Source of the DNA: Terriglobia bacterium
GTDB lineage: Bacteria > Acidobacteriota > Terriglobia > Terriglobales > Acidobacteriaceae
DNA: 64,000 nucleotides
Assembly (NCBI GenBank): GCA_020073165.1
Contig: JAIQFP010000008.1
Span: 124,001 to 188,000 of the forward strand
Reading direction: 5' to 3'
Below, piece by piece: positions 1 through 64,000 of this stretch. Within the stretch, counting starts at the first letter, position 1; each line of letters opens with the position of its first letter. Below the pieces are notes generated by a model that was given only the letters and a program-made list of their open reading frames with translations, was not told the DNA's origin and ran no database searches. The position numbers and the translations under genes are program-made.

Positions 1-38
1 GAGTCAGGAAAACCATAGCGGTTGTTGCTGAATCCTGA

Positions 39-1031
39 CTACTGGTTCTCCAACAGCATGGTCAGCAGCGCCATCCGCACGTACAGGCCGTTGACTGCCT
101 GACGGAAATAAAACGCCCTGGGATCATCGTCCACCGTTTTGTCCAGTTCGACGGTGCGCGGCAGCGGGTGAAGAATCATTGCGTCGGGCTTCATATGTCG
201 AAGCACCGCGGAGTCGATCGCATAGCGTTTCAGGCCCTTGATATCCGCCACCCTCTCCGGTCGGATACGCGTCTGGTACACCACATCCACTTCCCCGATT
301 ACCCGCTCAATTTCCGATTCCACCTCGTAGCGGATGCCATGCTCGTCCAGGTACTCCAGGATGTCCGGCTTCATCTGCATCTCGGGAGGGCTGACGAAGA
401 AAATCTTTACCCGTTCGAATTTCGCCAGCAGGTAGGCCAGGGACCGCGCGGTACGTCCCCTGTCCAGTTCGCCGATGATGGCCACGCTCAGGCCGTCCAG
501 CGGCCGCTCCCGGTAAATGGTGTACAGGTCGAGCAGCGCCTGCGTGGGATGTTGCCCGCCATTGCCATCGCCTGCGTTAATCACTGGAACCGGTGAAACC
601 TGGGCCGCGCGCTTCGCGCCTCCCTCTTCGTGGTGGCGAATGACAATCACATCGGAATAGCTGCCGATGATGCGGATCGAATCTTCTACCTGCTCCGCTT
701 CGATCTCGGAGGAAAACGCGCGTGCGTGCTCGGTGGACAGTACCCTGCCCCCCAGCCGGTGCATGGCCGCCTCAAACGAGAACCGCGTCCGGGTGGAGGG
801 CTGGTAGAACAGCGTCGCCATGATTTTGTTCTGGTAGTCGAGGGTCCCGCCTCGCGCCACCACCCGTTCCATACCCCGCGCGCGGTTGAAGAGGTCCATC
901 AACAGGGGAACGGTGAACTGCTGCGACTCGACCACGTGTCTCAATTTCATGTCACATCCCAGCTGCGATTGTAATGGCTGGGACTCAGTTGCCGGCTGGA
1001 CCGGAGTGAAGGCCATCTCGCGCATGATCAC
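39..1031 (-). CDS. pyrB: Aspartate carbamoyltransferase catalytic chain
   Basis: Condenses carbamoyl phosphate with L-aspartate in the committed step of pyrimidine synthesis, in the cytoplasm. The 330-residue product has the carbamoyl-phosphate loop STRTRFSFE (about residue 75), HPTQALLDLYT near the middle and HPLPR near the C-terminus. The longest reading starts at a GTG that overlaps the carbamate kinase stop (GTGA, 1028-1031), which suggests coupled translation. Most homologues are about 20-28 residues shorter, and an internal ATG at 948-950 (MKLRHVV) would fit that length. It is the last gene of a four-gene operon. No regulatory chain (pyrI) and no dihydroorotase gene lies beside it. Family assignment is secure; the start is not. 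Confidence 0.93.
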   Translation of the reverse strand: MIMREMAFTPVQPATESQPLQSQLGCDMKLRHVVESQQFTVPLLMDLFNRARGMERVVARGGTLDYQNKIMATLFYQPSTRTRFSFEAAMHRLGGRVLSTEHARAFSSEIEAEQVEDSIRIIGSYSDVIVIRHHEEGGAKRAAQVSPVPVINAGDGNGGQHPTQALLDLYTIYRERPLDGLSVAIIGELDRGRTARSLAYLLAKFERVKIFFVSPPEMQMKPDILEYLDEHGIRYEVESEIERVIGEVDVVYQTRIRPERVADIKGLKRYAIDSAVLRHMKPDAMILHPLPRTVELDKTVDDDPRAFYFRQAVNGLYVRMALLTMLLENQ

Positions 1032-2017
1032 CGTCCTCCCACTTGGACTTCGACTTGCTTGCGCGACCGAATCGGTTCCGCATCGGCAAGTATGTGAGTG
1101 CCCCCCAATCCAGCGACGGCGCGGGTCAGGTATTCGTAGGAAGTAATAACTGCTTCCTTCCCGCCCTGGTGCAGGAACCGCAGCACCGACTCCACCTTGG
1201 GACCCATGTTTCCTGGCGGGAAGTGGCCGGCCTTGGCATGCGCTTCCAACTCCGTTGCGGTCACATAAGTCAGCGGCCGCTGCGCCGGCTTCTTGTAATC
1301 CAAATAGACAAAATCGGTGTCAGTCGATATGGCAAACACATCCACCCCTAGTTTCGATGCCAGTAATGACGAGGCGCGATCTTTATCGATCACCGCCTCC
1401 ACGCCTTGCAGCGCGCCGTTAGACCGGACTACCGGAATGCCCCCGCCGCCGCACGCGATGACCAGAACGCCAGCCTCGACCAAATCGCGGACTACCTCGA
1501 GTTCGACAATTTCGATGGGATCCGGTGAAGGTACGATCCGTCGGTAGCCGCGCGCCGCATCCTCCACAATCTGCCATCCGAACTGGCGCCTGCGTTCCTC
1601 AGCATCAGCCCGCGAATAAAACGGTCCAATGGGCTTGCTGGGATGCTGCATCGCCGGATCATCGGCAGACACCACGCATTGCGTCAGCACCGTCACCACC
1701 GGCACCTGTAAGCCCGCACGCGATAGCTCGTTGATCAGGGATTGTTGCAGCAGGTATCCGATTTCGCCCTGAGTTGAAGCATCACAAACATCGAGAGGAT
1801 GCCCGGGAACCTGGCTCGCCGCCCGTTCCGACCGAAGCAGAGCCGCTCCGACCTGGGGCCCGTTCCCGTGGGTAATGACCAAACGATAGCCGGCGCGGAT
1901 GAGGCCGACCATCTCCACCGACGTCCGTCGCGCGTTCGCCAACTGCTCCGCGACAGTACCCTTCTCGCCCGCCCGGATGAGCGAGTTACCGCCGACGGCA
2001 AGAAGCATGGTCTTCAT
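1028..2017 (-). CDS. arcC: Carbamate kinase
   Basis: Interconverts carbamoyl phosphate plus ADP with carbamate plus ATP. The 329-residue protein is normal length for the amino-acid-kinase fold family and has the N-terminal LLAVGGNSLI, ITHGNGPQVG (about residue 50), a central VIACGGGGIPVV segment and a late PGNMGPKVES segment, all typical of carbamate kinases. It lies between ornithine and aspartate carbamoyltransferase genes, so the enzyme sits at a carbamoyl-phosphate branch point. No arginine deiminase gene is in the window, so whether it works in ATP production from citrulline or in carbamoyl-phosphate synthesis cannot be decided from sequence. A heptamer-repeat hairpin (2027-2100) separates it from the upstream gene. 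Confidence 0.95.
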   Translation of the reverse strand: MKTMLLAVGGNSLIRAGEKGTVAEQLANARRTSVEMVGLIRAGYRLVITHGNGPQVGAALLRSERAASQVPGHPLDVCDASTQGEIGYLLQQSLINELSRAGLQVPVVTVLTQCVVSADDPAMQHPSKPIGPFYSRADAEERRRQFGWQIVEDAARGYRRIVPSPDPIEIVELEVVRDLVEAGVLVIACGGGGIPVVRSNGALQGVEAVIDKDRASSLLASKLGVDVFAISTDTDFVYLDYKKPAQRPLTYVTATELEAHAKAGHFPPGNMGPKVESVLRFLHQGGKEAVITSYEYLTRAVAGLGGTHILADAEPIRSRKQVEVQVGGR

Positions 2018-2026
2018 CGTCGTGAG

Positions 2027-2100
2027 TAGTCAGGAGTCTGAAGTCAGGAGTCCGCACATTCACGGCTGGCGCTGACTCCTGACTCCTGACCCCTGACTCC
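2027..2100. repeat. Inverted heptamer repeat forming a hairpin inside the carbamoyl operon
   Basis: Left arm 2028-2053 carries two AGTCAGGAGTC-type units. Right arm 2074-2100 carries four GACTCCT-type heptamers, largely the reverse complement of the left arm, so the transcript between the ornithine carbamoyltransferase and carbamate kinase genes can form a long imperfect stem-loop. The same TCCTGAC heptamer recurs at 5909-5941. It may affect processing or relative expression of the downstream genes, or simply be an intergenic repeat family. Confidence 0.6.
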
Positions 2101-2111
2101 CTTCTTCTTTT

Positions 2112-3083
2112 CTAGACGCGCGCGAGTTCCGCCACCCGCGCCAACTCCGGCAATTCCACTGCCGCATCCTTCATCAGTTCCAGCATGATGGCTTTCTGCA
2201 CGTGCAGCCGGTTTTCGGCTTCCTGGTACACAACCGAGCCGGGCGAGTCGATGACCTCGTTGGTCACTTCATCGCCGCGGTGCGCCGGCAGGCAGTGCAG
2301 GAAAATGGCATCCCGTTTGGCCCAACCGAACAACTTTGCGTTGACCTGATAGGGAAGGAATACCGCGCGCCGTGCCTCTGCCTCAGCTTCCTGGCCCATG
2401 CTCGCCCACACATCGGTGTAAATAACGTCGGCTCCCGAAGCAGCTTGCACGGGGTCATGGGTGACGGTGCACGTCCCGCCCGTCTCTCTGCCTCTCTCCC
2501 GGGCCCACTCTGCCGCGTCTGCTTTCGGCTCGTATCCGGGCGGAGTTGCTACCCACACATCCGCGCCCAGCTGCGCTCCAGCAAACATCAGCGAATGCGC
2601 GACATTGTTGCCGTCGCCGATAAACGCCACCTTCAAACCTGCGACCTTCCCCTTGATCTCCCACATGGTGAGGTAGTCCGCCATGGCCTGGCAGGGATGG
2701 CTGTAATCGGTGAGTCCGTTGATAATGGGAATTGCCGCGTAGGCCGCCATGTCCTCGACGATGCGATGGGCAAAGGTGCGGATCATGATGCCTTGCACCA
2801 TGCGCTCCAGGTTCTTCGCCACGTCGTAGACCGACTCGCGCTTCCCCAGGTTGATCTCCGCCGGCGACAGGTACAGCGAGAATCCCCCCAACTGGTGAAT
2901 GCCCACATCAAAACTTACCCGTGTCCGCAGCGACGGTTTCTCAAAAATCAGGGCCAGCGTCTTGCCTTTCAGTGCTTCGCTGTAGGTGGAGGGATTGGCC
3001 TTGATCTGCCGCGCCAGCGCCAGCAGGAAGCGGATCTCCAGCGGCGTAAAGTCTTTGATCGAGAGAAAGTCTTTGGCGATCAT
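2112..3083 (-). CDS. argF: Ornithine carbamoyltransferase
   Basis: Transfers the carbamoyl group between carbamoyl phosphate and ornithine/citrulline. The 323-residue product has the phosphate loop EKPSLRTRVSFD (the SLRTR variant of STRTR), HPCQAMADYLT, the ornithine-binding loop DVWASMGQE and the catalytic HCLPAHRGDE. The ASMG loop argues for free ornithine rather than an N-acylated substrate. The start ATG overlaps the upstream stop (ATGA, 3080-3083), showing tight coupling to the COG2403-like gene. It could be anabolic argF or catabolic arcB; carbamate kinase next door permits either. No other arginine-biosynthesis gene is in the window. Confidence 0.93.
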   Translation of the reverse strand: MIAKDFLSIKDFTPLEIRFLLALARQIKANPSTYSEALKGKTLALIFEKPSLRTRVSFDVGIHQLGGFSLYLSPAEINLGKRESVYDVAKNLERMVQGIMIRTFAHRIVEDMAAYAAIPIINGLTDYSHPCQAMADYLTMWEIKGKVAGLKVAFIGDGNNVAHSLMFAGAQLGADVWVATPPGYEPKADAAEWARERGRETGGTCTVTHDPVQAASGADVIYTDVWASMGQEAEAEARRAVFLPYQVNAKLFGWAKRDAIFLHCLPAHRGDEVTNEVIDSPGSVVYQEAENRLHVQKAIMLELMKDAAVELPELARVAELARV

Positions 3084-4423
3084 TTATGCGCTCCCGCCAG
3101 TACCGGTTCGAGCTTGCGCGGGAATTTCACCAGGATTTCGACCAGTCCGGGGCTGGTGAGTTCTTCCACTTCATAACTAACGCGCAAGCTGGGCTTGTCG
3201 AGTTGGATGACGTGGGCCAGGTCGATCGGAGTCGCGATCAGTACCAGATCGCAGGGTGTGCGGTTGATCGTCTCCTGCAGTTCATGACGCTGCATGGCGC
3301 TGTAGCCCATGGCAGGCAGCAGCCGGGTGAGGTGCGGATAATGCTCGTAGGTGCCGCGAATGGACCCCACCGCATAGGGTCGGGGATCGACTAACTCCGC
3401 TGCCCCGCATTGTCTCGCCGCCACCACCCCGGCGCCGTAAGGCATCTCGCCGTGGGTGAGTGTCGGGCCATCTTCCACCACCAGCACGCGCTTGTTCTTG
3501 ACCTGCTCGGGTGAAGCCACTGAGACACGGCAAGCCATTTCCACGACGGTTGCCTGGGGATTGTTGAGCCGGACATTCTGGCGGACAGTTTCCACATCTC
3601 GCGGCGCTGCCGTGTCCACTTTGTTGATGACAACCACGTCGGCTCGGCGCAGGTTCACTTCGCCGGGGAAATACCCCAGTTCGTGTCCGGCGCGGTGTGG
3701 ATCCGCAACCACGATCTCGAGATCAGAAGCATAAAAGGGCGTGTCGTTGTTCCCGCCGTCCCACAGCACGATGTCGGCTTCCTGTTCCGCCTGGCGCAGG
3801 ATTTTTTCGTAGTCCACGCCGGCGTACACCACTGTGCCCTGACGGAGGTGCGGTTCGTACTCTTCGCGCTCCTCAATGGTGCATTTATGCCGCTCCAGGT
3901 CCTCGATGGCGGCAAAGCGCTGTACGGCTTGCGCTGCCAGGTCCCCGTAAGGCATGGGGTGCCGGATCACCACCGGCTTCCAGCCCAGGTGGCGCAACTT
4001 GGAAGCGACCAGCCGGGAGACTGGACTCTTGCCACACCCCGTGCGCACCGCACAGATGGACACCACCGGCAACGAAGACTTGATCTGCGTGTGCTCGGTT
4101 CCCAGGAGCCAGAAATCAGCACCGGCGGCTACCGTGCGCGAGGCCAGGTGCATCAGGTTCGGGTGAGAGATATCGCTATAGGAGAACACCACCGCATCGA
4201 TGTCATGTTCCGTGACTAGCTTCTCCAGATCCTTCTCTTCAAAAATCGGGATGCCGTCGGGATAGAGCGGCCCCGCTAACTCCCTTGGATAGCGGCGGTT
4301 AGCAATATCCGGGATCTGGGTGGCGGTGAAGGCCACGATCTGATAGTCGGCATCGTTGCGAAACACAACATTGAAGTTGTGAAAGTCCCTGCCTGCAGCC
4401 CCTAGGATCAAGATCTTCTTCAT
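3080..4423 (-). CDS. COG2403-type P-loop protein related to cyclic 2,3-diphosphoglycerate synthetase
   Basis: First gene of the carbamoyl operon. The 447-residue protein starts with a Rossmann-like stretch (KKILILGAAGRDFHNFN). At about residue 130 it has a P-loop-like VRTGCGKSPVS, and at about 260 VVVINKVDTA, which resembles the NKxD guanine-specificity motif. This pattern matches the family annotated as predicted GTPase or cyclic 2,3-diphosphoglycerate synthetase, first known from archaea. The role of bacterial members is not established, and nothing here shows that this one makes that metabolite. Its overlap with the OTC gene and the following carbamate kinase and ATCase genes suggest a job in carbamoyl-phosphate or arginine metabolism (inference). 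A possible CRP-like half-matching site lies upstream at 4510-4525. Confidence 0.75.
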   Translation of the reverse strand: MKKILILGAAGRDFHNFNVVFRNDADYQIVAFTATQIPDIANRRYPRELAGPLYPDGIPIFEEKDLEKLVTEHDIDAVVFSYSDISHPNLMHLASRTVAAGADFWLLGTEHTQIKSSLPVVSICAVRTGCGKSPVSRLVASKLRHLGWKPVVIRHPMPYGDLAAQAVQRFAAIEDLERHKCTIEEREEYEPHLRQGTVVYAGVDYEKILRQAEQEADIVLWDGGNNDTPFYASDLEIVVADPHRAGHELGYFPGEVNLRRADVVVINKVDTAAPRDVETVRQNVRLNNPQATVVEMACRVSVASPEQVKNKRVLVVEDGPTLTHGEMPYGAGVVAARQCGAAELVDPRPYAVGSIRGTYEHYPHLTRLLPAMGYSAMQRHELQETINRTPCDLVLIATPIDLAHVIQLDKPSLRVSYEVEELTSPGLVEILVKFPRKLEPVLAGAHK

Positions 4424-4827
4424 AGCATCCCCCGGTCAATCGTCTGGCTTCGACCTCTTATCATCTCGTCCTCCTGCCCTGTGCGGCTGTGCTGCTTATC
4501 ACCAGCGCATGTGATTTGAAGCACACCCGGAAGGGTCCGCTCCTGCCGCGATCAGTAAGGCCCAAAGCGGGAGAAACAACGGTCGCGGCAAACCGACGCA
4601 AACGTGAGCTCTTTCCAAAATGGCAGTGTTGACGAGACATCGGCAAGGCTGACCAAGCGTCGGCATTCCTGCCTGGGTTCCTACCCCACGACCACAGTGC
4701 AGATTCGGAACCTGCGGACTATCAATCACATCAGGACTACTCGGAATGGAAGCCTTTGGGCCACTGGCGTGCACTAGCAACCGCCTTCCCGCGGCTAAGG
4801 CACGGGGATTTTTTCGATGGGGTGCCC
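4424..4827. other. Intergenic region with divergent promoters
   Basis: No convincing coding sequence. It separates the minus-strand carbamoyl operon from plus-strand small genes, so it should hold both promoters. At 4510-4525 there is TGTGA-N6-GCACA, one mismatch from the CRP consensus TGTGA-N6-TCACA, about 90 bp before the start of the 4423 gene. I see no clear sigma-70 promoter. Confidence 0.4.
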
Positions 4828-5163
4828 ATGCTCCACAAATGTGCGAATCCAGCCTGCTCCAACATCTTTCGGCGTCTCAGTGAGGGAAAACTGTTCCAGG
4901 TGGAAACCGAATATCTCGAATCGCCCAGCCCGGGAAAATCTGGCATTCCCCGGAACCCCAGGAATGGCCGCAAGGTGGAACACTATTGGCTGTGCAATGA
5001 GTGCTCGTCCTTCCTTACTCTGACCTTTGAACGCGGACATGGAATGATCACCGTTCCCCTGCCCGCCAATGGCGGCAGGAAGACGGTCACGGCCGTGGAT
5101 CTGGGAGACATACGGCCGGCCACCGGGTCAGTTTATGCAAATGGAATTCGGAATGAGCGATAA
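4828..5163 (+). CDS. Small zinc-ribbon-like protein of unknown function
   Basis: The ATG at 4828 gives a 111-residue protein beginning MLHKCANPACSNIF; upstream in-frame codons look non-coding. Cys5 and Cys10 (CX4C) and Cys56 and Cys59 (WLCNEC) form a likely four-cysteine zinc site. The segment between them is basic and proline/glycine-rich, and the C-terminal tail is basic. I do not recognise a characterised family. It is followed by another small cysteine-containing gene with a strong ribosome binding site, so the two are probably co-transcribed. Confidence 0.6.
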   Translation: MLHKCANPACSNIFRRLSEGKLFQVETEYLESPSPGKSGIPRNPRNGRKVEHYWLCNECSSFLTLTFERGHGMITVPLPANGGRKTVTAVDLGDIRPATGSVYANGIRNER

Positions 5164-5168
5164 GGAGG
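5162..5168 (+). promoter_or_regulatory. Strong ribosome binding site deciding the 5177 start
   Basis: AAGGAGG ends eight bases before ATG 5177-5179 and overlaps the stop codon region of the preceding gene. It decides between the short start and the longer open frame that overlaps the upstream gene. Confidence 0.75.
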
Positions 5169-5176
5169 GTGGCAGT

Positions 5177-5671
5177 ATGCACGCCAGACAAGTGTATCTG
5201 TGCGCAATCTGTGGGGAGGAAAAATCGGCCGACGAGCACTGGTTTCTCATCACCGAGAGCCGCTGGCAGGACAAGCTGAAGGTCCTGCGGTGGGATGATG
5301 ACTTGGCCGCCCAAGCTGGCATTTATCATGCCTGTAGTCCCGCCCACGTGCAGGAAACGGTTCTCCACTGGATGGCTACCGGGGGGCTCGACTATCCCCT
5401 CGCTCGGGTTTCTGCGGCGGGGCGAAAGCGCTCCCCATTGCACCGTGGCATTCTGCTCTCTGAGCCAGAGGAAGTCGATGTCAGCCGCGCCACGCAGATC
5501 GGCGAACTGTCGGTCGACCGGGAGAGCATCCGGCGTGTGCTCGGCGAGAATCCTTACTCGCTTTCCGTCATTCTGGATGCGCTGCTCAGCGCCTTGCAGC
5601 GCGATACTGATCCGGTCGAGTCAAGAATGGACCTGGAAGGCGTCCTGCGCTCTGTCCTCCAGGAAGTCTGA
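5177..5671 (+). CDS. Hypothetical protein with N-terminal CXXC
   Basis: A 164-residue protein starting at ATG 5177, chosen because AAGGAGG (5162-5168) sits at ideal distance; the reading frame runs further upstream but overlaps the previous gene. It starts with a possible metal site (YLCAICGEE, residues 8-15, with a third Cys near 53). The middle is basic, and the C-terminal third (about 120-164) is predicted helical and acidic. No family recognised. Pairing with the upstream zinc-ribbon gene suggests a shared function. Confidence 0.65.
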   Translation: MHARQVYLCAICGEEKSADEHWFLITESRWQDKLKVLRWDDDLAAQAGIYHACSPAHVQETVLHWMATGGLDYPLARVSAAGRKRSPLHRGILLSEPEEVDVSRATQIGELSVDRESIRRVLGENPYSLSVILDALLSALQRDTDPVESRMDLEGVLRSVLQEV

Positions 5672-5908
5672 TCCCAATTGGCCGGGCGGATCAGGACGGA
5701 CCGGACTTCCTCCAGGCATCCCAGTCATCCCGCACGGCCTTCGCCATGTCTTTCGCCGCCGCCGGGAGCCAGTTGCGCTTGAGCTGGTTCAGATGCTTGC
5801 CCACGTCGCGCGCTGCGCCCCTGCTGCCCACATGCGGCCTGGCGCTATGTCAATGGAGGAAAATGGCTGGAGATCACGAGTCCGTAGTCAGTAGTCAGCC
5901 AGCCGATT

Positions 5909-5941
5909 CTCCTGACTCCCGACTCCTGACTCCCGACTCCT
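5909..5941. repeat. Tandem heptamer repeat TCCYGAC
   Basis: Nearly five head-to-tail copies of a 7-bp unit alternating TCCTGAC and TCCCGAC, immediately downstream of the ferredoxin stop codon. The same unit forms the hairpin at 2027-2100, and a related degenerate heptamer (GGTTCCC-like) occurs next to the kdpC stop at 47971-47998. Such short tandem units behave like a dispersed intergenic repeat family. Confidence 0.75.
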
Positions 5942-5942
5942 G

Positions 5943-6197
5943 CTAGTGAACGTAGTACGCCGCATTTTTCTGGGCAAACTCTTTCAATTCCTCCGGCAGA
6001 TCGTCCACCGGATGGATCGAATCCGAGGTGCAAACCGGAACGCAGGCGCCGCAATCGATGCAGCCGTCGGGATCGACGTACAACTGGGTGGCCTCTTCAA
6101 AACCCGGCTCGTCTTTCTTGGGGTGGATGCAATCGGTAGGGCAGACATCCACACAGAGCAGGTCTTTGATGCAGGTCTGGGTGATTACATAAGCCAT
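5943..6197 (-). CDS. Small ferredoxin, 7Fe/8Fe type
   Basis: Soluble electron carrier of 84 residues starting MAYVITQTC. Two cysteine clusters are visible: CIKDLLCVDVCPTDC (residues about 9-23) and CIDCGACVPVC (about 48-58). The first has the wider spacing of 7Fe ferredoxins that carry one [3Fe-4S] and one [4Fe-4S] centre. The start at 6197 is preceded by GGAG. The promoter side contains a CCGTGA-N6-TCACGG palindrome (6259-6276) and a perfect TGTGA-N6-TCACA site (6365-6380), suggesting control by a CRP/FNR-family regulator. It stands alone, and its redox partner is unknown. Confidence 0.9.
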   Translation of the reverse strand: MAYVITQTCIKDLLCVDVCPTDCIHPKKDEPGFEEATQLYVDPDGCIDCGACVPVCTSDSIHPVDDLPEELKEFAQKNAAYYVH

Positions 6198-6258
6198 GGC
6201 AATCTCCGGATCAAATATTCGTTCTGCACTCAGACTACGCAGGGCGCGCTGGAGCTTG

Positions 6259-6276
6259 CCGTGATGTGCGTCACGG
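6259..6276. promoter_or_regulatory. CRP/FNR-like palindrome CCGTGA-N6-TCACGG
   Basis: Perfect inverted repeat with 6-bp arms and 6-bp spacer containing the GTGA-N6-TCAC core of CRP-family sites. It is centred about 70 bp upstream of the ferredoxin start, a usual place for an activator or repressor site. Confidence 0.5.
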
Positions 6277-6333
6277 GTCCCATGTGCGTGCGTCTCGGCC
6301 GGAAACCCCATCCGCCGGCTCGCGACCCACCGG

Positions 6334-6353
6334 CTGCAGGGACGTCCCTGCAG
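6334..6353. repeat. Perfect 20-bp palindrome
   Basis: CTGCAGGGACGTCCCTGCAG is its own reverse complement over all 20 bases with no spacer. It lies between two GTGA-N6-TCAC sites. It may be an operator for a dimeric regulator; there is no T-run for a terminator. Confidence 0.6.
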
Positions 6354-6364
6354 TCACTGCAGCT

Positions 6365-6380
6365 TGTGATCCCGGTCACA
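6365..6380. promoter_or_regulatory. Perfect CRP-consensus site TGTGA-N6-TCACA
   Basis: Both five-base half sites match the Escherichia coli CRP consensus exactly with the correct 6-bp spacing. It lies between the divergent ferredoxin and HTH-protein genes, 168 bp and 191 bp from their starts. A CRP/FNR-family protein is the natural candidate, but no such regulator gene is in the window. Confidence 0.55.
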
Positions 6381-6570
6381 GAAACCCAGCCGCCGACCAG
6401 CAACAATGAGCCACCAGTAAGAGGGATCTTTTGAACCCAGAAGATTGCCCGGCCCTTTTCGACACCCCACTAGCCGCCCCCAGCGGCGGGGCCGGACTCT
6501 CGTACCAGGGCTGACCATGACACCATTCGTGCACACCCGATAGGTTCGGCGCGTTGCCGGAGAGAATCTC

Positions 6571-7245
6571 ATGCACTCCGCCAATCATAAGGCAGCTCGG
6601 AAAACCCGACCGCTCTCCCCACAGGCCCTTTATCGGGGTCTGTATGTGCGCATTGCCAAGAAGCTGGGAGTAGATCCTTCTTACGTCAGTCGGATCGCTC
6701 GCGGTCAGAGATCCTCGGCAATCGTAGAAAAGACCTTACGCCGGGAACTCGACCAGATCGCTGGCAAGCTCGGTAGGGCCTCCCCCAGGGCGTACTCCGC
6801 CACGCCCACTGCGCGCCGAAATCACAGCCAGCGCCTCCAGCGTCTTGTCACCACAGACAGCAGATGGATCCGCCGCCAGTGGTTGCACCACTGCCAGGCA
6901 GATCCGATTCTGCGAAGCTTCCCTTTGTCTGCTCAAAAGCGTGTTTCTCCGATCTTGCCCCTGATCGAAGAGGCCATGAAACGCAGCCGGTTCACGCCGA
7001 ACCAGATCATGACCGCCCCGTCGAAGGCGGCCAAGGCGCACGGCCGCCTGCGGCGCGGGCAGGGATACTCAGTCACCGCACTCCTGGAGGAGTACAATCT
7101 GTTGCGCCGCTGTATTTCCCGTCTCGCAGAAAAGCATTTCCACGAAATGGACGGCCCCATCCTCCTCTCTGATCTCAGCCAGCTAGGTGAGGTCATCGGC
7201 CGGCAAACGCAGACTGCATTGAAAACCTTTCTGGATCACGCTTAG
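6571..7245 (+). CDS. HTH protein with C-terminal RsbRD-like helical domain
   Basis: A 224-residue protein with GGAGAG ahead of ATG 6571. Residues about 25-60 (IAKKLGVDPSYVSRIARGQ) form a phage-repressor-type helix-turn-helix. Residues about 85-224 look like a four-helix bundle with AHGRLRRGQGYSVTALLEEYNLLRR, resembling the N-terminal RsbRD-type sensory domain found in stressosome proteins and some histidine kinases. This suggests a one-component regulator whose signal acts on the helical domain. Position next to CRP-like sites, a ferredoxin and a cytochrome fragment suggests redox or respiratory control (inference). Confidence 0.65.
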   Translation: MHSANHKAARKTRPLSPQALYRGLYVRIAKKLGVDPSYVSRIARGQRSSAIVEKTLRRELDQIAGKLGRASPRAYSATPTARRNHSQRLQRLVTTDSRWIRRQWLHHCQADPILRSFPLSAQKRVSPILPLIEEAMKRSRFTPNQIMTAPSKAAKAHGRLRRGQGYSVTALLEEYNLLRRCISRLAEKHFHEMDGPILLSDLSQLGEVIGRQTQTALKTFLDHA

Positions 7246-7275
7246 AAAGCCCGCCTCTGTTGATAGTCACAGACC

Positions 7276-7289
7276 GTGACTGAAATCAC
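7276..7289. promoter_or_regulatory. Third GTGA-N6-TCAC palindrome
   Basis: GTGACTGAAATCAC has the CRP/FNR-family core and overlaps a second inverted repeat, AGTCAC-N5-GTGACT (7265-7281). It lies immediately before the cytochrome-like fragment at 7300. Confidence 0.4.
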
Positions 7290-7299
7290 TGCATGACAT

Positions 7300-7515
7300 G
7301 TGCCACCCCAACGCCTCCAACACACTCCGGAAACCTATCCTAAGTTTCAGACCCAGTTCAAAAAGGTGGCCCTGCTGCGCGACATGATCAACTGGTGTAT
7401 CGAGAACCCGCTCGAAGGTAAGAAGCTGGCCGACGACGACCCACAGATGAAGGCGCTTGAAGCCTACATTCTTTCTCAGCGGGCTGGAAAAACAGTCGAG
7501 CCGGGAAAACACTGA
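7300..7515 (+). pseudogene. Fragment of a small c-type cytochrome
   Basis: The 71-residue frame (GTG start) contains TYPKFQTQFKKVALLRDMINWCIENPLEGKKLADDDPQM-type sequence followed by KALEAYILSQR. This resembles the C-terminal part of SoxA/TsdA-like monohaem cytochromes c, but no CXXCH is in frame. Just upstream in another frame, 7290-7301 encodes C-M-T-C and a CAC codon follows two bases out of phase, as if a CMTCH haem site had been shifted. There is no signal peptide. Most likely a decayed cytochrome gene; it could also be a short functional protein. Confidence 0.45.
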
Positions 7516-7574
7516 GTGGCTCGGCCGCTGGCAGAGTCCTGATCAAGATCGATTGTGCTTGCATAACTGCACAA

Positions 7575-7604
7575 AGCCCGCGCGGGAGCATATCCCGGCG
7601 GGCT
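7575..7604. terminator. GC-rich hairpin between convergent genes
   Basis: GCCCGC and CGGGA pair with TCCCG and GCGGGC around a short AGCATA loop. It lies between the convergent ends of the 7300 fragment and the 7630 gene and has only a weak T-rich tail. Probably a bidirectional terminator. Confidence 0.45.
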
Positions 7605-7629
7605 CAGTTATTCCTATCAAGGCCAAATC

Positions 7630-7863
7630 TTACGCTGCCTTCTTCTCCTGCCTTACCTTGGCCCAGCGTGCTCTTTGCGCCGCAGCGATCCTGCGCCGCG
7701 CCGCAACTGACAACCTGGGCCGGGTTCTTCCCAACCCGCTACCGTGATTGCCCGTCGCCAGGCCCTTAAGCGCGCCAATGGCACCTTCCAGGCGGCGGAG
7801 TTCCTGCTGCATTCTTTTTCTTTCCTTCTGCAACCCTACCAACACCTGTGAAAGATTTGACAT
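7630..7863 (-). CDS. Small coiled-coil basic protein of unknown function
   Basis: A 77-residue protein. Residues 1-35 form a heptad-rich helix (LVGLQKERKRMQQELRRLEGAIGALKGL). The C-terminal half is strongly basic and ends SVAARRRIAAAQRARWAKVRQ, a motif I associate with short hypothetical proteins that may bind nucleic acid. No catalytic motif, no membrane segment. Flanking regions give no operon partner. Confidence 0.55.
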   Translation of the reverse strand: MSNLSQVLVGLQKERKRMQQELRRLEGAIGALKGLATGNHGSGLGRTRPRLSVAARRRIAAAQRARWAKVRQEKKAA

Positions 7864-8065
7864 GTAATCCCCCTCGGCTAGGAATTGTATCAGGCGGCGG
7901 AGATTTTGGCGCTCACTTACTTTTGCCTAATGGCAAGCCCACAGCGGCTTTCGAGGCGGGTCCCGCAGTGACTTTGATGTCATAAATTATGATCTGACAG
8001 GTATAGGAATAGATCAGAATGTTGCCAGGCTTGGGCAAGGGTTACGCGCTCTCTTGTTCGCCCAA

Positions 8066-9649
8066 TTACTTGGTTGGATCGCGCGGGAACTTCAAATACG
8101 GCAGCCGTACGTCGTCGATGAATACCTGGTCGGCGCGGATGGCGGTCGGCGCCTCGAAGCCCGCCGATCCCCCATTGGTGACGTAATCATCCTGTTCGAC
8201 CCCATCGCCGCTCACGCCTAGTCCACCTACCATCACGCCGTCGCGGTAAAGCGGCACACTACCCGGGAAGAACACAATCCCACTCTGGTTCGCCACATTG
8301 TTCGGGTCCGAACCCTGCGTGCATGGGTTGGCGGTATCTTGCAGGTACAAGTTAAAGAACGGCCCGTCCCCGCTGCCATCGATCCCCGGCGGAAACAACG
8401 GCTGCGCGCCAAAGCTGATGGTGCGATTGGTCACCGCGGTCCCGGCCGGAACCCCTGGAAGATCAACCGCTCCAGCAGGGTTGCTGAACCAGATCACATT
8501 CCTCGCCTTGGTTACAGCCACGTCAATGCTGAAGATGGTGGCGTCGGGCATGCGATACACCGCCAGCAGGGTCCCATCCAGATCGGCCACTGCGATCATC
8601 ATGCGCGTGCGCGAGCCGAGCGGCAGACGAATGACGGCGCGAGTAACGTTCCCAGTCGCAACCGCATTCATTACGATGCTGTCTACCTCGCTCGCGCTCA
8701 GCCCCCCTACCAATCCCGCCTGGGGAGGCAGCAGATATCCTTCCTTCGGAAGCAGCAAGCTATCATTGGGGCCAATCACGTACGTCCCCGCAAACGTGCC
8801 GGCAGAAATCCCCGGAGGCGCTGACGTCTGGTTCACAAAGGGCAGCGCGATGCCGTCAATGAACACCACTCCGGGCGGCGCGACGCTGAGCCCGATACCG
8901 TCCCCCAATCCTGTTAGTCCACCCGACCCTTGGAATGCAGCGTACTCGGCAACCGCGGTGGAATCCGCAACCACCCCAACTCCTCCCACCAGGGTGCCGT
9001 TCTTGAAAATGGGAACCCCGCCCGGATTCACCGCCAGCGGGTCACTGTCGTTTGTGTCCACCTTGCCGGTTATTACCCCCAGACCCGGGATGCTGCCATC
9101 GATCAGAGTGGAGAGCGCAACATCGCTGCCCGGTACCAGAGCCGAATTGAACGAGCAGCCCCGGTTCGTGTTTTCAATGCCGTACAAAGCGGCGTTGGGC
9201 GTGAACGAAACCCCCGGAGGAAAGTGAATCCCGCTGATGAAGCGCACCGTTCGCGAGGACAGGGGTGCCTGGCTGTTGCTGAAGTAAGACGCCGTCCGGG
9301 CCAGAGCCACTGCCAGATTTTGCGAGTCGGGAGTGGTCCCGAAGTTCCCCATTCCGTTAGTAGGAGTACATGGCGTGTTGGTGCAGAAGACAGCGAGAAT
9401 ATTGCCAAGCCGGTCCGTGACTGCCACCACGATGGGAACGTTCACTGACTGCACGGCGGCATGTACGACTTCATCGACATCGCCGGCTGTAAGGGGCGTG
9501 GGCGGGATGGATGGCGGATCGGTCTTCGCGCTCCCTCCGCCCCCACCGCAGGAAGTAAGCAACAGGGCGAGCGCGACGCCCAGCACAGCGAGCGCCAGTA
9601 CCACCAGCCAGAAGCTGCTAGGACGATCCGTGCTCGCGTTCCTCTTCAT
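8066..9649 (-). CDS. Lipoprotein with two HbpS/GlcG-like domains
   Basis: The 527-residue protein, from ATG 9649, has an N-terminal hydrophobic segment ending in a lipobox (LLLTSC, then a glycine run), so it should be a lipoprotein exposed to the periplasm or outer membrane. Two homologous domains follow (about residues 50-270 and 300-520). Each ends in the family hallmark: VPIFKNGTLVGGVGVVAD in the first and VPLYRDGVMVGGLGVSGD in the second. This is the DUF336 family (GlcG, HbpS), whose characterised member HbpS binds haem. Haem or small-ligand binding here is inference. It stands alone between unrelated units. Confidence 0.75.
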   Translation of the reverse strand: MKRNASTDRPSSFWLVVLALAVLGVALALLLTSCGGGGGSAKTDPPSIPPTPLTAGDVDEVVHAAVQSVNVPIVVAVTDRLGNILAVFCTNTPCTPTNGMGNFGTTPDSQNLAVALARTASYFSNSQAPLSSRTVRFISGIHFPPGVSFTPNAALYGIENTNRGCSFNSALVPGSDVALSTLIDGSIPGLGVITGKVDTNDSDPLAVNPGGVPIFKNGTLVGGVGVVADSTAVAEYAAFQGSGGLTGLGDGIGLSVAPPGVVFIDGIALPFVNQTSAPPGISAGTFAGTYVIGPNDSLLLPKEGYLLPPQAGLVGGLSASEVDSIVMNAVATGNVTRAVIRLPLGSRTRMMIAVADLDGTLLAVYRMPDATIFSIDVAVTKARNVIWFSNPAGAVDLPGVPAGTAVTNRTISFGAQPLFPPGIDGSGDGPFFNLYLQDTANPCTQGSDPNNVANQSGIVFFPGSVPLYRDGVMVGGLGVSGDGVEQDDYVTNGGSAGFEAPTAIRADQVFIDDVRLPYLKFPRDPTK

Positions 9650-9830
9650 GGCCAAACCTTGGCTGCCGCGTTCAACTGCCCGTGTCAGCGGCCCCTTGGT
9701 CTACTCCCCGTGGCGATTCCCCGGATCAAGAACGATCCGCAATGTGAATCGGATTGAAAGTCGCAATCACCTCGTTGTGCGCTGATTCCGCAAAGTCTGC
9801 ATCGCAGCAACCGCGCTGTCAAGCCGCCGC

Positions 9831-11408
9831 TTAGGACTCGTGCGCCGCCGCTGACATCGACCTCGCCGGCCCTGCTCCATTTCCTCGCCAATGCCGGCCA
9901 TCCCGCTCCAGCAACTCGTCCGCTTCCCTCGGTCCCCAGGTGCCCGCGGGATAGTTGGGGAAATTGCGCGGGCGCAGCGCCTTCCACACATCCAGAATCG
10001 GAGTCACCACGCTCCAGCCCGCCTCCACCATGTCGGCGCGTTGAAACAGCGTGGCATCGCCGATCATGCAATCGTGCAGCAGCCGCTCATAACCGGTCGC
10101 GGACGTGGTCCCGAAATAGTCGGAGTACGCGAAGTTCATGTTGACCGCGCCCAGGCGCATGATGGGGCCTGGGACTTTGGCGCCGAAGCTCAACGAAATG
10201 CCTTCCTCGGGCTGGATGTGCAGCACCATCAGGTTAGGCGTGAGCCGTTCCACCGGCGTGTCGCGGAACAGGATAAATGGCGCCCGCCGGAACTGGATGG
10301 CGACTTCAGTGTGCCGTTGCGGCAGGCGCTTGCCCGTCCGCAGATAGAACGGCACATCCGCCCAGCGCCAGTTGTCGATCTGTAGTCGCATGGCCACGAA
10401 GGTTTCCGTTGACGAGTCCGGATTCACGCTCGACTCCGAGCGATACGCCACCATGCGCTTGGCAGGATCGTGCCCTTCGCCGTACTGGCCGCGCACCGCC
10501 CGGGTGAGCACGTCTTCGGAACTCAGCGGCTGAATGGCATGCAGGATTTTGGCTTGCTCGTCGCGCACCGCGTCCGCCTGGAACGAGATGGGCGGCTCCA
10601 TTGCCGTCAACGTGATCAGTTGGAAGATGTGGTTCGGGACCATGTCGCGCAGCGTGCCAGCCTCTTCGTAATAGCCGCCGCGGTTTTCGACCCCGACTGT
10701 CTCCGCCACCGTGATCTGCACGTGATCGATATAACGCCGGTTCCAGATCGGCTCGAAAATCCCGTTGGCAAAGCGGAATGCCAGAATGTTCTGTACCGTT
10801 TCTTTTCCCAGGTAATGATCAATGCGGTAGATCTGGCTTTCTTTGACCACTTCCATCAACTGCCGGTTCAGCGTCTTTGCGGTTTCCAGATCGCGGCCAA
10901 ACGGTTTCTCCACAATCACGCGCCGCCACACATCCTTCGACTCCGTCATCAACCCCGCAGTGCCCAATTGCTGCACGATGGGCGCAAAGAAAATCGGCGA
11001 GGTTGCCATGTAGTAGAAGTAGTTCCCCTGCGTTCCGTGGTCCTTGTCCACCTGCTGCAACAGTTGCGCGAGCTGCTGGTAGGCTTTGGGATCGCTGAAT
11101 TCTCCTGACATGTAGTAGAGACGCCGCGTGAACCATTCCGTCAGGTCGCTGCTTAGTGCACCGGTAGCGAACTCCTTGATGTCCTTATTGAATTTCTCGC
11201 GGAACTGGTCGGTGCTCATCTGCTCCCGCGCCAGGCCCACCACCGCGAATTCGCGCGACAGCAGATTGCTTGCCGCCAGGTTGTAGAGTGCCGGGATCAG
11301 CTTGCGGCGGGTCAGGTCGCCGCCCGCACCAAAAATAACCATGACACAAGGGTCGCCCGGTCTCCCCACTTGCGGCTCTCCCATTTCCGTCATCGTTGAA
11401 ACCGCCAT
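9831..11408 (-). CDS. zwf: Glucose-6-phosphate 1-dehydrogenase
   Basis: First enzyme of the oxidative pentose-phosphate pathway: oxidises glucose 6-phosphate to 6-phosphogluconolactone and reduces NADP+. The 525-residue length is usual. Visible motifs are the nucleotide-binding [19 protein letters not shown] (about residue 25), [12 protein letters not shown] and the substrate-binding RIDHYLGKE (about 195). GGAGAG precedes the ATG. It is the last of four pentose-phosphate genes; a hairpin-rich gap of about 100 bp separates it from gnd. No 6-phosphogluconolactonase gene is in the window. Confidence 0.96.
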
Positions 11409-11476
11409 GGCCTACTCTCTCCTGTCGTCGTGCCGGCCCTTCGACTACGCTCAGGGCAGGCTAGCCGGCTGTAGCC

Positions 11477-11493
11477 GGGGGCGTCCCGCCCCC
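11477..11493. repeat. Hairpin in the gnd-zwf gap
   Basis: GGGGGCG-TCC-CGCCCCC, a 7-bp perfect stem, follows a shorter CCGGCT/AGCCGG palindrome and a CCTTCGACTACGCTCAGGGC-type intergenic repeat. It may be a processing or attenuation element between the two genes; there is no T-run. Confidence 0.5.
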
Positions 11494-11514
11494 GCAGTTC
11501 GCTCCACTCAGCTC

Positions 11515-12504
11515 TTAGTCCGCGGCGTGGGACTTGGGTTCCACATGCCCGCCGAACTTCTGCCGCATGGCTGACAGCACTTTCTCCGCGAAGGTGTGCT
11601 GCTGCCGCGAGCGGAACCGGGTATAAAGCGCCGCTGACAGCACTTCCGACGGCACTGCCTCTTCGATGGCCGCCATGATCGTCCAGCGGCCTTCACCCGA
11701 GTCCGCCACCACGCCGGTGTAGTTGGACAGCGTCGGGTTCTCCACCAGGGCCATCGCTGTCAGATCCAGTAACCAGGAACCAACTACGCTGCCACGGCGC
11801 CACACTTCGGCGATGTCAGCGACATTGAGGTTGTAGCGATGCTCCTCCGGTACCTGCGTCGAGTTCGCATTCTGGAAGATGTCGAACCCCTCGGCGTAAG
11901 CCTGCATCAGCCCATATTCAATTCCGTTGTGCACCATCTTGACGAAGTGCCCCGCGCCCGAGGGACCGCAGTAGAGATAACCGTCCTCCGCAGTACCGGG
12001 CATCTTCTCCCGCCCCGGTGTGCGCTCGACGTCTCCCCGGCCCGGCGCCAGCGTCTTAAAAATTGGGTCCAGGTGTTTTACCGCCGCCTCCGGCCCACCG
12101 ATCATCATGCAGTAGCCGCGGTCGATTCCCCAGATTCCGCCGCTGGTCCCCACGTCCACGTAGTTGATGCCTTTCTTCTGCAGCATCTTCGCGCGCCGCA
12201 CATCATCCTTGAAATAGGAGTTGCCGCCGTCAATGATGGTGTCGCCGCTGCTCATTTTTTCCGCCAGCCCCAGGACCGTCTTCTCGGTCGCGTCCCCGGC
12301 CGGAACCATCACCCAGGCGGCCCGCGGCGGCTTCAGTTTGCTCACGAAATCGTCCAGCGACGATGATCCGGTCGCACCCTCGCCCACCAGTTGCTTCACG
12401 TTGTCGGCGCTAAGATCGGAAACCACCAGTTGGTGATTGCCACGCATCAGGCGACGAGTCATGTTCGCGCCCATTCTGCCCAAACCCACCATTCCGAGTT
12501 GCAT
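11515..12504 (-). CDS. gnd: 6-phosphogluconate dehydrogenase, short (YqeC/GndA-like) form
   Basis: Oxidatively decarboxylates 6-phosphogluconate to ribulose 5-phosphate with NAD(P)H production. The N-terminus has the dinucleotide fold [19 protein letters not shown]. The catalytic region includes [23 protein letters not shown] and [19 protein letters not shown] with its catalytic Lys and neighbouring His-Asn. At 329 residues it is the short type, lacking the long C-terminal domain of the 470-residue enzymes; short forms are often NAD+-preferring (family knowledge). GGAG precedes the ATG. Third gene of the tkt-tal/pgi-gnd-zwf set. Confidence 0.94.
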
Positions 12505-12543
12505 AGTTCCGCTCCTGTCTCAAAATTTGTAGCGCCGCTAGAC

Positions 12544-15432
12544 TCAGGCCAGAGCCTGCTTGATGATCGCCTGCAATTTCGCCAGGCCGGCGTCCACATC
12601 CGGCCCAAGGTGGACGCGCAACGCCCGCCGGTTCCGCTCCGCCAGCACCTGGAAATCACCGCGCGCCTGCGCCGCTTTCACGATTCCGAAAGTATATTTC
12701 TGTCCGGGAACCGGGAGATCGGCAGCATCGTCGCACGTGACTTGCAGGAACACACCGGAGTTGGGCCCGCCCTTGTAGGCCTGGCCGGTGGAATGCAGGA
12801 ACCGTGGGCCGAAGCCCAGGCAGGTAGCGACACGGTTCTTGTCGCGCACCGCATGGCGGATGGCCTGCAACTGCTTCTCGTGCGCCTCATTCATCTGCAC
12901 ATAACCCAGCAGCGCGAAGTAATCGCCCGCCGAGAGCCGGCTGAGATGCGCCCGGATATAGCCCAGCAGCGTTTGATCTTTCCCCGCCGCCTGCGCCAAC
13001 GCCGCAGCGTTGCGTTCGTCGGTGAAAAGTTTGATCCCGTCTCCCTGCAGGATCGGCTGCTCCGACGGCAGGCTGCCCGTCTTTTCATACGCGCTCGTCA
13101 AGTTGCGGGTTGCGATCTTGCTGGCTTCCACGTCCGGCTGGTTGAAGGCATTGATCCCGATAATTGAACCCGCCACCGCCGTGGCGATTTCCCAGCGGAA
13201 GAATTCCTGCCCCAGATCATAGATATCCGACAGCGAGATTCGCACCACCGGATGTCCAGCCTTCTCCAGGGCACTGACTTTGGCATCTTGCCCCGCGTCG
13301 GCGCCGCCTTCGAGTCGAAGGTAGGCGAACACGCGGTCCTTGCCATAGACCTCGGGCGGCCCGAGTTCCTCGCGATCCACTGGGATGAGCCCCTTCCCGT
13401 CCTTGCCCGTGGATTCCGCCATCAGTTGTTCCAGCCACGCCCCCAGATCGTTGATCGCCGGAGAAGCAATGATGGTGACCTTGTCCCGGCCCCGCTTCGC
13501 GGCCTCACCCAGAATCGTCCCCAGTACCAGGCCAGGATTCTCTTCCAGTGGCACGCAAGAAGCGCAAGCGTGCACCATCTCTTCCGTCCGATCGAGGAAA
13601 CGATGCAGATCAATGCCCATGACCGCGGCGGGAACCAGGCCGAAATTCGACAGCGCTGAGTAGCGGCCTCCGATGCTGGGCAGCCCGAAGAAGATGTGCC
13701 GGAAACCGTCGGCTTCGGCCACATGCTGCATCTTCGAACCAGGGTCTGTGACCGCGACAAAGTGCGAACCTGCCTTGTCCGCTCCTACCACTTGCTTGGC
13801 GCGCTCCAGGAAATACTGTTTGAAGATGTTCGGTTCCAGCGTGCTGCCGGACTTGCTGGAAACGATAAAAAGCGTCTTGGCAAAGTCCACCTTGTTCTCG
13901 AACGCCTTGACTTGCGCCGGGTCGGTGGAGTCGAGCACGTGAAACTCCGGGTAGCCGTTCTGTCTGCCGAAGGTGAGCTTTAGAACCTCCGGGCACAGGC
14001 TGGACCCTCCCATCCCCAATAGCAGCGCATGACTGAATCCCCCGGTCTTGGCTTCCTTCCCCATGTCGATAAGGGTTTGGATGTGCGCCAGTTGGTCGTC
14101 GGTGATGCCCAGCCAGCCCAGCCAGTTGGCTTCGTCGGCATTGGTCCACAGCGATGCGTCGTGTTGCCAAAGGCGGCGCATTTTGCCGCCGGTGCGCCAC
14201 TCGTCAATCGAGGCAGTGGTGGCCGCAGTCAATTCCGGGGGCAAAGTGAACGTCTGATGGTTCACCTTGGCCACCAACTGCAGATGGCTTGGCCGATCCA
14301 CTGCCTTCAGCAGCTTGTCGAAAGCCTCGGCGAAAAGTTTCAAACCTTCTTCCAGCAGTTTGTCGGTCGCCGCCTCCATCGAAATACCCAACTCACCCAG
14401 AGTCTGCATGGTGTCGCTGGCGGCTTCGACGTCTTCTTCCAGGCTGGCCCGCAGGTTGCCATGCTCGCGGAATGCCGAGAAGGTTGCCGGCGGAATAGTG
14501 TTGACGGTGTCCTTCCCGATCAATTCCTCCACGTAGATCACGTCGCGGTAATGCGGGTTCTTGGTGCTGGTGCTCGCCCATAGCACCCGTTGTGTCTGGG
14601 CGCCTTGGCCGGCAAGTTGTTGCCAGCGGCTGCCGGAGAAAATCTGCTTGTAGCGCTGGTAGGTCAATTTCGCGTTGGCGATGGCGACCTTTCCCATCGT
14701 GCTCCGCAGCAGGGCGCGTTCACCGGGAGTCTTCGCGGTCTTCAGGTTCGCCGTTAGCAAGGCATCGATCAAGGTGTCGATGCGGCTGATGAAGAAGCTC
14801 GCCACGCTGGCGATTCCGCTTATGTTCCCGCCTTTCCCCGCCCGCTTTTCCAAACCGGCAATGTAGGCCTCGGCAACGCGCTCGTACGCTGCCTGGGAAA
14901 ACAACAGCGTCACGTTGACGTTGATCCCTTCGCTGATCAGTTGCTCCACCGCGGGAATGCCCTCTGCGGTCGCGGGCACTTTAATCATCAGGTTTTCCCG
15001 TCCCGCCGCCTTCCACAGCCGATGCGCCTCCTCAATCGTGCCACGCGTGTCGCGGGCCAGATAAGGCGACACTTCCAGGCTCACGTAGCCATCGCGTTTC
15101 TTGCTGCCCTGGTAGACCGGCTTCAGCAGGTCCGCCGTGTCCTGAATGTCACGGATTGCCAGCTGCTCATAGCGCGCTTTGGCGTCCAGATCCGAGTGCT
15201 TCTCCAGTTCCGTCAGGAAATCCCCGTAATCGGTGCTGCCGGTGATGGCCTTTTCAAAGATCGAAGGGTTGGAGGTCACGCCCCGCAGCCCATCGTCGTC
15301 TAGCAAGTGCTGCAACTCGCCGCTGGTAATCAGGCTGCGCCGGATGTAATCCAGCCACACCGACTGTCCGTACCGCAGCAACTCCTTCAGTGGATTGCTT
15401 TTCGGTTCGATTTCGACCGCTAGCGCTGACAT
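12544..15432 (-). CDS. tal-pgi: Bifunctional transaldolase / glucose-6-phosphate isomerase
   Basis: A 962-residue fusion. Residues about 10-370 are transaldolase, with GVTSNPSIFEKAI, the Schiff-base lysine segment NLMIKVPAT and TLLFSQAAYERVAEAYI. Residues about 400-960 are phosphoglucose isomerase, with LLLGMGGSSLCPEV, the sugar-phosphate-binding SSKSGSTLEPN and a C-terminal LGYVQMNEAHEKQLQAIRH segment. The enzyme links fructose 6-phosphate, sedoheptulose 7-phosphate and glucose 6-phosphate pools and so can recycle carbon into the oxidative branch encoded next to it. Tal-Pgi fusions are known in several phyla. GGAG precedes the start. Confidence 0.95.
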   Translation of the reverse strand: MSALAVEIEPKSNPLKELLRYGQSVWLDYIRRSLITSGELQHLLDDDGLRGVTSNPSIFEKAITGSTDYGDFLTELEKHSDLDAKARYEQLAIRDIQDTADLLKPVYQGSKKRDGYVSLEVSPYLARDTRGTIEEAHRLWKAAGRENLMIKVPATAEGIPAVEQLISEGINVNVTLLFSQAAYERVAEAYIAGLEKRAGKGGNISGIASVASFFISRIDTLIDALLTANLKTAKTPGERALLRSTMGKVAIANAKLTYQRYKQIFSGSRWQQLAGQGAQTQRVLWASTSTKNPHYRDVIYVEELIGKDTVNTIPPATFSAFREHGNLRASLEEDVEAASDTMQTLGELGISMEAATDKLLEEGLKLFAEAFDKLLKAVDRPSHLQLVAKVNHQTFTLPPELTAATTASIDEWRTGGKMRRLWQHDASLWTNADEANWLGWLGITDDQLAHIQTLIDMGKEAKTGGFSHALLLGMGGSSLCPEVLKLTFGRQNGYPEFHVLDSTDPAQVKAFENKVDFAKTLFIVSSKSGSTLEPNIFKQYFLERAKQVVGADKAGSHFVAVTDPGSKMQHVAEADGFRHIFFGLPSIGGRYSALSNFGLVPAAVMGIDLHRFLDRTEEMVHACASCVPLEENPGLVLGTILGEAAKRGRDKVTIIASPAINDLGAWLEQLMAESTGKDGKGLIPVDREELGPPEVYGKDRVFAYLRLEGGADAGQDAKVSALEKAGHPVVRISLSDIYDLGQEFFRWEIATAVAGSIIGINAFNQPDVEASKIATRNLTSAYEKTGSLPSEQPILQGDGIKLFTDERNAAALAQAAGKDQTLLGYIRAHLSRLSAGDYFALLGYVQMNEAHEKQLQAIRHAVRDKNRVATCLGFGPRFLHSTGQAYKGGPNSGVFLQVTCDDAADLPVPGQKYTFGIVKAAQARGDFQVLAERNRRALRVHLGPDVDAGLAKLQAIIKQALA

Positions 15433-15459
15433 ATTTTTTCTCCAGAATTTCGATGATGG

Positions 15460-17544
15460 CTACTTCGCCTTGCGCACCGCGTCCTTGGCTGCCGACACGA
15501 TGGCTTCCGGCGTGAATCCGAACTTTTTCTGCAGTTCCTTCAGCGGGGCCGAGGCGCCGAAAGTCTTCATGCCAATGCGTGCTCCCTTGCTCCCGACATA
15601 CTGCGCCCATCCGAACGTGGATGCCTGTTCGACAGAAACCCGCGCCTCTACGTCGGGCGGCAACACGCTGTTGCGGTACGCCTCGTCCTGTTGCTCGAAC
15701 AGTTCCCACGAGGGCATGCTCACCACCCGCGCTTTGACGCCCTCCTTGGTGAGCTGTTCATAGGCTGCCACTGCGAGATACACCTCGCTGCCGCTGGCCA
15801 TGAGAATCACTTCCGGCTTGCCACCCGGAGCATCGCCCAACACATACGCTCCCTTAGCCACCCCGGCGGCGGAAGCATACTTGCTGCGGTCTACAGTCGG
15901 CAAGGCTTGGCGGGAGAGCACCAGCACCACAGGCTGATGGTGCATCTGCGCGATGACCTTCCACGCCTCTAGCGTCTCATTGGCATCACCTGGTCGCAGC
16001 GTCACCAAACCCGGAATCGCGCGCAGCGAGGCTAACTGCTCAATCGGTTGATGAGTCGGGCCATCTTCGCCCACCCCGATAGAGTCGTGGGTGAAGATGT
16101 AGATCGTCGGAATCTCCATCAGCGCCGACAGACGGATCGCCGGCCGCGAATAGTCGCTGAAAATCAGGAAGCCGGACCCGAACGGGCGCAGCTTGGACAG
16201 CGACAGCCCATTCAGGATCGAGCCCATCGCATGTTCCCGGATGCCAAAGTGCAGGTTGCGGCCGCCGTAGCTCTGGGCCGTGAAATCCCCCGCCCCATCA
16301 AACGTAAGGCGCGTCTTCGTGGAAGGAGCCAGGTCGGCGGAACCTCCGATCAGCCACGGAATGTTCTTGGCCAGCACATTCAGGATCTTGGCGGAAGAAT
16401 CGCGCCCCGCTACTCCTTTCGGATCGGCCGGAAACGTCGGCAGGTTCTTGTCCCAGCCCGCAGGCAGCTTGCGCGCTTGCATCAACTCGATGTGGCTTGC
16501 CTGTTCGGGATACTTGGTCTTGTAAGCGTTGAACTTCTCATTCCACGTCACGCGCAAATCGTGCCCGCGCCGCCCGATGCCATCCTGGAAATGCTCATAC
16601 ACTCCGCCCGGAACGTGGAACTTGGCGTTCTCCGGCCAGCCGTAATTGCGCTTGGTCAGCTTGATCTCTTCGTCCCCCAGCGGTTCGCCGTGGGCCGCGC
16701 TGGTGTCCTGTTTGTTGGGAGAGCCATACGCGATGTGGCTGTCCACGATGATCAGCGTAGGCCGGTCGCTGGTGTTGTGGAAACTGTGGAGGGCGCGCGC
16801 CAGCATTTCCTGGTCATTGGCGTCCCCGACCCGCGTCACATTCCAGCCATAGCCAATAAAACGCGTTGCCACGTCGTCGCTGAACGCCCAGGAGGTGTTG
16901 CCCTCGATCGTGATCTTGTTGTTGTCGTAGATCCAGCACAGGTTCGAGAGCTTCAGATGGCCGGCCAAAGAAGCCGCTTCGCCCGAGACCCCTTCCATCA
17001 TGCAGCCGTCGCCGCACAGCGCGTAGCAGTTGTAGTTGAACAATTCAAACTCGGGACGGTTGAAGTAGGCCGCCATCCACTTGCCCGCCATGGCCATGCC
17101 CACGCTGGTCGCCACCCCCTGGCCCAGGGGCCCGGTCGTGGTTTCCACCCCAGAGGTCCAGCGATATTCCGGATGCCCCGGGCACTTGCTGTCTAGTTGC
17201 CGAAAACGCTGGATGTCACTCAGTTTGACGCAGGGCTGCCCCAGGACTTCGTAATCGGGATCGACAGTCTTGACGCCCGTCAAGTGCAGCATCGAGTACA
17301 GCAGCATGGAGGCGTGCCCGATGGAGAGGACAAACCGGTCCCGGTTCGGCCAGATCGGGTCCTCCGGGTCGAACCGCAGCACCCCTTGCCACAGCGCGTA
17401 CACCACCGGCGCCATCGCCATGGCTGTGCCGGGGTGCCCGGAATTAGCCTGCTGCACCGCGTCCATGGAAAGTGTCCGGATGGTGTTGATGCACAGTCCA
17501 TCCATTTCCCTGCTGCTGAACGCTACCTGCTCGTTGGCTGCCAT
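15460..17544 (-). CDS. tkt: Transketolase
   Basis: Thiamine-diphosphate enzyme that moves two-carbon units between sugar phosphates. The start at 17544 (MAANEQVAF, 694 residues) is preferred because GAGGAAG precedes it; a longer frame to 17601 adds 19 unlikely residues. Motifs include NSGHPGTAMAMAP, the thiamine-diphosphate signature GDGCMMEGVSGEAASLAGHL with YDNNKITIEG, HDSIGVGEDGPTHQPIEQLASLRAIP, and DRFVLSIGHASMLLY. It is the first gene of the pentose-phosphate operon; its promoter should lie in the 17545-17903 divergent region. Confidence 0.96.
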   Translation of the reverse strand: MAANEQVAFSSREMDGLCINTIRTLSMDAVQQANSGHPGTAMAMAPVVYALWQGVLRFDPEDPIWPNRDRFVLSIGHASMLLYSMLHLTGVKTVDPDYEVLGQPCVKLSDIQRFRQLDSKCPGHPEYRWTSGVETTTGPLGQGVATSVGMAMAGKWMAAYFNRPEFELFNYNCYALCGDGCMMEGVSGEAASLAGHLKLSNLCWIYDNNKITIEGNTSWAFSDDVATRFIGYGWNVTRVGDANDQEMLARALHSFHNTSDRPTLIIVDSHIAYGSPNKQDTSAAHGEPLGDEEIKLTKRNYGWPENAKFHVPGGVYEHFQDGIGRRGHDLRVTWNEKFNAYKTKYPEQASHIELMQARKLPAGWDKNLPTFPADPKGVAGRDSSAKILNVLAKNIPWLIGGSADLAPSTKTRLTFDGAGDFTAQSYGGRNLHFGIREHAMGSILNGLSLSKLRPFGSGFLIFSDYSRPAIRLSALMEIPTIYIFTHDSIGVGEDGPTHQPIEQLASLRAIPGLVTLRPGDANETLEAWKVIAQMHHQPVVLVLSRQALPTVDRSKYASAAGVAKGAYVLGDAPGGKPEVILMASGSEVYLAVAAYEQLTKEGVKARVVSMPSWELFEQQDEAYRNSVLPPDVEARVSVEQASTFGWAQYVGSKGARIGMKTFGASAPLKELQKKFGFTPEAIVSAAKDAVRKAK

Positions 17545-17903
17545 AAATTTCTTCCTCAAACTCGCGGTGGCAACCGTGTGACAGTCCCCCGCGCGCGGCA
17601 AGGCGGCCGATTCTCAAACTGATCGCAATGCCTGATTGTGGTGTGCTACTTCCGACTTGGCCAACTTTCTGCAAATCTCTTCCTGGCACGGGCCCGTAAC
17701 AACCATGAACCCCACATACCCAAGCCGTTACCTGCGGAGGCAGAACGAGGATTGCCGGACGGCCAAACCCCAGTAATGTGCGAGACCGCGATTATGACCG
17801 GATTTCCGGCAAAGTCAAGCAGTGCTTGCTCCGGAGCACAGGGTGTGATACGAAATATGCCCCCGTTATAGTGCGAAGGTCCCTCGGGCCAATTTTCCGG
17901 GAC
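17545..17903. other. Divergent intergenic region between tkt and the barrel gene
   Basis: No gene supported. It should contain the tkt promoter (-) and that of the barrel-cytochrome pair (+). A frame in phase with the barrel gene extends back to ATG 17778, but the encoded leader is not signal-like. I see no clear promoter consensus. Confidence 0.35.
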
Positions 17904-20105
17904 GTGAGGACGGCAGTGGCGTGGAACTCGCTTTTGTCCACAGCGCGGCGGCCTTGGCGGTCGTTCATCTGCGTGCTCCTGTTCGGCGGCTTGGCAGTGC
18001 CAGGCACAGCTTCGGCGGCTGCTCCCTCCTGGCAGCGCATTCCAGGCCACCCACCCTCCAGCACCGCCGCGCTTCAAGGCACCGTTCGCGACGATCAGGG
18101 AAGAGGCGTGCCAGGCGTAAGGCTGACCCTGGTTCAACCCGGTGGCAGAGCCCTGCCGCCCATTTTGAGTAACGGTGAGGGTATTTTTCGGATGCGGGAC
18201 CTCTCCCCGGGCAGCTATCAACTCAAGTTGGACAAGGATGGCTATCAGCCGCTTAACTTCCCCAACGTCAAATTGCGCAGCGGCGAACTCTTGAGCTTGG
18301 ATCTCAAGCTCAATCCGGTGTTGACCACGGCTCCGACCAACAAAGGCCCGTCCGGCTTGCCGGGTACGGCGCCCCTCCCGGGTGTGGCCCCGGAAACCAC
18401 TCCCACCGGGACTTATCCCGGCTTGCGCAAGCCTCAGTCCGCTGGCCCTCCCGGCCCCCTGGCCATTGCCCCGGAGCAAGTGCCCCAGGACTCTGCCAAT
18501 TTTTCTCCCGATCCCGACCGCTGGGACGCCACCATGCCGGAATGGGATCGTTACGGCAAACCCGGCGAGTTTCCCTACACCAGGAGCCACTGGTACGACC
18601 CCTTCAACCGCAGCAAAGTCAAAGGGGATGAGCCCATCTTTGGCCAGCGCTGGTTCTTCAATTTCACCGGGACCAGCCTTACCAGCATCGACGCTCGCCG
18701 CCTCCCCGTCCCCAGCGGCGTCGCCGCCGAGAACCCCGGCAGCAGCGACTTCTTCGGCCGTGGCGGACAGGGCTTTGTCTCCGAGAACCTTCGTCTGTCC
18801 TTTGATCTCTTCCGCGGTGACACCAGCTTCCGTCCCGTGGATTTCCGCATTCGCTTTACCCCGGAGGTCAACCTCAATTTCCTGCAGACCCGGGAGCGCG
18901 GCCTGGTCAACATCGACGTGCGCGAGGGCATCGCCCGCTTCGATCAGCACACCGGCATCCAGGAAGCCTTCGTGGAAGCCAAACTCCACGATCTCAGCCC
19001 GAATTTCGACTTCGTCTCGGTGCGCGCCGGAATTCAGCAATTCACCAGCGACTTCCGTGGCTTCCTGTTTTCCGAAGAGCAGCCCGGCGTCCGCATCTTC
19101 GGCAATCTGCGCTCCAACCGCATCAACTACAACCTGGCGTATTTCTACTTCCTTGAAAAAGACACCAACAGCGGCCTCAACACCTTCAACCAGCGCCACC
19201 AGCAGGTATACATCGGCAACGTGTACATCCAGGACTTCCTGGCCAAGGGCTACACCACCGAGTTCAGCTTCCACTACAACCGGGACGATCCCAGCATTCA
19301 CTTCGACGAGAACGATTTCCTGGTCCGTCCCGCACCCGTCGGTGCGGTGGTAAACCATGGAATCCTCACTCACGGCATTCGCGCCTACTACCTGGGCTGG
19401 ACCAGCAACGGCCACATCGGCCGCCTGAACGTGAGCCACGCTTTTTACCAGGCGCTGGGCCACGACACCTTCAACGCCATTGCCGGACGGCGGGTTGATA
19501 TCAACGCTCGCATGGCGGCCCTGGAACTCTCGGTGGACAAGGATTGGGCCCGATTCCGCACGTCCTTCTTCTATTCCTCGGGCGATGGCAGCAATAAGTC
19601 TGGAATTTTCCGGACTGACGGCACCGCCCACGGCTTTGACACCATCGTCGACGAGACCCACTTCGCTGGCGGCGCTTTCAGTTTCTGGGACAACGAAGGC
19701 ATTCGTCTTACCGGCTCCGGAGTGGCGCTGGTCAACCCCGGCAGCCTGCTGCCCAGCCTGCGCAGCAACAAGGAGGAAGGCCAGGCCAACTTCGTGAATC
19801 CTGGAATCTACATTGCCAACGTGGGCGCGGACTTCGACGTCACTCCCAAGATTCGCGCCTTCGTCAACGGCAACTATCTTCGCTTCGACCGTACCGAACC
19901 GCTTGAGGCCATTCTGTTCCAGTCCCCGATACGCCACAGCATTGGGACCGACTTAGGCGTGGGCGTAGAATACCGGCCACCCTTGACTGAAAACATTGTC
20001 ATCACCGGCGGAGCCTCGACGCTGCTTCCCGGCGATGGATTCAAAGACATCTACAACGGCAGAGTCTTGTTCTCCGTCTTCTCCACCGTTCGCCTGGTTT
20101 TCTGA
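17904..20105 (+). CDS. Outer-membrane beta-barrel protein with N-terminal carboxypeptidase-regulatory-like domain
   Basis: About 733 residues from GTG 17904 (GTG 17916 or ATG 17778 are alternatives; no strong ribosome site decides). A signal peptide (FICVLLFGGLAVPGTASA) is followed by a Cna-B/CarboxypepD-reg domain (LQGTVRDDQGRGVPGVRLTL, then FRMRDLSPGSYQLKLDKDGY), a proline-rich linker and a long C-terminal region of amphipathic strands. It ends in VFSTVRLVF with a terminal Phe, as in outer-membrane barrels. It is 30 bp upstream of the ten-haem cytochrome gene, so the two are surely co-transcribed. This supports a porin-cytochrome-like role, with the barrel as sheath or docking site (inference). 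It is not similar in length or start to TonB-dependent receptors; no plug domain seen. Confidence 0.75.
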   Translation: MRTAVAWNSLLSTARRPWRSFICVLLFGGLAVPGTASAAAPSWQRIPGHPPSSTAALQGTVRDDQGRGVPGVRLTLVQPGGRALPPILSNGEGIFRMRDLSPGSYQLKLDKDGYQPLNFPNVKLRSGELLSLDLKLNPVLTTAPTNKGPSGLPGTAPLPGVAPETTPTGTYPGLRKPQSAGPPGPLAIAPEQVPQDSANFSPDPDRWDATMPEWDRYGKPGEFPYTRSHWYDPFNRSKVKGDEPIFGQRWFFNFTGTSLTSIDARRLPVPSGVAAENPGSSDFFGRGGQGFVSENLRLSFDLFRGDTSFRPVDFRIRFTPEVNLNFLQTRERGLVNIDVREGIARFDQHTGIQEAFVEAKLHDLSPNFDFVSVRAGIQQFTSDFRGFLFSEEQPGVRIFGNLRSNRINYNLAYFYFLEKDTNSGLNTFNQRHQQVYIGNVYIQDFLAKGYTTEFSFHYNRDDPSIHFDENDFLVRPAPVGAVVNHGILTHGIRAYYLGWTSNGHIGRLNVSHAFYQALGHDTFNAIAGRRVDINARMAALELSVDKDWARFRTSFFYSSGDGSNKSGIFRTDGTAHGFDTIVDETHFAGGAFSFWDNEGIRLTGSGVALVNPGSLLPSLRSNKEEGQANFVNPGIYIANVGADFDVTPKIRAFVNGNYLRFDRTEPLEAILFQSPIRHSIGTDLGVGVEYRPPLTENIVITGGASTLLPGDGFKDIYNGRVLFSVFSTVRLVF

Positions 20106-20135
20106 AACTGGTTTTCTGAATTTGGACAGATCGTT

Positions 20136-23100
20136 ATGCAAGCTTTCCATCTCCGCAGGTTGGCACAGGGATTAACGGCAGCGGGACTGGTTTGTTTCGC
20201 TGCCGCGGTGTTCGCTCCCCAAACGCGCACCGCCGAGGCGGCAAATCCCGCGCAAGCTGCGCCGCAATCGGACACCGAGCAGACGCCGAGTTCCGGGCTC
20301 CTGCTGGGCCAGCCCCAGGCCGATGTCGACCAGAAGTCCGCCGGCTGTGTGAGCTGCCACACTTCGACCGACAACGCCACCATGCACACCACCGGCACGG
20401 TGCATCTGGGCTGCACCGACTGCCACGGTGGCGACTCCCAGGTCATGCTGCCCGCAGGTGCTGCCCCCGGCTCCCCACCCTACGAGGAAGCGACGAAGAA
20501 GGCCCACCCGCAGCCGCGCTTTGCCGAGGATGCCCGCAGTTCCGCCAACCCGGTGCGCGCCTACACCAAGTGGCTGAAGGAAGACCTGGCATTCATCAAA
20601 TTTGTGAACCCCGGAGACCTGCGAGTGGCCGAAGAAACCTGTGGCCGCTCCGGATGTCACCTCGCCGAAGTGCAGCGCGTGCGCACCAGCATGATGACGC
20701 ACGGCGCCATGCTGTGGGAAGCCGCCCTCTACAACAATGGCGCCATCCCTGTAAAGAATCCCATCTTCGGCGAAAGCTACGCTCCCGACGGAACTCCGCA
20801 ACGGTTGCAGACTTTCCCGCCGCCCACCGCCGAAGAAACTCGCCTGAAAGGTGTGCTTCCCTACCTCGAGCCCATCGAGCGCTGGGAAATTTCCCAGCCT
20901 GGCAACGTCCTGCGCAGTTTCGAACGCGGCGGCAGAAGCAAGCCTGAAGTCGGCAATCCTAGCTTGGAGGAAGATCCCGGCAGACCCGACGTAAAGCTAG
21001 GCCAGCGTGGCTTCGGAACTATCCTGCGCACCGACCCTACAGTGCTGGGTCTGCAGAAAACGCGTTTGCTCGACCCCATACTCTCGTTCCCCGGAACCAA
21101 CGACCAGCCCGGCGACTACCGCGCCAGCGGCTGCAGCGCCTGCCACGTGATCTACGCCAACGATCGCTCCCCGGAGCACTCTGGACCTTATGCCGCGCAC
21201 GGAAACCAGGGATACACCGCAACCGTTGACCCCACCATCCCCAAGAACGAATCCGGGCACCCCATCAAGCATGAGTTCACCCGTTCCATCCCCTCCAGCC
21301 AGTGCATTGTCTGCCACATCCACCCCGGAACCAACATGGTGGCCACCTACTATGGCGATATCTGGTGGGACAACGAAGTCGACGGCGAGCAGATGTACCC
21401 GGACAAGCAGCGCCATCCCAGTCCCGAATTTCAGCAGCAGGTGCAGAAGCGCAACCCGGAGCGTACTGCCACCCGCGGTCTCTGGGCCGACGTCGATTTC
21501 CTTCAGAAGACGGGCACCCCCGAATTCAACGCCAACCTGAAAGACACCCAGTTTGACGACTTCCACAGCCATGGATGGCTCTTCCGCCAGGTGTTCAAGC
21601 ACGATCGCAAAGGTAACCTGCTGGATGGCGACGACAAGATCGTCCCTGCGAACGATCCCGACAAGCTGAAGAAGGCAGTCCACCTCAAGGACATCCACCT
21701 GGAGAAGGGCATGCAGTGCATCGATTGCCACTTCGTCCAGGACAATCATGGCAACGGCAAACTCTATGGCGAGACCCGCAATGCCATCGAGGTCGATTGC
21801 ATTGATTGCCACGGCACCATCCAGCAGCGCGCCACTTTAAAGACCTCCGGCATCGCCGCCCCCGCCGGCGGCACCAACATGGAGAAGATGCGCACCCCCT
21901 GGGGCGCCCGCCAGTTCTACTGGAAGGAAGGCCGCCTCTACCAGCGCTCCATGATGAACCAGGACCGGGAGTGGGAAGTGGTGCAGGTGCTCGACTCCAT
22001 CACGCCCGGCAATCCGCACTACAACCAGAAATCGCGCCTGGCCAAGACCATGGAGACCGACGGCAGCACCTGGGGAAGCGTCCCCGGCGACGAATCCAAG
22101 CTGGCCCACCAGAACAGCAAGATGACCTGCTACACCTGCCACAGTTCCTGGGCTCCCACTTGCTATGGCTGCCACCTCCCCATGACCGCCAACCAGCGCA
22201 TGCCCATGCTGCACAACGAGGGTCTACTCACGCGCAATTGGACCTCGTACGACTTCCAGGTCCTGCGCGATGACATCTATCTGCTTGGCATCGATGGAAC
22301 CGTCACCGGCCACCGTATAGCCCCCGTGCGCTCCGCCTGTGCCATCCTGGTCAGCTCGCAAAACGCCGACCGCGACTGGATCTACTATCAGCAGCAGACC
22401 ATCTCCGCCGAAGGCTACAGCGGCCAGGCTTTCAGCACCTTTGTCCCGCACACCGTCCGCGCCAGGGAGACCAAGACCTGCACCGACTGTCACGTGTCCC
22501 AGGCCAATGACAACAACGCCTGGATGACGCAACTCATGCTGCTCGGCACCAACTTCATGAACTTCATGGGCCGCTACGTCTACGTCGCCACCGGTCACAA
22601 AGGCTACGAGGCGGTGGCGGTCACCGAGCATGACGAGCCGCCCGCCGTCTTCGGCAGCCACCTGCACAAGCTCGCTTATCCCGACGACTACCAGAAATTC
22701 GTGAAAGACGGCAGCGAGCTGAAAGAAACCCGTGAACATCCCGGCTCAGACATCCTGGCGGTCCAGGGCCGTGGAGAGTATCTGTACGCCGCCATGGGGA
22801 AAGGCGGCTTCCGCGTTTACGACATCGCCAACATCGACGACAAGGACATCTCTGAGAAGACGATTACCGCGCCCGTGTCGCCCCTCGGCCAGCGTTTCTA
22901 CGTCCACACCAAATACGCCACCGACGTTGCCACTCCCACGACTTTGGGCGTGGACCCGCTGCGCACGCATCGCCCGGAGAACGAGGAACAACCCATCCAC
23001 TTGATCTACGGCTTCCTCTACGTCACCGACAAGTACGAAGGCCTGGTCATCGTCGGCGACCCCAACCTCAAAGCCAAGAGTCCCGGCGTGGGCACGCTAC

Positions 23101-23951
23101 TCGATGGCGACCCCGCCAACAACTTCCTCAAGCGCGAAAAGGGATTCAATCCTAACGGCATTCTGAACGGCGCCCGCCGCATCACCATCGTCGGCACCTA
23201 CGCTTACATCCTCTGCGACCGCGGCCTGGTGGTGGTGGACCTCGACAATCCGCTCGATCCCAAAGTCACGGCGGAAATTGGCGCGCCTTTCCTGAATGAA
23301 GCCCACGGGCTCGCCGTCCAATTCCGCTATGCCTTTGTGGTGGACAAGGACGGCCTCAAGGTTCTCGACATCACTAACCTCGCCAAGCCGGTCCCGGTGG
23401 ACGGCGCCCTGGTCCAGCTTCCTGACGCCCGCAACGTCTACGTCGCCCGCACGTATGCTTATGTTTCCGGCGGCAAGCAGGGCTTGGTCATCGTGGATAT
23501 CGAACATCCCGAGCAGCCCAAGATTGACCAGGTCTTCAACGCCAACGGCGCCATGAATGACGTCAACGACGTGAAGATCGGAATGGTCTCCGCCAGCGCC
23601 TTCGCCTTCGTCGCCGACGGCCACAACGGCCTGCGCGTGGTCGAACTGCTCACGCCCGTTGACACCCCAGGCTTTATCGGTTTCAGCCCACGGCCCACGC
23701 CCAAGCTCATCGCCACCCATCGCACCAAGGGTCCGGCCCTGGCCGTCTCCAAGGGAATCGATCGTGACCGCGCCGTGGATGAAAGCGGCAACCAGTTAGC
23801 CGTGTTGGGACGCCGCGGCGCCCGCCCCTTCAACCGCAAAGAAATGGAGCGCATGTTCCTGCGCGACGGCAAGCTGTACACCGTGAGCGACGACCCGCCA
23901 GGTGCTCCGCAAGACTTGAAACAAGCCTCCACCGACGCCGCCAAGAAATGA
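20136..23951 (+). CDS. Ten-haem c-type cytochrome fused to an LVIVD-repeat domain
   Basis: A 1271-residue secreted protein with a signal peptide ([16 protein letters not shown], cleavage near AEA). Nine CXXCH sites start at residues 71, 93, 333, 390, 528, 555, 665, 676 and 782, and one CX4CH (CGRSGCH) lies near 169, giving ten likely haems. From about residue 870 to 1190, six repeats carry GFRVYDI, GLVIVGD, GLVVVDL, GLKVLDI, GLVIVDI and GLRVVEL cores, the LVIVD repeat that builds beta-propeller-like domains. Its barrel partner precedes it directly. The likely role is electron transfer at or outside the outer membrane, with the propeller giving surface or partner binding (inference). Confidence 0.85.
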
Positions 23952-24070
23952 GGCCGTAAGGCGGGCAGCCTGCCCCTGAGCGCAGGCGAAGGGTCCCGCC
24001 GGCCACGCTGCCCTTTTCGTGGAGATCCGCGAACTACCTTCCTCCAGCCGCGACGTGGCGGCATACGATA

Positions 24071-24092
24071 GCCCGGCACGGGAGTGCCGGGC
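24071..24092. repeat. Nine-bp hairpin with GGGA tetraloop
   Basis: GCCCGGCAC-GGGA-GTGCCGGGC lies between convergent genes, 9 bp beyond the stop of the VOC gene. The loop fits the stable GNRA class. There is no T-run, so a dispersed intergenic repeat or weak bidirectional terminator is likely. Confidence 0.55.
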
Positions 24093-24100
24093 ACCCCTTC

Positions 24101-24550
24101 TCAGTAGTTCTTCGGCTGGGTCAGGCTGAACCAGTTCCCGAACGGATCCTTAAACACCGATTCCACGCCGTAGAACTGGTCTTTCGGTTCGGAGACGAAC
24201 TCCACGCCCTTGGCCTTGAGTTCTGCATACGTCTTGCGGCAGTCGGCGGTATAGAAAGCGCCGGCATTGAACAAGCCCTTCTGCAGCAGTGCGGCCATCG
24301 CTTCGATGTCCTTCGTGTCACTCTTCCCCGCCTCGCCGCCCTTCATCTTGATGAAGTTGGTGCCGCTGCCCACCTTCATCAGGATGATCTCCAGCTCAGA
24401 CTGCCCTTTGGGCGCGACGGTCAGCCAGCGGAAGCCGTTGGGCAGCGATTGGTCCACCTTGACTTCAAAGCCCAGCTTGCCAACGTAGAAGTCCTTGGCC
24501 TGGTCCTGGTCGAGCACATAAATGGTCGCGTGTGACATCTTTTGGATCAT
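24101..24550 (-). CDS. VOC (glyoxalase/bleomycin-resistance) family protein
   Basis: A 149-residue single-domain protein of the vicinal-oxygen-chelate fold. The first half begins MSHATIYVLDQDQAKDFYVGKLGFEV, and the second half ends VSEPKDQFYGVESVFKDPFGNWFSLTQP. Ligand-like residues are an early His and a late Glu, but the substrate cannot be told from sequence; members include lactoylglutathione lyases, dioxygenases and resistance proteins. AAGGAG precedes the start at 24550. The AraC-type regulator gene upstream, same strand, probably controls or accompanies it. Confidence 0.85.
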   Translation of the reverse strand: MIQKMSHATIYVLDQDQAKDFYVGKLGFEVKVDQSLPNGFRWLTVAPKGQSELEIILMKVGSGTNFIKMKGGEAGKSDTKDIEAMAALLQKGLFNAGAFYTADCRKTYAELKAKGVEFVSEPKDQFYGVESVFKDPFGNWFSLTQPKNY

Positions 24551-24656
24551 GATGGTTCTCCTTCGATGGATGAGGTTGCGTGGAAAAGACTAGCGAACCC
24601 GGGCAGGCCGTGCTTCTCGATTCTTGCTATTTGATGATTTGTTATTCGATGCTCTT

Positions 24657-25073
24657 CTATTCGATCGCCCAGGCCCGCACAAAGCATCCCGGGACCATCA
24701 GCACGCGCCAGGGAGCGTTGTACCCGAAGATGCGGCGGACCTCACGCTGAAATGCGGCGGGACTGCGGCCGAACTGGGCGCGGAATTTGCTGGAAAACGA
24801 TCCCAGACTTCCGTAGCCGACCTCGAAGCATACCTCCGTGACGCTGCGCTCGGAGGCGAGCATCTGCCGGGCCCGGTCCATGCGCAAGCGAGTCAGAAAA
24901 TCATGCGGAGTCTCGCCGAAAGTGGCGCGAAAAAGGCGATGGAAATGAAACTCAGAAAGACAGGCCTCCCGCGCCGCCTGCCCGAGCAGGACCCGCGATT
25001 GATATTCGTCGGCCAGCAGGTCGCGTCCACGACAGAGCCGGCGGAAGGTGTCGTCATGAAGGAGAGGCGGCAC
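24657..25073 (-). CDS. AraC-family transcriptional regulator (DNA-binding domain only)
   Basis: A 138-residue protein, from GTG 25073 just after an in-frame stop, made almost wholly of the AraC/XylS domain. The first helix-turn-helix is LGQAAREACLSEFHFHRLFRATFG, and the second is SVTEVCFEVGYGSLGSFSSKFRAQFGRSPAAFQ, followed by a family-typical tail. No ligand-binding domain is present. It lies about 105 bp upstream of the VOC gene on the same strand, a common pair in which the regulator responds to, or is co-expressed with, the small enzyme. Confidence 0.85.
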   Translation of the reverse strand: MPPLLHDDTFRRLCRGRDLLADEYQSRVLLGQAAREACLSEFHFHRLFRATFGETPHDFLTRLRMDRARQMLASERSVTEVCFEVGYGSLGSFSSKFRAQFGRSPAAFQREVRRIFGYNAPWRVLMVPGCFVRAWAIE

Positions 25074-25153
25074 GGGGAAATAATACTACCCAGGCGGGAG
25101 TAGTGTCAGCGGCTGTGCGCCCGCGCGAGCCCCTTGAATCGGTATGGACGTTG

Positions 25154-25173
25154 TTATCCTAAAACTGGGATAA
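25154..25173. promoter_or_regulatory. Inverted repeat TTATCC-N8-GGATAA
   Basis: Perfect 6-bp arms with an 8-bp spacer, about 30 bp before the preferred start (25203) of the XRE protein and overlapping the alternative ATG at 25173. This is the usual position of an autoregulatory operator for antitoxin-type HTH proteins. Confidence 0.5.
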
Positions 25174-25202
25174 TGACGACGACACGGATTACGAGGCACG
25201 CT

Positions 25203-25559
25203 ATGGCAAATCACCGAAATCGTGAGGCTGTGGCGCCCAGTTCGGGGAACGTGTTTGCCGACCTCGGACTCCGCGATGCCGGCGAGAGGCAAACCAAGGT
25301 CCGCCTGGCCGTCGCCATCCGGCAGATTCTGGGGCAGCGCCGGCTCTCGCAGGCCGCAGCCGCCCGCCTGCTGGGCATCAACCAGCCAAAGATCTCCGCT
25401 TTGATCAACTACCAGTTGCATGGCTTCTCGGTGGAGCGCCTGATGCATTTTCTGAACGCCCTGGATCGCGATATAGAGATCGTGATTCGCAAGAAACCGC
25501 GCTCCCGCAGACCCGCCAGGATTGTCGTAACCGCAGCGCAGCTTTCCAGGGCTATGTAG
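25203..25559 (+). CDS. XRE-family HTH protein, antitoxin-like, without adjacent toxin
   Basis: A 118-residue protein from ATG 25203 (GAGG upstream). SSGNVFADLGLRDAGERQTKVRLAVAIRQIL and LSQAAAARLLGINQPKISALI, then GFSVERLMHFLNALDRDIEIVIRKK, match HigA-2/XRE antitoxin-type proteins usually paired with a HigB/RelE-like toxin gene just upstream. Here the upstream neighbour is an AraC gene on the other strand and no toxin frame is seen, so it is an orphan. Possible roles: remnant antitoxin, regulator, or protection against plasmid addiction (inference). An inverted repeat (25154-25173) is a likely operator. Confidence 0.75.
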   Translation: MANHRNREAVAPSSGNVFADLGLRDAGERQTKVRLAVAIRQILGQRRLSQAAAARLLGINQPKISALINYQLHGFSVERLMHFLNALDRDIEIVIRKKPRSRRPARIVVTAAQLSRAM

Positions 25560-25576
25560 GTTCTTGGTCACTGGCA

Positions 25577-25605
25577 CCCACCTTTCGAAAACCGCGAAAG
25601 GTGGG
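25577..25605. repeat. Eleven-bp perfect hairpin with a partial further copy
   Basis: CCCACCTTTCG pairs with CGAAAGGTGGG across a 7-base loop, directly downstream of the XRE stop. A third CGAAAGGTAGGG unit follows at about 25614. A related CCTTTCGAAA-N3-CGCGA sequence occurs at about 27003 beyond the lower-GC block, so the copies flank it. Confidence 0.65.
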
Positions 25606-25759
25606 GCACCCGGCGAAAGGTAGGGCGCCCGGCTCACGTCTGCCTTGAGGGAACAGAAGGGCTTTCAGCAAAATGAAGCACCCCGATCTATACTACCGGC
25701 GCGGTGGAAGCGGGCCCCCGCTATCCACCCGTATTGGTTGTGCCTGTATAGGGATTGAA

Positions 25760-26638
25760 GTGAAAAGAATAGACCTGCTATTTGTGTTGCTTAGTTTCCT
25801 CGGCCTGATTGGCTGCTCCAGGTCAGAACACGAGTTGCCGGAGAAGGCGAAAGAAAAAGTGAGTACAGAGGTGAATCAAGCAATCTCGCGAGTCACGGGT
25901 CGAGAACTGACGGAAGAGGTTGACAAGATGGAAGGGACGAAACACTATTCGTTGTCCGTTATGTCGTCTCCTGAAGACAAGTCCGTGGCCGGGATAATGT
26001 CATTCCGGTGCTCATCGGGCAAGAACCTGGAGGCAGTTGTGGGGTTGGATGACCTCGTCGATTCTACAGGCTCGCAGTCTCGGGTTCGTCTCAAGTTTGA
26101 CCAAGGCCTGCCAATTATCCAGGAATGGAATGAGTCCTCGAACTATCAAGGACTGTTTTCGCCGAATCCTTACTCTTTGATGAAAAGCACGCTCACAGCT
26201 AATGTATTGCTGTTCGAATACCAGAAGTTCCATGATGGAAAGATTGTTCTCACGTTCGACGTGACGGGTCTTCGTGAAGGACTGCCCAAGCTCGATGCGG
26301 CGTGCGGTTTGAGCGAGTACGAAACAAAAGTGGCCGAAGCGCAGGCTTTGGGGCGCGCCGCGCGCGAGCGCGCACAAGCCAGACAGCACGGGCAGGAATG
26401 TTTTATGGAAGCTGCCAGACCGCACGACATACAGATTGTTCTCTGCGTTGCGCGTCTTCTATCTTGTGCCAAGGATGGCATGTACGACAACGAACCCTGT
26501 GATGCGTCGGGCGTAAGGAGTTACTGCCAGAAAACGAACAAGAGCGGATGGCAGGATGAAATCCTCGCGTTACCTATCGATAGGTGCCATCTAGCGCCGG
26601 AAGATCGGGCATTTCTTCACAGTGTGGTGGGGAAGTGA
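25760..26638 (+). CDS. Lipoprotein with VasI/TagO-like domain
   Basis: From GTG 25760 (preceded by AGGGA) the product has 292 residues and a short signal ending in a lipobox (LLSFLGLIGCSRSE). Residues about 60-195 resemble the VasI/TagO domain linked to type VI secretion: MSFRCSSGKNLEAVV, RVRLKFDQGLPIIQEWNES and VLLFEYQKFHDGKIVLTFDVTGLREGLPKLDAAC. The C-terminal part has about seven further cysteines and may be disulfide-bonded. No type VI genes are nearby, and such domains also occur outside that system. Base composition is visibly lower in GC than the neighbours, suggesting transfer. Confidence 0.55.
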   Translation: MKRIDLLFVLLSFLGLIGCSRSEHELPEKAKEKVSTEVNQAISRVTGRELTEEVDKMEGTKHYSLSVMSSPEDKSVAGIMSFRCSSGKNLEAVVGLDDLVDSTGSQSRVRLKFDQGLPIIQEWNESSNYQGLFSPNPYSLMKSTLTANVLLFEYQKFHDGKIVLTFDVTGLREGLPKLDAACGLSEYETKVAEAQALGRAARERAQARQHGQECFMEAARPHDIQIVLCVARLLSCAKDGMYDNEPCDASGVRSYCQKTNKSGWQDEILALPIDRCHLAPEDRAFLHSVVGK

Positions 26639-26838
26639 CTTTCAAACCCCAGTTTGGCAAGCCCCAAAACCGGCGACCGGGCCACCTGCCCACTCCACCT
26701 CTTGGTTTGAGTTTGAGCTTCGTTTTCCACAAGGTCGCTCTTTTCGAAGGTTTCTTCAGGTAGGGGCTCTGATTCTGCAAGAGTTACGTTACGCCTGTAG
26801 CCTTGCGGCTTCCGATTTTCCCCGATACTATGCGCCCG

Positions 26839-26988
26839 ATGAAAGGGCAACGGAAGGGGCGGGCCAAAACTCTCGATCTCTTTAGCCTCATAGAGCTGTA
26901 CGCCGTGAAGGTCGCGAGCACGATTGTGTTCTTGGTATTTGTTTACGTGGTCGCGAGGCACGAGATCACACATCTCTTGCAGAACTAG
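26839..26988 (+). CDS. Small single-span membrane protein (49 residues)
   Basis: MKGQRKGRAKTLDLFSLIEL is a basic then amphipathic N-terminus, followed by one hydrophobic span (ASTIVFLVFVYVVA) and a short C-terminal tail with two His. The frame opens further upstream to 26803. I do not recognise a family. Support rests on the clean transmembrane segment with positive-inside N-terminus; coding status is uncertain. Confidence 0.35.
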   Translation: MKGQRKGRAKTLDLFSLIELYAVKVASTIVFLVFVYVVARHEITHLLQN

Positions 26989-27120
26989 TGGGCGGGTGGC
27001 ACCCTTTCGAAACTCGCGATCGGTGGTTCAGGCGGCAACTGGGCCACCCTCCCTACCTTCCATTTAACCATTCACCCCTTGTGTCGCCCCCAAGACTCCG
27101 ATACTTTGTCAGCCACAGTT

Positions 27121-27600
27121 ATGCGCCGCCTGGTTATTGCCGTCCTGCTGGGTTTCCTGCTGCTCGCTGCTGTTGTCTCTGCCCAGGGCAACAAGTCTTC
27201 CCCGAACTCGAGTCCCACGGCACTGGCTTCGGCAGTAGAACCTCAAGTCACACCAGCATCGAATCCGCCAGGCTCTCTGGTGGTCCCGCCGGGCGTGATG
27301 AACGTGTGCACGGACAAGACTCCTCCTCCGTGCGCTACCCCGCCGCGCACCATCAAAGCCCCCAACCCGAAATATTCCAAGCAAGCCCGCAAGAAGAAAA
27401 TCGCAGGCCTCGTGGTGTTATGGCTGGTGGTGGACGCCAACGGCCTCCCTCGCGACATTCACGTGGCACGTTCTATAGGTTATGGACTCGATGAAGAGGC
27501 CATCAAGGCAGTGAGGAAGTGGAGATTCAAGCCGAGCACCTTGAATGGCCAGCCTGTACCCGTCCAGATCAACGTGGAAGTGGCTTTCAAGCTCTACTGA
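27121..27600 (+). CDS. Secreted TonB C-terminal-domain protein
   Basis: A 159-residue protein starting MRRLVIAVLLGFLLLAAVVSAQG, a signal peptide or signal anchor. After a low-complexity Ser/Pro linker, residues about 80-159 form a TonB-type C-terminal domain: PNPKYSKQARKKKIAGLVVLWLVVDANGLPRDIHVARS, then LDEEAIKAVRKWRFKPSTLNGQPVPV and a final beta strand. True TonB proteins energise outer-membrane receptors with ExbBD; none is next to this gene. Stand-alone domains of this type are numerous in some phyla and often uncharacterised. Two cysteines (CTDKTPPPC) may form a disulfide. Confidence 0.75.
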   Translation: MRRLVIAVLLGFLLLAAVVSAQGNKSSPNSSPTALASAVEPQVTPASNPPGSLVVPPGVMNVCTDKTPPPCATPPRTIKAPNPKYSKQARKKKIAGLVVLWLVVDANGLPRDIHVARSIGYGLDEEAIKAVRKWRFKPSTLNGQPVPVQINVEVAFKLY

Positions 27601-27602
27601 CC

Positions 27603-28961
27603 CTACTCCCCGCTCTTCCCCCCGCCCCGCAACCCGGTAATGGTGTAGTTCCCCTTCACCGGCTTCTCCTTCGTCCAGTCATGATACTGATGGCACTCGG
27701 AGCACCGCCCGTTGGCGGCGTCCGCCTGTGGACCGGCTTGCTTGTGGCAGGTGCGGCAGGAGTCGATTCCCGGTACCAGCACCTCGGCGGTGTCCTGGCT
27801 ATTGCGGCTCTTGACGTGGCAGGCGTCGCACTTCAGCAGGCGGTGGGCGTCGTGGTCGAACTCGGCGTGCGGCAGCCAGCGCACGGGGATGTTTGACTTG
27901 GCCACCGTGGGCAGTTGCTGCGGGTCGTCCGGCTGAATCATGGTGTGGCAGAGCTTGCATCCCTTGCCCCACAGGATGCGGTCCGACAACATCACTTGCA
28001 GCGCAATCCATTCCTGGCGGTTGTGCGGCGGCGGCGGATAGACCTTGCCCGGCAGCATGCGCTCCGGCGCAATCGGTTCCGACAGCGCACCCGGATGAGT
28101 GGAGAAATATTCGTTGTACTCGCGATACAGGAAGGCCTGCACGATGTCCGGGCGGTCGTGCGGGACGGCCTCATCGAAGCGCTTGTCGAACTGCAGGTCC
28201 TTCACGTGGCAGCCTTCGCACTGCTCGGTGTAGCGGATGGGGGCCATGTAGGCGCGATCGGCGGACTTGCCCTGGCTCTCCATCGTCGCTGAGACCATCT
28301 TCAGTTCCGCGCCCGCGTAGGGCCACGTGCCTTCCATCCCTCCCGGACGATGGCAATCGTGACAATCGAGCTGCACCGGTCCATGCGGTCCGGCCAGATT
28401 GGGCACCAGATGTTTGTAGTGATTCAGCTTGACCTTGCCGGGATCGGGCATCCCCGGCCGCAGCGCGGCGAACTCGGGATGCTGATTGTCAAAGTCGGCG
28501 ACGTCCTTCACGTACTGGGTCGTGCCCTTGGTGTGCTCGCCGAGGTCGGCGTGACACTGGGTGCAGCCCGCGTCCTGCGTGCTCGCCAGCCGCAGCGAGC
28601 CCTTGTGTTCCACGTGGCAGGCGCCGCACTGGGGCGTGAAGCTGGCTTTCTCCTCGTGATGTGCCGGGGCGTCATGACAAGCCAGACACTTCTTGTCGCT
28701 GACCTGCTTGCTGAAAAATCCCAGCGTGCTCTCGTGGCAGACCTCACACTTTTTGCCAAACACCGCGTGCGAGGAGGCCAGGGGCCCGCTGCTGTACGCC
28801 TTCTCCCCGGTCGCCTGCTGCGACACGATCCACACCAGCGCAATCACCGGGATCCCCACGGAGAGCCACAGCCGCCAGCGCCGCAAGGGATGCGGCTTGG
28901 CGAAATACTGCAAGTCCATCCGCTTGGCCAGCGTCTTGGTTGTCCGTGTACGTCGCAGCAT
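27603..28961 (-). CDS. Membrane-anchored decahaem c-type cytochrome
   Basis: A 452-residue protein. A cytoplasmic N-terminus of about 30 residues precedes one anchor (LWLSVGIPVIALVWIVSQQ), then a periplasmic part with ten CXXCH haem sites: CEVCH (residue 72), CLACH, CGACH, CTQCH, CHDCH, CEGCH, CKLCH, CDACH, CRTCH and CSECH. Many additional His could be distal ligands. It is the last gene of the operon, 15 bp after the b-type membrane subunit, so it most likely accepts electrons from that subunit on the periplasmic face and passes them to soluble or outer-membrane cytochromes (inference). Family: NrfB/NapC-like multihaem proteins in the broad sense. Confidence 0.85.
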   Translation of the reverse strand: MLRRTRTTKTLAKRMDLQYFAKPHPLRRWRLWLSVGIPVIALVWIVSQQATGEKAYSSGPLASSHAVFGKKCEVCHESTLGFFSKQVSDKKCLACHDAPAHHEEKASFTPQCGACHVEHKGSLRLASTQDAGCTQCHADLGEHTKGTTQYVKDVADFDNQHPEFAALRPGMPDPGKVKLNHYKHLVPNLAGPHGPVQLDCHDCHRPGGMEGTWPYAGAELKMVSATMESQGKSADRAYMAPIRYTEQCEGCHVKDLQFDKRFDEAVPHDRPDIVQAFLYREYNEYFSTHPGALSEPIAPERMLPGKVYPPPPHNRQEWIALQVMLSDRILWGKGCKLCHTMIQPDDPQQLPTVAKSNIPVRWLPHAEFDHDAHRLLKCDACHVKSRNSQDTAEVLVPGIDSCRTCHKQAGPQADAANGRCSECHQYHDWTKEKPVKGNYTITGLRGGGKSGE

Positions 28962-28976
28962 CGCCTCGACTCCGGG

Positions 28977-29897
28977 TTAGTAGCGCAGGGCAATCACGGC
29001 GTGCACCGCCCCGAGCAGCAGCAGCGCATAGGAAATCGGAATGTGGACCAGCAACCATCCGTGCAGGACCGTGTGATAGCGGCGTTGCTGGTCGAGTTGC
29101 CGCTTTTCCTCGCAGACATTCTCCAGGTCGTCCACGGTGGAGCGGACGTTGCCGGGAAGCAACACCCGCAATTGACGGAACAGGGCTTCGGCGCGGCCCG
29201 GGTCGCTCAGGGCCGGCCCGCGCGAACCTACGTGCTGCAGAAACGGCTGGATCTCGCGAGTAAAGAACCCGCGCAACTCCACCGCTGCCTCTTCGTCTAC
29301 TTGCAAGCCGGAAGCGACCGTCAGCCCGCCCATCGTGCCGGCGCTGGCGGAGCACGCCCGCTCCTCAGCCGTGGCCTTCTCCAGATTGCCGGCGAGAGCA
29401 TCGACGGCCTCTTCCACCAACTTTGCCGCCTCTTCCATCAGTTGCGCGCGCACTCGCTCGATCTGTTCATAGATGGTTTCCATCGGAATGCGCTCGGTGG
29501 TCAGGCGCGGCATGTAGTGCTGCAATATGGCGCCGAAGATCCCGCTCACAAAGACGATGATGAACAACCACATCAGGGTGGTCGTCAGCGCGCCACCGAA
29601 GTGAAAGCCGCCGTGGAGCAGGATGATCGGAAAAGCGAGAAAACCGAGCCAGAGATGCCCCCGCATCCACGCCTGCGCCCGTCCGATGCGCCAGATGGGA
29701 AACTTCTTGCGCAGGCCCAGCAGTCCGGCAAACAGCATGAAAGCGGAGCCGACGCTCCCATACACCAGGCCCATCACACTTCCGCCAGTCGCCCCTTGCG
29801 GCGAACTGCGGCTGTACGGGATGTACACCACCAGCGCCACCGCCAGCCCAATCACGCTGCCGATGAACCATTTGCGGTGTGTTTCGTCGATGCGCAC
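28977..29897 (-). CDS. Cytochrome-b-like membrane subunit
   Basis: A 306-residue integral membrane protein. Predicted spans lie near residues 10-28, 45-62, 80-100, 105-128 and a final pair formed by LVHIPISYALLLLGAVHAVIAL. Candidate haem ligands are His in RGHLWLGFLAFPIILLHGGFHFGG and the C-terminal HGWLLVHIPISYALLLLGAVH. A soluble helical insert of about 120 residues, with Cys at about 182 and 262, separates the helices. This pattern resembles b-type subunits of ferric-reductase or DmsC/NarI-like type. Three bp separate it from the upstream iron-sulfur gene. It would carry electrons from cytoplasmic Fe-S clusters across the membrane to the decahaem cytochrome (inference). Confidence 0.7.
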   Translation of the reverse strand: MRIDETHRKWFIGSVIGLAVALVVYIPYSRSSPQGATGGSVMGLVYGSVGSAFMLFAGLLGLRKKFPIWRIGRAQAWMRGHLWLGFLAFPIILLHGGFHFGGALTTTLMWLFIIVFVSGIFGAILQHYMPRLTTERIPMETIYEQIERVRAQLMEEAAKLVEEAVDALAGNLEKATAEERACSASAGTMGGLTVASGLQVDEEAAVELRGFFTREIQPFLQHVGSRGPALSDPGRAEALFRQLRVLLPGNVRSTVDDLENVCEEKRQLDQQRRYHTVLHGWLLVHIPISYALLLLGAVHAVIALRY

Positions 29898-29900
29898 GCT

Positions 29901-32075
29901 CTATCCCTTCATCCCCGTACTGCGCTGCTTGAGCAAGCCGGCAAAGAACTCCGGCGGATTCACCCGGTGCGCGGCGTCATGCGGGCATGCATACACGCAA
30001 CTCGGCTCCTCGTGGTCCAGGCACAGGTCGCACGACGTGGCCTTCACCTTGACGCTGGCAATCCTGCGTCCCGGATACGTAGGATCATCTTGCTCCACCG
30101 GGAAGGGATGCATGTTGATATTGCCGTACGGACAATTGTTGGCGCACTGGCCGCAGCCGATGCACCAGTCCTCAATGATGACTTCGAGCGAATTGCGCCG
30201 CCGGATGGAGCCCACCGGGCACCCCACCATGCACAGCGGGTCGCGGCACTGGCGGCAGGAAGTCGCCACCAGGTACTTGTCAAAGCGCAGGCCCTCGCGG
30301 ATCAGCCGGCTCACTCCGTCATGCGCGTCGGCACAGGCGCGTACGCACTGGTCGCAGCGTGTGCAGCGCTCCAGGTCGAGGATGAGCAGGCTCTGCGCTT
30401 CCATCAGCCCCTGGTTGAGGAACTGCTCCACGGGGACGTTAGCCACCTGCATGGCCCGCTGGCGGTTGGCTTCAATGCGTTCCGCCGCTGCCGCTTCCAG
30501 CTTCTGCCGGATCGCCGGGAACTTGTCCAGCATGAGCTGGAAGTCTTCTCCCGGAATGCGCACGACTTCCACGTGATCGAGCGCCGTACAAGTTGCCGTG
30601 CGGGCAATCCCCCCGAGCAAGGCGATCTCGCCGAAGTAGCCGCCCCGCGCCAGGTAAGCCAGCACCATGTCGCCGCCGGGGCGATGTTCTGACACCTTAA
30701 CGAATCCCAGCCGCACCAGGTAGAAGCTATCGCCCGGCTCGCCTTGGCGGCAGATCACCTGTCCCGGCGCGAAACGCACCAGCTCCACGTGCTCCCGCAG
30801 GTGGTCGATGAACTCCGGCGTCAGCGAAGCCAGCACCGGGACGCTGCGCAAGTGCGAATCTAGCGCCCGCTTCCTGTAGGTTCGATCCAGCTGGTCGCGG
30901 AAGTTCTTGTTGCGCTGCATGATGTCGAGCACGTTGCGCAACATCTCCAGCATGGTGCAGTCGGTCTTGGCCCGCACCGTGGCCGAGCGCGGGTAATAAC
31001 TCATGCAAGTCATTTCGCCAAACAGCTCGCCCGGCCCCAACTCGGCAATTGGGTTATCGTAAGGGAGATCAACGGAAGCATCGATCGGAATGAAAGGACG
31101 GTCCACTTCCTCCGTCCGCGGGTCGTTGGCGCGTGGTGCAAGAAGGCTCTTGAGCTTGCTCAGGAAACCTCGACCGCTGTCCTGGGTCTTGACGTGGGCG
31201 ATGGGACTGGAGAGAAAGACGTCCACTTTCCCTTCCAGAATGTAGAACGCGGTAGCGCCGAAGTCGCCTTCGCGGCAGATGATGTCGCCGGCGCGGAAAC
31301 GGCGCTCGACTACGGCATGGCTGTTGAGTTCCAGGAAGGTGCCGGAGACATTCTTGAAGATCGGAAGGCCGAGGAGCGAGTCGGGATCGACCGCCTGGCC
31401 GGGCAACTTGGTCCCTACCACCGCTCGGTTGGTGAGCGCGCCGGTGGGACAGGACACCATGCATTCGCCACAGGAAACGCACGACGAACTGCCCATTGGA
31501 AGGTTGGTGTCAAAGGCGATGCCCGCCTGGTATCCCTTGCCGCGCCGCGCCAGCACCCAGTTGTGGCGAATGTCGTCGCAACCGCGAATGCAGCGCTCGC
31601 ACAGGATGCAAGCTTCGTGGTCCACGGCGATGGCGATCGAAGATTCGTCTTTGCCGCGCGGAGTGACCTTTTTCGGAAAGCGCGGGTGCTGGACCCCGGC
31701 TTGCTCCGCCATGCGCTCCAGTTCGCAGTCCCCGGAGTGTTGCTGGCGGGCGCAGGGCGAGGGATGGTCGGACATCAGCAACTCGACCAGGGTCTTGCGC
31801 ACCCCCACCACCTGCTCGGTGTTGGTCTTTACCACCATGCCTTGTTCGGCCTGGCGAATACAGGAGGCAGCGAGCTTTGGTCCCGCCTCGACCACGCAGA
31901 CACGGCACACCCCGATGGGATTCTCATTCTGCTGGTGGCAAAGCGTAGGAATGGGGATGCCGTTGATCCGCGCGGCGTCAAAGATCGTAGTTCCCTGGGG
32001 AACGGAAACTGCGACGCCGTCGATGGTCAACTGGACTTGCGGTACCGGCTTGCCGGCCGTCCCGTCGGGGCTCAT
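29901..32075 (-). CDS. Iron-sulfur protein with two cyclic-nucleotide-binding domains
   Basis: A 724-residue fusion. Residues 1-90: NuoG/HoxU-like [2Fe-2S] ferredoxin (Cys46, 57, 60, 72). About 103-120: a HisCys3-like segment (DHPSPCARQQHSGDC) in which the second of the three expected Cys is Gln. 156-213: two [4Fe-4S] motifs (CILCERCIRGC, CVSCGECMVSCP). 245-385 and 415-520: two cNMP-binding domains with phosphate cassettes FGEMTCMSYYPRSATVRA and FGEIALLGGIARTATCTA. 571-700: further ferredoxin motifs of DmsB/HybA type (CTRCDQCVRAC, CRQCRDPLCMVGCP, CIGCGQCANNCP, CDLCLDHEEPSCVYACP). The start overlaps the NuoEF stop (ATGA). It likely wires NAD(P)H-derived electrons to the membrane subunit, with cNMP as a possible gate. 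Confidence 0.85.
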   Translation of the reverse strand: MSPDGTAGKPVPQVQLTIDGVAVSVPQGTTIFDAARINGIPIPTLCHQQNENPIGVCRVCVVEAGPKLAASCIRQAEQGMVVKTNTEQVVGVRKTLVELLMSDHPSPCARQQHSGDCELERMAEQAGVQHPRFPKKVTPRGKDESSIAIAVDHEACILCERCIRGCDDIRHNWVLARRGKGYQAGIAFDTNLPMGSSSCVSCGECMVSCPTGALTNRAVVGTKLPGQAVDPDSLLGLPIFKNVSGTFLELNSHAVVERRFRAGDIICREGDFGATAFYILEGKVDVFLSSPIAHVKTQDSGRGFLSKLKSLLAPRANDPRTEEVDRPFIPIDASVDLPYDNPIAELGPGELFGEMTCMSYYPRSATVRAKTDCTMLEMLRNVLDIMQRNKNFRDQLDRTYRKRALDSHLRSVPVLASLTPEFIDHLREHVELVRFAPGQVICRQGEPGDSFYLVRLGFVKVSEHRPGGDMVLAYLARGGYFGEIALLGGIARTATCTALDHVEVVRIPGEDFQLMLDKFPAIRQKLEAAAAERIEANRQRAMQVANVPVEQFLNQGLMEAQSLLILDLERCTRCDQCVRACADAHDGVSRLIREGLRFDKYLVATSCRQCRDPLCMVGCPVGSIRRRNSLEVIIEDWCIGCGQCANNCPYGNINMHPFPVEQDDPTYPGRRIASVKVKATSCDLCLDHEEPSCVYACPHDAAHRVNPPEFFAGLLKQRSTGMKG

Positions 32076-33706
32076 GCTCGCCTCGCTGATTCACTGAAGC
32101 ACACGCCGGCCAGGCAACGGCGGCGCACCACGTGATCGTCCACCACTTCGCGGAAATGCGTCAGCACCGACACGATGGGCACCGGCACCACCTGCCCCAG
32201 CCCGCAAATGGAGCTCAAGCGCATCGCGTCCGATAACTCTTTCAGCAATTGCAGGTCGTGCTCCCCGGCTCTGCCTTCGGTCCAGCCTTTCAGCATCTCC
32301 ACCATCTTCTGCGATCCCAAACGACAGGGCACGCACTTGCCGCAGGATTCGTTGCGGAAGAAGCGCACCGAGTTCAGCGCCATGTCGAGCATGCAGCGGC
32401 CTTCGGCGCAAACCACGATCGCCCCCGAACCCACCATCGATCCCACCTTCGCCACCGCGTCCCAATCCAGAGGCAGGTTGGTCATCGAAGCCGGAAGGTA
32501 TCCTGAAGAGGGGCCGGAGGGCGCAAAACCCAGCAGCTTCTTGCCGTCAATAATGCCGCCGGCATACTGGAAAATCAGCTCCTGATAGCTGATGCCCATG
32601 GGAACTTCGAAAATTCCCGGGCGATTCACATCCCCGCTGATGCCCACGAACTTCGACCCCAGCGACCCGCCCTTCCCTTGAGCCTTGTACCAGTTCTCCA
32701 CGTTGTTGATCACCGTGGGCTGGTTCCACAAACCGTTGGTGCCGGGAAATGGAGGCTTGTTGCGCGGCTCCGCTCGCTTGCCTTCAATGGCCTCCAGCAG
32801 CGCGCTCTCTTCGCCGCAGATGTAGCCGCCGGGGCTGACGAAAATCTTCAGGTCAAAGGCCAGACCGCTGCCCAGAATGTTGTTTCCCAGCAAGCAATGC
32901 TGGTAACAGCGGTCGAGTTCAGCCTGCAGGACTTCCTTGGGGTACTCATACTCGTGGCGAATGTAAAGAATTCCCTCTTTGGCCCCGGTGACCAACCCGG
33001 CCATGATCATGCCCTCGATCACCAGGTAAGGCACGTTCTCCAGGATGAAGCGGTCCTTGATCGTACCCGGCTCGCTTTCGTCGGCGTTGCAGACGATGTA
33101 CCTGGCCGTGCCGGGCGCGTTCCGCACAATCTCCCACTTCAGGCCGGTCTTGAAGCCGGCGCCACCCATGCCCCGCAGACCGCTCGCCTTCAGCGCGGCG
33201 ATAATATCCTGCCAGTTCTGTGTCTCAAGGAAGCGCCGGACCACGGCGTACTCACCATTCCCGTTGTAAGGATCCATGGCCACTGGCACGCGCGGCTTGT
33301 GGTGGACGGCTTCCGGCAACGGCTTTCCCGCCAAAGCGTCCTGCACCATGGAGACCACTTGCGGTCCGCTCACGTGCGAGTAGATGACATCGTTGATCAT
33401 CACTGCCGGAGCTTCATCGCACCGCCCCAGGCAGGAAACGTCGCGAATAGAAAGGCTCTGCTGGTCCCCGCGGAAAGCCGCTTCCAGGCCCGACTTGAGC
33501 TGGTCCCCGCCCCGTAAGTGACAGGTCATATCGGCGCAAACCCGGCAGTCTACTTTGGGCGGAGGAGTGAGATGAAAATGCGGGTAGAAGCTGGCCACGG
33601 CGTGGATCTGGCTCACCGGAACATTGATCTTCCCCGACAACACCTGTAGTTGCTCGGCGGGCAAGTAGCCAAACTCTCGCTGGATGGCCCTCAGTTCGTC
33701 GAACAC
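32072..33706 (-). CDS. NuoE-NuoF fusion, NAD(P)H-oxidising flavoprotein
   Basis: A 544-residue protein. Residues about 1-125 are NuoE-like thioredoxin-fold [2Fe-2S] (CADMTC and CLGRCDEAP). About 140-540 are NuoF-like: SGLRGMGGAGFKTGLKWE binds FMN/NADH, followed by ICNADESEPGT-type sequence, GGYICGEESALLEAIEG, and the [4Fe-4S] site ESCGKCVPCRLGS with a later Cys in SSICGLGQ. This is the NADH-oxidising module of complex I, also used by NAD-reducing hydrogenases and formate dehydrogenases. No hydrogenase or formate dehydrogenase gene is adjacent; the operon leads instead to cytochromes. The GTG start at 33706 is short for NuoE and the frame is open upstream, so a slightly longer protein is possible. 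Confidence 0.9.
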   Translation of the reverse strand: MFDELRAIQREFGYLPAEQLQVLSGKINVPVSQIHAVASFYPHFHLTPPPKVDCRVCADMTCHLRGGDQLKSGLEAAFRGDQQSLSIRDVSCLGRCDEAPAVMINDVIYSHVSGPQVVSMVQDALAGKPLPEAVHHKPRVPVAMDPYNGNGEYAVVRRFLETQNWQDIIAALKASGLRGMGGAGFKTGLKWEIVRNAPGTARYIVCNADESEPGTIKDRFILENVPYLVIEGMIMAGLVTGAKEGILYIRHEYEYPKEVLQAELDRCYQHCLLGNNILGSGLAFDLKIFVSPGGYICGEESALLEAIEGKRAEPRNKPPFPGTNGLWNQPTVINNVENWYKAQGKGGSLGSKFVGISGDVNRPGIFEVPMGISYQELIFQYAGGIIDGKKLLGFAPSGPSSGYLPASMTNLPLDWDAVAKVGSMVGSGAIVVCAEGRCMLDMALNSVRFFRNESCGKCVPCRLGSQKMVEMLKGWTEGRAGEHDLQLLKELSDAMRLSSICGLGQVVPVPIVSVLTHFREVVDDHVVRRRCLAGVCFSESARRA

Positions 33707-34154
33707 GTCAGCCAGACTCCGTTCAGACCAGTTCCGAGCTCCGGGAAGATGAGTGGACAGTAAGAGCGCGAATGCTATAGCAAAACATTTCCCTTGTCCA
33801 GAGGACCCTCCGTGGCTAGCGTCTCAGTTCGGTCAAACTCAACTATTTTGTCATCCTGAACGGAACTGGGCCGCTTCCGCTTCCACGACTCTCAGGGAAT
33901 TCTCGCTGGGTGCGTGCAGCGGGGCGCACGTCGTCGGGGAAAATACCTCGGCGCGGACGTGGTAGATCGGGCGGAGTAGGGTCACGGTGCGAAGCTGCTG
34001 CTTCGCTCAGGACAACGATCACAAAAAGGCTCAGGGCGCAGAGTTTGCACCCTCATTTACCACACTCCACTCTCGGTTGATTTCTGACCCAATCTGTCGT
34101 ATAAGCAGTCACCCCGGAGAAAGTTCGGACATTGGCACCGTATTGAGCACAGTT
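33707..34154. other. Divergent intergenic region with a protein-poor repeat
   Basis: No gene supported. It separates the redox operon (-) from the pentahaem cytochrome gene (+). The middle (about 33850-34025) has TCATCCTGAACGGAAC and CTTCGCTCAGGACAAC-type sequence, a dispersed intergenic repeat style also seen near 11440 and 63250. A promoter for the plus-strand gene is at 34077-34105. A weak minus-strand candidate is TGGACA (33795-33800) with TATAGC (33774-33779), spacer 15. Confidence 0.4.
34077..34105 (+). promoter_or_regulatory. Sigma-70-like promoter for the pentahaem cytochrome gene
   Basis: TTGATT (34077-34082) and TATAAG (34100-34105) are 17 bp apart, close to the housekeeping consensus, and lead to a 5' leader of about 40 bases before ATG 34155. 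Confidence 0.5.
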
Positions 34155-35495
34155 ATGGCAAGAAACGGGCGAATATTTTTGCTGGGAGTTTGGGCTCTGC
34201 TGCTGCTTACCCCTGCCCTGGCGGCCGGCCCACCTGAACGCGCGGCAGCCGTCTCCGGCAAGTATGTTGGCCCGGGCGGGTGCGCCGCCAGCAGTTGTCA
34301 TGGCAGCGTGCAGCCGAAAGCAGTGACCCGTATCTTTCAAAATGAGTACAGCATCTGGATCGCCCAGGACAAACACGCTCGCGCGTTTTCTGTGCTCTCC
34401 AATCCGGTGTCCCTGCGGATCGGTAAAATCCTGAATATCGGCCGTCCCGATCAGGCCGCCAAGTGCCTGGTTTGTCACTCCCTCTACGTTCCCACCGAGC
34501 AACGCGCTCAAATCTTCGAACTGGATGACGGAGTGAGTTGCGAGTCCTGCCACGGACCGGCCTCGGGTTGGCTGGGTCCCCACACACAACGGGACTGGCC
34601 CCATGAAAAATCCGTCTCCTTGGGAATGTACGACACTCGCAATCTCACCCTTCGCTCCGAGAAGTGTCTGACTTGCCATCTTGGCACGGCAGAAAAGTTT
34701 GTGGATCACGAGATGATCGCCGCCGGGCATCCTGACTTGACCTTCGAGCTCGACTTGTTCAGCACGGTCATGCCGCGGCACTGGAAGATGCCGGAAAGCT
34801 ACGAAACCGGTGCTTGGCGGCAGGTGCAGGCCTGGGGCGTGGGAGAGGCGGTACAACTCCGCGAGTCGCTCAATCGCGTGTCGCGCCGCGCCAAGGACAC
34901 CAAAGGCGCATGGCCCGAGTACGCCGAACTGGACTGCTTCGCCTGTCACCACAGCCTGACCATGCCGCTGGATAGCTGGCGGCAGGAGCGTGGCTACCCC
35001 GGGCGCCGTCCCGGCAATCCCCCTTGGAACCAGTCCCGCGAGGTCATGTTCCGTGCTTTGGTCGAGGAGATTAGCCCCGGCGCCGCAAAGCAATTCAACG
35101 ACGAAAGCACTCGCCTGGCAGGCCTGATGAACCAACTGAACGGCAACCGCGAGGAAGTCGGCGCCAGCGCCGACCGCGCCGCTGCGCTCGCCGATCAGAT
35201 GGCCAAACAAGTCGAAGGTCAGAATTATGATTCCGCTCTGACCTTGCGGTTGTTGCGGCGCGTCGCCGGCGACGGCGCCGCGATCGCCAACGAGGGTGAA
35301 AGGCCGGCTGAGCAAGCCGCCATGACTCTGGATTCCCTGTTCACCGCGTATAACCAGAACGCGAAGCCGGCCAACGGCGCAGACGTGCGCGCCGCCATTG
35401 ATGCCTTGTTCCAGCAGCTACAGAATCCGTCAGCGTACTCGGCCCCGCGGTTTGCGGCCCAGATGCAGCGGGTCAGCGAGCTTCTGGGTCGTTAG
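34155..35495 (+). CDS. Pentahaem cytochrome c554-like periplasmic protein
   Basis: A 446-residue exported protein from ATG 34155 with signal peptide IFLLGVWALLLLTPALAA. Haem sites: CX4CH (CAASSCHGS) near the mature N-terminus, then CLVCH, CESCHGPAS, CLTCH and CFACHH, giving five likely haems. The WIAQDKHARAFSVL and CESCHGPASGW segments fit the cytochrome c554/c-prime family. The C-terminal 150 residues are haem-free and helical. It diverges from the redox operon and could be the soluble carrier between inner-membrane and outer-membrane cytochromes (inference). The last four bases overlap the end of the convergent GH13 gene. Confidence 0.85.
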   Translation: MARNGRIFLLGVWALLLLTPALAAGPPERAAAVSGKYVGPGGCAASSCHGSVQPKAVTRIFQNEYSIWIAQDKHARAFSVLSNPVSLRIGKILNIGRPDQAAKCLVCHSLYVPTEQRAQIFELDDGVSCESCHGPASGWLGPHTQRDWPHEKSVSLGMYDTRNLTLRSEKCLTCHLGTAEKFVDHEMIAAGHPDLTFELDLFSTVMPRHWKMPESYETGAWRQVQAWGVGEAVQLRESLNRVSRRAKDTKGAWPEYAELDCFACHHSLTMPLDSWRQERGYPGRRPGNPPWNQSREVMFRALVEEISPGAAKQFNDESTRLAGLMNQLNGNREEVGASADRAAALADQMAKQVEGQNYDSALTLRLLRRVAGDGAAIANEGERPAEQAAMTLDSLFTAYNQNAKPANGADVRAAIDALFQQLQNPSAYSAPRFAAQMQRVSELLGR

Positions 35496-37021
35496 CGGAA
35501 GGCTTCGGACACAGTGAACGCATGGGCCTGGTGCGGCCCCAGCCTTACGTATAACCCTTCGCGCGCAACGGTTACCCGATCCCATCCGTAGCTCTGGTCA
35601 TCCAATTCGTCTCGGTAAACGCACTTCGGCAGTTCCCCCGTCGGCTCCGCCTGTTGCACCCGGCCCTGGGCTACCCGCCCCCCCAGGTTGATCACGATAA
35701 GTTTGCAACCGTTGCCCAGTCGCCATCGGTACGCCAGCAGGTCCTCGAAGCTGTCATCGCCCGAAGAGCGCACCTCCAGCAGCTTCCACTCTCCCGCATG
35801 GAAGGCGTCTGCCGACGAAATCCGGAGCACCCTCTCATAGACCTTGCGCAGGGCTTGGTCGGCAGGCTCCTCGGCCGCGCGCGCCAGCGGCATGGGCACA
35901 TGAATCTTCGCACCTTCGAATTGCCCGTGATGGAAGAAGTGCATCCCCGGCAAGGTCGAAACCAAAACTGCAAGCGAGGCAATGCGCTCCCGGGGAAAGA
36001 CCGCGGAGCAGCGCGGCTCGTCATGGTTCTCCAAAAAGCGAACCAGTTTGTTCTGATAGCCCATCTCGGCGCACAGATGCCCTCGCACCTCTGCCGGAGT
36101 GCCCCCGCTTAGCCGGTCGTACAGCCGCTTGTCGTACGTGAACTGAAATCCCAGTTGCTGCATCTTCCACTCCAGGTCCCAGTACACTTCCGCCATCCAA
36201 GTCAATCCCGGCACTGCTGCCACCGCATCCGTCCAGAACTCGGATTGCGGCACCGGCCACTTCTGCAGGAGATGCCCCCAGGTGCGGCTGAACACCTCAT
36301 TGGTCACCAGCATAGCCATGTCGCAGCGCACGCCGTCACAGTGCTGGGCAACGCTTTTCAAGATGCCGATGAGCGCCTGTCGGCACGCTGGGTTGAAGTG
36401 GTTGAGTTGCGCCACGTCGGTCCAGGGCGCAAAGTACGGGTCCTTGCCGCAGGCCACGAAATAGACCTCGTCGCCCCGCTCCGCCAGATAAAATGCGCCG
36501 GGATCATGGCGGAAATCGTCTTGGCTCCCCAGAATGTAATAGTCGGGATGCTGCTCCACTAAAGCGTGGTCGAAGCCGGTATGGTTGGGAACGAAATCAA
36601 GAATCAGTCCCATCCCGCGCGCCCGGAGTTTGCGGTGCACCGCGTCCAGATCGTCGACCGTCCCGATCCGCGGATCGGGACGGTAGGCCCGGATTGAATA
36701 AGGAGAGCCCACCAAGTCAGCCATCTTCCAACCTGGTAGGGTACCGTCGAACTCCGGGAAGTTGCGCGGGTCAGTGCGAAAAATGCGTCGGCCCACCTCA
36801 CTGCGCTCCCACACACCCATCAGGTAAACAAAGTCGAAGCCCAGCGCGGCGAGGCCGTCCCACTCGTCATCGGGCACCTCCGCCAGCCGCAGCCGGCGTC
36901 CGTGTTTTGCTGAAAGCCCTTCCAGCCACACCCAGGTGTTGATCTCATACAAGTGGGGATGCGCCCGGTACGACAGCTTGGGCAGCGCTGTGCCCCCACC
37001 GACTTCGCTCGCTGGCATCAT
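35492..37021 (-). CDS. Alpha-amylase family (GH13) glycoside hydrolase or transferase
   Basis: A 509-residue cytoplasmic protein (no signal) with the four conserved GH13 regions: I, LILDFVPNHTG; II, GVRCDMAML with the nucleophile Asp; III, WMAEVYWD with the acid/base Glu; IV, FLENHDEPR. All catalytic residues are present. The exact substrate (maltooligosaccharide, trehalose-type or sucrose-type) cannot be told. It diverges from a GH63-type glucosidase gene, and the two share a promoter region of about 210 bp, suggesting joint use in storage-glucan or compatible-solute turnover. Confidence 0.88.
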   Translation of the reverse strand: MMPASEVGGGTALPKLSYRAHPHLYEINTWVWLEGLSAKHGRRLRLAEVPDDEWDGLAALGFDFVYLMGVWERSEVGRRIFRTDPRNFPEFDGTLPGWKMADLVGSPYSIRAYRPDPRIGTVDDLDAVHRKLRARGMGLILDFVPNHTGFDHALVEQHPDYYILGSQDDFRHDPGAFYLAERGDEVYFVACGKDPYFAPWTDVAQLNHFNPACRQALIGILKSVAQHCDGVRCDMAMLVTNEVFSRTWGHLLQKWPVPQSEFWTDAVAAVPGLTWMAEVYWDLEWKMQQLGFQFTYDKRLYDRLSGGTPAEVRGHLCAEMGYQNKLVRFLENHDEPRCSAVFPRERIASLAVLVSTLPGMHFFHHGQFEGAKIHVPMPLARAAEEPADQALRKVYERVLRISSADAFHAGEWKLLEVRSSGDDSFEDLLAYRWRLGNGCKLIVINLGGRVAQGRVQQAEPTGELPKCVYRDELDDQSYGWDRVTVAREGLYVRLGPHQAHAFTVSEAFR

Positions 37022-37169
37022 GGCACTCTCGCTTTACGGCTCCTCAGCGGACCGGCAGAGAGTGTACTCGCAACCGGGGTTCTTCATCACCTCTTTTGTC
37101 CACTCAGGATGACCCAGTCTACTAACGCCGCAGTCAAAAACTAGCTGACCCGACCTGCGAAACTTCGGA

Positions 37170-37175
37170 TACAAT
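37170..37175 (+). promoter_or_regulatory. Possible -10 element for the GH63 gene
   Basis: TACAAT, with CTGACC at 37145-37150 as a weak -35 at 19-bp spacing. It lies about 60 bp before the TTG start at 37236. Confidence 0.3.
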
Positions 37176-37235
37176 TCCGGATTTCACGGCATTGCCAAAT
37201 TGCAGTTGCTGACGCTCTCGAGCGGAGGACATCGC

Positions 37236-39950
37236 TTGCCGAATCCCAAGACCCAGAGTGCCCGCCCCGCAACCGATGGTCCCCAGGGTGCTGGCAAGAC
37301 CGCGGAACATCAGCGACTCGCCGAACCCATCAGCGGACCGGTGCCAGCCTGGCGCAAGTGGGGGCCCTACGTCAGCGAGCGCTCCTGGGGCGGAGCCCGG
37401 GAAGACTACAGCGCCGACGGCAACGCCTGGGCCTACTTCCCGCACGACATGGCGCGCAGCCGAGCCTACCGCTGGGGAGAGGACGGCATCGCCGGCATCT
37501 GCGACCGCTACCAATTGCTGGTCTTTGCCCTCGCCCTGTGGAATGGACGCGACCCCATTCTCAAAGAACGCATGTTCGGCCTCACACCCATGGAAGGTAA
37601 CCGCGGGGAGGACGTCAAGGAGTACTGGTTCTATCTCGACAACACGCCCACCCACAGTTACATGCGGATGCTCTACAAATATCCGCAGCGGGAATATCCC
37701 TACTCCCAGCTGATCGAGGAGAACCGGCGCCGCCCCACCGGAACCGAGTATGAACTGCTCGATACCGGCATCTTCGATGACGACCGTTACTTCGATGTGC
37801 TTGTCGAATATGCCAAGGCGTCTCCTGAAGACATCTGCGTCCGCATCGAGGCCTTCAACCGCGGGCCGGAAGCCGCCGAACTCCGCCTCATGCCGCACCT
37901 GTGGTTCCGAAACACCTGGGCCTGGACCGATCCCCCCGGCCATCCGCCAATCATTCAGCGGCAGCCCGGGAGTCAGCACCTGACCCTGGTAGCCGACGAT
38001 TCCGCCGCCGACCCGCTGCACAACCTGCAGTTTCGTTACACCCTGGGTAAGCGTTATCTTTACGCCCCTAACGGCGGTGAGCCGCTGTTTACCGACAACG
38101 AAACCAACGGCACCCGCGCGTTCGGTCCTCACGCGATCAGCCGTTCCCCGTTCGTTAAGGATGCCTTTCATCGTTACATCATCCACGGCGAGGACTGCGT
38201 CAATCCGGCCCATATAGGCACGAAGGCTTGTATTCATTACAAGTACAAGGTGCCGGCCGGCGGCTCGATAAAGCTTGGCCTGCGTTTGACCCCGGAAGAG
38301 ACCTCCGCTCCGCTTCAGGAAGTGGATAAAATCATCCAACAGCGTAGGGAGGAAGCCGACGAGTTTTACGCAGCCATCCATCCTGCCAAAGCGTCGGAAG
38401 AAGAAAAACTAATCCAGCGGCGCGCCTTCTCCGGCATGTTGTGGAGCAAACAGATCTACCTGTTCGACGTCAACCGCTGGCTGGACGGAGACAATCCCCG
38501 CTTTCCTCCGCCCGAATCACACAAGAAAATTCGCAACGTCCATTGGCGGCACCTGAATTCCATGCGCGTGCTGTCCATGCCCGACAAGTGGGAGTTCCCC
38601 TGGTTTGCCGCCTGGGACCTGGCTTTCCAATGCACCACCCTCTCCCTGGTAGACCCGGAGTTTGCCAAGGAGAATCTCTGGGTGCTGCTGTTCGAGCAAT
38701 TCCAGCATCCCAACGGACAGATTCCCGCCTACGAATGGGAGTTCTCCGACCTGAATCCGCCGGTCCACGCCTGGTCGGTCTGGCGCGTCTACCAGAACGA
38801 CAAGTTTCGTACCGGCAAGGGCGATCTGCTCTTCCTGGAAAAGTGCCTGCACAAGATGCTGATGAACTTCGCCTGGTGGGTCAACCGCGTGGACAGCCAG
38901 GGCAATAACGTCTTCGAGGGCGGATTCCTCGGGCTGGACAACATCACCGTTGTGGACCGAAGCGAGAAGCTGCCCGGCGACGCCCTCCTGGAGCAGTCCG
39001 ACGCCACCGGTTGGATGGGCTTCTTCTGTCTCTATCTCATGCGCGCGGCGCTGGAGTTGGCCACGCTCAATCCGGCTTACGAGATCCTGGCCACCAAGTT
39101 TTTCCAGCACTTCGTCTACATCGGCGCCGCCATGAAGAAAATGGGGGGCCGCGATTACGAGTTGTGGGATGAGAAGGACGGTTTCTTCTACGATGTGTTG
39201 CGTTATCCCAACGGCGAGTTCCACAAGTTCCGCTTGCGCTCCATGGTCGGCCTGATTCCGCTCTACGCCGTTGAGGTCATGGAACGGGAAGATCTTGACC
39301 CGCATCCGGAATTTCTCGCCAACGTTGAATGGTTCATCAAGAACCGTCACGAACTGGTGGGAAATACCTGCTATTCCGTGGACGGCCAGCGCTACGTGCT
39401 TTCCATCGCCGATCCCAACCAGTTCGCCCGCATCCTGGGGCATCTGTGGGATCCCGAAGAGTTTCTGTCGCCACACGGCATTCGCAGTCTCTCCCGGTAC
39501 CACGCCCAGCACCCGTACTGTTATGGCAACAGTTGTGTGGGATACGAGCCCGGCGAGTCCGACGTGAAAATCAAGGGAGGCAATTCCAACTGGCGCGGTC
39601 CGGTGTGGTTCCCCACCTCCTACCTGCTCATCCGTTCCCTGTTGAAGTTCGGCCGCGCGCTGGGCCCGCAATTCGCGGTGCGGACGGCCGGCAGCAACGG
39701 CGAACCCATCAGCCCAGTCACCATGGCATCTGAAATCGCCGACCGTATGATCGGCATCTTCCGCCGTGACGAAAACGGCCACCGCCCCTGCTTCGGCCCC
39801 TATCGCAAGTTCCAGGAGGACCCCTACTGGCGGGATTGCTTGCTGTTCAACGAGTACTATCACGGAGACACCGGCCAAGGCCTCGGGGCCAGCCATCAGA
39901 CCGGCTGGAGCGGCTTGGTCGCCAACCTGATTGCGGAGTGGCGCCGCTGA
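37236..39950 (+). CDS. GH63-family glucosidase-like protein
   Basis: A 904-residue protein. The TTG at 37236 is the preferred start because GGAGG (37224-37228) is seven bases upstream; an earlier TTG at 37200 lacks such a site. No signal peptide. [43 protein letters not shown] near the N-terminus, [10 protein letters not shown] in the middle and [21 protein letters not shown] toward the C-terminus fit the bacterial GH63 (alpha,alpha)6-barrel group, which includes mannosylglycerate/glucosylglycerate hydrolases and uncharacterised glucosidases. Substrate is unknown; a compatible solute is one possibility given the potassium channel that follows with overlapping stop/start. Confidence 0.85.
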
Positions 39951-41002
39951 TGCTTCGCAAACGCCTCATCAAGGCTGGGATCATGCTGCTCAGCCTCATT
40001 GTCATCAGCTCCGCGGGCTATCGCCTGCTGGGCGGCTCCTCTGTCGGCTTTTTGCAGGCGCTTTATATGGCGGTGATCACTGTGGCCGGCGTGGGCTACG
40101 GCGAAATCGTCGAGACCGCAGCCAATCCCGCGCTCCGCATCTTCAATATTTTTGTCGTCCTGTTCGGCGTTGCGGTCACGGTCTATGTTTTCTCGGTGGT
40201 GGCGGCGTTCATCGTGGAGGTCGAGGCCACCAATCCCTTCTGGAGACGCAGAATGCAGAACAAGATCAACGAACTCAAGGGACATTACATCGTCTGCGGC
40301 CTGGGAGACACCGGCCGGCACGCCGTGGAAGAACTTCACAAGACCGGCACCCCATGCGTGGCGGTCGAAGCCAGCGAAGAAAACATCAAGAAGTGGAAGG
40401 AACTCCACCCCGATATCTTCGGCGACATGCTCTATGTCATCGGCGACGCTACCGAGGAGGAAATCCTGGAGAAGGCCGGCATCGAGCGTGCCAGGGGACT
40501 GATCACGGTGCTGCCTCACGATAAAGACAATCTGGTAGTAACCGTGGTGGCACGGCAGAGGTTTCCCGGCATGCGGATTGTCGCTCGCTCTGCCGAGCAA
40601 AAATTTTCCGACCGGATGCTGCGCGCCGGAGCCAATGCCACGGTCTCTCCCAGCCGCATCGGAGGATTGAGAATGGCCAGCGAGGCCATCCGCCCCGATG
40701 TAGTCGGCTTCCTCGACCTCATGTTGAAGGAACAGTCGCAGACCCTGCGAGTAGAAGAGGTTGAAATCCAGGAGGCCTCGCGCTGGGTGGGCAAGACCCT
40801 GGGCGACCTCAATATCCACCGGCAATACAACCTGCTGGTGCTGGCGGTGAAGCAGGCCGCTGGAACCAGCTCGAAGAAGCTATGGGTCAATCCCCCGGAG
40901 AGCCTGACCGTGCAGGGCGACACCGCGATCATTGTGCTGGGCGACCTGAACGACATCCGGCAGGCCCGTCATGATGCCCGGCCGGCACTGATCGCCACCT
41001 AG
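39950..41002 (+). CDS. Two-TM potassium channel with RCK (TrkA-N) domain
   Basis: A 350-residue protein starting at ATG 39950, sharing a base with the GH63 stop (TGATG), hence translationally coupled. Residues about 8-27 and 62-85 are membrane spans around a pore segment with the filter VAGVGYGE. From about 105, GHYIVCGLGDTGRHAVEEL is the Rossmann NAD-binding core of a TrkA-N domain, followed by a TrkA-C-like part (about 265-345). It should form a tetrameric ligand-gated K+ channel. Pairing with a glucosidase suggests osmotic adaptation (inference). Confidence 0.88.
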   Translation: MLRKRLIKAGIMLLSLIVISSAGYRLLGGSSVGFLQALYMAVITVAGVGYGEIVETAANPALRIFNIFVVLFGVAVTVYVFSVVAAFIVEVEATNPFWRRRMQNKINELKGHYIVCGLGDTGRHAVEELHKTGTPCVAVEASEENIKKWKELHPDIFGDMLYVIGDATEEEILEKAGIERARGLITVLPHDKDNLVVTVVARQRFPGMRIVARSAEQKFSDRMLRAGANATVSPSRIGGLRMASEAIRPDVVGFLDLMLKEQSQTLRVEEVEIQEASRWVGKTLGDLNIHRQYNLLVLAVKQAAGTSSKKLWVNPPESLTVQGDTAIIVLGDLNDIRQARHDARPALIAT

Positions 41003-41024
41003 CAGGCGCGCCAAATGGTGGCGC

Positions 41025-43373
41025 CTACTTCGACTTCATCACATACACCCCATCCCAATCCGACTCTGGCGCATTCTCCAGAAACTCCAGCGCGCGCTGC
41101 AGGAAGATCTGCGTGGGGCCGTCTTCCGGATAGTCCGACAGCAGTTCTCCGAACCTTCCCGCCGCCTCCAGCCAGTTCTGGCTGCGATACGCGGCCATGC
41201 CGTGTTCAAAGCGCTCCAATAGCGCGTCGAACTTCGGCCGGTCTTCCGCCGCACCCATGATTTCGTAAACGTTCACCGGTTGCAGCTTGCCCTTGACGCG
41301 GATCTTGTCCAGATCACGGCAGACGAAGTGTTCAGCTACCACTCGATAAGTCGTCTCGCTGATCACGATGCGGGTGCGGAACTGCTTGGTCATCCCTTCC
41401 AGCCGCGACGCGAGGTTCACGTTGTCGCCCATTACTGTCCACGACAGGCGCTTGACCGAGCCCATGGTTCCGACGTTCACCGGCCCAGTGTTGATACCAA
41501 GCCCAATGGCAATCTGCTTTCGTCCTTCGGCGGCAAATTTGACGTTGAGCTTATCGAGCGCCTGGAGCATCTCCACCGCGCAGCGGCAGGCGCGTAGCGC
41601 GTGGTCCTCCTGCGGGTAGGGCGATCCCCAGAACGCCATGATGGCGTCACCAATGTACTTGTCGAGCGTGCCCAGGTTGCGGAACAGCACATCCGTCATC
41701 TCTCCCAGGTATTGGTTCAGCAGTTGCACCAGTTCGTCCGGCGTCATGCCCTCCGACAGGGTGGTAAAGTCACGGATGTCGGAGAACATGACGGTGAGTT
41801 CCTTGCTCTCGCCGCCCGGGCGAATGTATTTCTGCGGGTCTTTTTCGATCAGCGTGATCACGCCCGGTGGCAGGTACTGCGAGAAGGTCTTGCGGATCAT
41901 CCGCTTGTCGCGCTCTTCGAAGATCATCCGGAAGGTGGTGATGGCGGCATAGTTGGCCACCAGCGTCCCGGCGGGGATTACAAAACCCAGCCAGCGCCCT
42001 GAGTTGACGAAACTGAAATACAGGTATCCCGAGAAGCCGGCCAAGGCCACCAGCAGCGAGACGGTGGCATAAAACGGCCGGGTGCGGCTGAACCAGAATC
42101 CGAAACCCAGCCCGAACAGCAGGATGAAGCCCAGGTCGGTCATCTCCTCCTTGGATCCCCGCACCAGGAAGCCCCGCCTCTTTTCGCCGCTGTGCAGCAG
42201 GTTGTCAATGATGTTGGCGTGGATCTCGACCCCCATGTAGACGCTATCACTCTTCTGGTAGGGAGTATTCCGGATGTCGCCGATCGCCTTGGCCGTAGCT
42301 CCCACCAGAACAATCTTGTCTTTGAAGGTCTGCGGCGGAACGGCTCCCGTCATCACGTCCCACATGGAATAGTGCGGATAAGTCCCATAAGGGCCGGTGT
42401 AGTTGATGAGCGCGGTGGCGTCCGGCGAAGGACGCAGGGTGTGGCGGCCGAACTGGATGCGTTCCAGGCCGTCGGCGGCGATGTAGGCGGCAATCTCCTG
42501 GTCGGGAATGCTTTCGTATTCACGCAGCACCTGTAAGGCGAGAGAAGGAAAGTAATCCTGGTCCTGATAGCGAATCATGAGCAAGGCATGACGCAGGGTG
42601 CCGTCGGAGTCGGGATTGATGTCAATGAACCCGTACGACGCCGCGGCTTCCGCCAACTTGGCGATGTTAGCTTCGACGCCGTGGGCCACCACGCCGCCTT
42701 TCTGTGCCCAGACTTCTCCCAGGTCAAACTTCTGGCCATCTTTGGAGTAGACGGGAAAAACCTGCGGAAACGATTTGGCCCAGGCAATGTTGAAGTACTC
42801 TTCGGCTAGCCTGGGATCGCCGGCGCGCGCCAGGAACAGGTGTCCCAGCACGACATGGCCCGCCTGCTTGAGTGAAGCCGCGAACATCGCATCTTCATCG
42901 CTGGCGGCGGCAACCTCCTTGATCTTGTGAATGACCTCGGGCGACGCGGACGGCCCCACTTCGTTCTGCAACTTCTCCAGTGCATCGAGCGTGGGCTGGC
43001 TCTCCGGCGTGGGGAAGGTGGCATCGAAGGCGATCACGCGGGCGCCTCCCGCGCTCAACTGCTTCACCAGCGTGACATAGGAACTACGGGGCAGGGGGAA
43101 CGCACGAATTTTCTGCAGCGTCTGCTCATCGATGCCGACAATGACGATGCGGGGATCCTGCGGCCGTGCCCCCCGCACCACGAAGCGCGCGTCCAGCGAG
43201 CGCAGTTCCACGTTTTGCAGAAAGAGAAAGCCCGCGATGGGGCTGCCCAGAAGCCCGGCAAAGTCAAACAGGAGCAGGGCCGCGAAGGTAACCAGGACGG
43301 CGATGATCAGGTCGATCTGCCGGATGGAGATCCGGCTCAGCCGTCCCCACCAGCGCTGCATCAGAGAGGTCAT
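41025..43373 (-). CDS. CHASE2-domain adenylate/guanylate cyclase
   Basis: A 782-residue membrane protein. A first span (LIIAVLVTFAALLLFDFAGLL) leads to a periplasmic CHASE2 sensor (about 45-390, ending YMGVEIHANIIDNLL), then three spans (about 405-485) and a class III cyclase domain (about 520-710): VMFSDIRDFTTLSEG carries the metal-binding Asp, followed by YIGDAIMAFWG and WTVMGDNVNLASRLE. A helical C-terminal tail of about 75 residues follows. The FecR-type gene lies upstream on the same strand. It would make cAMP or cGMP on periplasmic signals, and the cNMP-domain Fe-S protein at 29.9-32.1 kb is a possible target (inference). Confidence 0.9.
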   Translation of the reverse strand: MTSLMQRWWGRLSRISIRQIDLIIAVLVTFAALLLFDFAGLLGSPIAGFLFLQNVELRSLDARFVVRGARPQDPRIVIVGIDEQTLQKIRAFPLPRSSYVTLVKQLSAGGARVIAFDATFPTPESQPTLDALEKLQNEVGPSASPEVIHKIKEVAAASDEDAMFAASLKQAGHVVLGHLFLARAGDPRLAEEYFNIAWAKSFPQVFPVYSKDGQKFDLGEVWAQKGGVVAHGVEANIAKLAEAAASYGFIDINPDSDGTLRHALLMIRYQDQDYFPSLALQVLREYESIPDQEIAAYIAADGLERIQFGRHTLRPSPDATALINYTGPYGTYPHYSMWDVMTGAVPPQTFKDKIVLVGATAKAIGDIRNTPYQKSDSVYMGVEIHANIIDNLLHSGEKRRGFLVRGSKEEMTDLGFILLFGLGFGFWFSRTRPFYATVSLLVALAGFSGYLYFSFVNSGRWLGFVIPAGTLVANYAAITTFRMIFEERDKRMIRKTFSQYLPPGVITLIEKDPQKYIRPGGESKELTVMFSDIRDFTTLSEGMTPDELVQLLNQYLGEMTDVLFRNLGTLDKYIGDAIMAFWGSPYPQEDHALRACRCAVEMLQALDKLNVKFAAEGRKQIAIGLGINTGPVNVGTMGSVKRLSWTVMGDNVNLASRLEGMTKQFRTRIVISETTYRVVAEHFVCRDLDKIRVKGKLQPVNVYEIMGAAEDRPKFDALLERFEHGMAAYRSQNWLEAAGRFGELLSDYPEDGPTQIFLQRALEFLENAPESDWDGVYVMKSK

Positions 43374-43477
43374 GGAAACAGGCGATTGTCGACGATTATA
43401 GCGACTGATGCCATGGTCCGCGAGATCCTGTCCGCAATGCGGCGGGCCATTCCGACACTTCCGCTACATATCGGGCA

Positions 43478-44269
43478 TTATTTGCAGGCTGGATCGGTGG
43501 GCGGACACTGGCCCCGTGGTGACACCGGCGCGGGGTTTTTCTGCCTCAGTTGGGTGATCCCGATCGCCCATCCCGTGGCCGCAACTCCTAGCCCGATAAC
43601 CAGGTTGCGCACCAGATGCGTGTGCGCCACTACGGGAGCCACAACATCGGGAACATTGGTATCCGCCATGCTGGCTTGCTGCACCCCTTGTGGAGTGGAC
43701 TGCGGCTGGTATCCCGAAGGCGGAGCTTCGCTGGTGATCTCCACCATCTGCCCTGCATTCAGCGTGACTGCGGCCGCAGCTCCGGCCAGGGACGTCACCG
43801 TCACCACACCGCTGTAGCAAATCACCGTCGTGCGGTTCCCTTGAAATCCCACATAGAAGTCGGTGCCCACCACGCCGATCACCGCGTTGGGCGTCTTCAC
43901 CTCGTACTTCCCGTTGGGCTGCGTGATCTTGACGACGCGGCTGCGCAGCTTGCCGTAATTCATCTCCAATGAAGTCTGCTGCGAAGCGGCGTCGTGCTGC
44001 ACCACGCGCAGTTGACTGTCCGAACCCACGCTCAAGATGGAGCCATCGGTCAGCCCCGCCCGCAGGCGGCCGGTGTGTGCTGTTTGCAGCAGGTCGTTCC
44101 ATTGTAGGTCGTCTTTGGCCTTGGCCGGCTGCGCATTGCGGGTCGCCGCCGGAATCAACGCGTTGATTTGGCCGGCGTGCTGCCCGGCATCCGGCGGAGC
44201 GCCGATCACCGGCAGAGCAGAAACCACCAGGCAGAGTACGACCGCGAGAACACGCTTGAGCGAAGTCAC
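43478..44269 (-). CDS. FecR-domain secreted protein
   Basis: A 263-residue protein from GTG 44269 (GGAGG nine bases upstream). A signal peptide (VLAVVLCLVVSALPVIG) is followed by a FecR domain: TGRLRAGLTDGSILSVGSDSQLRV, then YEVKTPNAVIGVVGTDFYVGFQGNRTTVICYSGVVTV. A hydrophobic segment (NLVIGLGVAATGWAIGI) lies near the C-terminus. FecR proteins next to CHASE2 cyclases or kinases are a recurring pair; the FecR part may act as periplasmic ligand or modulator of CHASE2. 104 bp lie between the two genes. Confidence 0.83.
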   Translation of the reverse strand: MTSLKRVLAVVLCLVVSALPVIGAPPDAGQHAGQINALIPAATRNAQPAKAKDDLQWNDLLQTAHTGRLRAGLTDGSILSVGSDSQLRVVQHDAASQQTSLEMNYGKLRSRVVKITQPNGKYEVKTPNAVIGVVGTDFYVGFQGNRTTVICYSGVVTVTSLAGAAAAVTLNAGQMVEITSEAPPSGYQPQSTPQGVQQASMADTNVPDVVAPVVAHTHLVRNLVIGLGVAATGWAIGITQLRQKNPAPVSPRGQCPPTDPACK

Positions 44270-44362
44270 CTGAAAACCTCCCCACCCTCGATTGCAATTA
44301 GTTGGTGTTTCAGGAATTCTGACAGACGTAGCGGGGATGTCAACCTCTTAGGAACCTTAACA

Positions 44363-44378
44363 GTGACGAGTGGGTCAC
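44363..44378. promoter_or_regulatory. Inverted repeat GTGAC-N6-GTCAC
   Basis: Perfect 5-bp arms, 94 bp upstream of the FecR start. It resembles, but is not identical in spacing to, the GTGA-N6-TCAC sites near 6.3 kb (here the inner spacing from GTGA to TCAC is eight). Possible operator. Confidence 0.3.
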
Positions 44379-44456
44379 ACCAGGGGACTAGCACTGCGGT
44401 CATCAGCGGCGGCTTCTAGGCGTAATGTGAGGATGTTTTCGGTACAGTCGCTCGTG

Positions 44457-45347
44457 CTATGGCGTCCGCTCCACCAGCGATTCCTTGGGACCGTGCGATG
44501 AGACGGCTCCTTCCAGAGGATGCACCTTTCCCCCATGGAAGAAGAATAGATGAATGAAGAACATCACCACCAACACCGCCCCAAACGTGCACACGATGGT
44601 TGCGCCGGTCGGCAGATCCAGCAGCACGGAAAAGTACACCCCCAGCGCCGACACCAGAGTACCCATCGTCCAGCCGATCGCCAGCCGCCGCCCCACCCGA
44701 TCGGCGAACAGCATGGCTCCTACAGAAGGTACGATCAGATAGCAGAACACCAACAGCACGCCCGCAATCGCTACCGACGAAGTCACCACGAAGCCGAACG
44801 AAGCGTAAAACAGGAAGTCCCAGAAACGAATGCTCATGCCCTGGGCCTCCGCCGCGGCAGGGTCGGTAGAGATGAGCAGGAACCTGCGGCGGAAGATGTA
44901 ATGGAACAAACCGATGGCGCCGTAAAGAATGGCGGTCTTGATGACCTCATGTCGATCCACTGCCAGGATGTTGCCGACCAGCATGTCCTTAAGATGTTCG
45001 GTCTCGCCCGTGGCCTTGCTCATGGCCAGGATCGCGGTTGCCGAGGCTACGGCGTAAGCGATCCCGATGAACGCCTCCTGCGGAATGTGGCCGCGCCGCG
45101 TACGCGCGAAAGCAAAGATGCCCGCGCCGACGAAAGTAAAGCCCAGGCTGAGCCAATACGCGCCCCCGCCGTGCGGACTCATGCCGACCAGGATGGCGAT
45201 GGTCGCCCCTAACGCCGCTATCTGCGCCAGCGCCAGGTCCACGAAAATCACACCTCGTTCCACCACGTGCACGCCCAGATAGGCGTGAATGCCCGTCAGA
45301 ATCAGGCTGGCTATGAATGGCCACAACAAAAACGGAAGAATCTCCAT
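44457..45347 (-). CDS. Zinc/manganese-type ABC transporter permease
   Basis: A 296-residue membrane protein of the ZnuB/MntB (ABC-3) family with about eight hydrophobic spans. PFLLWPFIASLILTGIHAYLGVHVVERGVIFVDLALAQIAALG is the family N-terminus, and the later SVAIAGVLLVFCYLIVPSVGAML and VFCYLIVP segments are also conserved. It follows the substrate-binding gene by 13 bp. A His-rich tail suits a metal transporter. Metal identity (Zn2+, Mn2+ or Fe2+) is not certain. No ABC ATPase gene is found next to it. Confidence 0.88.
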   Translation of the reverse strand: MEILPFLLWPFIASLILTGIHAYLGVHVVERGVIFVDLALAQIAALGATIAILVGMSPHGGGAYWLSLGFTFVGAGIFAFARTRRGHIPQEAFIGIAYAVASATAILAMSKATGETEHLKDMLVGNILAVDRHEVIKTAILYGAIGLFHYIFRRRFLLISTDPAAAEAQGMSIRFWDFLFYASFGFVVTSSVAIAGVLLVFCYLIVPSVGAMLFADRVGRRLAIGWTMGTLVSALGVYFSVLLDLPTGATIVCTFGAVLVVMFFIHLFFFHGGKVHPLEGAVSSHGPKESLVERTP

Positions 45348-45360
45348 GTCGCTCCTTTGC

Positions 45361-46308
45361 TTACTGAGTCGCCTGCAGGGCCTTGGTCAGCAGATCAATA
45401 TCGTAGTCGAACAACTGGAAATAGTTGGTCACCTGCTTTTCGCCGCCGACCGAAGGCAGATACACCACCACTTTGCCTCCTGTGTTGCTGGCTACACTGT
45501 TCGGCGTCTTCAGATCAAAGTAAGGTTCCACCAGGATGACCTTGCAGTTTTCCCGTTTCATCAGTCCTATAAGTTCGATCGTATGGCTCGGTGTAGGCGG
45601 TATTCCGGGCCGCGGTTCCACGTAGCCGATCACATTCAAGTCGAAATGCTTGGCGAAGTTGGGAAAGGAATTATGGTAGGTCACCACCTTGCGCCCCCGG
45701 TACGGCTTCATCTCCGCTTCCCACTTCTGCTCCGCTGCGGCCAGACGCTTCTCAAAATCCTGGAGTTGCTGCTGAAAGTAGGGGGCATCCGGTGGATCGA
45801 GTTCGCTCAGTTTCGCGGCGATACCACGGGCGATGCGCCGACCATTGTCGGGATCCAGCCAATAATGCGGGTTCCCCAGCGGATGGACGTCGCCCATGGC
45901 GCGGGTCACTTCGCCCGTCGGCTTCTCGAGAATTTCGGCAAATTGCGAAGCATCCAGGTATCCGGGCGCACCCACCTGCACGCGGGCATTCCCGCACTGA
46001 TTGATCAGCGGAGGCAGCCAGCCGATCTCCAATTGCAGCCCCACCACCACCAGCAGGTCGGCGTTGCGCAGCTTCAGCAGAAAGCTGGGCTTGGCTTCCA
46101 CGAAGTGGGGATCCTGATACCCCTTGGCGATGGCCTCGACCGTGATCTTGTCGCCGCCCACTTCCTGGGTCAGCGCCGCCATGTCGGTGGTGGAGGTGAC
46201 CACGTTCAGTTTCTTCGCTTCCGCGGGCGGGGCCGTGAGTCCGGCCCACATCAACGCGCCAGCAACCAGCATTGACAGGAGGCGGCAGTGTCTGAGCATT
46301 CTCTTCAT
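45361..46308 (-). CDS. Metal ABC transporter substrate-binding protein, ZnuA-like
   Basis: A 315-residue exported protein with signal peptide LLSMLVAGALMWAGLTAPPAEA. Cluster A-1 metal-binding features are visible: QDPHFVEAKPS (His at about 69), GDVHPLGNPHYWLDPDNGRRIA (His at about 140-150), VTYHNSFPNFAKHF (His at about 214) and a late VEPYFD Glu/Asp region. There is no His-rich loop, unlike many ZnuA. AGGAGAATG precedes the start. It would deliver the metal to the permease encoded downstream; the outer-membrane barrel upstream could bring the metal into the periplasm. Confidence 0.9.
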   Translation of the reverse strand: MKRMLRHCRLLSMLVAGALMWAGLTAPPAEAKKLNVVTSTTDMAALTQEVGGDKITVEAIAKGYQDPHFVEAKPSFLLKLRNADLLVVVGLQLEIGWLPPLINQCGNARVQVGAPGYLDASQFAEILEKPTGEVTRAMGDVHPLGNPHYWLDPDNGRRIARGIAAKLSELDPPDAPYFQQQLQDFEKRLAAAEQKWEAEMKPYRGRKVVTYHNSFPNFAKHFDLNVIGYVEPRPGIPPTPSHTIELIGLMKRENCKVILVEPYFDLKTPNSVASNTGGKVVVYLPSVGGEKQVTNYFQLFDYDIDLLTKALQATQ

Positions 46309-46317
46309 TCCATTCTC

Positions 46318-47646
46318 CTAGAAAGGATGCGCCCCGTGGGCGCCTAACGAGAAAATTACCTGCATTAACAGCTCGTGAGCGTCAATGTTTTCCGCATAGC
46401 GCGTAAAGCGATACTGGCCACGAATCTGGCTGAACTCGCTGGGCCAATAGGTCAGCAGGACCGAACCCCCCGTATCTGTCAGATTAGCAAATTGTGCGCG
46501 ATCCGAGCGGTCGTAGCGAGCACCCAGGAACCAGCGCCTGCCGAACTGGTAGTCCGCCGAGGTGTAGAAGCCGAAGGCGCGCTGCTCGGCGCCGGGCTGC
46601 TGACGCTGGCTCCAGATGAGTTCGCTGCGGGCAACGAACGAGTGATAGATGGAGCGCCGCAACGGCTTCCAGCGCAGGGTGGCATCGACGCCGTACAGGT
46701 TGGTGATGAAGTCGCTATTCAAGGGAATGATCGATCCCGGCTTGTCCGCACTATGTCCGCGGGAGTAGGAGAAACCGACATCGAGGTTCGTGGATTCCGT
46801 AACATCCTTATAGACCCGCAGGTGGTCCACGGTGCTCACGTCGCTGCGGTTCACGGCGTGAAACACGTCGCCGGCGTCGCCACGAAAGACCTGGCCGGTC
46901 AGATCGACGAAGAACCCCTTCGGTGCGGGCAAAATGTGCTCGAGCGAGACGCCGGCATCGTCAATGCCGTCTTCGCCCCCAACCAGGTTGGTGGTGACCA
47001 GCGGCCGATCAATCCAGGGCAGCACGTGATTGTGCAAGGTGTTGACCTTGCCGAAAGCAGAGCGCATTTTACCGGCCTTGGCAACGAAGTTTCCGGGAAG
47101 CGCCGTGAAGGTGATATAGCCTTCCTCGAGATCGACACCCTCCTCGCCGAATGAAATAAAGAAATCTCCACGCGCGTATGGATCAATAATGGCCTGCAGG
47201 CCAAGCTCCGACTCGTGCATCTGGAATGACTGAAATGGCTGCTGAATTGCCAGTGGTAAGGAGGGACTGTTACCAGCGGCGCCGATGAAATCTCCGATCA
47301 CGCTGATATCGGGATTGAGGGCCTTGGCCGCGGCCGACGCGCCACCGTAAACGGGCAACTGTTCACCGCCGCTGGTCACGCTGGTGGCGACCGGCGCCGC
47401 AGGGGTGGGGGCGGCGGCAGGGCTCCCGGCCGGAGTTCCTGCTTCGGTCGTGGCTGCCGGGGTCGCCTGCGTACTCTTCAGCAGGCGCACCTGGCCTTCG
47501 AGGGCGATAAGCCGGTCCTCCAAATCCCTGATCTTCTGCTGCAAAGCCGCTGTGTCCGCGGATGTTTCGGGCATACTGGCCTGCTGCGCCATCAACGCTC
47601 CGGCGAGCGCAACCAGCGCAATCGCTCCCAGGATCAGGTTCCTCAT
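46318..47646 (-). CDS. Outer-membrane porin-like protein of the metal-transport operon
   Basis: A 442-residue protein with signal peptide LILGAIALVALAGALMAQ, a coiled-coil segment (TAALQQKIRDLEDRLIALEGQVRLLK, about 30-55), an Ala/Pro/Thr linker and a C-terminal barrel rich in aromatic strands, ending LMQVIFSLGAHGAHPF. NSPSLPLAIQQPFQSFQMHESELGLQA and FGKVNTLHNHVLPWIDRP resemble families of zinc-regulated outer-membrane proteins. It is the first gene of the operon, 9 bp before the ZnuA-like gene. Likely supplies divalent metal passage across the outer membrane (inference). Confidence 0.7.
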   Translation of the reverse strand: MRNLILGAIALVALAGALMAQQASMPETSADTAALQQKIRDLEDRLIALEGQVRLLKSTQATPAATTEAGTPAGSPAAAPTPAAPVATSVTSGGEQLPVYGGASAAAKALNPDISVIGDFIGAAGNSPSLPLAIQQPFQSFQMHESELGLQAIIDPYARGDFFISFGEEGVDLEEGYITFTALPGNFVAKAGKMRSAFGKVNTLHNHVLPWIDRPLVTTNLVGGEDGIDDAGVSLEHILPAPKGFFVDLTGQVFRGDAGDVFHAVNRSDVSTVDHLRVYKDVTESTNLDVGFSYSRGHSADKPGSIIPLNSDFITNLYGVDATLRWKPLRRSIYHSFVARSELIWSQRQQPGAEQRAFGFYTSADYQFGRRWFLGARYDRSDRAQFANLTDTGGSVLLTYWPSEFSQIRGQYRFTRYAENIDAHELLMQVIFSLGAHGAHPF

Positions 47647-47998
47647 TCGTCATCTCCTCGACTGCTAGGAATTCAAATTGGTTGTTCGCGGTAACCATTC
47701 GCCGGGTCGGAGGAAAAAGCTGGCCCCGTTTGCTGCAATGAAGCGCTTCGGGACACACCGCAGGCGCAGTGCCCAAAGATCAAAGTACCCTCCCTCGACC
47801 GAGAGCACGCCCCGAATGTCAGTTTGGATGCATTGTAAATCGCGGAAGTCGCCTCGCAGGCTAACCAGGTAGATGCAGAGATGGGCTGAGACGGTGGATG
47901 GTGCCCCGGCACTTGTAAAGGGCGGACTGGCTTCCAGGAGCTAGCGAGGGGCCTTTCCTAAAAAACAGTTGCCAGTTCCTGGTTCCCGGTTCTCAGTT
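47647..47998. other. Intergenic region upstream of the metal operon
   Basis: No gene supported. It contains the promoter of the barrel-ZnuA-ZnuB operon; I looked for a Zur/Mur-type palindrome and did not find a clear one. The far end (47971-47998) is a degenerate GGTTCCC-type heptamer repeat next to the kdpC stop. Confidence 0.4.
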
Positions 47999-48571
47999 TT
48001 AGTGCGAGCCGGGATTCCCCTCCTCGTCCAAGCTGAGATTTAGGTCCAGCACGTTGACTCTGGGTTCTCCCAGGAAGCCGAACTGGCGCGGTCGTGTGTG
48101 GCGCCGCACCAGGCGACGCACTGCATCTTCCGATAACCCACGAGTTTTGGCGACGCGGGCGATCTGAAACTCGGCCGCGGCCGGGGTGATCTCGGGATCC
48201 AGACCCGACGCTGACGCGGTCACCAGATCAATCGGTATAGGCTGACCCGGATTTTCCGCGTGCAGCGTGGCGACGTCCCCCTTCACCCGATCAATCAACA
48301 CGTGATTCGTCGGTCCCAACTGCGATCCGTTGGAATTGGCAGCATCGTAGTTCACCGCCGAGGGTCGCGAGTGGAAATAGCCCGGGCCGCTGAAGGCCTG
48401 GCCGATGATGCGCGAGCCGATAACCTTGCCGTCTTTCTTGATGAGCTGTCCATTGGCCTGATCGTAAAACATGACCTGGGCAAGCCCAGTTACGACCAAC
48501 GGATAAATAATGCCCAGCAGAACCGTGGTCGCGATGGTCATGAGCACAGCGATAATAAGATTCTTCTTCAT
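47999..48571 (-). CDS. kdpC: Potassium-transporting ATPase subunit KdpC
   Basis: A 190-residue subunit that raises ATP affinity of the Kdp pump. One N-terminal span ([28 protein letters not shown]) is followed by [43 protein letters not shown] and VRRLVRRHT, all family hallmarks. The start ATG 48571 is preceded by AAGGA; a TTG at 48577 is less likely. It is the last gene of the Kdp operon, 12 bp after kdpB. Confidence 0.95.
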
Positions 48572-48583
48572 GGTCAAATCCTT

Positions 48584-50608
48584 CTATGCCAACCCCACCC
48601 GGGTGATCACCATGTCAATGAGTTTGATCCCCAGGAACGGGATGATGATTCCCCCAAAACCATAGATCCAGAGGTTGCGGCGCAGCAGTGCGGCAGCTCC
48701 CATGGCGCGGTACTTCACGCCGCGCAGTGCCAGTGGAATCAAGGCGATGATGATTAACGCGTTGAAGATTACTGCCGACAGGACCGCGGACTGCGGCGTC
48801 TGCAGCTGCATGATGTTGAGCGCGTTCAGCACGGGAAACGTTCCCGCAAACATCGCCGGGATGATGGCGAAGTATTTCGCCACATCGTTGGCAATCGAGA
48901 ATGTGGTCAGCGACCCGCGCGTCATCAGCAACTGTTTGCCGATTTCCACGATCTCAATCAGCTTGGTCGGGTTGGAATCCAGGTCCACCATGTTGCCGGC
49001 TTCTTTCGCCGCCTGGGTGCCGGTGTTCATGGCGACGCCGACGTCGGCCTGGGCCAGCGCGGGAGCATCGTTGGTGCCGTCGCCGGTCATGGCGACCAGC
49101 TTGCCATCTCCCTGTTCCCGCCGAATCAGGTCCATCTTGTCTTTGGGAGTCGCCTGGGCGAGAAAATCATCCACCCCGGCTTCACGGGCAATCGCCGCGG
49201 CGGTGAGCGGGTTATCGCCGGTGATCATCACCGTCTTGATTCCCATGGCACGCAGATGAGCGAACCGGTCGCGTATGCCGCCCTTGACAATGTCCTTCAG
49301 ATGAATCACACCCAGGGCGCGACGGTTTTCTGCTACCACCAGTGGCGTTCCACCCGAGCGTGCGATCGTTTCCACCGAAGCCTGGATCTCCCTGGGCAAT
49401 GAGGTGCCATGCTGCTCCAGATACTTGGTGATCGCATCCACCGCGCCCTTGCGAATTTCGCGGCCATCCAGGTTCACTCCCGACATCCGGGTTTGCGCGG
49501 TGAAGGGTACGAACACAGCCTCGTGCGCTGCCAGCTCTCGTCCGCGCAGCCCATAGCGTTCCTTGGCCAGGACCACAATCGAACGACCTTCGGGAGTTTC
49601 ATCCGACAGAGAAGAAAGCTGCGACGCGTCGGCCATCTGGGCTTCAGTAATGCCGGGAGCGGCAATGAATTCCGCCGCCTGACGATTGCCCAAAGTAATG
49701 GTGCCGGTCTTGTCGAGGAGCAGCGTATTCACGTCGCCGGCAGCTTCCACCGCTCGCCCAGACATGGCAAGGACGTTGTGTTGCACCAGTCGATCCATGC
49801 CAGCAATGCCGATCGCCGACAGTAATCCCCCGATGGTCGTGGGAATCAGGCACACCAGCAACGAAACCAGCACGAACACGGTCTGCGGCGAGCCGGAGTA
49901 GATGGCGAACGGCTGCAGCGTCACCACCGCCAGCAGGAAGATGATGGTCAGGCCGGCGAGCAGAATGTTCAAAGCGATTTCGTTTGGTGTCTTCTGCCGC
50001 TCGGCGCCTTCCACCAGCGCGATCATGCGATCCAGGAAAGTTTCTCCCGGATTCGAGGTGATGCGGACTTTGATCTGGTCGGACAGGACACGCGTGCCTC
50101 CCGTGACCGCCGAGCGGTCGCCTCCGGCCTCGCGAATCACGGGAGCCGACTCGCCAGTGATAGCCGACTCGTCCACCGAGGCGATGCCCTCCTCGATCTC
50201 GCCGTCGGAGGGAACGAACTCCGTCGCCGACACCAGCACCAGGTCGCCGGCGCACAGCTTCGAACTGGGCACCTTCTCAATCTCACCGCTATCCAGAATC
50301 CGGTTCGCGATCGTCTCAGACCGCGCCTTGCGCAACGCGTCCGCCTGGGCCTTGCCGCGGCCTTCCGCCATGGCCTCGGCAAAGTTTGCAAACAGCACCG
50401 TAAACCACAGCCACAGTGTGATCTGGAGATTGAACTTGAACGCCGTGCCGCCTTTGAACAACAGGACAGTAGTGATGACACTGCCGATCTCGACCACGAA
50501 CATGACGGGGTTCCCCATCATCTTCCGCGGATTCAGTTTGAGGAACGCATCCCAAATCGCGCGCCGGACGATCTTCCATTCCCAGAGTGCTTTCTTTTTT
50601 CTTGCCAT
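48584..50608 (-). CDS. kdpB: Potassium-transporting ATPase catalytic subunit KdpB
   Basis: P-type ATPase subunit that powers high-affinity K+ uptake. 674 residues from ATG 50608 (the frame extends to 50668 without a start-like context). Motifs: phosphorylation site [18 protein letters not shown]-type [10 protein letters not shown] in the actuator domain, and hinge motif [22 protein letters not shown]. About seven membrane spans. Ten bp separate it from kdpA. Confidence 0.97.
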
Positions 50609-50618
50609 AGCAGAGTCC

Positions 50619-52394
<1,776 letters not shown>

Positions 52395-52395
52395 G

Positions 52396-52485
52396 TCAGA
52401 ACTTCTCCGGGCGGAGCAAGGCGTAGATCAGATAGACCATGGTGAGACCGCTCACCACGAGCATGATGATTGACTCCAGGTTCAT
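52396..52485 (-). CDS. kdpF: Potassium-transporting ATPase subunit KdpF (29 residues)
   Basis: A 29-residue peptide starting [11 protein letters not shown], with one membrane span and ending YALLRPEKF, the usual KdpF C-terminal pattern (LLxPExF). In KdpFABC the peptide lies in the membrane and stabilises the complex. Its stop is 1 bp before kdpA. Too short for standard gene calling. Confidence 0.85.
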
Positions 52486-52492
52486 GGCATCC

Positions 52493-52579
52493 TCACTTCA
52501 CGCGCTCGCAAAACAGCACGTACCCAATCGACAGCGCAAAGAACACGATCGTGATTGCGATGAAAACGATGTCCTGCAT
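52493..52579 (-). CDS. 28-residue membrane peptide in the Kdp operon
   Basis: Begins MQDIVFIAITIVFFALSI and ends CERVK: one hydrophobic span of about 20 residues with a charged C-terminus. It lies exactly between the barrel gene (stop 52590) and kdpF (start 52485), with 10 and 7 bp gaps, so it is in the operon. KdpF-sized but distinct in sequence from the KdpF that follows. Coding is inferred from size, span and spacing. Confidence 0.6.
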   Translation of the reverse strand: MQDIVFIAITIVFFALSIGYVLFCERVK

Positions 52580-52589
52580 ACTCGGTCTC

Positions 52590-54164
52590 CTAGAACTTCA
52601 CCAGAACCGCAAAATTCATCCGGTTCTCATCGGTGCGTAGGTCCGGTACCCAATTCGGCACGAATGAACCCGGGGCGCCAGTATTGCCTCCCGGAGGCGT
52701 AATACCATTCGCCCCTGAGAAATACGGCACATTGGCCGCCCGATGGTTGAACTCCCAGCGGAACGTAATGTACTGGCTGGGCATATAGTCAAGCGTCGAC
52801 GACACATCCCAAGCCTTGTACTGGTCGCCAGGATTCTCCGTGAAATAAGGCGTTCCCGAGGTTGCCGTCGCGCCGTTGATCGGAGGCAGCAGCACCAGGT
52901 AGCGCCCTGGGTTATTAATCTCGCCGCCGCCAAGAGTCAAAGCGTACTTGTCCTTGGCGAACCATAACCGGTTGTAAACCATGAATCCGATAAAGCTCTG
53001 CTTCGGCAGAAGGACTTTCTTCCCGTTGACAATCTGTGTCGAATTGCCGGCGCAGCTCACGCCGCCGCCATGCTCGCATCCCAAGTCCCCAGTCAGCGAA
53101 AAAGCGGCTTTGCTGATGAAGGTTCCGGGATTGTCATAGTACTTCACCTGAACACTGTCGTCGGTGTGATAGCGAATGCGTCCCGGATGGCCCAGCGCAT
53201 CTGCGCCTAGCGCGTACTGATTGCCCAAAATCGACAACCAGCCATTAGGCCGCCACAGAATCTGTCCACCAACACCCGGCCGGTTGTTGAACCGCCCGTA
53301 CGCTTGCCATCCGTTCACAAACCAGGGCTCGATCTTCAGGTGTTCGGTGGGGAATATCTGGACCCGCATCCCGTTGAAGAACCACGGGGTGTTGGAAGAA
53401 ACGTAAGAGGGCTGGTAAGCCCAGTTGTCAAAATTGTAGTAGCTGAACAGGCCCACGTACGACATGAAGATTCCGGCCTGTACATTGATGCCGTTCATGG
53501 CGTTGATGTGATAGCCGCCATACGCCTCCGAGATGTAGCGATACGCGTTGTCCAGGTTCCACTGGCCGCGCGAAGGACTGGCATCGTTCCGTGGCGTGGT
53601 CTGTGAATACATGCCGAACTGCGTCATCACCCGCGCCTGGACGTTGTCATAGTGAAAATCGCCGCCTACGCCGAGCTGCGTCAGCTGAAATTCATTCGCC
53701 CGGAAAACCTCGCTGGATCCGCCAATCGTGTTGTCTTTGGGGTGGTTGAGATCGTAGATGTAGTCCACATCTGCCCGGATCTCAGGCGTAAAAAACTTGG
53801 TATCCAGAGGCACGTCCTTGGTCCGCGCGTTGCCGTTCAGCCAGGTGAAATCGGCAAAGGCAAAGGGTTGTGGCTTTGTCGGCTTGGCCGGATTGGCGAC
53901 CTGCGCCCCCTTTTCCTCCTGAAGTGCCGCATCGTGCGGAGCATTCGCTTCGGCCTGCACTCCGCTGCTGGAAGCATTTTGCTGAACCGCCGGTGGCTGC
54001 GCGTTCTTCTCCAGGCGCTCGACCTTCGCTTGCAACTCCTGCACCAGCTGGCGGAGTTCGCGCACCTCCTCCGCGCTGGCTGGGCTGGACTGGCTGGCCG
54101 TCTCCTGTGCTCGGAGCGGCAAGACACATAGGGCAGTTGCTATCACTGCTACTACAATTCGCAT
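52590..54164 (-). CDS. Outer-membrane porin-like protein heading the Kdp operon
   Basis: A 524-residue protein from ATG 54164 (GGAGAACGAGCT upstream) with signal peptide IVVAVIATALCVLPLRAQ. A coiled coil (SAEEVRELRQLVQELQAKVERLEKN) and a linker precede a C-terminal barrel with many aromatic strands, ending NRMNFAVLVKF (terminal Phe). It matches the general class of acidobacterial-type porins with an N-terminal coiled coil, and is similar in architecture to the barrel of the metal operon. It lies 10 bp upstream of the 28-residue peptide and kdpFABC, so it may let K+ through the outer membrane during K+ limitation (inference). The frame continues upstream without a stop to 54407; see the separate entry. 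Confidence 0.7.
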   Translation of the reverse strand: MRIVVAVIATALCVLPLRAQETASQSSPASAEEVRELRQLVQELQAKVERLEKNAQPPAVQQNASSSGVQAEANAPHDAALQEEKGAQVANPAKPTKPQPFAFADFTWLNGNARTKDVPLDTKFFTPEIRADVDYIYDLNHPKDNTIGGSSEVFRANEFQLTQLGVGGDFHYDNVQARVMTQFGMYSQTTPRNDASPSRGQWNLDNAYRYISEAYGGYHINAMNGINVQAGIFMSYVGLFSYYNFDNWAYQPSYVSSNTPWFFNGMRVQIFPTEHLKIEPWFVNGWQAYGRFNNRPGVGGQILWRPNGWLSILGNQYALGADALGHPGRIRYHTDDSVQVKYYDNPGTFISKAAFSLTGDLGCEHGGGVSCAGNSTQIVNGKKVLLPKQSFIGFMVYNRLWFAKDKYALTLGGGEINNPGRYLVLLPPINGATATSGTPYFTENPGDQYKAWDVSSTLDYMPSQYITFRWEFNHRAANVPYFSGANGITPPGGNTGAPGSFVPNWVPDLRTDENRMNFAVLVKF

Positions 54165-54407
54165 AGCTCGTTCTCCAGTGGATTGGGTTGCGCTTGAACG
54201 GAACCTCATCACGAGTGTTGCCTTAGCTCGCTGGCGGCTCGCAACTTCACGCATAGCCGCCAAAGGTTGGCTTGTCATGCGCACCGTCACGGTTCCGCCG
54301 CGCGGACGCCGGCATTCAACCCCCAACGCCACCAGGAAGCGCAGAAGAAAGGCCACGCTTGCCACACAAATCAGTCCCAAAAGAATGTTCATTTCGGTGC
54401 TCTGCAA
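54165..54407 (-). other. In-frame upstream extension of the porin gene with a membrane span
   Basis: Without any stop codon, the porin frame extends 81 codons upstream. Codons 6-30 encode a clear membrane span (MNILLGLICVASVAFLLRF), followed by a basic segment. No good ribosome site precedes it. It may be a former separate small membrane-protein gene that lost its stop, or an untranslated coincidence. Confidence 0.3.
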
Positions 54408-54450
54408 TTAGGCGTTGTCTGGGTTCTTACCTTGTCATTGGACAGGCCCG

Positions 54451-54494
54451 TCCATAAAAATCGGGTAAGCAGTTCATAAAATTTTCGTAAAGGA
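54451..54494. promoter_or_regulatory. Four 11-bp direct repeats upstream of the Kdp operon
   Basis: Units of 11 bp start at 54451, 54462, 54473 and 54484; all have TAA at positions 5-7. The best two match TTCRTAAAAWT (54473 and 54484). Tandem 11-bp repeats are the classic binding pattern of OmpR/PhoB/KdpE winged-helix regulators. It lies about 290 bp upstream of the barrel gene that starts the Kdp operon. Confidence 0.6.
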
Positions 54495-54522
54495 TTGCAG
54501 CCTTGTCCCAGACCGGGACCGG

Positions 54523-54915
54523 TTATCGGCCAGGATCAAATCGGTAGAAGATCCAAGGCTCGGTGCGGATGTAACCCGCCCGTCCGGCTGCCGACTCGAT
54601 CTTTTGCCGCAAGGCCGTCAGCACTCGCAGGAATTGCGTTTGCTTTACTTCATGATCTCCCCAACGGGTGCTCAGCAGAGTCCGCGGGGTGACCACCCTA
54701 CGGGGATGCCCTGCCAGAAACACCAGCATGTCGAACTCTTCCGAGGTGAGCTGCGCCTCCTGGCCGCGAACCGTGACCTTATGGGATCGAAGGTCGATGC
54801 GGAAGTCACCGCTTTCGATGGTGTCGGTCTGCGTCTCCTCCCGAACTTCCGGTGCCCGCTGTAGCAGGTTTCCCAGCCGCGTCGTGAGTTGTCTGATGTT
54901 TAACGAACTTGCCAT
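54523..54915 (-). CDS. OmpR/PhoB-type winged-helix protein lacking a receiver domain (KdpE-like)
   Basis: A 130-residue protein with a strong site (GAGGAGG) before ATG 54915. After a helical N-terminus of about 30 residues, residues 33-128 form a winged-helix domain: FRIDLRSHKVTVRGQEAQLTSEEFDMLVFLAGHPRRVVTPRTLLS and YIRTEPWIFYRFDP. It closely parallels the same domain of KdpE at 55704, as if duplicated and stripped of its receiver. Expected to bind DNA without phosphorylation control, or to interfere with KdpE at shared sites (inference). Confidence 0.75.
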   Translation of the reverse strand: MASSLNIRQLTTRLGNLLQRAPEVREETQTDTIESGDFRIDLRSHKVTVRGQEAQLTSEEFDMLVFLAGHPRRVVTPRTLLSTRWGDHEVKQTQFLRVLTALRQKIESAAGRAGYIRTEPWIFYRFDPGR

Positions 54916-55041
54916 AGCAACCTCCTCGTGTGGGTTCGAGCCTGCGTGTGGGTGAGGCGCCGCAGGCCCGAATCCGTAATCCGCGACTTGCTTTCTGACC
55001 AGCCAATACCGGTCAGTCCCATGTCATGCAAGCCGGGACCG

Positions 55042-55061
55042 CCCGAGCTGTTTTGCTCGGG
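55042..55061. repeat. Hairpin after the 55065 gene
   Basis: CCCGAGC and GCTCGGG form a 7-bp stem with a 6-base T-rich loop, between the 55065 gene and the receiver-less regulator. No T-run on the minus strand, so an attenuator or processing element rather than a clear terminator. Confidence 0.35.
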
Positions 55062-55064
55062 AGC

Positions 55065-55322
55065 TTAGCAACCCCATTCCGCTTGCCCCGGTTTCGCGTA
55101 GTATTCGCGACTTGGCCTGTCCTGCGCAGACGTGGCCGCCAGTTCCAGTAGCGCCAGCCGCACCGCCGCGATCTTCAATTTGCGCTCGTTCTGCGGAGTC
55201 TGCTCCCAGGAAGGGGCACACTCTTTGCCGGGTTTACACTCGAAGTCGCCCGCCAGCGCGTCCTGATAATGGTGGAAAAGCTTCGCTAGTTCTTCCGGGG
55301 ACACATCCTGAATCAACGACAT
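55065..55322 (-). CDS. Small hypothetical protein (85 residues)
   Basis: From ATG 55322 the product begins MSLIQDVSPEELAKLFHHY and continues with a two-cysteine segment (DFECKPGKECAPSWEQ) and a C-terminal helix (LKIAAVRLALLELAATS). Soluble and probably helical; no family recognised. It starts 7 bp after the small membrane protein upstream, and lies between kdpE and the receiver-less regulator, so it probably belongs to the same transcription unit as the latter. Confidence 0.5.
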   Translation of the reverse strand: MSLIQDVSPEELAKLFHHYQDALAGDFECKPGKECAPSWEQTPQNERKLKIAAVRLALLELAATSAQDRPSREYYAKPGQAEWGC

Positions 55323-55329
55323 AACCTTC

Positions 55330-55560
55330 TTAGCCTCTCTGTGTTGTCTCACCGAGTTGCCCAAACACGGGCACTGGTTCCGATCGAGTCCATGTCTCTG
55401 CTTGTGATGTTGCAGCCGCAATACCTCGTTCCTCTGTTTCCGACCCCGCTTCTCCGGGCGGGAGCGTGGAACGAGTTGCCGCCGCCCTGCTTTCCGTGCG
55501 CAGTCCAATGAAGAAGTTCAACAGCAGTAAAACGAAGTTGAACATCGCCACCACGACCAT
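55330..55560 (-). CDS. Small membrane protein next to the Kdp regulators
   Basis: ATG 55560 (GAGG upstream; GTG 55569 possible) gives 76 residues: one N-terminal span (VVVAMFNFVLLLLNFFIGL) followed by a hydrophilic Thr/Glu-rich tail. No family recognised. It would be first in a transcript with the 55065 gene and the receiver-less regulator, and its upstream region carries the second 11-bp repeat array (55638-55681). Confidence 0.42.
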   Translation of the reverse strand: MVVVAMFNFVLLLLNFFIGLRTESRAAATRSTLPPGEAGSETEERGIAAATSQAETWTRSEPVPVFGQLGETTQRG

Positions 55561-55637
55561 TTCCTGCACCTCTTGGGCCGGGCTTGCTCGGCGCTACGTT
55601 TCTTGCTCGCCCGACCTCAACACATTGGATAACTGGA

Positions 55638-55681
55638 GTCGTAAGGAATGAATAAAGAGTTCGTAGAATGTTCGTAAAAGG
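55638..55681. promoter_or_regulatory. Second array of four 11-bp direct repeats
   Basis: Units start at 55638, 55649, 55660 and 55671, with TAA or TAG at positions 5-7 in all four. The last two fit TTCGTARAANG. Same periodicity and core as the 54451-54494 array. It lies about 80 bp upstream of the small membrane protein gene, just after the kdpE stop. Confidence 0.6.
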
Positions 55682-55703
55682 TGGGATGCTCAAAACAAGG
55701 GGG

Positions 55704-56407
<704 letters not shown>

Positions 56408-56411
<4 letters not shown>

Positions 56412-57529
56412 GATGGCTCCTGAGTGACTATGTGCACGTCCACCGCGGGAGAATCCCGCAGGAACTTATGGATCGCCGAAAGATAAAAATATCGTTTCCA
56501 GCCTTTCGTGGCGGAACGGCCAAACACCACCTGGGTGACGTGCTTCTCGCGGACATATTGGGCCACCGCTTCGGCCACACTGTTGCCGGTGACCCGCGCC
56601 ACACTAGCGCCCACGTTTTCCGCAAAGCGGATGTTGGCCGCCAGGCTCTTCTGGTTGGCTTCAGTGTTGTCCTGCCCCATGTCCACGTATACCACATAGA
56701 ATTCGCCATCCATGGCCTGCGCCATGCGCGCTCCCCGGGCGATCAGATACTGCGCCGCGGGATTGGAGCTGATGCACACCACAATCCGCTCCCGCACCGC
56801 CACCGCCCGGCCCGTCTGCTCCTTCTCCAGGTATGACTCCAGACTGCGGTCCACAGCCTGCGCCACCTGGCGCAGCGCCAGTTCCCGCAGGGGAATCAGG
56901 TTCCCCGGCCGAAAGAAATTTCCGAGTGCACGCTCGACCCGTTCCAGCGGATAAATATCGCCGCGGCGCATGCGGGCCTGCAGCGCCTCCGGGGTCAAGT
57001 CCGACATCACCACTTCATCCACCCGCTTCAGCACCCAATCCGGAACCGTCTCCCGCACCGTGATCCCGGCAATACTCTGCACCATGGGCGTAATGCTTTC
57101 GACGTGCTGGATGTTCATAGTAGAGAGCACATCAATGCCCGCATCCAGAAGCTCAAAAACGTCTTCGTAGCGCTTGCGGTGCTTGCTGCCTTCCACGTTG
57201 GTGTGCGCCAACTCGTCTACCAGCACCACCTGTGGCTTCCGGGCCAGAATCGCATCCACGTCCATTTCATCGAAGAGCGCGCCCTTGTACTCGAGCTTCT
57301 TGCGGGGGACGGTCTCGATCTGTCCGGCCAGCTCAGCGACCGCCTTCCGTCCATGGGTCTCAACCACGCCGATGACGACATCCTCGCCCCGGCTGTGGCG
57401 GCGTACGGCCTCGCTCAACATGCTGTAGGTCTTCCCCACGCCCGGGGCATAGCCCAGAAACAGTTTGAACACGCCCCCCTTCTTGGAGGGCTCGGCTTGT
57501 TCCAGCCATTGCTCGGGAGTCTTCGGCAT
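56408..57529 (-). CDS. KdpD N-terminal module (KdpD/Usp domains) as a separate protein
   Basis: A 373-residue protein matching only the cytoplasmic N-terminal third of KdpD. KdpD domain, residues about 18-225: Walker A GYAPGVGKTYSML, VVIGVVETHGR, VLVDELAHTNVEGSKHRKRYEDV and LSTMNIQHVES. Usp-like domain, about 250-370: RIVVCISSNPAAQYLIARGARMA and VTQVVFGRSATKGWKR. No transmembrane or kinase part follows; that part is encoded divergently from 57566. N-terminal KdpD modules modulate kinase/phosphatase balance and can act in trans (family knowledge). Transcribed with kdpE. Confidence 0.88.
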
Positions 57530-57565
57530 CGCGCCTATTGTCGTTGATACAGACCGAAATTGTCG

Positions 57566-59023
57566 ATGTCAGCTACAATCGCCTGCGTGCAACAACCGGT
57601 GCAAAAGGCGGTGCGATACTTGATCTCGGCCGCAACCGTCCTGGTGATCGTGCTCGCCTATCGACAGATGGTCAGGGTAAACCCGACCACAGTCGCGCTC
57701 ACCTTTCTTCTGGCAGTGCTGGTGGTCTCGACGGTCTGGGGCCTGCGCTATGCGGTGTTCATGGCCGTCGTGGCCACGCTCGCATTTAACTTCTACTTCC
57801 TGCCGCCGGTAGGCACGTTCACCATCGCCGATCCCCAAAACTGGGCGGCGCTGTTCGCCTTCCTGATCACCGCGGTGATTGCCAGCCAACTCTCGGAGCG
57901 CGCCCGTCGCGAAGCCCGCAATGCCGACGAGCGCCGCCGGGAAGTCGAGCGCCTCTACGCCTTCAGCCAGCAACTGCTCTCTACCGATCGGCTGGCCGAA
58001 CTCCTGAATGCCATTCCGCGCTATATCGTGGAATCCTTCGGAGTAAAGGCCGCAGCCATCTGGCTGCCGACTCGGCCCGACGTCTACCGTTCAGGATCGG
58101 ACATTCACGGCTTGGAGACCCACGATCTGCAGGTGGTGAGCGGCCGGGGTGAGCCCAAGTTCGATCCCCAGAATCAACTGTCCTTCGTCCCCCTGCGCAT
58201 GGGGGTGCGGGTGGTCGGCAGCTTCGGCATCTCTGGAGCGATCTTCTCCCGCGAAACCCTGGAAGCCATGAGCAGCCTCATCGCCACCGCCGTAGAGCGT
58301 GTGGGCGCCATTGAAAAGCTGGGCCGCGCCGAAGCCGCCCGTGAGAGTGAGCAATTGCGCTCCGTTCTGCTCGATTCCGTCACTCACGAATTCCGCACGC
58401 CGCTCACCGCCATCAAGGCGTCGGCCACTTCCATGCTCTCGAACCCTGGGCTCGGAGAAGAACAGCGGCGCGACTTGCTCACGGTCATCAACGAGGAGAG
58501 CGACCGCCTAAACCGGTTGGTCGGCGAAGCTGCCGAGATGGCCCAGCTCGACGCCAACAAAGTCGAGCTCCACCTGGGAGCGCATCGCATCCAGGAGGTG
58601 GTGGAGGATGCCCTCAAGGAATGCAAGCAACTCCTGGGCCAGCATCCTGTCGACGTGCACATCGCCGCCGACCTGCCGCCCGCCCGCATAGACGTTGCCC
58701 GCATCACCGAGGTCCTGACCCATTTGCTGGAAAACGCGGCCAAGTATTCCCCGCCCGACTCGCCTATTCACATCACCGGAGAAGTCAGGAATCGCATGCT
58801 CATGACCAGCGTCGCCGACCGCGGCCCCGGCATCGACGACTTCGAGCAGTCTTTGATCTTCGACAAGTTTTACCGCGGCCGCGACCAGCGCATGCAGATC
58901 CAGGGCACAGGTATGGGGTTGGCCATTGCCAAGGCGATCGTGGAAGCCCACGGCGGCCAGATCGGAGTCACCAGCCAGCGCGGCCACGGCTCGGTCTTTT
59001 ACTTCACCTTGCCGCTGGCGTGA
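57566..59023 (+). CDS. KdpD C-terminal module: DUF4118 histidine kinase
   Basis: About 485 residues; ATG 57566 is preferred, with TTG 57560 and GTG 57587 also possible. Residues about 15-110 hold the KdpD-type membrane region (DUF4118, YRQMVRVNPTTVALTFLLAVLVVSTVWGLRYAVF). About 120-255 form a GAF-like sensor. HisKA carries the phosphorylated His in DSVTHEFRTPLTAIKA (about 274); the ATPase domain has ENAAKYSPP, DRGPGIDD and GTGMGLAIAKAIVEAHGG. Only about 36-57 bp separate its start from that of the N-terminal module on the other strand, so the promoters must overlap coding DNA. Together the two genes make a complete KdpD. Confidence 0.9.
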   Translation: MSATIACVQQPVQKAVRYLISAATVLVIVLAYRQMVRVNPTTVALTFLLAVLVVSTVWGLRYAVFMAVVATLAFNFYFLPPVGTFTIADPQNWAALFAFLITAVIASQLSERARREARNADERRREVERLYAFSQQLLSTDRLAELLNAIPRYIVESFGVKAAAIWLPTRPDVYRSGSDIHGLETHDLQVVSGRGEPKFDPQNQLSFVPLRMGVRVVGSFGISGAIFSRETLEAMSSLIATAVERVGAIEKLGRAEAARESEQLRSVLLDSVTHEFRTPLTAIKASATSMLSNPGLGEEQRRDLLTVINEESDRLNRLVGEAAEMAQLDANKVELHLGAHRIQEVVEDALKECKQLLGQHPVDVHIAADLPPARIDVARITEVLTHLLENAAKYSPPDSPIHITGEVRNRMLMTSVADRGPGIDDFEQSLIFDKFYRGRDQRMQIQGTGMGLAIAKAIVEAHGGQIGVTSQRGHGSVFYFTLPLA

Positions 59024-59149
59024 CCACGATCGTCACCGGTGAAAAAGCGATTTTACGACAGTTGAGGGACCGTCAATTGTCTGGTACAACCGGACTTTCA
59101 GTCTTGCCCACGGACAATAACTTACCTGCGAAATGTCCCGCTGAGCTCT

Positions 59150-60388
59150 CTAGGGCAATGACATCGCCTTGGGTTGCTCCTCCGGAGGTCTAAGCCGTCG
59201 AAAGGCGCGATACAAGAGTAGGTCGTAGCTGATCTTGGCGCCACCGCCGATTACCAAGGGTGCCGAAAGTGCCACGTTTTGCATGAAAAAGCCGGCAATG
59301 GACGACCCAATAGCCCAGAAAACATTGCGTGCCAAATTCGTAATGCCACTGGCGAATGTCCGCTCGTTACGCAACACCACCGCCGCGACGTAGGATTGGC
59401 GTGTGGGCACATCCATTTCTACGAGTGCTTCGCGGCACAGGAACAGCAGCACAGCAACTCTCAACGAAGGCGCGAATGCTGCAGCGATCAAGAACAAGCT
59501 GGAGGGCAGGTGGGTAAGGACCATCGTGTTCACCAGCCCAATGCGCCGCGCCAACCAAGCTGCCCCCAAATGGGAGGCGGCATTCAGCAGATGCACAGCA
59601 AAAAAAAGGATACCCAGGCTTTCTTCCGCTGCTCCAAAGCGCCGGAAGAACCAGTAAGCAACCAGTGCATCCGTCAGAAATCCGCCACCAAAAGCATCGA
59701 GGGAAAACAGACCCGCCAGTTTTGTGACGACTTTCTTGGTAGCAGGTGATATGTGGTGCGGAGGGGCCTCCGTCTCAGATTTGGAGACCTCGACTGCAGC
59801 AGAGGCGAGGGGGTAAAGGACCGCTCCAATAACACCAAGGAGGGCGCATCCGAAAAAGACAGTCCGGTAGGAGGTGAGCAGTGGAAGCGCCAGCCAGCGT
59901 TGCAGGAGAAGCGGCAAGGCGGCGGCCAAGGCGCCAAGCGAACCGGCGGTATCGAGGACAACGTTATAGCAGGACAGAGCCCAGGTTCTCGACCTGTCCG
60001 GCACAAGTCCAGGAACGATTGCCAACTCAAGAGAAAATGCGGCGGAGCGGTCGGTGCCGGTCCCGTTCAACATTCCCACGAAGGCCACCAACAGAAGGAC
60101 CGGAACAGCATGAGTCAGGGCCAGAGCCAATACACCCATTGCGCCCAGGAGCGAAAGCACTACAAGCGTGCGCCTGCGTCCCACCCGGTCTGCCTTAGCG
60201 GTAACGCCGACAGTTGCCAGGGCTGATCCTGCAAGGCCGGCCGCGATGACTACACCGATGTCAAACGAGGAGAGGCCGGCACGAAACAGATAGATCCCGA
60301 GAACGACGCCGGTCAGGCCGAAAGTGAGGGAACGCAGGAATGCCGCCGCGTTGATCAAGAGCAAGTCCCTCGACACGAGCGCATTCAC
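59150..60388 (-). CDS. MFS transporter of the chromate-type operon
   Basis: A 412-residue membrane protein with about 12 spans. The loop after span 2 has AKADRVGRRRTLVVLS, the MFS motif-A pattern (DxxGRRR). A cytoplasmic linker (about 200-225) divides two halves. The GTG start overlaps the stop of the chromate-resistance-like gene (GTGA, 60385-60388), so the two are translationally coupled. The substrate is unknown; export linked to metal/oxyanion stress is inferred from the partner only. Confidence 0.85.
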   Translation of the reverse strand: MNALVSRDLLLINAAAFLRSLTFGLTGVVLGIYLFRAGLSSFDIGVVIAAGLAGSALATVGVTAKADRVGRRRTLVVLSLLGAMGVLALALTHAVPVLLLVAFVGMLNGTGTDRSAAFSLELAIVPGLVPDRSRTWALSCYNVVLDTAGSLGALAAALPLLLQRWLALPLLTSYRTVFFGCALLGVIGAVLYPLASAAVEVSKSETEAPPHHISPATKKVVTKLAGLFSLDAFGGGFLTDALVAYWFFRRFGAAEESLGILFFAVHLLNAASHLGAAWLARRIGLVNTMVLTHLPSSLFLIAAAFAPSLRVAVLLFLCREALVEMDVPTRQSYVAAVVLRNERTFASGITNLARNVFWAIGSSIAGFFMQNVALSAPLVIGGGAKISYDLLLYRAFRRLRPPEEQPKAMSLP

Positions 60389-60819
60389 GGCGCTTGACTC
60401 GCGTACTCGTAGAGTGCGTCATAAAGCGGGAATTGCCGCAGCAATCTTTCGTCATCAGAAAGGCCCAAAGCATCAAAGCCCTGTGCGATAGCCCGCAAGC
60501 CGATCCCCTCGACAGCAACTTGTTCCTGGCCCTTGATGTCCGCGGCGCGGACGATCAGCGCCAGGCGTTGCAGCCCTGGAGCCTGAAGATGGTAGTCCTC
60601 AATAATCGCTTCGAAGGTACAGCGCGGACCGCGGTGGTTGAGTTTGACGTCCGGCAAGCGGGGCGCATCGAACGGGACCGCGTTCTCTTGCCTAGCTCTC
60701 TCCAAGAGTTGGCCCTCGGTAACGAAGAGGAATTGAGCGTCCGGGTCGATGAAGCGTCGAATCAACCACGGGCAGGCGACCCGATCCACTTTGATGTGTT
60801 CCCGAGTAATCCATTTCAT
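60385..60819 (-). CDS. ChrB-like chromate-resistance domain protein
   Basis: A 144-residue protein of the Chrome_Resist domain (the C-terminal half of ChrB). The N-terminus WITREHIKVDRVACPWLIRRFIDPDAQFLFV is the family signature, followed by HRGPRCTFEAIIEDYHL and a C-terminal YDALYEYAS. It lacks the N-terminal regulatory part of full ChrB. It is followed by an MFS transporter instead of ChrA. Chromate specificity is thus only possible; many members have other contexts. AGGGAACA precedes the ATG. Confidence 0.85.
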   Translation of the reverse strand: MKWITREHIKVDRVACPWLIRRFIDPDAQFLFVTEGQLLERARQENAVPFDAPRLPDVKLNHRGPRCTFEAIIEDYHLQAPGLQRLALIVRAADIKGQEQVAVEGIGLRAIAQGFDALGLSDDERLLRQFPLYDALYEYASQAP

Positions 60820-60906
60820 GATTGTTCCCTAGCCTCTGGGATCTTGCAGGTTGACGTATGCATTGCGTGCGATGGGATCGTATCACTATCGAAATGCAAG
60901 TCCTTA

Positions 60907-60916
60907 TACCGCGGTA
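60907..60916. promoter_or_regulatory. Perfect palindrome TACCGCGGTA upstream of padR
   Basis: A 10-bp self-complementary sequence 21 bp before the -35 element. Possible second operator for the PadR protein or the divergent ChrB operon. Confidence 0.35.
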
Positions 60917-60936
60917 CAGGCGTTAGCATTTTCCTG

Positions 60937-60965
60937 TTGACAGGCCGCTGCCTGTCGCCTATCCT
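60937..60965 (+). promoter_or_regulatory. Sigma-70 promoter of the PadR operon with operator palindrome in the spacer
   Basis: TTGACA (60937-60942) and TATCCT (60960-60965) are exactly 17 bp apart. GACAGGC-CGCT-GCCTGTC (60939-60956) is a perfect 7-bp-arm palindrome overlapping the -35 and filling the spacer, where a bound repressor would block polymerase. Predicted transcription starts about 17 bases before the GTG at 60989. Confidence 0.65.
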
Positions 60966-60988
60966 ATGCATCGGATTGCGAGGTATAG

Positions 60989-61300
60989 GTGAATTTCAAA
61001 GGAACGCTGCCCACCTTGATTCTGGAGGCCCTGCTGCACGAGCCGGACCACGGCTACCGCATCGCGCAACGCATCAAGGAACGGTCCAAAGGGGTCTTGG
61101 ACTTCAAAGAAGGCACGCTCTATCCGGCGCTGCACAAGCTGGAAAACGAAGGCCTGATCGAGTCTTATGAGGGGGTTGAGAAGGGCCGGCCGCGGCGCTA
61201 CTACCGCATCACAAGAGACGGACGCAAGACGTTCACCAAGGACCGCGCCGAGTGGCGCGAGCTGTCACGTGCGGTAACCGTGATTCTAGGGGAGGGTTAG
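60989..61300 (+). CDS. PadR-family transcriptional regulator
   Basis: A 103-residue winged-helix repressor from GTG 60989 (GAGG upstream). GTLPTLILEALLHEPDHGYRIAQRI, FKEGTLYPALHKLENEGLIESYE and GRPRRYYRITRDGRK are the full family signature. The short size lacks a large dimer helix, as in PadR-s1 type regulators. It is followed at 3 bp by a membrane protein with a PadR-associated prefix domain, and its promoter carries a palindromic operator, suggesting autoregulation. Confidence 0.92.
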   Translation: MNFKGTLPTLILEALLHEPDHGYRIAQRIKERSKGVLDFKEGTLYPALHKLENEGLIESYEGVEKGRPRRYYRITRDGRKTFTKDRAEWRELSRAVTVILGEG

Positions 61301-61303
61301 GGG

Positions 61304-61942
61304 ATGACTCGACTGGAGACTTGGTTAGAACAGGCAACTAGGCGGCTATCGCGGGATTCAGCTGCGCGGGTACGAACCGAAATTCAGGAACATTACGAAT
61401 CGGCGCGGGAGGAAGCTGCGAGCAGGGGCGTCAGCATTGATGAGGCCGACCGGCTCGCGGTCACCGCCCTGGGCGATGCCAGGACCGCGAACTGTCAATA
61501 CCGCAATGTCCTGTTGACGTCCGCCGAAGCCCGGGTGCTCCGCGACGCCCGGTGGGAAGCACGCGCGTTTTGCTCCCGCCCATGGCTGAAGTGGCTGCTC
61601 GTGGCAATAATGCCTGCGGTCGCATTGTTCGCAGCCACCATCTTCCTCCGTGCCGGCGCAACCGCCATCGCGCGAGTGCTGCTCGTGGGTGGCGTTGGAA
61701 TGGGTCTTTGGTTCGCCCTGCCATTCCTGCCGATCTATACCCCATCTCGCGGACGCATCGTCCGCTGCGTGAAGTGGGTGGTGCTGGTGGCGACACTGGG
61801 CCTGGCCTTCGGATCCGACGCGGTGAAGTGGTCCTGGCTGCTATTCTCGTGCCTGTGGCCCATGGCCTGGATCGAGTGGACGCGCGTTTCGGTTCGCAGG
61901 AAACTGCCGGTCGCGGAGTGGCCCAAGGCGCTGTATCTCTGA
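61304..61942 (+). CDS. Membrane protein with PadR-associated permease-prefix domain
   Basis: A 212-residue protein. Residues 1-65 (LEQATRRLSRDSAARVRTEIQEHYESAREEAASRG) form a helical HAAS/permease-prefix-type domain; four hydrophobic spans follow (about 98-118, 125-145, 160-178 and 185-200). Proteins of this design accompany PadR regulators of the MacB-permease or anti-sigma-like type. The 3-bp gap to padR shows an operon. Possible role: membrane-signal partner of the PadR protein (inference). Confidence 0.75.
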   Translation: MTRLETWLEQATRRLSRDSAARVRTEIQEHYESAREEAASRGVSIDEADRLAVTALGDARTANCQYRNVLLTSAEARVLRDARWEARAFCSRPWLKWLLVAIMPAVALFAATIFLRAGATAIARVLLVGGVGMGLWFALPFLPIYTPSRGRIVRCVKWVVLVATLGLAFGSDAVKWSWLLFSCLWPMAWIEWTRVSVRRKLPVAEWPKALYL

Positions 61943-62009
61943 CCGGTAATTAGAGCGGAGGCTTCAGCGTAGGACGCGTGCGCCTTCGCCGGGTTCACGA
62001 GCGTGCACT

Positions 62010-63215
62010 CTAGTGAGGCGGAGTTGACACTGTAGCTGGAGCGGAGCCAGCAGTCGGCGGGGCCGCCGCTTTCGTGTCCACCTGGATCGCCGCGGGATTA
62101 TTCGTCTTCCCCATATCCACCCAGACCGCACCCAGCGACCCGGTCGAATCCAGCGACAACGTGGTTCGTGTCTCCGCGGCTGGGCCGCTGATGCCCGGGC
62201 GGACGATGTCGATGGTCTTTTGCGTGACCCGCGGATTGTCCCCGGGGTTCCCCGGGTTTCGCTCTTCCACCTGCTGCTCCGTCGTTTGTCCCCCGTCAGC
62301 ACGGTTGCGGTTCACGGTCGTAATTCGCTGGGTCAAGTGCAGACTGCCGTCCGCGGCTGCTCCCGGAACCGCGGTCGAATAAGTCTCAACTGTCTCGCGT
62401 TTCTCTCCCGGAGCGGTTTCTGATTCCTTGCTCACCGTCCGTTCCACCACCGCCAGTCTGCCGTCGGCATCGGGCCGAAGCACGCTTTCCTCTTTGGTGC
62501 TTCCCTGCCTGCCCTCTTCCTTCTTGATCGTTCCCTGCCGCACTTCCATCACCTGCAAATTGCCGGCGCCATCGGGCAGCATGGTTGACTTCTTAAACTC
62601 CACCGCGTTGTCGCTGCTCTTGGTCTGACGTTCCTCAATCTGCATCGTCGGCTTGAGGCCACCATTGATGTCGGGGCTCAGTACCGTAGTCCTGGTCTCT
62701 TGTGTGCTGGCGCTGGTCTGCTTGGTGTCCTGGATCTCGCGCCGCACTAACTGTAATCCTCCGTTCAGGTCGGGACTGGAAACGTTGCGCACCACTTTCT
62801 GTCCGCCGCCGGGCAGAGTGCGCTGCTCTTCTTCCGTCACCTGCACCAGCGTCTTGCTGCCGTCGGGATCCCTGCCGTAAGTGCGCTCGATGGTGCGAGT
62901 CGTCCTCGCATCTACCTTGACCGATTCCCGCTCTACGTCAAGGTAAGGCACATACTGCCCATCCATGCCGACGCGCTGCAGCGTTTGCGTATCAACCGTG
63001 CGACCGTTCGCTTCCGTGTGCTTTTCACTGCTCCGTGTCGGATTTAAGTTGCCCGACGTGCTCTGCTGCTCGCTGGTAGTGCTCCACGACTGGTTGGTAT
63101 CACTCGTGGACGCTTCAGAGTCGCTCTGGGTTTGCGCCATGGTTGCCCAAGTGAGGAACAGCACCATCGCTGGTGCAATCAGCCAAGCCGGCCTAGATTC
63201 ACGACCAAATTTCAT
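62010..63215 (-). CDS. Secreted Ser/Thr-rich repeat protein
   Basis: A 401-residue exported protein with signal peptide LIAPAMVLFLTWATMAQ. After a low-complexity Ser/Thr/Gln region (about 30-70), roughly six tandem repeats of 33-36 residues span about 100-340, each with a core such as SSPDLNGGLQLVRRE, LSPDINGGLKPTMQIEE, LPDGAGNLQVMEVRQ, LRPDADGRLAVVERT. The units look like pairs of beta-strands joined by a PD-xxG-xL turn. No cysteine and no catalytic motif. Surface structure or scaffold is likely; no known family recognised. Confidence 0.7.
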   Translation of the reverse strand: MKFGRESRPAWLIAPAMVLFLTWATMAQTQSDSEASTSDTNQSWSTTSEQQSTSGNLNPTRSSEKHTEANGRTVDTQTLQRVGMDGQYVPYLDVERESVKVDARTTRTIERTYGRDPDGSKTLVQVTEEEQRTLPGGGQKVVRNVSSPDLNGGLQLVRREIQDTKQTSASTQETRTTVLSPDINGGLKPTMQIEERQTKSSDNAVEFKKSTMLPDGAGNLQVMEVRQGTIKKEEGRQGSTKEESVLRPDADGRLAVVERTVSKESETAPGEKRETVETYSTAVPGAAADGSLHLTQRITTVNRNRADGGQTTEQQVEERNPGNPGDNPRVTQKTIDIVRPGISGPAAETRTTLSLDSTGSLGAVWVDMGKTNNPAAIQVDTKAAAPPTAGSAPATVSTPPH

Positions 63216-63395
63216 GCGTTAACCCGGGAACCATCCATCATTTTCCATCTTTTAACGACGTCATCCCGAAGCCCCGCGCTTTCTCCAGCGGGGCGAGGGC
63301 TCCTGCGCGGAGCGACAAATCCGCACCACGCGCAGCGTCCTTCGCCTCTCGGCTCAGGGTGACGCCGGAAAAAGGACACGATCCAGCAGCGAAAC
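63216..63395. repeat. Intergenic repeat-type sequence
   Basis: GTCATCCCGAAGCCC, GGGGCGAGGGCTCCTGCGCGGAGCG and CTCGGCTCAGGGTGACGCC-type segments resemble the dispersed intergenic repeat seen near 33850-34025 and 11440. No gene seen. Confidence 0.4.
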
Positions 63396-64000
63396 TTACC
63401 GTACTACCAGGCTCACCAGCCTGCCGGGCACGATGATCACTTTTACAACCTGCTTGCCCGCGATGGTTGCCTTGACCTTCTCGTCAGCTAGCGCCCGTTC
63501 GCGCACCGATCCGTCATCGGCGTCGGCAGGAACAGTGATCCGGCCGCGCAACTTCCCGTTGACCTGCACCGGGATTTCGATTTCCTCTTCTTTCGCCAGC
63601 TCCGGATCGTACTTCGGCCACGGCGCACGCAACAGGTTTTCCTTCTCGCCCAGCATCTCCCATAGTTCGTTCGCGAGATAAGGCGCAAACGGAGCAAGCA
63701 GCAACACAAACTTGCGCTGCACGTCCCCCACGAAAGGTTTCGGGGCGCAGTTGTCGCCGTGAGCAGCGAATATCTCGTCTGCCGCCACGCACTGGTTCAA
63801 GAACTCCATCAGGGCGGCCACCGAGGTGTTGAAATGCCAGCGCCCGGAGAAGTCATCCGTAATCTTCTTGATGGTCTGATGCAGCTTGCGCAGAATTCCT
63901 CGCGCTTGCGGCGTCAGGTCGTTGGGCGAATAGGGCGCCGTTACCCCTGCGATAGGCCTCTGGGTAACGAACCTGTAAGCGCGTGCCAGGAAACGTGACA
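63396..64000 (-). CDS. leuS: Leucine-tRNA ligase, C-terminal part (runs off the window)
   Basis: The frame stays open to the window end, so the gene starts beyond 64000; about 200 C-terminal residues are seen. RFLARAYRFVTQRP, LHQTIKKITDDFSGRWHFNTSVAALMEFLN, LLLAPFAPYLANELWEMLG, PVQVNGKLRGRITVPAD and the terminal VKVIIVPGRLVSLVV match the anticodon-binding and C-terminal domains of bacterial LeuRS. The enzyme charges tRNA-Leu. Nothing in the visible part is unusual. Confidence 0.93.
   Translation of the reverse strand, partial: SRFLARAYRFVTQRPIAGVTAPYSPNDLTPQARGILRKLHQTIKKITDDFSGRWHFNTSVAALMEFLNQCVAADEIFAAHGDNCAPKPFVGDVQRKFVLLLAPFAPYLANELWEMLGEKENLLRAPWPKYDPELAKEEEIEIPVQVNGKLRGRITVPADADDGSVRERALADEKVKATIAGKQVVKVIIVPGRLVSLVVR

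Follow-up and report, generated by a model that had tools for sequence, protein, structure and literature searches.

The stretch of DNA analysed here (the window, 64,000 nt, within which all positions are given) carries a four-gene operon that is conserved together with outer-membrane and periplasmic components. The whole is best read, with modest confidence, as a quinone-independent, cyclic-nucleotide-gated trans-envelope NADH oxidase that would deliver electrons to extracellular acceptors, the four genes encoding its inner-membrane half. By ORF calling, four minus-strand reading frames fill positions 27603-33706; the genes for a NuoE-NuoF fusion (NuoEF) and an Fe-S protein overlap by 4 bp, and those for a membrane protein (MemB) and a cytochrome (Cyt) follow after gaps of 3 and 15 bp (Table 1). 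These coordinates and spacings (-4, 3 and 15 bp) agree to the base with a preliminary description of this DNA, whose gene identities also hold: NuoE is fused to NuoF, the Fe-S protein has two cNMP domains in tandem, the membrane protein is of a bis-haem b type, and the decahaem cytochrome is membrane-anchored. No gene for a hydrogenase, a formate dehydrogenase or a quinone subunit of complex I lies in the operon, as that description had said. The four-gene unit that it proposed is real in its genes and their order but incomplete, since across genomes it is accompanied by a beta-barrel, a ten-haem and a pentahaem cytochrome, and an HbpS-like lipoprotein.

Table 1. Genes of the module and a recurrent neighbour, by position in the window.
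Feature	Coordinates	Strand	Basis or remark
HbpS/GlcG-domain lipoprotein	8066..9655	-	LTSC lipobox by eye; co-occurrence
Outer-membrane beta-barrel, AlgE-like, CarboxypepD_reg domain; start annotation uncertain	17778..20105	+	Fold match
Large exported cytochrome, C-terminal LVIVD propeller	20136..23951	+	9 CXXCH + 1 CX4CH
Cyt, membrane-anchored decahaem c-type cytochrome	27603..28961	-	Predicted all bis-His
MemB, membrane b-type cytochrome (5 TM, two H-x13-H, cytoplasmic helical hairpin)	28977..29897	-	
Fe-S protein: HoxU/HydA-like N-terminus, two cNMP-binding domains, C-terminal HybA/DmsB-like four-cluster ferredoxin	29901..32075	-	
NuoE-NuoF fusion, NADH diaphorase (FMN, 2Fe-2S, 4Fe-4S)	32072..33706	-	Pfam, PDB match, invariant ligands
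C554, divergent pentahaem cytochrome, c554-like, probably periplasmic	33987..35495	+	4 CXXCH + 1 CX4CH
CHASE2 class III nucleotidyl cyclase	41025..43373	-	Recurrent neighbour of module

Conservation of the operon was assessed with the Fe-S protein as query and one genome per species, and 80 loci were kept from 139 relatives. Gene order is maintained in about 75 of the 80, for the most part in Acidobacteriota, and NuoEF, MemB and Cyt are present at 78, 77 and 74 of these loci, respectively, sharing order and strand apart from the exceptions given below, and many of the absences coincide with contig ends. Because orthologues that are mostly 31-97% identical keep their order in nearly all 80 loci, the arrangement is not a product of chance, and the four-gene synteny across relatives that the preliminary description had put forward as a check is strongly upheld. 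Two Planctomycetota loci have NuoEF and the Fe-S protein alone, and a MAG labelled Actinobacteria has only Cyt and the Fe-S protein. Most loci belong to MAGs of Acidobacteriota. Rokubacteria and Methylomirabilota are the labels of one locus each, and another, labelled Rhodanobacteraceae, is possibly misbinned; Granulicella aggregans is an isolate that carries the module. Pentose-phosphate genes and a Kdp-like operon also lie nearby and were not counted as module members. A comparison with PHROGs gave nothing useful, and a search of the open-licence literature (cyclic-nucleotide, NuoE/NuoF, multihaem, Acidobacteria) found no description of this assembly.

NuoEF (544 aa, GTG start) contains the Pfam domains 2Fe-2S_thioredx, Complex1_51K, SLBB and NADH_4Fe-4S, and its best match in the PDB is HydB (7q4v). 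The cluster ligands C57, C62, C92 and C96, and C455, C458, C461 and C501, are invariant among 16 orthologues, the FMN-loop glycine is invariant, and the GEE motif is retained, with E299 in 16/16 and E300 in 15/16. In complex I, the GEE motif favours NADH over NADPH, and its retention in NuoEF makes NADH the likelier donor; the NAD(P)H originally proposed thus stands as a nicotinamide donor and is narrowed towards NADH. Residues C438, H525, C531 and C536, found in 16/16 orthologues, would by alignment correspond to the 3Cys+1His site of HydB, a hinge site for Zn or a 2Fe-2S cluster. The protein ends 8 aa after C536 and is therefore without the C-terminal 2[4Fe-4S] domain that forms part of how BfuB is defined. 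Other NuoF genes are found elsewhere in the genome, including a formate-dehydrogenase-linked copy and one of the HydB type; given these separate copies and the conserved operon order, the idea that NuoEF strayed from complex I or from a formate dehydrogenase was rejected.

The Fe-S subunit (724 aa) matches Fer2_4, NADH-G_4Fe-4S_3, Fer4 repeats and cNMP_binding in Pfam, and Pfam and NCBIfam together describe a HoxU/NuoG-like N-terminus and a DmsB/HydN-like ferredoxin. The best PDB relative of the N-terminus is HydA1 of the bifurcating hydrogenase. Across 24 sequences that span several phyla, the ligands of one 2Fe-2S and six 4Fe-4S clusters show essentially no variation; those of the 2Fe-2S and two 4Fe-4S clusters lie in the N-terminal part and those of the other four in the C-terminal part. 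An N5-like site keeps H104, C108 and C117 and has Q, E or H at the expected Cys, which leaves the electron path inside the subunit uncertain. Both cNMP domains are conserved as functional-looking sites: in the phosphate-binding cassette of domain 1, G353, E354, R363 and A365 occur in 24/24 sequences, and in that of domain 2, G482, R492 and A494 occur in 24/24 and E483 in 23/24.

MemB (306 aa) has five hydrophobic segments and falls into no Pfam or NCBIfam family at E<0.001. Its orthologues give weak matches to Ni_hydr_CYTB (10/43), Ferric_reduct (PF01794; 5/43, best E 4.5e-4) and DUF4405. Four histidines (H81, H95, H285 and H299), which form two H-x13-H pairs, are present in 43/43 orthologues and are predicted to bind two b haems. 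A distant MemB paralogue in the same genome also keeps both pairs; near it lie cytochromes with 31 and 23 CXXCH motifs and an Fe-S/pyridine-nucleotide oxidoreductase. The clustering of positive residues in loop 62-81, which is strongly positive, suggests a cytoplasmic position for this loop and for the 131-276 helical hairpin, and a periplasmic one for the end of TM5. The AlphaFold model is helical (pLDDT 80), and a Foldseek comparison with solved folds returned helical noise only, with no match at E<0.001; STEAP4 (Z 7.2) lies within that noise. Since MemB has neither a strong family match nor a significant PDB fold match, a quinone site in it is conceivable. Cyt (452 aa; Pfam Cytochrome_C7/C3) has ten CXXCH motifs, all invariant in 21 orthologues, and exactly ten other histidines are invariant in the same set, a pattern that fits ten bis-His haems.

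On the outer side, C554 (probable start at the ATG at 34155) has five invariant haem sites, one of them CX4CH, and clustering of neighbouring ORFs places its gene at 67/80 loci. The large cytochrome (1,250 residues) is found near the operon in 37 to 42 of 80 loci. Each of its ten haem sites is kept in at least 20 of 21 sequences, and a further 16 histidines reach 90% conservation or more. Comparison with PDB sequences gave no significant match, and nothing was found in the open-licence literature on an LVIVD propeller joined to a multihaem cytochrome; two papers that mention LVIVD and a cytochrome look unrelated by their abstracts. The barrel gene adjoins the large cytochrome in 30 of 80 loci, and in every locus where the barrel is found the large cytochrome is adjacent. 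The barrel was modelled at a mean pLDDT of 64, with many strands above 75; the model shows about 18 long strands and a C-terminal Phe, and the predicted fold superimposes on AlgE with a Z of 24.7 and an rmsd of 3.3 over 352 residues; MtrB and OmbB are absent among the barrel fold matches listed. With about 18 strands and a fold that is AlgE/OprD-like and not demonstrably that of MtrB, threading of the cytochrome through the barrel is only putative. The lipoprotein scores 80 bits to HbpS-like. The placement of the barrel-cytochrome pair varies: at five loci it lies on the opposite side of the operon, in the Rokubacteria locus it stands in a row, as a joint operon, with the C554 gene, and in Granulicella and Planctomycetota genomes it is distant from the operon.

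That these parts work together is supported most strongly by their co-occurrence despite physical separation; the module, of about eight genes, behaves as an all-or-none set. Among 120 related genomes, 13 have close homologues of the Fe-S protein, MemB, C554, the large cytochrome and the HbpS-like lipoprotein, and the rest have a close homologue of none of them, weaker matches there scoring far lower. The barrel is present in 11 of the 13, and in the remaining two the contig ends at the neighbouring cytochrome. Two genomes of one genus differ in that one has the set and the other none of it. Of 14 assemblies checked in which the large cytochrome is absent near the operon, 11 have it at another place in the genome, one has a contig-end fragment, and in two it was not found; in three relocated cases that were checked, the barrel adjoins it. 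In two Planctomycetota genomes, MemB and Cyt form an adjacent pair away from NuoEF and the Fe-S protein, and the barrel and large cytochrome form another unit. Joint horizontal transfer could partly account for the co-occurrence. Distance matrices of the components correlate at r 0.83-0.93, values uncorrected for the species tree that shared descent alone could give. Of 396 genomes sampled across the phylum, 42, or about one tenth, have the large cytochrome.

In the proposed mechanism, NADH would be oxidised at the FMN of NuoEF, and electrons would pass through the NuoF and NuoE clusters to those of the Fe-S subunit, and from there to the two b haems of MemB, crossing from the cytoplasmic to the periplasmic face. 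The b haems would reduce the anchored decahaem Cyt, and C554 may act as a periplasmic relay from Cyt to the outer-membrane barrel and the ten-haem LVIVD-propeller cytochrome, with the HbpS-like lipoprotein as an accessory. The conserved ligands fit the cytoplasm-to-periplasm chain envisaged in the preliminary description, which would now continue to outer-membrane parts. Electrons probably end on an extracellular acceptor, for which the habitat suggests Fe(III), Mn(IV) or humic material as guesses, and the role may be redox disposal or extracellular reduction. The same description had allowed flow in either direction. Outward flow is favoured because electrons that move to the positive side follow the membrane potential downhill, as they do in NADPH oxidases; inward flow to NAD+ needs an unusually low-potential donor, one more negative than NADH.

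The conservation of the cNMP sites and the presence of a linked cyclase suggest that cAMP or cGMP, plausibly a product of the CHASE2 cyclase, controls electron flux through the tandem cNMP domains. Each module-bearing genome has one to three CHASE2 genes. Of 19 such genes, nine are separated from the module span by less than 10 kb, where 0.16 would be expected under random placement; the linkage is seen in 9/12 genomes, whose relatedness inflates the excess. The side and distance of the CHASE2 gene relative to the module vary between genomes. A second-messenger-gated, quinone-independent wire from NADH to the exterior, in which a cyclic nucleotide made by CHASE2 binds the cNMP domains and switches electron flow, is a tentative proposal that is more doubtful than not.

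It is rather unlikely that the chain runs inward or is coupled to quinone, with MemB and Cyt forming a split CbcL-type quinol:cytochrome module through which the quinone pool, NADH and periplasmic cytochromes exchange electrons. CbcL combines b and c haems, a layout that MemB and its multihaem c cytochrome resemble, and the Ni_hydr_CYTB match in 10/43 MemB orthologues, though weak, points in the same direction. The three inner-membrane families known to start bacterial extracellular electron transfer (EET) are also quinol-linked and recycle the quinone pool (PMC6295460). Evidence for a quinone site is absent, however, MemB-Cyt is strictly paired with the NADH module, and MemB is distant from known b cytochromes; in the inward version, electrons would have to reach NAD+ against the membrane potential.

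The large cytochrome could instead be a periplasmic or cell-surface reductase of a soluble substrate, such as a nitrogen or sulfur oxyanion, to which the operon supplies reductant from NADH. This seems improbable. The family name of C554 and a faint likeness of the large cytochrome to the haem motifs of octahaem nitrite reductase and NrfA (E 0.17 or worse) are consistent with it, but these matches are not significant and are confined to one short stretch; the large cytochrome has at least 16 other conserved histidines, enough for ten bis-His haems, and a periplasmic enzyme needs no strict barrel partner. Least credible is that NuoEF and the Fe-S protein form a flavin-based bifurcating or confurcating, Bfu-like enzyme, with the haem chain coupled to both NADH and ferredoxin. 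Their nearest PDB relatives are HydB and, for the Fe-S N-terminus, HydA1, and NuoEF keeps invariant the 3Cys+1His site that is present in HydB and has no counterpart in complex I (PMC9499530). BfuB is defined, among other features, by a C-terminal 2[4Fe-4S] ferredoxin domain (IPR017896; B3/B4) (PMC9304861), which NuoEF lacks and which the HydB-type gene elsewhere in its own genome has.

If the reading as a trans-envelope NADH oxidase is true, NADH would be tapped directly and reductant disposed of without the quinone pool in soil Acidobacteriota and other phyla. If, more doubtfully, a cyclic nucleotide also switches its flow, it would represent a kind of allosterically controlled respiratory conduit, of which no description was found in the open-licence literature. 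With intact cyclic-nucleotide sites in an electron-transfer subunit, the module would allow control of a redox chain by cAMP/cGMP to be tested directly, and genetics may be possible in the Granulicella aggregans isolate.

By analogy, the module may work like an EET conduit, and any membership of the MtrAB, CbcL or ferric reductase types is putative. It shares NuoE, NuoF and the N-terminal NuoG clusters with the NADH module of complex I (NuoEFG), but it is without quinone-binding or proton-pumping subunits: neither NuoB, NuoD, NuoH nor antiporter-like subunits occur in the operon or its conserved neighbours. Judged on gene content, it is not complex I, as the quinone module is absent. HydABC and Bfu enzymes share the HydB-like core of NuoEF, the HydA1-like Fe-S N-terminus and the 3Cys+1His site, whereas in the module NuoE is fused to NuoF, and cNMP domains and a DmsB-like ferredoxin replace the catalytic domain; as far as its domains indicate, the absence of the C-terminal ferredoxin domain places it outside the Bfu family. 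The b cytochromes of NADPH oxidases and ferric reductases likewise have two H-x13-H helices, two haems (predicted here) and a cytoplasmic nicotinamide donor, but MemB has no fused FAD/NAD domain and only a weak profile match to them, and its donor and acceptor would be the Fe-S subunit and a decahaem cytochrome. As with CymA, CbcL/MtrH/MtoC and ImcH, electrons would leave the cytoplasmic membrane for multihaem cytochromes of the periplasm, whereas the membrane protein of the module would be fed by a NuoEF diaphorase and a seven-cluster Fe-S subunit. The Mtr, Omb-Omc and Ext conduits share with the module a barrel gene beside a multihaem cytochrome and a periplasmic multihaem carrier; the module differs from them in its AlgE-like barrel of about 18 predicted strands, in the LVIVD propeller of its large cytochrome, and in an inner-membrane partner that is an NADH module rather than a quinol oxidase.

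The Fe-S subunit of the operon carries a NuoG-type N5 site (residues 104-117) that retains the histidine and two of the cysteines; each of the 24 sequences has Gln, Glu or His at the position of the third cysteine. The N5 cluster may be lost or altered. NuoEF begins with a GTG codon, and its orthologue at locus L070, which is 95-97% identical, is longer by 13 residues, suggesting that the true start may lie further upstream, at an unusual codon.

The source genome also encodes a HydB-type protein with an N-terminal thioredoxin-like region and a C-terminal 2[4Fe-4S] domain; its gene adjoins NuoE, and it is possibly a bifurcating enzyme. Another electron-transfer cluster (L126) lies in the same genome; its MemB paralogue keeps all four histidines of the membrane b-type cytochrome, and its cytochromes contain 31 and 23 CXXCH motifs, respectively. 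The sugar-phosphate genes that adjoin the barrel-cytochrome pair in the window are a possible source of reductant.

Coordinates of features in the window and elsewhere in the source genome
Feature	Location	Remarks
G6PDH, 6PGD-like, transaldolase-PGI fusion, transketolase	window 9831-17601	
Fe-S subunit	window 29901-32075	
NuoEF	window 32072-33706	
Kdp potassium-transport-like genes and sensor	window 47999-57529	recognised by eye only
HydB-type gene	L001 (G000:C8:235787-239302)	adjoins NuoE
L126 cluster	L126 (G000:C13:72000-90000), 6246-17240	MemB paralogue, Fe-S/pyridine-nucleotide oxidoreductase, two multihaem cytochromes

The large cytochrome is present in the sampled genomes G224, G251 and G291, each of 3.7 Mb in two contigs. 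At two Planctomycetota loci (L107 and L110), NuoEF-FeS is followed by a gene for a 259-residue protein that looks LamG-like by eye, and what appears, likewise on inspection, to be a porin-like barrel is encoded nearby.
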